Source: a virus
Strand: one strand, 5' to 3'
Virus record (IMG/VR): IMGVR_UViG_3300036828_000242
Location: 1-30,644 of that record
DNA length: 30,644 nucleotides
Shown here: one piece after another, positions 1 through 30,644 of the stretch
Numbering within the stretch: position 1 is the first letter of the stretch
How the letters are laid out: each line of letters opens with the position of its first letter
Notes under the pieces: model-generated
Databases searched by the model: none
Told to the model about the DNA's origin: nothing
The model's input: only the letters and a program-made list of their open reading frames with translations
Program-made: the position numbers and the translations under genes

Positions 1-258
1 CCTGTTATGCCAGCTGCCCAAGGAGATTTGTACGCCAACTTACTAGTGACTCTAGGTATGCCCCGTAATGTAGCTAAGATGTTTAGCGCTAGTGGTATAG
101 GAGCAGTGCCTGGAGCGAGTCAGGATTTTATAGTCCTTCGTTCTAGTAACGATCCTGAGTTTATGTCATTGAAGCCAAAACTCAGGATGTTAGCTGAAAC
201 CTTACGACGACCTGATAGTGAGAAAGGCTTCCGTAGACTTGAAAGATTTGCTGCTTAG
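1..258 (+). CDS. C-terminal end of an unknown phage protein (partial)
   Basis: The frame is open to the left edge of the window, so this is the 3' end of a gene that starts upstream; an in-frame ATG lies at position 7 but nothing shows it is the true start. About 85 residues are visible, ending in a basic helix-like tail rich in Arg (LAETLRRPDSEKGFRRLERFAA region). I do not recognise the family. In T4-like phages the portal gene lies ahead of the prohead protease, so a portal or portal-adjacent protein is possible, but this is position only. Its last codons overlap the 3' end of the antisense HNH gene that follows by 4 nt. Confidence 0.6.
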   Translation, partial: PVMPAAQGDLYANLLVTLGMPRNVAKMFSASGIGAVPGASQDFIVLRSSNDPEFMSLKPKLRMLAETLRRPDSEKGFRRLERFAA

Positions 259-1118
259 TCATCTAGGATGATAACGTCGTCAATATTTCGGAATTTATTG
301 CGTGCTGATTCAGAAGGAGTAGCCCAACGACAGTTTGATTTCTCATAGGGACCATCATTGTTGATTCTGTCAATGACGTGTTCTGGTGTTGGTCTTGGCC
401 CTATGTCTTCGTAAAAGTTTTCAAATTCTAACCAGCGATCACAAACCTTAATTCCTCTGCCACCATAATCTTTGTATCTCTTATTGTTCGGGTTTAAACA
501 GCGTTGGATCATGGCTGACCAGATTTGATATTCTGGTAATTTTGATCCGCCGTGTTTAGTGACTTTTTCTAGGTGCAAACATCCGCATGATTGTGTATTT
601 CCTGTCTGGAGGTTATTAGAAGCTACTACTGTTATGGCATCACTGTTACAATCACAGACACACAACCATTTTGTATGACTGTCGCTTTTCTTGTTCGTAG
701 GGCTAAGAACAGTAAGTCTGCCAAATCTTTGTCCTGTGAGATCAGTTCTTATGTCGGTTTTTAAGCAACCGCATGACTTAGTTCCATCCTTCTTAAGAAG
801 GCTACTGCTAGAAATGAGTGTGGAATTGCCGCAATCACATTTACAGAGGTACTTTACTGATCTGTCACTAGCTCGTTCTTCTGTTGGTCTAATTACGACT
901 AGCTTGCCAAAACGTTGATCTATAATATCTCTAATGCGTGAGCATCCACATGATGTAGTGTTACCTGATCGAAGGGCGCTTGCGGGAACTAATATCGATT
1001 TGTTACCACAGGTACAACTACACTCCCATACAACTTGTCTTCTTTGTCTTTCTTCTGTTGGTCTAATTGCGGTTAATTGACCGAACACTTGATTCGTGAT
1101 ATCAATAGTCCTAGGCAT
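255..1118 (-). CDS. HNH homing-type endonuclease with three tandem zinc modules
   Basis: The C-terminal half (about residues 180-280) has the phage HNH signature: IWSAMIQRC, YGGRGIKVCDRW, then [19 protein letters not shown] and an N-R tail. The N-terminal half is three tandem copies of a roughly 55-residue module of the form GQxFGxLxVxxP...WxCxCDCG...SCGC, each with about four Cys that probably bind zinc and may help hold DNA. I place the start at 1118 because AGGAGG lies 7-8 nt upstream; the frame also has an ATG at 1142. It is transcribed against its neighbours and its 3' end overlaps the preceding plus-strand gene. Two shorter relatives lie at 11581-11988 (no module) and 16395-16910 (one module). 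Probably a freestanding homing endonuclease; target unknown. Confidence 0.85.
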   Translation of the reverse strand: MPRTIDITNQVFGQLTAIRPTEERQRRQVVWECSCTCGNKSILVPASALRSGNTTSCGCSRIRDIIDQRFGKLVVIRPTEERASDRSVKYLCKCDCGNSTLISSSSLLKKDGTKSCGCLKTDIRTDLTGQRFGRLTVLSPTNKKSDSHTKWLCVCDCNSDAITVVASNNLQTGNTQSCGCLHLEKVTKHGGSKLPEYQIWSAMIQRCLNPNNKRYKDYGGRGIKVCDRWLEFENFYEDIGPRPTPEHVIDRINNDGPYEKSNCRWATPSESARNKFRNIDDVIILDD

Positions 1119-1183
1119 TGGCTGCCTCCTGCTAGGTTCCATCTAGCCTTTGCTTCTTATCCTACCACACAAAACAAGGCTAA

Positions 1184-1666
1184 ATGATGACTATTGGCGA
1201 AGGTGGTTTAAGACCTATACCCCCTAGGAATATCGACGGTGTTTCACAAGATACTCAGAAACAGGGGCCATATGAGCCTAGAGGTATCCTTAGCCATGAA
1301 TACTTTTCACCTGATTTTGTTCTTATAACTGAATACGGGAACGATCTTAGCTATGCGTCTGATTACTGGGCGATTGACAAGATATGGCAACTGTATATTC
1401 GTAATAGGGATATTTACGAGAGACTACGGGACAAGCTATTACAACAAAGAGTAGTTGTAGTTGATTATACTAACATGAATAATTTGGGTATTTATATCCC
1501 TAAACATACATACGTCAACGGCATTGAGGAATTGTTCAAGACTGTTCTTGATGAACTTAGAGCTATGGATAAAGAGAGCCTAGAACGGCATCTTGCTGGT
1601 TTAGACTATATGAAAATCGATGATACGATCGAAAAGTATCACCAATCGAAGGGAATGGGAATGTGA
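1184..1666 (+). CDS. Unknown phage protein, about 160 aa
   Basis: This is a solid ORF starting at ATG-ATG (1184 or 1187) and ending in a GTG/TGA overlap with the next gene. The product is mixed alpha/beta: an N-terminal Pro/Gly-rich stretch, then a central region with aromatic residues (SDYWAIDKIWQLYIRNRDIY), a beta-like VVVVDY segment near residue 90, and a charged helical C-terminus. No family recognised and no membrane segment seen. Its place ahead of the prohead protease suggests a head-assembly or portal-adjacent function, which is inference from position only. Confidence 0.75.
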   Translation: MMTIGEGGLRPIPPRNIDGVSQDTQKQGPYEPRGILSHEYFSPDFVLITEYGNDLSYASDYWAIDKIWQLYIRNRDIYERLRDKLLQQRVVVVDYTNMNNLGIYIPKHTYVNGIEELFKTVLDELRAMDKESLERHLAGLDYMKIDDTIEKYHQSKGMGM

Positions 1667-2094
1667 ACGGCAATTTTGACTTTTCTAGGGTGCGTGCAAG
1701 GTCCTACAGAGCCCAATGGCGATTCATTATAGACTGTCCTTCTAGCTTTCTAAACAAAGCTTACTATTACAGTCATTATATGGGTACAGGTGATATCAAT
1801 AAGCCGTCCAGGTGGTCTCGTTTCATCTCTCAGATCATGGCAACCAAGCTCTCTCGGACAGAAGTAAAGGAGATACTTCCGCAGATACGAGAGCTACTGC
1901 CTCTGAATACCAAGCTTATAGACGTGCACTCTCTTCTTGTCCAACATAACGCTCCTCTTGCCAGATCCCTTTTTGATGTATCGATTGTATTCGATGCGGC
2001 TCCTCATGATTTGAAGACATATATTGTAACTTGCTTTGGTGTCTTGCCACATGATTTACAGGATTTTTTAGACACTAAGGAAAAAGTAGCATGA
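1663..2094 (+). CDS. Unknown phage protein, about 143 aa
   Basis: The gene starts at a GTG that overlaps the stop of the previous gene, which suggests translational coupling. The N-terminus is basic and aromatic (residues 8-40, with RARSYRAQWRF and YYYSHYMG); the rest looks helical with a conserved-looking hydrophobic core (SIVFDAAPHDLKTYIVTCFG). No known domain, Cys cluster or membrane segment is apparent. Likely co-transcribed with the flanking genes as part of the pre-protease cluster. Function unknown. Confidence 0.7.
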   Translation: MNGNFDFSRVRARSYRAQWRFIIDCPSSFLNKAYYYSHYMGTGDINKPSRWSRFISQIMATKLSRTEVKEILPQIRELLPLNTKLIDVHSLLVQHNAPLARSLFDVSIVFDAAPHDLKTYIVTCFGVLPHDLQDFLDTKEKVA

Positions 2095-2110
2095 AAGCTG
2101 GGAGGACGCC

Positions 2111-2260
2111 ATGGAACTGATCCTACTCATAATCGTATTAATTCTAATTTTTGGTGGTGGTGGTTTCTATCTAGGACCGCCGTATCACTACTACGGAGGA
2201 GGACTAGGCGTAATATTGATAGTAGTTATTATAGTCCTTCTGCTGAGAGGTATTCACTGA
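2111..2260 (+). CDS. DUF3309-like two-helix membrane mini-protein
   Basis: This 49-residue ORF has a strong Shine-Dalgarno sequence (GGGAGGA) just upstream of the ATG at 2111. The product is two hydrophobic helices, about residues 2-14 and 31-45, joined by a Gly/Tyr/Pro-rich turn (GGGGFYLGPPYHYYGGG). Length, layout and the glycine-aromatic turn match the DUF3309 family of small inner-membrane proteins, common in Proteobacteria; the role of that family is not known. The stop overlaps the next possible ATG. Assignment is from composition and layout only. Confidence 0.65.
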   Translation: MELILLIIVLILIFGGGGFYLGPPYHYYGGGLGVILIVVIIVLLLRGIH

Positions 2261-2403
2261 TGGTTCATTATCCAATCATCTTGAATGCAGACCATATAGT
2301 TGCCCCACCGGATGATCCAGTGGGGCGTGTGCTGTGGTGTGGTCGGGTAGGGGAGGGGGCGGCGTGCGAGGGTGAGGGCAGGTTTGGCGAGACCCTAGGG
2401 TGA
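2260..2403 (+). CDS. Possible small ORF of 47 aa running into the GC-rich patch
   Basis: The ATG overlaps the stop of the DUF3309-like gene, with an AGAGG sequence about 9 nt upstream. The first twenty or so codons look like normal phage coding sequence; from about 2310 the sequence becomes very G-rich and the protein low in complexity (Gly, Glu, Arg). A hairpin with a 7-bp GCCCCAC/GTGGGGC stem lies inside it. It may be a real coupled gene, or the GC-rich RNA-like patch may simply lack stops here. No family recognised. Confidence 0.3.
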   Translation: MVHYPIILNADHIVAPPDDPVGRVLWCGRVGEGAACEGEGRFGETLG

Positions 2404-2575
2404 GTCTATCCCAAGGGGGTAGGGAAGGCAAGGCCCTGCCCCGGAACCTTGTCCTCGGCCTTCTCTTGGCCGTGGCGAGGGTAGCGTAGCTGCTCCGATC
2501 GCTGCCCCTGCCCGTAGGCATCCTAGGTACAACCTACAGGTGTTCGGTATTGGTCAGTAACTACCAATAGGTGTG
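2290..2575 (+). other. GC-rich, stem-rich segment, possible structured RNA
   Basis: This patch is much richer in G and C than the rest of the window. Plausible stems include GCCCCAC/GTGGGGC near 2318-2346, GGGG-AGGG with CCCT-CCCC near 2415-2442, CGGCC/GGCCG near 2457-2473, a long imperfect stem between about 2472 and 2517, and TATTGGT/ACCAATA around 2548-2569. No group I core, tRNA cloverleaf or T-rich terminator was found. It could be a non-coding RNA, a regulatory leader for the small genes downstream, or foreign DNA. Confidence 0.4.
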
Positions 2576-2577
2576 TC

Positions 2578-2757
2578 ATGCTGGGATTGCGTGGGTGGCT
2601 CTGCTTGGTGCTGCCATGGCATAAATTCGTCGTTAAAAGGCGTGTCAGTATCCAAAGTGAATATCTTAGATGTTCTTGTGGAAGAGAATATGGAATGAAC
2701 CATGACGTTCGAGCTATACTCCCATGGGATGATGTAAAGGGAATTTACGAATCATGA
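2578..2757 (+). CDS. Small Cys-containing protein, 59 aa
   Basis: The ORF runs from the ATG at 2578 to a TGA that overlaps the next ATG (ATGA), typical of a coupled phage gene. After a Trp/Leu-rich start (residues 4-14) it has basic residues (KFVVKRRVS) and then a compact YLRCSCGREYGMNHDVR segment, followed by ILPWDDVKGIYES. The CxC with a nearby His could form part of a small metal site, but there are too few ligands for a standard zinc ribbon unless it dimerises. It is not a family I can name. Codon use returns to the phage norm after the GC-rich patch. Confidence 0.55.
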   Translation: MLGLRGWLCLVLPWHKFVVKRRVSIQSEYLRCSCGREYGMNHDVRAILPWDDVKGIYES

Positions 2758-2957
2758 AGTTAAAGATGTTTCTTACATCAATATCAGGAAGAAATATTTA
2801 TGTAAATCCTGATACTATAGAATTTGTAAGTGAGGGAACACCTCCTGCTGGAGCGATATTACATTTCATATCAGATAGGACAGTGTCTATCAGTAACACT
2901 GTTCAAGAAACTGTAGAGATTTTGGAAAGTGGTGACCCCTTCGATCCTCACAGTTGA
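2754..2957 (+). CDS. Small FlbD-like protein, 67 aa
   Basis: The ATG overlaps the previous stop. The layout is a short beta-rich protein: KMFLTSISGRNIYVNPDTIEF, a variable loop, AILHFISDRTVSISNT, then a helix QETVEILES. This spacing (T.L.G....VNPD.IE, a strand pair, then EV..I) resembles the FlbD/swarming-motility family and similar short phage proteins, but the match is from pattern memory only. Function in the phage unknown. It is followed by about 100 nt of leader holding a 9-bp hairpin (GCTGTCGTT/AATGACGGC near 2982-3008) before the next gene. Confidence 0.6.
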   Translation: MKLKMFLTSISGRNIYVNPDTIEFVSEGTPPAGAILHFISDRTVSISNTVQETVEILESGDPFDPHS

Positions 2958-3058
2958 AATCAGAATTAGCCTGTTGAGGGCTGTCGTTCCTATTGTGAAT
3001 GACGGCAGCGTGCCAGATTTATGATCGCTACGTGACTATGTGGATGTAGGAGGTAACA

Positions 3059-3547
3059 ATGACAGAACTGACTCAAGAATACCTTAAAAGCATCTTGCAC
3101 TATGACCCTGAGACAGGAATTTTTACACGACTAGTTAAGAGGAACAGGAGATTCCTTGTTGGTTCAATAGCAGGTTCACCTAGCAGTGCTGGTTACTCGT
3201 ATATTTATATAGACGGAAAACATTATGTAGCTAGTCGATTGGCGTGGTTTTATATGACGGGGAATTGGCCACTAAAAGAAATAGATCACAAGAATCGAAA
3301 CCCGTCTAATGATAAATTTGGTAATCTAAGAGAGGCTACACGCAGTCAAAATTTGATGAATAGAGAAGTAAAAGGTGTTCATTATCATAAGAAGAAGGGT
3401 AGATGGATAGCAGCGATTGCGATTAATAGAAAGCGGACCTATTTAGGCAGTTTTTCATCTCAAGAAGAAGCTCATGTAGCCTATATGGCAAGGGCAAGAG
3501 AACTTCACGGTGAATTCTACTACAGAGGGTCTCAAGATGGACAGTAA
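3059..3547 (+). CDS. HNH endonuclease with C-terminal AP2 DNA-binding domain
   Basis: Start at the ATG at 3059 with TAGGAGG 6 nt upstream. The middle has an HNH core: IDHKNRNPSNDKFGNLREAT followed by QNLMNR, about residues 78-103. The C-terminus (about 105-155) is an AP2/ERF-type DNA-binding domain: GVHYHKKKGRWIAAI, RTYLGSF, and EEAHVAYMARARELHGEF. This HNH-AP2 architecture is well known among phage homing endonucleases. It sits directly ahead of, and overlaps by 11 nt, the prohead protease gene. Likely a freestanding homing endonuclease acting on this locus in related phages. Confidence 0.9.
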   Translation: MTELTQEYLKSILHYDPETGIFTRLVKRNRRFLVGSIAGSPSSAGYSYIYIDGKHYVASRLAWFYMTGNWPLKEIDHKNRNPSNDKFGNLREATRSQNLMNREVKGVHYHKKKGRWIAAIAINRKRTYLGSFSSQEEAHVAYMARARELHGEFYYRGSQDGQ

Positions 3548-4946
3548 AGTTCTTCTAATAGAGTCATCTGGCTTATCCTTTTCTGTCGGAGATATCCCTG
3601 TTTCTGTTAGTGAGGCCGCTTTTAAGACCGGCTTGATGATGTTGAAGGGTGTTCCAGCTACAGTATTGGATGTCAAGAATGGCAACGGCCGAACATACTC
3701 AGAGAAAGAAATCAGGAAATCACTCTCCAAGCTTAAGAAAGAGAATGCCTTCGCCAACAGACGTATGCACTGCTCAGCTGACGACCATCCCAAAGACTCC
3801 TACGTCCAACCGATCAAAGCTTCGCATATCGTTACTGATGCTTACATTAAGAAAGGCGAAGACGGCAAATCGTATTTGATGAATGATTGGCTTATTCTCA
3901 ACACTAGTAATGGAAAGAACTTGAAGGCTCTGGTCCAAGCGAAAGCTTCTATCGGAACTAGTATTCGTGGCTTGGGTCAACTCAATGAAGATACCAAGCA
4001 TGTCGAGAATTACGATTATCTGGGGACTGATGCTGTAGGTAATCCAAGTGCACAGACATTTGCCTCCCCAGGTCAAATGCAGGTTGCTGTCGAAAGTCTC
4101 GATCCTGATGAGGCCGAGGAAATCACAGAACAGTTGGAGAGCGGTGACATGTTTGACCTTATTGAGTCCATTAAAATATTCAAGTCAAAGCACTTCAAGG
4201 ACGACAAGCCTGTTAATCCAGGTGCACGGCCAATTACAGAAGATCTCTTGAACATACAACGTGAGGCTGTCCAGGTGGGGGTGAAAGACTTATCCCCCTT
4301 GGATACGTTGACAGACCAGATTTACGGTACGACGCTTGCCGACAAGATCAATAATGTACCGAATACTCCTTCTCCGAACAATTACGCTTCTGACAAGGAC
4401 AAGGATGCTCTCAACAAGGCTCTCAGAGAGCTAGAGGCTACGAAGAATCTTGCTACTCACTACCAAAGCATTGCGGAAGACCTTGAGACTCAGAAGAAAG
4501 AATACGATTGTAAGATTGCTGCATTCGAAGATGTTTCAACAACTATTTATGAACAGCTTCAAGAGGCTACTGAAAAACTCAACGATGGTTCGACTACTAA
4601 AGAAGCTCGTACCATTACTGAGAGAGCCCTTCGGACTGTACGTCAAATACAGCGTGAGGCGAGGACCTTGATCAAGGGTCTGGAGATTACGCTTGAAAAC
4701 GCCATTCGAGTAGGTGACCAGTATGCTGAGAACGCAATCGTACTGCGTAGGATTGTCGATACTCTGTATAGTCAATTCTTAGAGGCAAGTGATAAGAATA
4801 ACTATGTATCCTCTAAGGGTATGGCCGTCAAGGTCGACGAGAGGATGCGTGGTAATGGTAGTGCCAGACAGGCAATTACCGAGGGTATGGATAAACGGCA
4901 TGGACCTTCTGTATCTCATTCTGGGAACCGGGCGGGGTGGGTTTAG
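3537..4946 (+). CDS. Prohead protease (gp21-like) fused to scaffold-like region
   Basis: The N-terminal 200 residues look like the T4 gp21 family of herpes-protease-fold prohead proteases: NGNGRTYSE at about 48-56, a histidine in CSADDHP (H84) and a serine in GTSIRGLG (S142), the expected catalytic His and Ser. The C-terminal half (from about residue 285) is highly charged, predicted coiled coil and helical, which fits a scaffolding core; no separate scaffold gene follows. At 469 aa the protein is about twice the length of a protease alone. I choose the ATG at 3537 because the upstream GTG (3510) lies in the AP2 gene. An internal ATG at 4150 preceded by GGAGAG could give a scaffold-only product (speculative). 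It matures the capsid before DNA packaging. Confidence 0.85.
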   Translation: MDSKVLLIESSGLSFSVGDIPVSVSEAAFKTGLMMLKGVPATVLDVKNGNGRTYSEKEIRKSLSKLKKENAFANRRMHCSADDHPKDSYVQPIKASHIVTDAYIKKGEDGKSYLMNDWLILNTSNGKNLKALVQAKASIGTSIRGLGQLNEDTKHVENYDYLGTDAVGNPSAQTFASPGQMQVAVESLDPDEAEEITEQLESGDMFDLIESIKIFKSKHFKDDKPVNPGARPITEDLLNIQREAVQVGVKDLSPLDTLTDQIYGTTLADKINNVPNTPSPNNYASDKDKDALNKALRELEATKNLATHYQSIAEDLETQKKEYDCKIAAFEDVSTTIYEQLQEATEKLNDGSTTKEARTITERALRTVRQIQREARTLIKGLEITLENAIRVGDQYAENAIVLRRIVDTLYSQFLEASDKNNYVSSKGMAVKVDERMRGNGSARQAITEGMDKRHGPSVSHSGNRAGWV

Positions 4947-5029
4947 ACTGTTAGAATAGAATGGGAGATGGGCAATCACGTGAAGATGCACATAAGGAGG
5001 GGTGATCCTCTTCTTTAGTGTTAATAATA

Positions 5030-5058
5030 TTGGTGTAAAAATCTAGAGAGAATACAAC
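5030..5058 (+). promoter_or_regulatory. Weak candidate promoter ahead of the capsid gene
   Basis: In the 137-nt gap before the major capsid gene, TTGGTG (5030-5035) and TACAAC (5053-5058) are separated by exactly 17 nt, inside the most AT-rich part of the gap. Each box matches the sigma70 consensus at only about half its positions, so this is a suggestion. No T4-type late promoter (TATAAATA) is present here. Confidence 0.25.
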
Positions 5059-5083
5059 ATAGGAGAATAGAGGACTTAGTACC

Positions 5084-6622
5084 ATGGGCTTACTACAGCA
5101 ATTGACGGAAACAGCGGGACGTATTAACCCAGCACTGTTAATGTCAGAAAACAAGGATCGTGCAGCAGCATTCTTTAGGGAAAGTACCTTGAAACAAGGT
5201 GCTCGCCTGTTTGATGAAGGCGGGTTCTACGACGTACGTGAGAAACGTACCAGGAAATATTCTGACTGGTCTGGTCTAAGTGATCTTTTCGAGAGTGACA
5301 ATCCGAGGGATCAGTGGAAAGCGGCGATGACTATGCTGGCCGTCGAGAAGACGCGTCAGTATATCGAGAATGCCAAGGAAGCGTGGGGTGAAGCTACCGT
5401 CCAGACCTCTCTTGGTGCATTGAATCCCCGTGTTCTCGACGTGGTTCGGATCTTCTATCCAAACCAGATTGCAACTGAACTAGTCGATATCCAGCCGATT
5501 GATGGTCAGGTTGGTGAAATCTTTATCATGAAGCCGATCTTCTCCAACTCTCTACCGGCTAGTGATATTGGTCCGGTGATTGCTGGTCAGGAAATCTTCA
5601 AGACAGCGACTTATGACTACGCTTCGGAAGTGGTCAATGAACTGTCAGTGTCAGGTGCCACTGCAGTAGCGACCTTTACCTTTGTTCTAGGCCGTACGCC
5701 TATTATTCCCAGGACGGTTTCGATCGTTGCTGTGATTGGTGGTGCGTCGGTTGTGGTTGGTGATGATGGTAACGGTCATCTAGTCGGTGCTTCGCTTTCG
5801 GCTGGTACCAATACTGTCAACTATTCGTCAGGTGCGGTTACTATCACCTTCAGTTCGGCTGTGACTGCAGGATCTAACATTTATAGCCAATACGCCTGGA
5901 GTTCGGAGTCCAATACGGCTGGCATCAACGAAGTCGAGTTCAACTTGACTACGGTCCCTGTGCAAGCTCGTATCCACCCACTGAAGTTCACGTATTCCGT
6001 AGCTGCTGGTCTTGCTGCATCGGCTCACTTGGCCATTGACGTTCAAGACACCTTGGCTGAATTGTCCGGTCAGTACATGAAGATTGAACGAGATAACAAG
6101 CTCGTTTGGCTGATCAATCAGAGTGCATCGGTTCAAGCTACTTTGAACTTTGATGCTTCACAGTCTACTCAGTACTTCGATCGGCAATCGAAATACGCCG
6201 ATATCGAACTGAAGGTAAATGAGGCTGAGTCCCTTATTCAAACAAACATGGGACGTGGTGGTATCAGCTGGATTATGGGTGGTCAGAATGCGACCAACCT
6301 GTTGGCCGCCACGAAGGGCTTTGTCCGTGCTCCGGTAGTTGCTCCTATTGGTTCCTATGTAGTCGGTCATATGAGGGATGGGACTGTTCCTGTCATTAGA
6401 GCGACCAAGGTTATGGGTACCAATGACTACATTGTCGGTTACAAAGGATACATGGCCGGCGACGCGGCAGTCGTACTAGCCGAATGGATACCAATTTACT
6501 TTACTCCAGTATTCCAAGCTCCAACTTTACAGAATCAACAGGGGTTAATGTCGATGTACGACTTATTCGTCAACAATGCTGGCTACATGGTTAAGGGTAC
6601 TGTCAGTAACTACACCGCTTAA
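5084..6622 (+). CDS. Major capsid protein, gp23-like
   Basis: The protein (512 aa, close to T4 gp23 at 521) has the gp23 landmarks: LGALNPRVLDVVRIFYPNQI near residue 110-130, DIQPIDGQVGEIFIMKPIFSN just after, and a C-terminal part with IMGGQNATNLLAATKGF and the VGYKGYMAGDAAVV segment. It follows the protease-scaffold, as expected. A Shine-Dalgarno AGGAG lies further upstream (about 5061) and GAGGA closer (about 5070). Residues about 187-272 form a beta-rich, Gly/Ser/Val-rich insertion that resembles domains in the tail sheath of this same window. The N-terminal 60-100 residues are charged and helical and may be a delta-type propeptide cut by the protease; I cannot fix a cleavage site. Confidence 0.93.
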   Translation: MGLLQQLTETAGRINPALLMSENKDRAAAFFRESTLKQGARLFDEGGFYDVREKRTRKYSDWSGLSDLFESDNPRDQWKAAMTMLAVEKTRQYIENAKEAWGEATVQTSLGALNPRVLDVVRIFYPNQIATELVDIQPIDGQVGEIFIMKPIFSNSLPASDIGPVIAGQEIFKTATYDYASEVVNELSVSGATAVATFTFVLGRTPIIPRTVSIVAVIGGASVVVGDDGNGHLVGASLSAGTNTVNYSSGAVTITFSSAVTAGSNIYSQYAWSSESNTAGINEVEFNLTTVPVQARIHPLKFTYSVAAGLAASAHLAIDVQDTLAELSGQYMKIERDNKLVWLINQSASVQATLNFDASQSTQYFDRQSKYADIELKVNEAESLIQTNMGRGGISWIMGGQNATNLLAATKGFVRAPVVAPIGSYVVGHMRDGTVPVIRATKVMGTNDYIVGYKGYMAGDAAVVLAEWIPIYFTPVFQAPTLQNQQGLMSMYDLFVNNAGYMVKGTVSNYTA

Positions 6623-6641
6623 CTATAAACGAAAGAAATTG

Positions 6642-6748
6642 TTTGGGAGCGAGATGGAAATTTTCCTCCCAAATCGTCCAGGGGTATGATAGCATTAGGA
6701 GGTTGAAATCGCAAGCTAATCTTGGGAGAGGAAAATATTCCTCCCAGG
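6642..6748 (+). repeat. Pair of related hairpins between capsid and HNH genes
   Basis: Two similar stem-loops lie in the leader of the next gene. The first pairs TTTGGGAG (6642-6649) with CTCCCAAA (6666-6673), with GGAAA/TTTCC inside. The second pairs CTTGGGAG (6721-6728) with CTCCCAGG (6741-6748), again with GGAA/TTCC inside. They are about 50 nt apart. No T-run follows either stem, so classical intrinsic terminators are unlikely. Confidence 0.55.
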
Positions 6749-6765
6749 TTTTTGGAGGGGTAATA

Positions 6766-7770
6766 ATGACAGAAGAAATTTGGAAAGACATCAAAGCTAT
6801 CCATGATCATCAAGCAGAGTGGCCTTTCCATCAAGTTTCAAACCTTGGACGTATTCGAGTTCTTCCAAGTGGTGTTGTTGGAGGAAGTCGTAAAGTAAGA
6901 GTGACTGAGCTTCGAACGTTGTCACGTCAAAGTTCAGGTTACATGACCATTAAGCATGGCAAACAGACGATGTATGTTCATCGTATTGTATTGCATGCAT
7001 TTGTTGGACCTTGTCCTCCTGGATTAGAGTGTCGTCATCTTAGTGGTAACCGTTCTGATAACCGTTGGCCTGAGAATATTAAGTGGGGTACGAAGGAGGA
7101 GAATACTGAAGATCGTGCTCGTCATGGAATGGACCTTATCGGTGAACGTAATAGCCAAGCAAAGCTAACTGAGTCTGAAGTTCTTGAGATCAAAGATCTA
7201 CTACCGCATTTTTCTGACAAAAAATTGGCCAAGAGATACGGTGTTTCATATGGTACTATCTGGAAAATTCGTAGCGGTCGTAAGTGGCGTCATCTTACTC
7301 AAAGAGAACCTGATGTGAAAATGGCCATTTGTCCTTATTGTAGAGATGAAGTGAGAGACGAGGATTTTCTTAGTCATATTGAGATGCATCCTGTTGATGA
7401 TATGCGTTGGAGAAATTGTCTAGATTGTGGGATAAGAACTGATCATATGGGTGAGTGGTATATTGTAAATGAGAATCTTTGGGATTCAGTTGTTCCTGAG
7501 GATAAAGATCCTGATGGAGAATATCGAGGCGGATTTTGTCTATGTGTAGGGTGTTTAGAGGCTAGGTTAGGTAGGAAACTTATAGAAGAGGATTTCACTG
7601 ATTGTTCTTTGAATTCTGACGAAGAAGGTTCAAGATCAACTCGTCTGTTAGATAGAATGGGAATTAGAAAGTTCGTTGTCAATCCAGAGTGGGAGACCAT
7701 GGCTAATGAGTGGTATCAAGTTCATAGTATCGTGACTCCTGAGAACCCGAACTTGTACTACGTAGACTGA
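6766..7770 (+). CDS. NUMOD4-HNH homing endonuclease with zinc-finger tail
   Basis: Start at the ATG at 6766, preceded by TTGGAGGGG. Residues 4-35 are a NUMOD4-type motif (EEIWKDI...WPFHQVSNLGRIRVLPSG); residues 70-115 are the HNH core (YVHRIVLHAFVGPCPPG, CRHLSGNRSDNRWPEN, WGT). Residues 128-175 form a helix-turn-helix-like DNA-binding part (KLTESEVLEIK...LAKRYGVSYGTIWKIRSGR). A C2H2-like finger follows (C189, C192, H204, H208). The last 120 residues are acidic, with further Cys pairs, and I do not recognise them; the usual family is much shorter (about 170-200 aa). It sits directly behind the capsid gene. A broken relative lies at 27377-27903. Confidence 0.9.
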   Translation: MTEEIWKDIKAIHDHQAEWPFHQVSNLGRIRVLPSGVVGGSRKVRVTELRTLSRQSSGYMTIKHGKQTMYVHRIVLHAFVGPCPPGLECRHLSGNRSDNRWPENIKWGTKEENTEDRARHGMDLIGERNSQAKLTESEVLEIKDLLPHFSDKKLAKRYGVSYGTIWKIRSGRKWRHLTQREPDVKMAICPYCRDEVRDEDFLSHIEMHPVDDMRWRNCLDCGIRTDHMGEWYIVNENLWDSVVPEDKDPDGEYRGGFCLCVGCLEARLGRKLIEEDFTDCSLNSDEEGSRSTRLLDRMGIRKFVVNPEWETMANEWYQVHSIVTPENPNLYYVD

Positions 7771-7775
7771 GGTTT

Positions 7776-7987
7776 GAGACGAGAGACTAGTCTTTCTCCC
7801 TGATCTAGTGTCTTGTCTCTAAGAGGATGGGATCACCCGGCAGCATCCCATCCTCTTCAAAATAGGAGGTAGAGTTAACTGGGCAAATCTCTATCTCCTT
7901 GTGTTGAGACCAGACAAGCATCCACTGCAAGGTCTGTCTCAATGGGGAGGATGGAGTTGCCTTTGTTGGTTTTCCCCAATTCCATCC
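7776..7987 (+). ncRNA. Five consecutive hairpins, candidate structured RNA
   Basis: Five stems follow one another with almost no spacer: 7776-7790/7805-7819 (15 bp with one G-U and one mismatch), 7821-7833/7845-7857 (13 bp, perfect), 7865-7874/7889-7898 (10 bp with one G-U), 7904-7915/7932-7942 (11 bp with one bulge), and 7949-7958/7978-7987 (10 bp with one G-U). TGGGGA at 7943-7948 can also pair with TCCCCA at 7973-7978, which would interleave with the fifth stem. The block fills the gap between the HNH stop (7770) and the methyltransferase start (8012). It may be a stable RNA, a processed leader, or a terminator array; no T-runs follow the stems. Confidence 0.5.
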
Positions 7988-8011
7988 TACCTCAATTTTA
8001 AGGGGAAATAT

Positions 8012-8581
8012 ATGGCGGATGGGGGGATTTCTGTCTGGGATAAAGAATGGTGGGGAGATTGTACGAATACTTTTGGTGAAGAGGTAAGACAGTTACTATA
8101 TGCTGAGAAGATGGGTTTGGTTAGAACGGAGACACAAAAGTCCCCGTTTCTTTTTGACATGAAAGGTGCTTCGATAATTGATATTGGTGGTGGACCTGTA
8201 TCTCTATTGCTTAAATGTATCAATTTCACTGGAGTTGTAGTTGATCCTGGTCCTTATCCTGAATGGGTTCATGAGAGATATAAAACAGCTGGGATTAGAT
8301 ATGTTATTGAGATTGGAGAGAACTTGAATGTCATTGGTCATGACGAAGCTTGGATCTATAACTCACTACAGCATACAGTTAATCCTTATCTCGTCATCGA
8401 CAATGCAAAGAGAGCCGCTAAGACAGTTCGTATCTTTCAATGGATCAATACTCTAGTGACTCCAGATAGTCCGCATGTTCTTACCAGGAATCTTCTTGAC
8501 AAAGCTTTGGATATTAGAGGTACGGTGGAGGCTATAAATTTATTTGGATACTATGCATACGCGTATTACGGAACAACGTAA
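8012..8581 (+). CDS. SAM-dependent methyltransferase-like protein
   Basis: The 189-residue product has a Rossmann-type class I methyltransferase pattern: SIIDIGGGP (motif I, D57-P62), a strand ending in an acidic residue, GVVVDPG (D78), then DEAWIYNSLQH (about 111-121), where the substrate-facing motif IV usually lies, followed by NPYLVIDNAKRAAKTVRIFQW. I place the start at the ATG at 8012 with AAGGGG about 7 nt upstream; the open frame extends further left, but only through the hairpin block. The substrate is unknown; Asp-Pro-Pro-Tyr type DNA-methylase motifs are absent, so DNA is less likely. Its place between capsid and neck genes is unusual. Confidence 0.65.
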   Translation: MADGGISVWDKEWWGDCTNTFGEEVRQLLYAEKMGLVRTETQKSPFLFDMKGASIIDIGGGPVSLLLKCINFTGVVVDPGPYPEWVHERYKTAGIRYVIEIGENLNVIGHDEAWIYNSLQHTVNPYLVIDNAKRAAKTVRIFQWINTLVTPDSPHVLTRNLLDKALDIRGTVEAINLFGYYAYAYYGTT

Positions 8582-8596
8582 CAGTGGAGACGGACC

Positions 8597-9136
8597 ATGC
8601 CTTTTACTACTCTACAGGATCGGGCATTACAAATACCTCGTCAGACTTTTGGTGGTCAATACCCCAGAGCCAACTTTAAGCTAGGTGAAGTACACACAAT
8701 CCTTCCCCCAGTTGGACACGGTACTATCAACTGTCAAGGAATAGATCTTCCACCTGAGGGTAAAAAGCTTCAAATTACGAAAGAATTAGTAGCACTTATT
8801 CAAGCTGGGTTTATTCGTATTGCAGTTGATATTACCAATCCTGATGCGGACAAGCACGGTTCTCCTGCACCTGATTCTAGCGTTGGTCCTGAAGTCAGTA
8901 AAAGTGTTGAGAGTAATACTCAGGTTACCGTTGGAGTTTCTCCTCCTCTTTCCAAAGATACCTTGACGACATCTTCGGTTTTTTTCTCTTCAATTGAAGA
9001 AATCGAATCTTGTCAGGATAGGGAGAAATTGCGTTTGTTTGTCAAGAGCAAGAATGGTTATGAAAATGAGAACTCTCACATTGATGGTTTGCGAGATTTA
9101 TCTTTGAAATTATTTCAGGAATGTTTGAATGTGTGA
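8597..9136 (+). CDS. Unknown virion-region protein, 179 aa
   Basis: ATG at 8597 preceded by GGAGAC. The N-terminal 75 residues look beta-rich (VHTILPPVGHGTINCQGIDLPPEGKKLQITKELVALIQAGFIRI), followed by a Ser/Pro/Thr-rich linker (about 80-125) and a charged helical C-terminus (EKLRLFVKSKN, GLRDLSLKLFQE). This two-domain layout with a disordered linker fits a small head-completion or decoration protein, but I recognise no family. Its stop overlaps the start of the HNH gene that follows. Confidence 0.65.
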   Translation: MPFTTLQDRALQIPRQTFGGQYPRANFKLGEVHTILPPVGHGTINCQGIDLPPEGKKLQITKELVALIQAGFIRIAVDITNPDADKHGSPAPDSSVGPEVSKSVESNTQVTVGVSPPLSKDTLTTSSVFFSSIEEIESCQDREKLRLFVKSKNGYENENSHIDGLRDLSLKLFQECLNV

Positions 9137-9560
9137 ACATGAGAAAGAATTGGTCCCTTGGGGAAAGGGAAAGACAGGTGAGCAGCGTTTTCGGTTTATG
9201 TGCCGAGAATGTGAGCGTTCGCGGGTACGTCAATACAAGAATCATCCAGGTAAACGAGAGTGGGATATAAGAAATAGGGCTAAGCGTGTAGCTCATAAGA
9301 TAGTCGAGAGTGCCTTAATTTCTGGAAAGTTGGTTCATTCTCCATGTTGCTGCTGTGGCTCTAATGATAGTCATGCTCATCATGAGGATTATAGTAAACC
9401 TCTAGAAGTAGTTTGGCTATGTCCATTTCATCATAGTGAACGTCACAGAGAGCTGCGTTCCTCCCCAACTAGAGTAGAAGGTGGTATACAATCGTCTTCT
9501 ACTCCTTCTTTTTTATGTATTGAGGAGGGTGCTTTCGTTAAGGAAAGACCTGATGTCTGA
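9129..9560 (+). CDS. HNH endonuclease, Cys-rich HHEDY type
   Basis: ATG at 9129 overlaps the previous stop. Residues 17-45 carry a first Cys pair and basic region (CRECERSRVRQYK). The HNH core is CCCCGSNDSHAHHEDY, about residues 75-90, then KPLEVVWLCPFHHSERH: two CxxC pairs for a structural zinc and the His-His-x-Asp active-site pattern common in small phage HNH proteins. The C-terminal 30 residues are Ser/Thr-rich and read into the start of the next gene, which overlaps by 8 nt. Likely a freestanding homing endonuclease. Confidence 0.88.
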   Translation: MCEHEKELVPWGKGKTGEQRFRFMCRECERSRVRQYKNHPGKREWDIRNRAKRVAHKIVESALISGKLVHSPCCCCGSNDSHAHHEDYSKPLEVVWLCPFHHSERHRELRSSPTRVEGGIQSSSTPSFLCIEEGAFVKERPDV

Positions 9561-10326
9561 TGTTATTACACGTAATACTGATTATAAGCTAACCTCTATC
9601 GAGAACTATCTAAGGTCACAACTTGGCGATCCTATTGTTGCTGCACTTACTGAAGAGACCGACGCAATCCAAAACGCTCTTAACTTAGCTCTTACATCTT
9701 ATTGGACAGCTTTCCCTCATTCATGGATGACTCAATACTCATCTAAAGCTCAGGGTACAATAACAGATAACGTTGATAATATTATGAGTATGGCTTTCTA
9801 TGGAAACCCAGATGCCCAGGCGAAAGCGTATTTTCTTGGTGTTACTCGGATCGAAGATGGTGCTCTTGGTGCAATTGGCAATAACATTGATTCGTATCTT
9901 TTGGGAGTTCCTTATCCTAATCCTTCCTATAAGGTTTATCCTGGAGCGCTCGATCTTGCAGAGATTGTTAGATACAGAACAGAGGTTGGAATCATTACAG
10001 GCGAGATAGAAACACAATACGATGAGGTCTCTAGGGTTGTCAGGTTCATAACTCCAAACGCTTATGGTCAGTTCACAGTTTTCTATGCATTCGGATTTAC
10101 CGAAGACTCAGGACTAACATATGTTCCTAATAGACATGTTGATATGCTTCGTAAGATTACCGCTTACGAATTCATAACCTCAGTCTTGAATGCTAGAGGC
10201 GGTGTTCAAGTTATAGCTGATTTCAAACTTGATCTGACGTTTCTCTCTAAGCGAAGAGATGAATTGAAAGAAGACGTAGAGAAAGAATTATATCGTAACC
10301 AGATATCGACAGTTATGTGGGGATAA
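9553..10326 (+). CDS. Probable neck / head-tail connector protein
   Basis: The start is the ATG at 9553 (AAGGA about 8 nt upstream), inside the end of the HNH gene; the longer frame from 9481 would add a hydrophobic segment encoded over the HNH gene and is not credible. The 257-aa product opens with an LRSQLGDPIV...LTEETDAIQNALNLALTSYW pattern seen in phage neck/adaptor-type proteins, where an N-terminal helical bundle docks at the portal. The middle is beta-rich (SYKVYPGALDLAEIVRY) and the C-terminus is helical and charged. T4 gp13/gp14-like function is inferred from size (T4 gp14 is 256 aa), position after the capsid gene and this pattern. Confidence 0.5.
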   Translation: MSDVITRNTDYKLTSIENYLRSQLGDPIVAALTEETDAIQNALNLALTSYWTAFPHSWMTQYSSKAQGTITDNVDNIMSMAFYGNPDAQAKAYFLGVTRIEDGALGAIGNNIDSYLLGVPYPNPSYKVYPGALDLAEIVRYRTEVGIITGEIETQYDEVSRVVRFITPNAYGQFTVFYAFGFTEDSGLTYVPNRHVDMLRKITAYEFITSVLNARGGVQVIADFKLDLTFLSKRRDELKEDVEKELYRNQISTVMWG

Positions 10327-10328
10327 CA

Positions 10329-10811
10329 ATGGGAAGACCAAGAAGATCTGATTATTCGAAACATCCTTTATACAAACATTTTATGCACATGATTCAAAGA
10401 GGTCATGACTGTAAATTTTCTTTTTGTAAAGAAGATTTCGATAGATGGATGGGGATTATTGGGCTGATACCTGAAGGTATGCGGTGTCCCTCTGTCGGGC
10501 GTTACGATCATACCAAAGGTTATATTTTTGATGTTGAGATGAACAGGTGGAATTTCAGATGGGAAGAATATGATGAAAATACTGCTGAAGCGGCTCAAAG
10601 AAGAGGTTCAGCTAGTGTAGTAGCCCAAGTTGAAAAGGGAACTCATAACAGCCAAACTTTAGTTGGAGTAAAATCTCAATTGAGAAATGGAACACACCCA
10701 AGTTTGACTAAAAGAAAGTGTCCTTATTGCGGGGAAGATTTTCAAACGGCTAGCATAAATCGTCATATAAGAGCTAAGCATTTAGAGGAACTAACGTGTC
10801 CTATGTTCTGA
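10329..10811 (+). CDS. HNH-like nuclease of the RYDHxKGY family
   Basis: ATG at 10329, two bases after the stop of the neck-like gene, whose end carries GTGGGG as a possible ribosome site. The core (residues about 55-80) reads VGRYDHTKGYIFDVEMNRWNF, which fits the HNH geometry: an Asp-His pair, a Gly-Tyr turn, then Asn-Arg-Trp. It compares with the [17 protein letters not shown] core of classical members. A NUMOD-like GTHNSQ segment follows, then a C-terminal zinc finger (CPYCGEDF...INRHIRAKH). Relatives with the same three parts are at 20536-21102 and 23828-24406. Probably a homing endonuclease. Confidence 0.75.
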   Translation: MGRPRRSDYSKHPLYKHFMHMIQRGHDCKFSFCKEDFDRWMGIIGLIPEGMRCPSVGRYDHTKGYIFDVEMNRWNFRWEEYDENTAEAAQRRGSASVVAQVEKGTHNSQTLVGVKSQLRNGTHPSLTKRKCPYCGEDFQTASINRHIRAKHLEELTCPMF

Positions 10812-10942
10812 AGGTTCTTACTAGTTTGACTGATGCTAGATACTCTCATCGTATTCCAAAAGTAGCTAAAGATCCAACCAGATTGTTGCAGGAAAGAGTG
10901 GACAAATCTACGTTAGGTGATAGCATATGTCCCACATTGTGA
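10796..10942 (+). CDS. Small protein with MSYVLKVL tag, 48 aa
   Basis: GTG start at 10796, GAGG about 9 nt upstream, overlapping the end of the nuclease gene by 16 nt. The N-terminus MSYVLKVLTSL is followed by TDARYSHRIPKVAKDP. Its first 23 residues align with those of the next gene (SHIVKILTSLDEARYLHRIP), so the two are tandem duplicates that have diverged at their ends. Function unknown; the same kind of tag recurs at 12804 and 13882. Confidence 0.55.
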   Translation: MSYVLKVLTSLTDARYSHRIPKVAKDPTRLLQERVDKSTLGDSICPTL

Positions 10943-11106
10943 AAATTCTCACTAGTTTGGATGAAGCTAGATACCTCCATCGTATTCCTAGGGTCGCAAA
11001 TCCTAACAATCTCGATTTTACCTGGGGGCCTGATGGTATGAAAAAGAGAAGAAAGAAGCCCATGGATAAACTTATCAACAATAATGGCCAATGGATACGA
11101 TCATGA
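10927..11106 (+). CDS. Small protein with MSHIVKIL tag, 59 aa
   Basis: ATG at 10927 overlaps the previous gene by 16 nt. Residues 1-23 (MSHIVKILTSLDEARYLHRI) are a diverged copy of the preceding gene's N-terminus. The remainder is basic (KKRRKKP near residues 39-47) and hydrophilic. The basic C-terminus could contact nucleic acid, but no motif is present. Unknown function; part of the set of four tagged small proteins. Confidence 0.6.
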   Translation: MSHIVKILTSLDEARYLHRIPRVANPNNLDFTWGPDGMKKRRKKPMDKLINNNGQWIRS

Positions 11107-11194
11107 TTTACAGTCTTTGTTTAATGCTATTAGCAGCCTGTGTCTTGCTATTGTTGCCTTGGTGGTTTTGTTGGGGATGTTAGATGACGATTAA
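11084..11194 (+). CDS. Single-helix membrane mini-protein, 36 aa
   Basis: ATG at 11084 lies inside the end of the preceding gene in another frame. The product has a polar N-terminus (MANGYDHDLQSLFNAI), one hydrophobic helix (about residues 17-31, LCLAIVALVVLLGM) and an acidic end (LDDD), which is a typical small single-pass layout. No clear Shine-Dalgarno sequence, so coupling to the upstream gene would be needed. A competing frame starting at 11104 also gives a hydrophobic peptide of 26 residues but with an atypical Trp/Cys tail. Confidence 0.45.
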   Translation: MANGYDHDLQSLFNAISSLCLAIVALVVLLGMLDDD

Positions 11195-11241
11195 AGAGTT
11201 GGCAATATGAGTCATCTTCTGGTAACGATTGGATTTAATGG

Positions 11242-11273
11242 GATAGCTCTAGTTCTTTCAAACTAGAGCTATC
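11242..11273 (+). terminator. Strong hairpin, possible terminator
   Basis: GATAGCTCTAGTT (11242-11254) pairs perfectly over 13 bp with AACTAGAGCTATC (11261-11273), leaving a 6-nt loop. It lies between the small-gene cluster and the gene at 11346. It is not followed by a T-run, so it may be a factor-dependent stop, an mRNA-stabilising end or a processing site rather than an intrinsic terminator. Confidence 0.5.
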
Positions 11274-11345
11274 GTGTGGGATGGTGTGCAGAGGGTAGGG
11301 AGTGGAGTGCGAGTCAAGGCTATCGTCTAATCGAGAGGAAGTCAA

Positions 11346-11594
11346 GTGCCAGTTACAACACTTCCGGGCAGTCTAAATGTAAATTCTCCTGAGTGGACTA
11401 CTGCCCATAAGGATGTCCCACCGGAGTGGCTTTCACAAGTTGACCATCCTTGTGCAGTATCTGGCCGTCAAGGAACGATGCAGATAGTAAATGGTAAACT
11501 AGTGTGTGTCGTGACTCCTAGAGAATCTGAAGAAAGAATAAGGATAAGAAATATTATCCGTGAACTAGTTGACAGGAAACTTAATCTTGGTTAG
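11346..11594 (+). CDS. Unknown protein with one Cys-pair module, 82 aa
   Basis: GTG start at 11346 with AGAGGAAG 5-6 nt upstream. Residues about 34-58 (HPCAVSGRQGTMQIVNGKLVC) match the module repeated four times in the 17021-18625 protein: Pro-Cys, Gly, Gly, then a hydrophobic Asn-Gly-x-Leu-Val-Cys strand. The C-terminus (RIRNIIRELVDRKLNL) is an amphipathic helix also found at the end of the 12092-12565 product. The gene is therefore a single module plus a docking-type helix. It ends over the 3' end of an antisense HNH gene (14-nt overlap). Function unknown; a virion protein is plausible from position. Confidence 0.7.
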   Translation: MPVTTLPGSLNVNSPEWTTAHKDVPPEWLSQVDHPCAVSGRQGTMQIVNGKLVCVVTPRESEERIRIRNIIRELVDRKLNLG

Positions 11595-11988
11595 CTTTGC
11601 GTTTAGCCCGTGTCTGTCGAACTGCGATGCGTATTTTTTCTTTCGTTTCCTCAGACATTGTTTGCCCTAGCCTTTTCTGTCTCATCTTTTGTTTCGTATC
11701 TTCTGATACTGGTCGTCTGTTTTTTGCTTGTTCAGATCGTGTTGCCCATTTGCAGTTTGATTTTTCATAGTTGCCATTATTATCTATACGTTCTAAAGTG
11801 TGACCTTCTGGCTGGAGTCCCATGTCTGCAAGAAAGTTTTCAAACTTAGACCAAGGTTCACACGGTTTGATACCACGTTTACCGTAGTTCTTGTAGTCTT
11901 TGTTTTTTGGGTTATTACATCTTTGTATCATCATTTGCCAGCTACGATATGTTTTGCTTCCAAAATGTCCATGTATTCGATTAGCCAT
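11581..11988 (-). CDS. HNH homing-type endonuclease with NUMOD3-like tail
   Basis: ATG at 11988 with GGAGG 6-7 nt upstream. The first 95 residues are the HNH core shared with the other two antisense relatives: YRSWQMMIQRCNNP, YGKRGIKPCEPWSKFENF, LERIDNNGNYEKSNCKWAT, then EQAKNRR. Unlike them it has no N-terminal zinc module; it ends in a NUMOD3-like DNA-binding repeat (VSEDTKQKMRQKRLGQTMSEETKEKI). It is read against the virion genes and ends inside the 3' end of the gene at 11346. Its own promoter and a 5' hairpin are visible upstream. Confidence 0.9.
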   Translation of the reverse strand: MANRIHGHFGSKTYRSWQMMIQRCNNPKNKDYKNYGKRGIKPCEPWSKFENFLADMGLQPEGHTLERIDNNGNYEKSNCKWATRSEQAKNRRPVSEDTKQKMRQKRLGQTMSEETKEKIRIAVRQTRAKRKANQD

Positions 11989-12016
11989 GGTAACCTCCAG
12001 ATAAGGTTGTCATGAA

Positions 12017-12050
12017 GTGACGGCCGAATGCTCCAACACTCGGTCGTCAC
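12017..12050 (-). other. 5'-leader hairpin of the antisense HNH transcript
   Basis: On the minus strand GTGACGACCGA (12050-12040) pairs with TCGGCCGTCAC (12027-12017) over 11 bp with one G-U. The stem begins about where transcription from the promoter at 12053-12081 should start, so the HNH message would carry a 5'-terminal hairpin. It could stabilise the message; the ribosome site lies further downstream and is not in the stem. Confidence 0.45.
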
Positions 12051-12052
12051 AC

Positions 12053-12081
12053 ATCGTATCAGAAAATATGACGAGTGACAA
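12053..12081 (-). promoter_or_regulatory. Sigma70-like promoter for antisense HNH gene
   Basis: Read on the minus strand: TTGTCA (12081-12076), a 17-nt spacer, and TACGAT (12058-12053). This matches the sigma70 consensus at 5 of 6 and 4-5 of 6 positions with ideal spacing, and lies 65 nt ahead of the HNH start at 11988. The same cassette, with conserved spacer and downstream bases, is found ahead of the antisense HNH gene at 16395-16910. Confidence 0.65.
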
Positions 12082-12091
12082 GGAGTCTCAA

Positions 12092-12565
12092 ATGAAACCA
12101 TTGGCATTTGCCCAATCTGCTGTTAATAGTTTGTTGGAGACTAGGAAGAAAACTCCGAAGGATACCAACATGGACGATGTTATCACAGAATCAGTGACCT
12201 TACGTTTCTCTTGTCCCAGTCGAGTTCAACTTGCCAAGGTAGCTAATTATTTCAGCATTGGTAGGGCGACGGGAGGGCTTGGCAAGATCATAGTTCGTCC
12301 TGTCCAAGGTACTATGGGTAACTGGTATTTCGATGTATCCTCTAATGAGGAGAATCAATTCCTTAATCCTAACCATATGAATAATATTTTGCCAGCTGAA
12401 GTAACTGTGACAAGAATGACAGGTGGGCCAGTACCTACTACACAAACTGCATCTCAAGATGAGACAAGAAACATTATTCGTGAAATGGTTGAAAAGAAAT
12501 TGACTGAAGCTGGTTGGCCAAACGAAGCTAAGTCCGCAGCAAGTCTGGCAAGGCGACATAAATGA
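12092..12565 (+). CDS. Unknown protein with C-terminal RNIIRE helix, 157 aa
   Basis: The ATG at 12092 has AAGGAG 6-7 nt upstream and is the best start; the open frame extends back to 12017, but through the HNH leader hairpin. The N-terminus (KPLAFAQSAVNSLLETRKKT) is helical; a central beta-rich region (VTLRFSCPSRVQLAKVANYF, KIIVRPVQGTMGNWYFDV) looks like a small globular fold; and the C-terminus has ETRNIIREMVEKKLTEAG, like the end of the 11346 product. The overlap of stop and ATG with the next gene suggests coupling. No known family. Confidence 0.65.
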   Translation: MKPLAFAQSAVNSLLETRKKTPKDTNMDDVITESVTLRFSCPSRVQLAKVANYFSIGRATGGLGKIIVRPVQGTMGNWYFDVSSNEENQFLNPNHMNNILPAEVTVTRMTGGPVPTTQTASQDETRNIIREMVEKKLTEAGWPNEAKSAASLARRHK

Positions 12566-12804
12566 TGGCTAGTCGTGTTAATACTCCGAGAACTGTAGGA
12601 GATATTGGTGCACATAAGGAAGCAGCAGGTCTTCATAAGACAGCTAGTGAACATTTTGAGAGAGCAGCAGGTGCATATAGGAGAGGGGCGTCTAAGGAAG
12701 CTGAATCGCATATGGAAAAAGGTCGAGTTAGTGGAGCGCATGCGAAGCTTTCTAGTCAGAATACAGGCTCCGGTCATTTCTTTAAAGGGATTGAATACAT
12801 ATAG
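12562..12804 (+). CDS. Small Ala/His-rich helical protein, 80 aa
   Basis: Starts at one of two tandem ATGs (12562 or 12565) overlapping the previous stop. The centre (residues about 18-62) is a repeated helical pattern with Ala, His and Glu at regular spacing: HKEAAGLHKTASEHFERAAGAYRRG, then KEAESHMEKGRVSGAHAK; this resembles a TPR-like or helical-hairpin protein. Phage and bacterial proteins with such AAxxH repeats are known but without clear function. The ORF ends where the GTG of the next gene begins. Confidence 0.6.
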   Translation: MMASRVNTPRTVGDIGAHKEAAGLHKTASEHFERAAGAYRRGASKEAESHMEKGRVSGAHAKLSSQNTGSGHFFKGIEYI

Positions 12805-13016
12805 TGTCTCATATTCTAAAGTTTCTTGAAGACACTTGGGGTGCAGCACCAGCTGGTCCTGATCGTGCTATCAATACCAAGTTACTAAGTAACGACGACG
12901 ATCGATATAGATACGATTTTGCTAAACAATGGCCAGGAGATACATTCAAGAAGGGTCGTATGAGAAAGAAAAAACGTACAGTCGGGAGGGATACGTGGAA
13001 GAAGACCAATTTTTGA
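12804..13016 (+). CDS. Small protein with MSHILKFL tag, 70 aa
   Basis: GTG start overlapping the previous TAG by one base; no strong ribosome site, so coupling is likely. MSHILKFLEDT at the N-terminus matches the tag at 13882 (MSHVLKVLEDT) almost exactly. The middle is polar (DDDRYRYDFAKQW), the end very basic (RMRKKKRTVGRDTWKK). The nuclease at 12929 starts within this gene in another frame. Function unknown. Confidence 0.5.
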   Translation: MSHILKFLEDTWGAAPAGPDRAINTKLLSNDDDRYRYDFAKQWPGDTFKKGRMRKKKRTVGRDTWKKTNF

Positions 13017-13897
13017 TCATTGATGGTATTCCTGTTAAGGAGGACAAAACTGAACTAATTAGATCAGGCCAAGATGTTAAAGCTACTGGAGTCGCTGGTC
13101 CGTGTCCCACGTGTAGTTGGTCTGGAACTTATGAACAACTTGTTGAAGTTGACTACACTTATAAATATACAATTAAAGCACTAACTTGTCCTTCTTGCGG
13201 TGCTAGGCTTTGTGCTGGATGTACTGTTGTCGCTTTACCTTATAGTAAAAGAAGATATTGTTGTAATTCTTGTAAGAATATCGGTAGACCTTATTTGGAA
13301 GGTACAGCAGAAAAACACCGTATTAACATGCTTGGTAATAAATATGGCAGTCATGCAGTAAGTGAAGAACATAAGAAGGCGATATCCGAGGCATTGCGTA
13401 TACGCTGGAAAAACCCTGCATATAGAGAACGTGAGTCAAAGCTAGCGTCAGAACGATTTCGTAAGATGAATGAGAAGAATTGGGCTAATCCTGAGTTCAG
13501 AGCACGTAGATCTGAATTAGGAGTTCCTCATTTTAAAGGTTTTCATGATTCCCCTAAGGCTGGTAGAGTATTTTATAGATCAAGTTGGGAGAGAGATGCC
13601 TGTCTTGGCTTAGACGATTGTCCGAGGGTTAAGATGTATACATTTGAGCCTTTTACGGTTCCATATATTGATTCTTCTGGAGTGGATCGGCTCTATTGGC
13701 CAGATATACTAGTGGAATATTATGACAGAGCGCCTGATCTGGTGGAAATTAAGCCTAGGAAACTTTTGAGGTATCTTAACGTTCAGCTTAAAATCAGGGC
13801 AGGAGAGATTTGGGCTGAGAACTTAGGTATGAATTTTTCTGTGTGGACAGAGGAAACTTGGCCTAAAGAGATTGTAAGAGAATGTCTCACGTATTAA
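12929..13897 (+). CDS. PD-(D/E)XK nuclease with Cys4 and NUMOD-like parts
   Basis: The C-terminal 110 residues carry a PD-(D/E)XK nuclease core: YRSSWERDACLGL, then YWPDILVEY (D259) and LVEIKP (E273, K275), and QLKIRAGEIW. Ahead of it are Cys pairs (CPTC...CPSC, then CAGC and CCNSC, residues about 60-120) suitable for zinc, and NUMOD3-like segments (VSEEHKKAISEALRIRWKNPAYRE). A close relative is at 14709-15479. I infer a freestanding homing endonuclease of the PD-(D/E)XK class. The start is unsure: the ATG at 12929 overlaps the tagged gene at 12804 by 88 nt, and a later TTG near 13013 is possible. Its 3' end overlaps the next gene. Confidence 0.75.
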   Translation: MARRYIQEGSYEKEKTYSREGYVEEDQFLIIDGIPVKEDKTELIRSGQDVKATGVAGPCPTCSWSGTYEQLVEVDYTYKYTIKALTCPSCGARLCAGCTVVALPYSKRRYCCNSCKNIGRPYLEGTAEKHRINMLGNKYGSHAVSEEHKKAISEALRIRWKNPAYRERESKLASERFRKMNEKNWANPEFRARRSELGVPHFKGFHDSPKAGRVFYRSSWERDACLGLDDCPRVKMYTFEPFTVPYIDSSGVDRLYWPDILVEYYDRAPDLVEIKPRKLLRYLNVQLKIRAGEIWAENLGMNFSVWTEETWPKEIVRECLTY

Positions 13898-14193
13898 AGG
13901 TTTTGGAAGACACTTCTCAAAGTGGTCAAATCGGTGCATATTTGTACGGATATCATTCTGGTTTTTGGAAGGTCCAGCAGGGGCCTAACCAGCCTACAGC
14001 AATGATTCCAAGTCACCAAGTTTATGGTCATGACGGGGTGACGAAGATTATAGGTAAGCCGGGTTTGAAAGGTCGAGTTGTTAAGACTAAGAAGGGCAAC
14101 GCTTTCCATTCAGATGACAGCGGTGGCCCGGTCTCTAACCCGGTCGGGGGTACACCACATACCGTAGGGGTAGACTATACGTCTCGTATATAG
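13882..14193 (+). CDS. Protein with MSHVLKVL tag, 103 aa
   Basis: ATG at 13882, 16 nt inside the end of the nuclease gene. N-terminal MSHVLKVLEDT is the same tag as at 12804. The remainder is Gly-rich and beta-like (GAYLYGYHSGFWKVQQGPNQP, VTKIIGKPGLKGRVVKTKKG, SNPVGGTPHTVGVDY), as in small SH3-like or decoration-type folds; I do not recognise a family. Followed by a short gap with the next gene starting 13 nt after the stop. Confidence 0.65.
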   Translation: MSHVLKVLEDTSQSGQIGAYLYGYHSGFWKVQQGPNQPTAMIPSHQVYGHDGVTKIIGKPGLKGRVVKTKKGNAFHSDDSGGPVSNPVGGTPHTVGVDYTSRI

Positions 14194-14205
14194 GATGTAA
14201 CACTC

Positions 14206-14706
14206 ATGCCAAATCTGTTACAATTGGTACAAGGTACAGAAGCAGTCCTACCAACTGCTATGATCAAATACGCTTCTGGAGAAAATATTGTCGAGAGTAT
14301 ACGAGTAACGACTTTCGTTGGTTCTAAAATGAAAGTAGTTACTTCAACGATTAGAGCATCCGGGAGAACTACCAGAGCTACGCCACCTGATTATTTACCG
14401 CAGCTAGCCTATATTGTACAGTTTGCATTCTATGGTGTTGACACACAGAAAGAGCCTCCTAGTCCTCTTAACAAAGTTGGAGGTAGGTGTTCCTGCAAGG
14501 CATATTACTTCTGGTTTGCTTGGCCTAACATGGCTCATGGTGCTTCGTTTGGGACTAGGTTTAAACCTTACGTTCGGCGTACGCCTCCGGATGACAAACG
14601 TTATCCTCCTAAAAACCCTCATAATATACCGGGTTTATGCAAGCATCAGTTACTATTAGCAGCAACTTTACAGAATTCAGACTTTTACAAAAGGATAGGA
14701 GCATAA
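14206..14706 (+). CDS. Unknown protein with SWIM-like zinc motif, 166 aa
   Basis: ATG at 14206, preceded by AGGATG about 12 nt upstream. Near the C-terminus C95-x-C97 and C145-x-H147 (CSC...GLCKHQLLL) fit the CxCxnCxH layout of a SWIM zinc finger; the intervening 47 residues are longer than usual but Pro/Arg-rich, consistent with a loop. SWIM domains bind DNA or protein in other contexts. The N-terminal half is beta-rich (IRVTTFVGSKMKVVTSTIRASG). Position among head-tail genes suggests a virion or assembly part; the function is unknown. Confidence 0.6.
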   Translation: MPNLLQLVQGTEAVLPTAMIKYASGENIVESIRVTTFVGSKMKVVTSTIRASGRTTRATPPDYLPQLAYIVQFAFYGVDTQKEPPSPLNKVGGRCSCKAYYFWFAWPNMAHGASFGTRFKPYVRRTPPDDKRYPPKNPHNIPGLCKHQLLLAATLQNSDFYKRIGA

Positions 14707-14708
14707 CA

Positions 14709-15479
14709 ATGAGAGATCTTTCTAAGATATATGGTCCGACGTTGAAATGTAAAAACCCTTCTTGTAATAACGAAGCTGGTTATAAGTCAAATGGCAGTAA
14801 GAGAACTTTTTGTTCTAAAAACTGTCATATGCAGTATCAATGGAATGATCCTACGTTTGCTTCTATGGTAGCTTCTAATTCATCTGAGAGGATGACTAAA
14901 CTTCATCAAGATGAAGAGTTTGCAAAATCTCATTCTCTTAGAAGGTCTAAGCAATTTACTGAGATGAATCTAAAGAACTGGGAAGATCCAGAATATCGTG
15001 ATTACATGACAGGTGTGATAAGAGAGAACATTAAAAAGTCTCCAATAGGCACATTCGGTTGGCATGATTCTCCTAAGGCTGGTCATATTTACTACAGGTC
15101 TACTTGGGAATTAAAGGCGTACAAATATCTAGATTCTTCTCCTGAAGTGAAGTCTTATTCTACGGAATCTATTCGAATACCTTACCATACAGTCGGGCGA
15201 GAACATAATTATTATCCGGATATTGTAGTCGAGTATGTTGATGAATCAAAAGAGGTTGTTGAAATTAAACCTGAGTATAGATTGTCAGAAGTCGATACAC
15301 AGTTGAAGATTTTAGCAGGAGTAAAGTGGTCTTTAGAGAATAACACTCCTTTCTCTGTTTGGACTGAGAATAATTGGCCATGTCCTTTTGGTAAATTCAT
15401 TCCTTATCGAGAAGATTGGGGTGATTTTCAACAGCCACTTATTGTCGATGCGTCTGGCAATTGGACTACAGAAGAATAG
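14709..15479 (+). CDS. PD-(D/E)XK homing-type nuclease, paralogue of 12929 gene
   Basis: ATG at 14709 with AGGAG 7 nt upstream; 256 aa. An N-terminal Cys cluster (CKNPSCN, CSKNCH, residues about 14-38) is followed by NUMOD-like repeats (MNLKNWEDPEYRDYM), then the nuclease core: GHIYYRSTWELKAYKYL, YYPDIVVEYV (D171), VVEIKP (E185, K187), QLKILAGVKW and FSVWTENNWP. The last block and the FGWHDSPKAG lead-in are shared with the 12929-13897 product. The C-terminus runs into the collagen-like gene's ribosome site. Likely a freestanding homing endonuclease. Confidence 0.8.
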   Translation: MRDLSKIYGPTLKCKNPSCNNEAGYKSNGSKRTFCSKNCHMQYQWNDPTFASMVASNSSERMTKLHQDEEFAKSHSLRRSKQFTEMNLKNWEDPEYRDYMTGVIRENIKKSPIGTFGWHDSPKAGHIYYRSTWELKAYKYLDSSPEVKSYSTESIRIPYHTVGREHNYYPDIVVEYVDESKEVVEIKPEYRLSEVDTQLKILAGVKWSLENNTPFSVWTENNWPCPFGKFIPYREDWGDFQQPLIVDASGNWTTEE

Positions 15480-15487
15480 GTGACTTG

Positions 15488-16051
15488 ATGGCTATCACAC
15501 AAGATGATCTTGATGCACAAATTGATGCTGACCTACCCTCAAATATATTGGGTGGTGTTCAGCTAAATGAGCTTCGGACTGTTCTTCACGATGTTAGCGA
15601 AGCTATATTTCAGCCAGGTGGAGTTGAAGGACCTCCAGGTCCTCCAGGACCTACGGGGCCTCCCGCTCCTCCTGGTCTCCCTGATAAGTCTATTCAGTTT
15701 AATTCTGGGGGTGTTCTTACTGGTGATCCTAGTTTAACTTTCGATGGTTCTACTGTTTATTGTGGAACTGGAACAGCTTCAACTTCACCTACTACCGGTG
15801 ATCTTGTAATAGTTGGAGGTGCTGGTATTGGTGGTTATTTGAATGTTGGAGCTAATATTCGTGTTGTAGGTATAATTAATAATCTTCCAATGACATTTGC
15901 ACAATTACCTGCTTCACCTGTTTTTGGAATGATGGCTTCGATTTCAGATTCAAATACTAAAAATCAAGGACAAGTTATTACAGCTGGCGGAGGAGTAAAC
16001 CAAGTCTTTGCTGGTTATAGGGATGGAATTGGATGGGTGGTAATTGGATAG
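15488..16051 (+). CDS. Collagen-like virion fibre or decoration protein
   Basis: ATG at 15488 with AGGTGA just upstream; 187 aa. A short helical N-terminus (residues 1-42) is followed by a Gly-x-y run at 45-63 (GVEGPPGPPGPTGPPAPPG), then a beta-rich domain with DKSIQFNSGGVLTGDPSL and a C-terminal part that ends in GYRDGIGWVVIG. Collagen-like triple helices followed by such repeats are common in phage fibres and head fibres, where they trimerise. The preceding nuclease gene ends 9 nt ahead of the start. Role in the particle inferred. Confidence 0.8.
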   Translation: MAITQDDLDAQIDADLPSNILGGVQLNELRTVLHDVSEAIFQPGGVEGPPGPPGPTGPPAPPGLPDKSIQFNSGGVLTGDPSLTFDGSTVYCGTGTASTSPTTGDLVIVGGAGIGGYLNVGANIRVVGIINNLPMTFAQLPASPVFGMMASISDSNTKNQGQVITAGGGVNQVFAGYRDGIGWVVIG

Positions 16052-16057
16052 GTGGAT

Positions 16058-16426
16058 ATGTTAATCGTAGAAATGAACGATCCGCACTTTGTAGCTATAC
16101 GGTCATTCGAGATTTCTACTGATAAAGGTACATGTGTTATTGGAGAAAGCGAGCCTTGCTCTTTTGTGTCTGATCCTGACGGCAATGCCTTTATAGGTAA
16201 TGGTGGTACAGTACTTCAAATTGAGCACAATACGGCTCTTTCTGATGTTATGGGTATGATAAGTCCGGCAACGTTTAAGCTTGTTGCAGAGGACAGTGGA
16301 GAGATGAGTCTGTGTGCTAGTTTGATAGAACCTAGACAGATTACTCCTATGCGAGTTGAAAAGCGTTTTAGTGATGTGGCCAAAATCACATCGATTAGAC
16401 CGTTTGAGGTGGCTCAGTCAGAATAA
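16058..16426 (+). CDS. Unknown protein, 122 aa
   Basis: The best start is the ATG at 16058, with AGGTGGA just upstream (a GTG at 16052 is also in frame). The product is mostly beta-like: [20 protein letters not shown], then [41 protein letters not shown]. It has no family I know. It follows the collagen-like gene and its 3' end overlaps the antisense HNH gene by 32 nt, so its last codons and those of the nuclease use the same bases. Confidence 0.6.
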
Positions 16427-16910
16427 TGGTTTTCTTTCTTCTGTTGTTAGCTTGCTCTTTTCGTGTCGCCCATCTGCAATTACTCTTTTCGTAACCTTTG
16501 TCGTTATCGATACGTTCTAGTGTATATCCTTTTGGTTTTGGACCCATGTCAGCAAGAAAGTTTTCGAAGGAATGCCAACGTTCGCATACGGTAATACCAC
16601 GACCACCGTAATCCTCATAGCCTGTAGCATGAGGATTACGACATCGGGACAACATATCTGACCACGTGGAATGTTCTGTTGTTTGCCCTTTTCTACTAGC
16701 ATGTCCATGGGTTTTTGCGTGAGACCTTTTCCAGCAACCACACGAAGTTGTTTGGCCAGAACGTAAGTCCCAGCTAGTGATTGTTTTGTCGGTATCACAG
16801 TCGCAATGACATAACCAGAGTACTCTACCGCGCTTGTCTCGACCAGCAATCTTGATAACTACTAGGCGACCAAAACGTTGGTCCGTGAGGTCTACGATTT
16901 TGGGACTCAT
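16395..16910 (-). CDS. HNH homing-type endonuclease with one zinc module
   Basis: ATG at 16910, with GAGG 8 nt upstream. Residues 5-58 are one copy of the zinc module ([15 protein letters not shown]...WLCHCDCD...TTSCGC); the remainder is the HNH core: [50 protein letters not shown], then EQANNRR. Compared with relatives in this window it stands between the three-module form (255-1118) and the module-free form (11581-11988). Transcribed antisense from its own promoter; 3' end overlaps the neighbouring virion-region gene. Confidence 0.92.
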
Positions 16911-16946
16911 GGTTGAACCTCTAGTTGGAGCGTTCGATCGTCACGC

Positions 16947-16975
16947 ATTGTACCCTAAAAGGATGACGTTAACAA
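16947..16975 (-). promoter_or_regulatory. Sigma70-like promoter for antisense HNH gene
   Basis: On the minus strand TTGTTA (16975-16970), a 17-nt spacer and TACAAT (16952-16947) form a good sigma70-type promoter, 37 nt ahead of the HNH start at 16910. The spacer (CGTCAT, then TTTT) and the bases after the -10 box (GTGACGA, CGA) match the promoter at 12053-12081, so both were probably copied along with their nuclease genes. Confidence 0.7.
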
Positions 16976-17020
16976 TGCCTAACTTCACCGTTGAAAAGGA
17001 CGCTTTTAGGGAGTAATCAA

Positions 17021-18625
17021 ATGAAGTTATCCACTTATACGGGTACTGCCCTGGTTATCGAAACTAAGAGTGACAGGATCACTTACAATAAGGGAGCTTA
17101 TATTCAATTAGAGATCGATAAAAATGATGATCCAATAATCGTACATCATCGACTTGTGGAAGTGGAACAACTATCAGATCAAAAAGACCCTGATTCCAAG
17201 AGGGTTAAGACTACCAAGGTAGAAACTCGGTATCTGAAATTCACTCGTTTGGAAGACCTGAAGTTCATTACTGAGAACCTTTTCTTCGAAAACCAATTCT
17301 CCTCAGTTATCGGCGTTGTAGATATTAGTATGACTGATGCATTGTTGAAGGAGAATGTTAGTCCCGACCTGATGACTGCTTATCTCAGTAACAAGCAGTC
17401 TTCATTGCAGAAGACCTATGTCAAGGATGGGATCACGCATGTTCGCATCCCAGTCAAGTCTCTCGCTAAAGACCTTACCGTTCTGGAGAAACTGAAAACA
17501 TTTTCTGAGTTTGACAGGATCGATACATCAAAGATCAAGGTCGAGGACATTAATATTATCTCAGTACGTGAGAAGAACAAACTTCAAGAGAACAGGTATC
17601 TCGTCATTCCAGAGGCTCTTTATAATGATATAGATAACAAGCTTCTAGGTTACGTCTGTGGCGAGATTGCTGAGGCTGCTCCTAAAGACTGGAAAGTTCG
17701 GGTGGTGGATAGCTCAATCAGAGTTACTATCAATGGGGCTGCACCGTATTCTTTATACAATATACTAGAGACAATTCCGGTTTCGATCAGCTATAACACC
17801 GTCAAAAAGGACGAGGACTCGTACATAGAAATTTCAATGAGAAGGCCTGATGAAGAGAAACTTGTTGAGAGCTTTTATACTAAACCTACTCCGTACGATG
17901 ACTTCCTTGTGGAAGATGATGGTAACGATGAAAAGAAGGAAGGTGATCCCTGCGAGGCAAGGGGTAAGAAAGGTAGATTGAAGAAGTCAGGTGATAGTTT
18001 CGTTTGTATGGTCGAAGAGTCTTATGAGGATGACCTTGACCTTGATGAAGTGTTTCTGGAGGGGGATGTCTGCGGACCAGATAGCAGAGGTGTTCTAAAA
18101 ATGATTGGGGAGGATCTTTGCTGTGTGATTGAGAATACTAGCTATACTCAACACTACACTGGATACAAAACAGTTACTGAACAAGGTAAGGAAGGTGATG
18201 CTTGTGAGAAGGACGGTAAGAAGGGAGAGCTTTGCAAGATTGGCGATAACCTTGTTTGTAAGATCAAAGAGTCTGAAGAGCAAGTGTTGTTTACGTGTCT
18301 GACTGAGGGTGATGCTATGCCTTGTGAAGGTGACCCGTGCGAAATGCATGGCCAACCTGGCAGACTGATGATGGTCAATGGTGCACTCGTGTGCAGTCTT
18401 GACGGACAACCACCAGTGGGTTCAGATAGAGGTGCAGGAGATGGTGGTGCGAATGAGTCTCAGGATGGCGTAGGTGAGAAGAAGTTTGGTAAGGATTTTG
18501 GACGTTTCAGGAAGTCATATGATGCTAGTCCAGAAGAGCTTGCTGCGACTTGGGGAAGTGGCAAGAAAATGAAGAAGTGGATGAAGAAAACTAATAAGGA
18601 TATTGATAGGCTTCGGGGTAAGTGA
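17021..18625 (+). CDS. Large virion-region protein with four Cys-pair modules
   Basis: ATG at 17021 with AGGGAG 7-8 nt upstream; 534 aa. Residues 1-290 are mixed alpha/beta, without a recognised fold (LKFTRLEDLKFITENLFFENQF, VEDINIISVREKNKLQENRY). From about residue 307 come four copies of a 25-30-residue module, starting near 307, 347, 391 and 436: EGDxC, a Gly-rich turn, KG-x-L, then a hydrophobic strand ending in Cys (LVCKI or similar). Acidic linkers separate them. The C-terminus is Gly-rich then very basic (KKMKKWMKK). A fifth copy of the module is in the 11346-11594 product. Function unknown; a structural role is likely from size and location. Confidence 0.75.
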   Translation: MKLSTYTGTALVIETKSDRITYNKGAYIQLEIDKNDDPIIVHHRLVEVEQLSDQKDPDSKRVKTTKVETRYLKFTRLEDLKFITENLFFENQFSSVIGVVDISMTDALLKENVSPDLMTAYLSNKQSSLQKTYVKDGITHVRIPVKSLAKDLTVLEKLKTFSEFDRIDTSKIKVEDINIISVREKNKLQENRYLVIPEALYNDIDNKLLGYVCGEIAEAAPKDWKVRVVDSSIRVTINGAAPYSLYNILETIPVSISYNTVKKDEDSYIEISMRRPDEEKLVESFYTKPTPYDDFLVEDDGNDEKKEGDPCEARGKKGRLKKSGDSFVCMVEESYEDDLDLDEVFLEGDVCGPDSRGVLKMIGEDLCCVIENTSYTQHYTGYKTVTEQGKEGDACEKDGKKGELCKIGDNLVCKIKESEEQVLFTCLTEGDAMPCEGDPCEMHGQPGRLMMVNGALVCSLDGQPPVGSDRGAGDGGANESQDGVGEKKFGKDFGRFRKSYDASPEELAATWGSGKKMKKWMKKTNKDIDRLRGK

Positions 18626-18659
18626 CACTTATAGGACAATCAAATCGGGAGTAGCTTCA

Positions 18660-19097
18660 ATGTCGCTGGACACATATGTAGTTTCAAAGGTGGGGAATTC
18701 TATTTACGAAGTGAAGAGATACAAGGCTAATGCTTTGCTGGAGTCAACTACGGTTGACTTGATGAAGAGCCCGAGAAGTGATTTTGAAACTAAACGTTTG
18801 GCTGTTGCCAAGAGATATGCTTCAGAGAGTTGTCCCAAGGGTTCAGCATATTGGTTTACTGAAACTGGGGCGATTAGCAAAACTCAATTGAAAGAGATTA
18901 ATAGTACTGAAGATGAAGTTTTATATGAAAGATTTACTAGACAACATTTTCGGGGTGCAGCAGACGCTATTCGTACAATAGAAGATCCTAAGAAACGTCA
19001 GGATGTGGCTGATCACATGGCCGTGGTCTATGCTAAAAGTAACCCACGTTTTGATCATTCAAAATTTCATGCTCTGGCAGGGACGAAGTATAAATAA
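18660..19097 (+). CDS. Unknown phage protein, 145 aa
   Basis: The ATG at 18660 has GGGAG about 10 nt upstream. The first half is an alpha/beta region (SLDTYVVSKVGNSIYEVKRY); the second holds FRGAADAIRTIEDPKKRQDVADHMAVVYAKSNPRFD, with a C-terminal HSKFHALAG. Such a histidine-plus-NPRFD tail is seen at the end of various phage hypotheticals, but no function is linked to it. The stop and next ATG overlap (TAATG). Confidence 0.7.
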   Translation: MSLDTYVVSKVGNSIYEVKRYKANALLESTTVDLMKSPRSDFETKRLAVAKRYASESCPKGSAYWFTETGAISKTQLKEINSTEDEVLYERFTRQHFRGAADAIRTIEDPKKRQDVADHMAVVYAKSNPRFDHSKFHALAGTKYK

Positions 19098-19582
19098 TGT
19101 CCTACCGCCAGCTTGCCAATCGTAGTGTTGATTATCAGGCTGCTCGTAGAGATTCTGAAATAGACGTTATGGGAGTTCTTACCAAGATCAGAAGACCTGA
19201 TGTTGAGAACTCAATAAATTATTATGGTGACTTTGTTTCCTCGTATTTACCTGAGGATGACATTGCAGTAGTCCCTCAATATAATAAATATTACCAGGTT
19301 ATTGACATACTAGGTTACTGTGTCGAACCTGAGTTGCCGCTCGAAGCTTTGGTTAAGACTACTGATTATGTGCCAAATGATTCTGTGATCAAGATTGGAG
19401 TTAGATCGCTCTCCGGTGATATACAGAATAGATGGTGGCGTGTTCTTAGTACTGAAGTTAAACATATAGAACACGTCTATGCCAGAGTTGCCAAGCTCTC
19501 GCCTGTACGTGAGCCGATTGGTGTAGCTGCGTCTGTTACCATTAATGCTCAGTCAAGGGTGGTCATGAATAATGATCCCTAA
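19097..19582 (+). CDS. Probable head-tail region structural protein, 161 aa
   Basis: ATG at 19097 overlaps the previous stop. The product is rich in Tyr, Val and Asp with regions such as ENSINYYGDFVSSYLPEDDI, VIDILGYCVEPELPLEAL and NRWWRVLSTEVKHIEHVY. It looks like a small globular beta/alpha protein typical of head-closure or tail-terminator positions, but I do not recognise a family. It overlaps the next gene by 11 nt, which supports co-translation. Placed between neck-like genes and the sheath. Confidence 0.65.
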   Translation: MSYRQLANRSVDYQAARRDSEIDVMGVLTKIRRPDVENSINYYGDFVSSYLPEDDIAVVPQYNKYYQVIDILGYCVEPELPLEALVKTTDYVPNDSVIKIGVRSLSGDIQNRWWRVLSTEVKHIEHVYARVAKLSPVREPIGVAASVTINAQSRVVMNNDP

Positions 19583-20513
19583 GATAACTAAGCCTTCGAT
19601 AAGATCGTATAAGCCTTCGAAGTATAGCCCTACTGGACCATGGTTTTCAGGTACTACGCCTTTAAGTATGTCGTCTGATCCTTATATAAGAAGATGGCCG
19701 TCAAGTACTGTGCCCATTAAGATGATGGGTGAAAATGATCCTCTTCGTTCTCAACCTGATACGAATACGCCTGTTGACGCTATCCCAGAACAAAGCCTCT
19801 CTACCTTATCCGAAATAAACAAACAGCTTCAGGCTCGAATTTTTGAACTACTGAACTACATTGCGCCAAATTATTGGACTGATCCTAATCAGCTTATTTA
19901 TTCTCCGTCTGATGATCTAGCAATGGCGGTTTATCAGTATAAATTGAAGTTAGGTTCGGATGTAGCGCCTAACTTGATATTACCGTTTGCCTTCTTCAAT
20001 AGATATACAGGTGAAGTCGTTCATCGTACCTACGAACATGCACTGCGTCCATGGGACCCTTGGTTAAGTAGTCACCCTGGTGAGCCTACTGGTGATCCTG
20101 ATATACAGGTTCTCGTTGTCCCAGCTATCTTGCTTTATACTCTTAGAATATATGATTCTAATATGGAAGTCATGGAATCTCTATTTGACGGGTTGTATAG
20201 AAAAGGTATTAGAGACAAGTCGAAAGGCTACGATTACCCCTCAGCTATTTTGAAGATCATTGCTCCTTATAGGATTGAATTGGGTAATCCTAAATACGAC
20301 AGAGTGCCTAATATAGCTGATAAAATAAACGGTAAGGGTCCGCTATATTCGGTTCTACTCCCATTTGAGTGTAGGTGTATTCTTGGAGAATCTGAACCGG
20401 CTAAACGTATTGAAAAGATTAATCTTACTTACAACGAACCCACAACTCCTCCTACTATTAAGATTGATGAGATGATAATTGACAGTAACACTCCATTAGA
20501 ACCGCAAAAATAG
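19572..20513 (+). CDS. Probable head-tail joining or tail-completion protein, 313 aa
   Basis: ATG at 19572 inside the end of the previous gene. An N-terminal Pro/Ser-rich arm (residues 1-70) precedes a helical to mixed domain: STLSEINKQLQARIFELLNYI, DLAMAVYQYKLKLGSD, VVPAILLYTLRIYDSNMEVM, then ILKIIAPYRIELGN and YSVLLPFECRCIL. No known motif identifies it. It is the last non-nuclease gene of any size before the sheath, a position in which T4-like phages often keep tail-completion or sheath-stabilising proteins; that is inference. Confidence 0.6.
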   Translation: MIPKITKPSIRSYKPSKYSPTGPWFSGTTPLSMSSDPYIRRWPSSTVPIKMMGENDPLRSQPDTNTPVDAIPEQSLSTLSEINKQLQARIFELLNYIAPNYWTDPNQLIYSPSDDLAMAVYQYKLKLGSDVAPNLILPFAFFNRYTGEVVHRTYEHALRPWDPWLSSHPGEPTGDPDIQVLVVPAILLYTLRIYDSNMEVMESLFDGLYRKGIRDKSKGYDYPSAILKIIAPYRIELGNPKYDRVPNIADKINGKGPLYSVLLPFECRCILGESEPAKRIEKINLTYNEPTTPPTIKIDEMIIDSNTPLEPQK

Positions 20514-20535
20514 CTATAAACTAAGGATGGTATCT

Positions 20536-21102
20536 ATGGAAAGCTATCAAGTACTTGACGAACTACCTTTAGAAATAACGAATGATGGATATAAAACTCA
20601 TCCTTACTATGAGTACTTCCGTAGTATGCTAAAGAGAGCTAAGAAGCTGGGGATACCGTGTGATTTCACTGGATGTTTAGAATTATTCAACAAGTGGCTG
20701 GAAGTAATAGGTTCGATCCCTGTTGGAATGAAAATTCCTACTGTAGGTAGATATGATCACAAGAAAGGCTATGTTTATGATATAGAAATGAATAGATGGA
20801 ATTTTAGATGGCAACCAAAGAGTGACAATAGTAGAGAGGCTGCGCTTAGGACGACTCCGTTCAAGACGATGACCCCGGAAAATCTCGCTAGTGCAGGTCG
20901 CAAAAGTGCTATGGTTCAGTTGGAAGCTGGGACTCATATCAATCAGCTTGGTAAAGCTGGGTGTCAGACTGGAGTAGCTCAGAAGGCTGCAATTGAAAGT
21001 TTAAATCATATTAGCAAACGGTTTACTACTTGTCCGGGGTGTGGCGTGGCTAAGCGAGGACCTATGTGGAAGTTTCACTGTAATAATCTTCTATGTCAAT
21101 AG
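20536..21102 (+). CDS. HNH-like nuclease of the RYDHxKGY family
   Basis: ATG at 20536 with AAGGA 8 nt upstream; an ATG at 20527 is too close to the ribosome site. The core (about residues 70-92) is VGRYDHKKGYVYDIEMNRW, with a preceding PYYEYFRSMLKRAKKLG and FNKWLEVIG as in the relatives at 10329 and 23828. A GTHINQ segment follows, then a C-terminal zinc finger (CPGCGVAKRG...FHCNNLLC) close to the end. It is inserted between the 19572 gene and the small gene ahead of the sheath. Probable homing endonuclease. Confidence 0.78.
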   Translation: MESYQVLDELPLEITNDGYKTHPYYEYFRSMLKRAKKLGIPCDFTGCLELFNKWLEVIGSIPVGMKIPTVGRYDHKKGYVYDIEMNRWNFRWQPKSDNSREAALRTTPFKTMTPENLASAGRKSAMVQLEAGTHINQLGKAGCQTGVAQKAAIESLNHISKRFTTCPGCGVAKRGPMWKFHCNNLLCQ

Positions 21103-21126
21103 GTGAAGCTTTTAGGAGATGATGCG

Positions 21127-21306
21127 ATGACAACTACTACTCTCTACAACAGAACTGAAGTGCAGAGGACTATCCGAGGTCGAGATGGGAAAACCTACTG
21201 GATTGCTCCAAAGAAACACACAACCATTCCTTCGCCTGTTGATAAACTTCCCAAAGGTGTCAGGTTAAGTCAGAGAAAACTAGTCGACCAACCTCCGAAC
21301 AGATAA
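21127..21306 (+). CDS. Unknown small basic protein, 59 aa
   Basis: ATG at 21127 with AGGAG 9 nt upstream. The product is hydrophilic and basic (RTEVQRTIRGRDGKTYWIAPKKH, RLSQRKLVDQPPNR), with no hydrophobic segment and no Cys. I recognise no family. It is separated from the sheath gene by about 80 nt in which I saw no clear promoter or hairpin. Confidence 0.55.
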   Translation: MTTTTLYNRTEVQRTIRGRDGKTYWIAPKKHTTIPSPVDKLPKGVRLSQRKLVDQPPNR

Positions 21307-21387
21307 CACCAATGGGCTACCCGAGTATTACAGTACAGTGGTCTATAGATAATACTATTCAAATTCTCTGTGGACTAGGAGACAAAC

Positions 21388-23799
21388 ATGGCCGTCTATA
21401 TTGCTCCAGGAGTTTATGCGCGAGATGTTGACTTATCAGCAATTGTTCAAAACCAAGCTACTTCTGTAGGAGCTATTGTTGGACAGGCAGAGCGAGGTCC
21501 TGTCAACAAGAGGGCGCTTTTTACCAATGTTGGTGGGATTACTACGATTAATGGTAAGCCTAATACGGATTATGGTTACGCGATGTACTGTGGTATTTGT
21601 GCTCTAGAGGAAATGACTCAGTTATATTTCACAAGGATTTGTGTCGAAGGTCGATATGCAGGTGTTTTGGTTAATCAGGCAGGACTTACTGAAACTGTTA
21701 TTAACCAGTTTTCTACAGCGAATGGTACTAGCAGAATTTTTGCTGGTATATTGCCTATGGTTCCTCTTGTGTCGCTTACGAGCCTTAACTTTGGCTCTGG
21801 AGACGTGCCCGTTCAGGTTTATAAGGAACAGCAGCTTGGACTAGGTGACGGATCTACGTCTTCGTTTACCAGTTTCTTGTCTGGTGCGCCTATCAGTACT
21901 TTATTTGCTATTATGAATGGTAATACTCAGATCAATGTTACAGTCGACTCTCTTGGCAATGTCACGGGTGTTGGAATAACCTCCGGGTTCCTCAATAAGC
22001 AAACGGGTAGTCTTACTATCCAGCTTGCATCGCCTCCTGTGTCTAATACCGTCATCACTGCTAGGTATATGTCAGTTTCTGGCGATAGTAACATTTTCGG
22101 TGTTGGTATTACTAGTGGCACTATCAATTATGTTTCTGGTGTGATTAACGTTACCTTTAATACGCCTCCTCCTAACCATCAAGCCATTTCGGCTACCTAT
22201 GTCTCTGACAATCCTACTACACCATTAGGTGAAGGCGTTCTCAGTGAGGCACCAGATGCCTTCCCAGTCAATATGACACAGGTGATTGGAACTGGAGACA
22301 ATAGTAATCCAACTTTTGCTGCAACATTGTCTCCTACACCGATCGTCACCCTTCAGGAGATTCATATAGGCACGACAGTTATTCCTGTCGTAGTAGATAG
22401 CTTAGGGAATGTTACTGGCCAGGGGATCACAACTGGTATCTTGGAGCCTGAGGTTGGTGCTCTTGAAGTTACCTTTGCTGTAGCTCCGGGGACAGGTGTT
22501 CCTATCTCTGCTAAATTCAACGGTTCGGACACTACTCATACTTGCTTTATGATCTACGCAGAAAATCCTGGCAAATGGGGCAATAATATTAGTGTCCAAG
22601 TTCAGCCTGTTGCCTGGGACCCTACCGCTTTCAGACTCGTCATTCAAGAAACGTCGAGTGGAGTACACATTACCAAAGAGGTCTGGGAAGTCTCTCGAAT
22701 ACCTAACCAGAAAGATGGTTATGGAAATAATATGTATTTGGAGACCAGGATTAACGGTCTCTCAAACTATATAAGAGTCCTAGATAACGTAGATATCCCC
22801 AATACAGTAATGCCTGCCTTTACCACTTATCCTGTGTACTTTACTCAAGGGGACGATGGTACTGCTATTACGTCTGGCGATATCATCCAGGCTTGGCAGC
22901 TATATGCCAATCAAGCGGTTGTTGATATCAATATTCTGATAAATGGCGGCTACGTCTCTGACGATGACTGGTCGGTGCAAGAGTCCATCCAAGCTCTTGC
23001 TGAGAAACGTCGTGACTGCTTTGCTATCTTTGACATACCTTTCGACCGTACTGAGATATCTCCTATTACTTATGCGTCTGATTGGAGACTGAACTACCAG
23101 AATATTGAGTCCAGCTTCACGGCTTTGTACTCGCCTTGGATAAAGTGTTACGATAGTTATAACGATATTCCAAATCTACCAATTCCTCCATCCGGTTTTG
23201 CTGCTCAGGTCTTTGCCCGTACCGACTGGGTGACTTACCCTTGGTATGCCCCTGCTGGTTACAATAGAGCGGTATTGCGGTCAGAGACACTACCGCCTAT
23301 GGACGTGACCGTTCGTTATGATCAGCAGGGGGAGATCGAAGCGCTGTACGGTAATCCCGTCAACATCAACCCGATCATCTTCTCTCCAGGGGACGGTATC
23401 GTCATTTTTGGTCAGAAGACACAGCAATCTAAGCCTTCTGCTTTGGATAGGATCAATGTCAGGCGGTTGATTATCACTTTTGAGCGTGCGGCAAAACAGT
23501 TTCTGAAGTACAAGCTCTTTGAGTTGAACAATCAATATACTCGGTTGGATATTGAAACTGCTATCAATCAATATCTTACTACAGTGCAAGCTCAAAACGG
23601 CGTCTATACATTCAAGACGGTCTGTAATGAAAGTAACAATACTCCACAGATCATAGATGCGAACCAATTGAATGTGGATGTGTATCTACAACCAGAGAAG
23701 GATGCGGAATTCATTCAGTTGCAAAACATTATAACAGCGACTGGTGCGAACTTTCAGGTAATACAACGTGGCTTCAATCTTTCTATAGCACAGCAATAA
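21388..23799 (+). CDS. Tail sheath protein, gp18-like, with inserted beta domains
   Basis: ATG at 21388 with TAGGAG upstream. The N-terminal AVYIAPGVYARDVD and ATSVGAIVGQAERGPV, and the C-terminal RLIITFERAAKQFLKYKLFELN and VCNESNNTPQIIDANQLNVDV, are landmark sheath regions; contraction of this protein drives the tail tube into the host. At 803 aa it is longer than T4 gp18 (659). The extra part is about residues 140-385: two copies of a beta domain (GDGS...VDSLGNVTGVGIT, and GTGDNSNPTF...VDSLGNVTGQGIT) with a half-copy between them. These likely lie on the outer surface. The same kind of domain occurs in the capsid protein. Confidence 0.95.
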   Translation: MAVYIAPGVYARDVDLSAIVQNQATSVGAIVGQAERGPVNKRALFTNVGGITTINGKPNTDYGYAMYCGICALEEMTQLYFTRICVEGRYAGVLVNQAGLTETVINQFSTANGTSRIFAGILPMVPLVSLTSLNFGSGDVPVQVYKEQQLGLGDGSTSSFTSFLSGAPISTLFAIMNGNTQINVTVDSLGNVTGVGITSGFLNKQTGSLTIQLASPPVSNTVITARYMSVSGDSNIFGVGITSGTINYVSGVINVTFNTPPPNHQAISATYVSDNPTTPLGEGVLSEAPDAFPVNMTQVIGTGDNSNPTFAATLSPTPIVTLQEIHIGTTVIPVVVDSLGNVTGQGITTGILEPEVGALEVTFAVAPGTGVPISAKFNGSDTTHTCFMIYAENPGKWGNNISVQVQPVAWDPTAFRLVIQETSSGVHITKEVWEVSRIPNQKDGYGNNMYLETRINGLSNYIRVLDNVDIPNTVMPAFTTYPVYFTQGDDGTAITSGDIIQAWQLYANQAVVDINILINGGYVSDDDWSVQESIQALAEKRRDCFAIFDIPFDRTEISPITYASDWRLNYQNIESSFTALYSPWIKCYDSYNDIPNLPIPPSGFAAQVFARTDWVTYPWYAPAGYNRAVLRSETLPPMDVTVRYDQQGEIEALYGNPVNINPIIFSPGDGIVIFGQKTQQSKPSALDRINVRRLIITFERAAKQFLKYKLFELNNQYTRLDIETAINQYLTTVQAQNGVYTFKTVCNESNNTPQIIDANQLNVDVYLQPEKDAEFIQLQNIITATGANFQVIQRGFNLSIAQQ

Positions 23800-23827
23800 G
23801 ATATAGCTGTAACACTAAGGGGAAACC

Positions 23828-24406
23828 ATGTCAAGGAAAACAGGAAAGTATTCTGGATACTCGTCTCATCCTTTGTACCAACGTTTTTGCGATATGATAC
23901 AGAGAGGTAAAGACGTAGGCTGTGATTTTGAGCTTGAAGAAGAAAACTTCTATCTTTGGACGGAAGTTATCGGGCCAGTCCCACCGGCTATGGAATGTCC
24001 GTCTGTTGGTCGATATGATCATTCGAAAGGTTATGTCTTTGATCACGAGAACAACAGGTGGAATTTTAGGTGGGAGGAGTGGCGGGATAATAATCTAGAG
24101 GGTGCTGCTAGAGGGCGAGAGGCCGCTCTTGCTGGTCCTAATCATGCAAGTAAGAACCCGGAGATAATGAGACAGATCAACTATAGCCAGTTGGCTAAAG
24201 GTACTCATAATAGCCAAATTAAGAGTTCAGAGGAACTTGCAAAAATGGCAAGAAATCGGGTTAAGGCAGCCATTGCTAATGGAAACCATTTGAGTCAGCA
24301 GTGGTACACGTGTGATTCTTGTGGTCGTACTATTGGAGGTCCTTGGGGCAAGCGTCACATGGACACCAAACCATGTCAAACGGTAGAACAGAGAGGAGTA
24401 CGATAA
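23828..24406 (+). CDS. HNH-like nuclease of the RYDHxKGY family, next to the intron
   Basis: ATG at 23828 with AAGGGGAAA upstream. The core (residues about 58-82) is VGRYDHSKGYVFDHENNRW; earlier parts match the relatives (HPLYQRFCDMIQRGKD, FYLWTEVIG). GTHNSQ follows at about residue 120, then a C-terminal zinc finger (CDSCGRTIGG...KRHMDTKPC). Its TAA overlaps the tail tube ATG, and the group I intron begins 57 nt further on, so it may serve that intron by cutting the intronless site (inference). No nuclease ORF is inside the intron. Confidence 0.8.
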   Translation: MSRKTGKYSGYSSHPLYQRFCDMIQRGKDVGCDFELEEENFYLWTEVIGPVPPAMECPSVGRYDHSKGYVFDHENNRWNFRWEEWRDNNLEGAARGREAALAGPNHASKNPEIMRQINYSQLAKGTHNSQIKSSEELAKMARNRVKAAIANGNHLSQQWYTCDSCGRTIGGPWGKRHMDTKPCQTVEQRGVR

Positions 24407-25210
24407 TGGCAGGTCCAGTTTCTATCAATGACGTGCAAGGATTGGTGGATCCGTTAAAGGGTTGAATTTTTAGCCCCGTAGTGAAGCAATTCGCTAATGA
24501 CAATGTGGAGAATTCGGTGGAACTCCTAGTCGCGTAAGCTAGGACAATACCGAGCGGAGCCCTGTAAAAAGGGAACGTGTAACGACTATCCCGAAAGGGA
24601 GTAGGACCAAGCGGTCCGAAGTACCACACAACCCAAGTGGTTGATGATATAGTCTCCTCTCATAGGTAACTATGAGCAGTTCCTCTGAGGAACGGTTAGA
24701 GCCTAGCGAACTCTAGCGAAGATCAGGTACCAATTCCAAATGACGATTAGTCCAGCACGAGGTGGCATCTCCTCCCAGTTACTCAGTCTTCGATGTACTG
24801 CGACTGAATTACCTGGAATTGCTCTTGATCAAGTGCCAATAGATTTGGCTGGCTTTACTCTTGTCTATGGTGGACGAGTCAGGTTTAGCCACACCTGGAG
24901 AACGACGTTGGTCGAGGGTACCAACTCGGAAATACGCATTGCAATCGCCTCATGGATGAAGACAGCATACAACTGGATTACAGGGGTAGGTGCTAACAAG
25001 ACTACTATCCAATCTACTGCCAAGATCCAGATGTACGACAACCCGAACAATCCTATAGTTGCCAACTACCTGTATGGACTATTTCCTATTGCCAACCCTG
25101 CCATCGCTCTTCAGATGGCTCAAAGTACAGCTGTAGCTCCGGATATCACCTGGAGTTTTGACTATTGTGATATGGACGCTATTTCTGGACAAGGGTTGCA
25201 GACTGGGTAA
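24406..25210 (+). CDS. Tail tube protein, gp19-like, split by a group I intron
   Basis: Exon 1 is 24406-24462 (19 codons, ending in DPLKG), exon 2 is 24728-25210 (160 codons and stop, starting YQFQMTISPA). Joined, they give 179 residues (T4 gp19 has 163). Sheath-then-tube gene order, the LSLRCTATELPGI segment and the C-terminal SFDYCDMDAI pattern fit a contractile-phage tube, which forms the channel for DNA. Unspliced RNA stops at a TGA right after exon 1. The ATG at 24740 is an internal Met of exon 2 and should not be used as the start. The start overlaps the stop of the nuclease gene. Confidence 0.88.
24463..24727 (+). ncRNA. Group I self-splicing intron, subgroup IA-type, no ORF
   Basis: The fold can be drawn by hand. 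P1: exon GGGT (24459-24462) with GCCC (24473-24476), a U-G pair at the splice site, extended by TGAA/TTTA. P3: TGTGG (24504-24508) with CCACA (24624-24628). P4: CGGT/ACCG (24515/24549). P5: TCCTAG/CTAGGA (24524/24539). P6: CCCT/AGGG (24560/24570). P7: GACTAT (24584-24589) with ATAGTC (24649-24654). Two hairpins between P7 and P3 (CCC-GAAA-GGG, GGACC-GGTCC) are the P7.1 and P7.2 of subgroup IA. P8: CAACC/GGTTG (24629/24639). P9-region hairpins: CTCATAG/CTATGAG and GTTCCT/AGGAAC. The last base is G, as required. 265 nt. Confidence 0.93.
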
Positions 25211-25222
25211 GGATTATACATC

Positions 25223-25969
25223 ATGGCTAATACATTACCTCCTATGCCTAATGTAGCTGCTTCTGACGTAATAGTTTCTACTCCGACTCCAACACCATCT
25301 CCAAATTTTGCCAATAACTTTTCCGGTACTCCTGGTACTGACGGTATAATAACCTTATACACCTTCAATGGAGAGCCGGTTCCAGAACCACATCGGGTCT
25401 GGAAGTTTACAGTCCAACTGCCTAAGTTTGGTGCTGTGAGAGTTCCTATTGTTCAGTCTATAGAACCTGGTTTTGATAATACGTCACCAGTTGCACATCC
25501 TATCGGCGGTAGACATCATTTCCAAGCAGACTTTTTTGATGCGACTGAATTACGTTTACTATTTTACGGTGATGAGTTCATGACTCCAATAGACTACATA
25601 CTAGCTTGGAAGAAGAAAATACGAAACTATAATATCAATACAGGTTTAGACGATGGTACTTATAATTATCCTGAAGGACAGGATGGTTATCTACAAGATA
25701 TAACAGTTATCCTTCAAAGCTATGGGAATGAAACTACATATAGGATTGTTTATCAACAGTGTTTCCCCACTACTATGGCGCCATTGCGTCTGGACTATGA
25801 ACCTTCAGGTAGAACAGCGATTGCTCAATCATTTGCAGTGAATCGAGTTCTTACTAATTCAGCAACAGAAGAAGGGGCTTCTCAGAATCTTATAAAAGCA
25901 CAGCAGAATAGGATAACTCCTGGTGGTGCAGCCTTCAAGTTTAATAACGTTCAGAGACTAAGTCTCTAA
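25223..25969 (+). CDS. Second tube-like tail protein, 248 aa
   Basis: ATG at 25223, AAGGA about 9 nt upstream. An N-terminal Thr/Pro-rich arm (residues 1-50) precedes a beta-rich domain: WKFTVQLPKFGAVRVPIVQS, the FQADFFDATELRLLFYGDEF block, and near the end TTYRIVYQQCFPTTMAPLRL, the FPT..PL type of signal seen in tail-tube folds. Size and position right after the tube suggest a tube-paralogue, tube initiator or terminator (gp54- or gp3-like roles), but I cannot tell which. Confidence 0.6.
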   Translation: MANTLPPMPNVAASDVIVSTPTPTPSPNFANNFSGTPGTDGIITLYTFNGEPVPEPHRVWKFTVQLPKFGAVRVPIVQSIEPGFDNTSPVAHPIGGRHHFQADFFDATELRLLFYGDEFMTPIDYILAWKKKIRNYNINTGLDDGTYNYPEGQDGYLQDITVILQSYGNETTYRIVYQQCFPTTMAPLRLDYEPSGRTAIAQSFAVNRVLTNSATEEGASQNLIKAQQNRITPGGAAFKFNNVQRLSL

Positions 25970-25986
25970 AGTGAGAGGTTACTACT

Positions 25987-26142
25987 ATGCAGAATGTTGG
26001 TTTAATTCTGTTAGTGTTTTCTTTCGTATTCGCTTGTATCGCGACGCGGTGGGCTTTCCCACCTTGGAACTTCCTTGCCCTATCGGTTGCCTTCTGGATT
26101 GCCTCAGAGTTACTAGGTGGCTTGTCCAAGGTCATCCATTGA
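25987..26142 (+). CDS. Two-helix membrane mini-protein, 51 aa
   Basis: ATG at 25987 with GAGAGG 8-9 nt upstream. Two hydrophobic segments (residues 2-19, NVGLILLVFSFVFACIA; and about 28-45, NFLALSVAFWIAS) are joined by TRWAFPPW, a layout of a small inner-membrane protein with a tight turn. A longer frame over the same DNA gives a Cys/Arg-rich product without sense. Unknown function; tail-gene clusters of phages do sometimes contain lysis-type or membrane proteins. Confidence 0.6.
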   Translation: MQNVGLILLVFSFVFACIATRWAFPPWNFLALSVAFWIASELLGGLSKVIH

Positions 26143-26218
26143 CAGCCCTTCTCCCTGCAAGGGGAAGCCTGTGATGCGTCAAATCGATCGAGCGGCAGGG
26201 TAGCCAAGCTCCTAGCCG

Positions 26219-26260
26219 AACCTATCCCAAGCCTTCCGTAGGTGCTTACACGGATAGGTT
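26219..26260 (+). terminator. Strong hairpin between tail genes
   Basis: AACCTATCC (26219-26227) pairs perfectly with GGATAGGTT (26252-26260); inside, AAGC pairs with GCTT and CCT with AGG. Just upstream CTTCTCC and GGGGAAG (near 26150-26167) can form another stem. The 163-nt gap 26143-26305 thus looks like a structured leader or terminator for the baseplate gene at 26306. There is no T-run. Confidence 0.5.
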
Positions 26261-26305
26261 GGGGACCATCGTAAAAATCAACTGTAAGAATAATGGAGGG
26301 TTACA

Positions 26306-27376
26306 GTGCAGTACTTTCCCATCACTTTGCCCGGTGCAAGACTTTATCCATCAGATATATCTATTAGGCAGTTTGGTCCGATGGAAGTCGAGTCCTATTA
26401 CATTGTTCGTAGGACGGGATCTCTAACTGCCCTTCGTAATCTTGTCAGTAATACGATTAAAGGCATTACTGTTGAAGATATGTATGAGCCTGATTTTCTT
26501 TTCACAATGTATTGGCATCGCGTTAACTCCTATATGAATTTCCCGTATAATCTCCCATGGAATTGTCCAGCTTGTAGCAGTCCAAATCTGACCAAGCTTG
26601 ATCTCACCAAGATAGTGTCACCATCCATCCCAGACGACTATCCCGCCGATGGTGCTACACTCGACCTCCCCTGTGGACTACCGATCGTCTTCCGTCTCCC
26701 AAAGGAGACCGATGACGTGCGTGCTGCTGATCAAATCAAAGCCCTCCAGATAGAAAACCCGAATGAAGGTCAGCTTAGGAAAGCTGAGCTTCTTTGCATG
26801 ATGGAGTTGGACAGCAACTACGATCCTCTCGAAAAATGGGATTTTGTCAATAAAGTATTCACTCCAGAAGACATCTTTGTGATTGATGGGTTCAAGAGAG
26901 CTTTCAAATACGGTCCAGATAACATTATGGATTGTAGGTGTGACAAGTGTGGGGCTGACCAGAAAGTTTCCTTTCGATTTTCAATCTTTGAATTCTTTCC
27001 CACTGATACCGACTCAGCAGCTGTACGAATTAGAATACTTCCTCATAAAGCATCTAAGGCTGATGCCAAGCGAGCAAAGGAGCATGTCCTTTCAAAAATT
27101 GCTGTGGCTCCACAAACGCCACCAACGGGAGTTGGAGGAACTGGCCAACGTGAAGCAAGAGTTAGAAGCGAGAGTAGCGTCGATGAGTCCCCACAGACGA
27201 TAAAGCAAACGGTAAAGCCTGACGTATATCAATCAGGGACCATGGTTGTTCCTAAGGTACCTGCTAATCTAGCTGCTAAGATATTGGAGGAGGCGAAGCA
27301 TGAAATTAACCTAGAGATAGAACAAGAATCATCTTCTGGACAAGCTCCTTTTAAGTCGATAGTCGGCCGAAAATAA
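26306..27376 (+). CDS. gp26-like baseplate protein with zinc Cys pairs
   Basis: GTG start at 26306 with GGAGGG 7 nt upstream. The first 240 residues resemble the T4 baseplate hub assembly family (gp26/PF12322 type): an N-terminal RLYPSDISIRQFGPMEVESY start, then C87-x-x-C90 (NCPAC) and C212-x-x-C215 (CDKC), pairs that would bind one zinc. The C-terminal 110 residues are charged, Pro/Thr/Ser-rich and low in complexity, with a helical end (AAKILEEAKHEINLEIEQE). It lies between tail tube and tape-measure-like genes, where hub proteins are found. Assignment by pattern; moderate. Confidence 0.55.
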   Translation: MQYFPITLPGARLYPSDISIRQFGPMEVESYYIVRRTGSLTALRNLVSNTIKGITVEDMYEPDFLFTMYWHRVNSYMNFPYNLPWNCPACSSPNLTKLDLTKIVSPSIPDDYPADGATLDLPCGLPIVFRLPKETDDVRAADQIKALQIENPNEGQLRKAELLCMMELDSNYDPLEKWDFVNKVFTPEDIFVIDGFKRAFKYGPDNIMDCRCDKCGADQKVSFRFSIFEFFPTDTDSAAVRIRILPHKASKADAKRAKEHVLSKIAVAPQTPPTGVGGTGQREARVRSESSVDESPQTIKQTVKPDVYQSGTMVVPKVPANLAAKILEEAKHEINLEIEQESSSGQAPFKSIVGRK

Positions 27377-27903
27377 TTACCATTGAAGTTTATTGCGTAT
27401 TCTATGAATTTGGGTATCTGATATATTGTATTCTCTTGCTAGTTCCGAATAGATACCATAATGGTACGGACGTGTTCTAATGTTATTGATGTCAGTTTGT
27501 GTAAGTTTAGCTCTACCATTGCGTTCCTTCTTATTGTGGACTCCATGCCTAACTTTATCATCTACATTTTCTTTTTGAGTCCCCCATTCAAGATTCTCAG
27601 GCCATCTATTATCAGTTGAATCACCATTTAAATGACGGCAGCATTCTTTTCTAGGGGGACATGGACCATAAAATGTACTTAATACAAGTATATGGATCGG
27701 ATGTTTTTGTTTTCCTTGGCTGACTATCATGTACCCATTGTTGGACCGATCACGCCACTGTTTTCTGAGTTCGATCTTATATTAATCTGTTTGTTTCTTA
27801 CGAAAGCACCAGGTAGTGCTCGAACCCGACCCTTATTTGAGACTTGGTGAAAGGGCCAGCCTATGATATCTTTCCATATCTCACCGTCCAGATCTTTGGT
27901 CAT
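27377..27903 (-). pseudogene. Frameshifted NUMOD4-HNH homing endonuclease
   Basis: Read on the minus strand, an ATG at 27903 with GGAGG upstream opens a NUMOD4 motif (EIWKDIIGWPFHQVSNKGRVRALPG), but this frame stops at 27727. The continuation, ELRKQWRDRSNNGYMIVSQGK, then FYGPCPPRKECCRHLNGDSTDNRWPENLEWGT and an HTH-like tail (KLTQTDINNI...LAREYNISDTQIHRIR), is in another frame ending at 27377. The intact relative at 6766-7770 has these parts in one frame, so one base was lost (or two gained) near 27765-27785. The downstream piece could still be made from the ATG at 27730. A sequencing error would also explain it. Confidence 0.8.
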
Positions 27904-27930
27904 CTTATGCCTCCTAAATGTAGCTGTGTC

Positions 27931-27959
27931 ATTGTACTGGACCTATCTTTCTAAGTCAA
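27931..27959 (-). promoter_or_regulatory. Sigma70-like promoter for the broken antisense HNH gene
   Basis: On the minus strand TTGACT (27959-27954), 17 nt, then TACAAT (27936-27931): both boxes match the consensus at 5 of 6 positions with ideal spacing, 28 nt before the start codon at 27903. It drives the frameshifted nuclease, and it reads away from the tape-measure-like gene starting at 27978. Confidence 0.75.
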
Positions 27960-27977
27960 TGGTCTTGGTAAGAAATA

Positions 27978-30257
27978 ATGGCTGAACTCTCCCGCCAGTT
28001 TCTTACGGCTGGCCCTATCCCTATGGGAGATATTGCATCAGGTGCTATAGCAGAGTTGACTAAGGCTATTGATAAATTGTCAAACAATAATACGAATGAA
28101 TTGAGTAAGGTCGTTGACTTATTGAAGGGTGATAAGGTTAATACCGAGAAGGTAGTTGCGATCTTGACTACCTTACGACAAGATTTTATACAAGCAGCAA
28201 AAGATCCTTCCCAGAAAGGTATAACCCCAGAACTTCAAAGACAGCTTGCTGAAGCACTCGTAGCTCTCAAAGGCATAGGTGAACTAAAGGAGTTAAATGC
28301 ACATCTTAAGAAATTTGTAACTGGTGCAGGAAATCAGGCTCTAACAGGTAAAGGGGTTGTAGGTACTGGTGTAACAGTAGGTGCTACTGCTATTGATCCT
28401 GGACTTGGATTACTAGTAAAGGCAGCACAAGAAAACGCTCACGCTATCAAAGAAACTTTCCACGTTCTTAAGGAAGGATTCCATCTAACTATTAGTGTTT
28501 TTAAAGGTATTCATCGGTTCTTTTCTCCACACACTGTAAAGCAGCGTGGTTTTATGTCGGCTAGTGGATCGATAGTTGGCGGTAACGCAGGATGTGAAGG
28601 CATTGATGAAGCTATTATGAAAACTGCTTTAGCTACAGCCCTATTGAAAAAACTTCCTAGTATTGGTAAAGCTTTAGGTATGGGATTGGTTGTTGGGTTG
28701 GGCGGAGCCTTAATCGGTGCGGGTCTGTTTTGGCTTTATAATAAAATTTTTGGTAAGTCGACTGTTGCTGACGACGAAGAAGAATTGAAAAAACTAAGTA
28801 GGACAACTCCATCATTTGACACTAATCCAAACACAGTTCCTTCCGATACTGTTCCTGCATCGCAATCTAACTCTTCTGTTTCGACTGGTCCTATAGAAGG
28901 AGGTGTGCATCTTCTTGGAGGGTTTGACGCAGTCTCGGCTGATCAACAGAAAGCTGATACAGTTATAAAGTTTATGCAGATGCAGACTGAATTGTTAGCT
29001 GAGATATTGCGAACACTTCAAAAAGGCAATATCGTAGTTGGTGGTGGTGTTAAATTCTTAGCTGAAGGTGGGAATGTTCCTCCTCATAAGAAGGCTGTTG
29101 TTGGTGAGAGAGGACCTGAACATGTTCGTTCTCGTGATAGGTCCGAAGTTGTAACTAAACCTTCCGTGGTTCAAGCAAAAGATTCACCTGTTACTGTTAC
29201 TCCTGTCAAGGGAAAAGGAGGTGCTGCTGGTGGGGCTGGAGCTTCAGGTAGCTTTGCTGAATCTAAGGGTTTTCGAGAAACTGTGCCTTCTGAGTATGTA
29301 TCTCCAATTGGTAATCCTAATGTCAATCAGGAAGTTCTTAGAAAACAAGTTGAAGGTCCAGGTTATATACATGCTTCTATTAGAATGAATAATCCGGGAG
29401 CTATAAGTGATATGAGGAAGCAAGCTCAACAGGGTGATCCTTATATGGGAGGAGTTACGGGGGATGTTAGAAGTCCTGGTGAAGGTGGGCGTTATGTTCG
29501 GTATAATACTCCTGAAGAAGGTATTCAAGCTCAAACTAAGCTTCTTCTAAAATACAGTTCAGAAGGAAAGGATACTATACGTAAAATAATTACTGGTGGG
29601 TGGGCAGATAGGGGTCAGCCTGAATACATCGCTAACTTAAGTAAGCACTTAGGTATAAGCCCTGATACTAAATTGGATTTAACTAATAAAGATACTCAGT
29701 ATGCGTTTCAAACGGCTCAGAGTGGGCACGAAGGAGGATCAAGTACATTACCATATACTGAAGAAACTTATCGAAGAGCGATATACGGAACAGACCAGGA
29801 GAACGTATCCCGTGTAAATCAGGATATGCCATGGCCTCGTGTACCGGACCCTGGAAAGGGCAAAGCACCAAAATGGAAAGATGTAATACCTGTTTCTCCT
29901 CCAGACTCTGCAGTTGCTGCTCAGTCATCTTCTCCGTCTCCTTTGCCTTCTCCCTATCTTGGGCCTCAACCTAATATGGGCAGAAGAGAACCACAAGCCC
30001 CGCAAGGTGGGAATATCAATATTCCTGGACCACGTGCTAGTCTAGATATTAGAGGTGATATGCCTACTGCATCTGATATGCATCATGGAATTGCGATGTT
30101 AGATGATACAGCACATCGTATTCAAACTGAAGACCATGAGGAAGAGAGACCACAGGCACTGCCCCATCCTACAATGATAAGTCCATCCCAGTCACCTTCT
30201 GGTCCAATCTTCTCTGACGTTGGTATGGCGACATTAGGAGGTCAGGGATTTAGCTAA
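27978..30257 (+). CDS. Tape-measure-like tail protein with hydrolase-like domain
   Basis: ATG at 27978 preceded by AAGAAAT; 759 aa. N-terminal 130 residues are helical and charged. A hydrophobic segment lies at about 230-258 (LGMGLVVGLGGALIGAGLFWLY). Near residue 362 comes AEGGNVPPHKKAVVGERGPEH, a pattern found in tape-measure and internal tail proteins. Residues about 460-600 (RMNNPGAIS, GRYVRYNTPEEGIQAQTKLLLKY, TIRKIITGGWAD) look like the NNPGAI-type domain of virion-associated peptidoglycan hydrolases. The C-terminus is Pro/Ser-rich. Length is short for a tape measure of a very large tail, so a shorter internal tail protein or hub lysozyme is also possible. Its stop overlaps the start of its paralogue. 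Confidence 0.6.
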   Translation: MAELSRQFLTAGPIPMGDIASGAIAELTKAIDKLSNNNTNELSKVVDLLKGDKVNTEKVVAILTTLRQDFIQAAKDPSQKGITPELQRQLAEALVALKGIGELKELNAHLKKFVTGAGNQALTGKGVVGTGVTVGATAIDPGLGLLVKAAQENAHAIKETFHVLKEGFHLTISVFKGIHRFFSPHTVKQRGFMSASGSIVGGNAGCEGIDEAIMKTALATALLKKLPSIGKALGMGLVVGLGGALIGAGLFWLYNKIFGKSTVADDEEELKKLSRTTPSFDTNPNTVPSDTVPASQSNSSVSTGPIEGGVHLLGGFDAVSADQQKADTVIKFMQMQTELLAEILRTLQKGNIVVGGGVKFLAEGGNVPPHKKAVVGERGPEHVRSRDRSEVVTKPSVVQAKDSPVTVTPVKGKGGAAGGAGASGSFAESKGFRETVPSEYVSPIGNPNVNQEVLRKQVEGPGYIHASIRMNNPGAISDMRKQAQQGDPYMGGVTGDVRSPGEGGRYVRYNTPEEGIQAQTKLLLKYSSEGKDTIRKIITGGWADRGQPEYIANLSKHLGISPDTKLDLTNKDTQYAFQTAQSGHEGGSSTLPYTEETYRRAIYGTDQENVSRVNQDMPWPRVPDPGKGKAPKWKDVIPVSPPDSAVAAQSSSPSPLPSPYLGPQPNMGRREPQAPQGGNINIPGPRASLDIRGDMPTASDMHHGIAMLDDTAHRIQTEDHEEERPQALPHPTMISPSQSPSGPIFSDVGMATLGGQGFS

Positions 30258-30644
30258 TGGCTGAACTGTCTCGCCAGTTTCTTATGTCTGGTCCTGCATC
30301 TCCTGCTCAAGGGATGTCTACTTCAGACATTTCAGCAGGTGCTATAAGTGAACTGACTAAAGCTATTGACAAGTTGTCACAAAACAACAACAACGAGTTA
30401 AGTAAGGTTGTTGATTTATTAAAGGGCGATAAAGCTAATACCGAGAAAGTAGTTCAGATTTTGACTACTTTACGAGAGGATTTCAAACAAGCAGCAAGAG
30501 ATCCTTCTCAGAAAGGGATATCTCCAGAGCTTCAAAGAAATCTCGCTGAAGCACTTGTAGCTCTTAAGAATATAGGTGAGCTAAAGGAATTAACTGCACA
30601 CCTTAAGAAATTTGGAACCGGAGTACGAGATCAAGCTTTTTCAG
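30257..30644 (+). CDS. Tandem paralogue of the tape-measure-like protein (partial)
   Basis: ATG at 30257 overlaps the previous stop; the frame is open to the right edge (129 codons visible). The start MAELSRQFLMSGPASP and the following SAGAISELTKAIDKLSQN, NELSKVVDLLKGDKANTEK and the EDFKQAARDPSQKGISPELQ block match the N-terminus of the preceding protein almost residue for residue, with small insertions. This is a recent tandem duplication, at least of the N-terminal helical region. What the rest encodes lies outside the window. Confidence 0.85.
   Translation, partial: MAELSRQFLMSGPASPAQGMSTSDISAGAISELTKAIDKLSQNNNNELSKVVDLLKGDKANTEKVVQILTTLREDFKQAARDPSQKGISPELQRNLAEALVALKNIGELKELTAHLKKFGTGVRDQAFS

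Follow-up and report, generated by a model that had tools for sequence, protein, structure and literature searches.

The window analysed here is the whole of virus record IMGVR_UViG_3300036828_000242 (30.6 kb; 30,644 nt), and all coordinates refer to it. Its gene content is that of a contractile-tailed phage, seen over a structural-gene stretch (Table 1). Two proteins encoded within the head-neck-tail gene cluster of this phage contain a short unit with two cysteines, referred to below as the module, one of them in four copies and the other in a single copy.

Table 1. Module copies and neighbouring features of the window
Feature	Coordinates	Strand	Remarks
Head protease	3510-4946		
Major head protein	5084-6622		
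82-aa frame with one module	11346..11594	+	N-terminal part of 350-360-aa proteins of contigs L002 and L003
Single module copy, QVDHPCAVSGRQGTMQIVNGKLVCVVTP	11436..11519	+	Profile match
HNH-endonuclease-like ORF	11581..11988	-	HNH by sequence appearance, not by family scan
Frame homologous to the C-terminal part of the single-module protein of L002 and L003	12017..12565	+	
534-aa four-module protein	17021..18625	+	N-terminal part of ~300 residues, four tandem Cys-pair modules, Gly-rich/basic C-terminal tail
Module copy 1, KEGDPCEARGKKGRLKKSGDSFVCMVEE	17936..18019	+	Profile match
Module copy 2, LEGDVCGPDSRGVLKMIGEDLCCVIEN	18056..18136	+	Profile match; one residue shorter, third Cys adjoins the second
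Module copy 3, KEGDACEKDGKKGELCKIGDNLVCKIKE	18188..18271	+	Profile match; one extra Cys
Module copy 4, CEGDPCEMHGQPGRLMMVNGALVCSLD	18323..18403	+	Profile match; first sequence of the AlphaFold2 module model
Sheath	21388-23799		
Tail tube, baseplate hub and tape-measure-like protein			Same structural stretch

The four tandem copies reported for the 534-aa protein in a preliminary description of this DNA were all recovered, opening with EGDPC, EGDVC, EGDAC and EGDPC at residues 307, 347, 391 and 436. Each opening is followed by a Gly turn, by KG-x-L or similar, and by a second Cys 17-18 residues on. Both Cys are in place in all five copies of the window, including the one in the 82-aa frame (HPCAVSGRQG...NGKLVC), and, as had been noted, the spacing is nearly constant, C-x17-C throughout except for C-x16-C in copy 2. 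Acidic linkers had been noted between the copies, and the ~157-residue module region as a whole has a net charge of -17. The protein has 13 Cys, 12 of them within this region and one in the preceding 306 residues.

Homologues of the 534-aa protein were found on three viral contigs, L002 (79% identical), L004 (71%) and the 147-kb L003 (56%), and in every one of them all four copies are kept in register. Between genomes, copies at corresponding positions have an identity of 0.75, against 0.44 between positions in one genome; the copies are therefore orthologous by position and the duplications are older than these phages. The dN/dS of the modules is ~0.07 (window against L002), and in all three comparisons their conservation exceeds that of the N-terminal part. 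The positional counterparts in phages phiXF1 and QdP_Psa3 showed no homology to the protein, and scans against Pfam, PHROGs and NCBIfam gave no protease family match for either module protein of the window. As far as tested, the four-copy protein is lineage-specific and its N-terminal part is without an assigned fold. AlphaFold2 modelled the full-length protein poorly (mean pLDDT 44, four sequences); an E-E-E strand pattern was seen again in the module copies of this poor model.

The other carrier was originally described as a small protein with one module. The module is present, but the frame corresponds to just the N-terminal part of a longer protein in L002 and L003 (L004 does not reach this region). 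The gene is continuous in both of those contigs, and in the window the HNH-like ORF sits between its two parts. A Shine-Dalgarno-like AAGGAG lies 5' of the ATG at 12092, so the second gene part may be translated on its own.

The relationship between the two sets of modules was examined with sequence profiles. A profile built from the 12 modules of the four-copy proteins of three genomes matched three single-copy proteins (E 6.5e-6, 1.6e-5 and 0.0017), with no other match at E <= 1, and the reverse profile, derived from single-copy proteins, matched the four-copy proteins with E 1e-9 to 1.5e-5. The five copies of the window record matched the module profile, which contains them, with E 1.4e-13 to 8e-17. 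In an alignment of 38 copies C, G and C are invariant, and the consensus over ~27 residues is G-[DE]-x-C-x(4-5)-[DN]-G-x-x-G-x-[LMV]-x(n)-[LMF]-[VI]-C; the turn and strand 2 have glycines that are almost invariant. In a looser form, C-x(4-5)-[DN/G]-G-x-x-G-x-[LMV]...[LMF]-[VI]-C, the residue before the turn Gly is [DN] or G.

With the final profile, shuffled frames scored 7.2 bits at best, and reversed frames reached up to 15.4 bits, in the module proteins themselves. Twenty-four pattern matches in bacterial genomes were considered as carriers and rejected, as the frames at these sites scored <= 4.3 bits and look like chance. No module match was found in 754 bacterial genomes of two classes; prophages elsewhere may still carry it. 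The unit is short, and these 24 matches illustrate that a loose pattern can match random DNA, so the resemblance of the two window proteins might be put down to chance or to convergence on a short hairpin. This is extremely improbable given that the profiles match reciprocally without cross-training, that the module is conserved in independent phages and that both the shuffled frames and the bacterial matches score so low. At the level of sequence profiles, the results show that the window copies and those of other phages form one homologous family.

A three-stranded beta-meander was obtained as the common fold when AlphaFold2 was applied to the 38-copy alignment (strands 8-11, 14-21 and 24-29; mean pLDDT 86.4). 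The strand ends of this model would place the turns at the conserved [DN]G or HG and at NG/DG, and the first Cys would face the Gly that is invariant in strand 2. When the Cys positions were masked in the profile, 97 of the 100 copies recovered nevertheless had both Cys, which indicates that they behave as a pair. The remaining three represent a single protein with a longer loop ahead of its second Cys. The model and this near-obligatory co-occurrence agree with the small stabilised hairpin that had been proposed. The two Cys may be linked, either by a disulphide formed in the virion or by a shared metal.

No named family had been recognised for the pattern, and none was found in Pfam, PHROGs or NCBIfam, or in the PDB by sequence and fold. 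Scans of both window proteins and of single repeats against the three family libraries gave nothing of note, a profile search of the PDB with the module gave noise only, and Foldseek/BFVD and VIA-align searches with the module model gave no clear match; no well-described domain was thus turned up. PhiKZ capsid chain 8y6v_I was considered as a structural relative and set aside (Z 2.1, unproven, no sequence match). Searches of named phages by tblastn with both window proteins and module peptides gave no convincing match, and ten named phages, reached via sheath, capsid or protease similarity and searched whole, were without the module. A description of it was not found in the open papers searched, whose coverage is incomplete. 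Phages are known to shuffle small domains, and the module appears to be an unnamed, different instance of such an accessory domain.

The module is not confined to the two proteins of the window and is widespread in phages. Wider carriers were gathered by degenerate DNA patterns over a viral collection and then scored with the final profile, giving 109 domains spread over 91 frames. Of these frames 81 are distinct, 73 with one copy, four with two and four with four. The carriers are mostly head maturation proteases from at least four family groups (S78-type, S49-like, phrog_328 and DUF2213), the loci having been fetched by module patterns, so that carrier proportions are not population estimates and the share of proteases is subject to ascertainment. 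Among the 52 larger carriers scanned, 36 matched phrog_80 (head maturation protease), 37 phrog_617 (head protein) and 38 phrog_11321, an unnamed family matching the same proteins. The phrog_53 head protease was matched by L068 and L136, which are S49/SppA-like by their sequence, and the phrog_328 head protease by L095 and L126. L012, the first wider carrier found, is a ChaB-module-module-DUF2213 protein matching phrog_530/DUF2213. No head annotation was obtained for L050 or for the large carriers L100, L114 and L076, and matches of three kinds were not counted as evidence: those with internal stops (G007), those in very short frames (L038) and weak ones (L094, an 85-aa lipoprotein-like frame).

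In the inspected proteases the module lies just C-terminal to the catalytic domain and ahead of the remaining scaffold-like sequence, which is often acidic or helical-looking. L012 is the exception, its modules being placed between ChaB and the DUF2213 protease domain, i.e. before the protease domain. Small carriers of ~70-160 aa have a low-complexity acidic or Ala-rich N-terminal part and the module as their C-terminal end, some finishing in GDACTCPDGRPGTL...LVC. Wherever the locus included the capsid gene, the small-carrier frame started 16-81 nt after the major capsid frame (23 of 23, two pairs being near-duplicates). L057 has its protease at 7859-10018, its capsid gene at 6583-7836 and its small protein at 6033-6503, each on the - strand. 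Six whole records fetched via the small protein had exactly two module matches each by profile, and in all six the second was in the protease. At 17 loci the protease has a module but no module-bearing small protein follows the capsid gene, so this pairing is not universal. The window phage is unlike the other carrier groups, with no Cys-pair module in its own head protease and with the four-copy protein described above. Judged by family matches and gene order, the context of the module family is shown to be head proteases and the position after the capsid gene.

Taken together, we would give about even chances to the proposal that the module is a thiol-paired mini-domain serving as an exchangeable docking unit in phage head assembly. 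The paired Cys would stabilise each unit, and the module would attach its carrier to some shared component of the head under assembly, which may be the major capsid protein, the portal or the scaffold. The protease and the small protein, or the four-copy and one-copy proteins of the window, would then use the same partner, and tandem copies would give avidity. That the module docks both window proteins on a common partner had been raised as a possibility; the idea gains weight from other phages in which the module is again found in two proteins of a genome, a protease and a capsid-adjacent small protein. A more specific version is offered tentatively: the module may be a common docking tag, gained by independent head-protease lineages and by capsid-adjacent small proteins for one conserved site on the head, and amplified to four copies in the window phage on a head/neck protein. 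The module-free protease of the window, the 17 protease-only loci and the carriers without head annotation all count against docking. Moreover, the cytoplasm in which head maturation proteases act is reducing and a disulphide would not be stable there, which counts against a docking reading based on disulphides.

A zinc clasp would work in that environment. Here two units with two Cys each, from one tandem protein or from different subunits, would form a four-Cys site and so oligomerise their carriers, as might be expected from an effectively obligatory Cys pair and from repeat carriers with two or four copies; LysW, from a zinc-containing complex, is a weak structural neighbour of the module (Z 2.4). 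This match is at noise level, however, 73 of the 81 carriers are single-copy, and apart from the Cys pair the motif offers turn glycines and hydrophobic residues, no His or additional Cys being conserved, making the zinc clasp unlikely. That the module directly follows the catalytic domain in proteases of several families would also suit a passive structured spacer or hinge between the protease and scaffold parts, or a carrier of a cleavage site, with no specific partner. Such a role leaves unexplained why the module is the very C-terminus of small post-capsid proteins, why it is repeated fourfold in the window protein and why the repeats there are better conserved than the sequence preceding them in each comparison, and we consider it distinctly unlikely.

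The small, acidic, tethered post-capsid proteins resemble decoration or fibre genes by their position, and disulphides suit an extracellular role. The module could therefore be a surface-exposed decoration binding a ligand or the host, with a role like that of the Ig-like domains on heads and tails. The carriers, however, are mostly proteases, and phage head maturation proteases act inside the prohead; a surface function is accordingly improbable.

Whatever its role, the module is absent from the standard libraries that were tested, and it is found at much the same place in several unrelated head proteases. If the docking tag is real, it would account for the recruitment of proteases with different origins into proheads, and it would provide a sequence handle for head-assembly proteins in uncultivated phages.

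Several known systems resemble the module in part. The phage head maturation proteases (Peptidase_S78/phrog_80, phrog_53, phrog_328 and DUF2213/phrog_530) carry the same module, but in the window the module proteins have no protease match and the protease has no module. Zinc ribbons and zinc fingers have four ligands per unit, whereas the module has two conserved Cys and no conserved His. KOW/tudor/SH3-like small beta folds share the GD-x-x...G-x-x-G-x-[LV] flavour and the beta-meander, and 53BP1 tudor domains are weak structural matches to the module model at noise level (Z 2.0-2.5). The module differs in having three strands in 27 residues and a Cys pair; its proteins gave no Pfam match to these folds even at E 10, and the best structural Z was 2.5.

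In the Agrobacterium phage Milano, virion disulphides strengthen the head and neck (PMC10491603), a precedent for such bonds in the docking proposal. The likeness lies in head and neck proteins with Cys that virions can hold in oxidised form, but the Milano bonds are largely between proteins (PMC10491603), whereas here both Cys are within one mini-domain. Ig-like and similar promiscuous accessory domains are likewise small and have been shuffled between unrelated proteins of the virion and head, singly or in several copies. Compared with these, the module is much smaller (~27 residues), has a nearly obligatory Cys pair, gives no Pfam match to a named domain and occurs mostly in head proteases. 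Like them, it is found on proteins of different kinds: four protease family groups, small post-capsid proteins and the two proteins of the window.

Among the small carriers (module proteins of about 70-160 residues, encoded directly after the major capsid gene wherever the locus includes it), the same C-terminal Cys-pair module is joined to two different N-terminal types: MSDEQxNVDAGSETSGE in viral loci such as L047, L055, L058 and L069, and MSDELTALQxTAxQARAKADEL in loci such as L045, L057, L079 and L097. The phage proteins of L114, L100 and L076 are large, acidic and Cys-rich, bear the module in short- or long-loop versions (e.g. GDECTLSDGSTGTIKDGVC) and gave no match when PHROGs was scanned. 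In the window, the single-module frame (11346-11594) and the 12017-12565 frame close with a similar motif.

Features of the window and of the large module carriers
Feature	Coordinates	Sequence or basis
Similar end motif, two frames	11500-11594 and 12450-12500	RNIIRELVDRKL / RNIIREMVEKKL
HNH/intron-endonuclease-like ORFs, examples	255-1142, 6643-7770, 9129-9560, 11581-11988	sequence appearance
HNH/intron-endonuclease-like ORFs, further examples	16395-16910, 20527-21102, 23828-24406	sequence appearance
Tail tube gene split by group I intron	24406-25210	Rfam RF00028
Large acidic Cys-rich module carriers	L114 5394-8480; L100 4843-7989; L076 176-2497	

The tail tube gene of the window is interrupted by a group I intron (24454-24676, 75.4 bits). 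Exon 1, directly 5' of the intron, codes for MAGPVSINDVQGLVDPLKG and exon 2 runs on in the 24740-25210 frame, so that the start listed for this frame is not its true one. ORFs that look from their sequence like HNH or intron endonucleases are unusually numerous, interspersed with structural genes on both strands.

Collagen-like GPP/GPT repeats are present in the 15461-16051 protein, upstream of the 17021-18625 module protein, and the 147-kb relative L003 has several long ones (12304-18063). The 166-residue product of 14206-14706 has a CxC...CxH pattern like that of a SWIM zinc finger and is conserved in phages phiXF1 and QdP_Psa3 and in several large phages.
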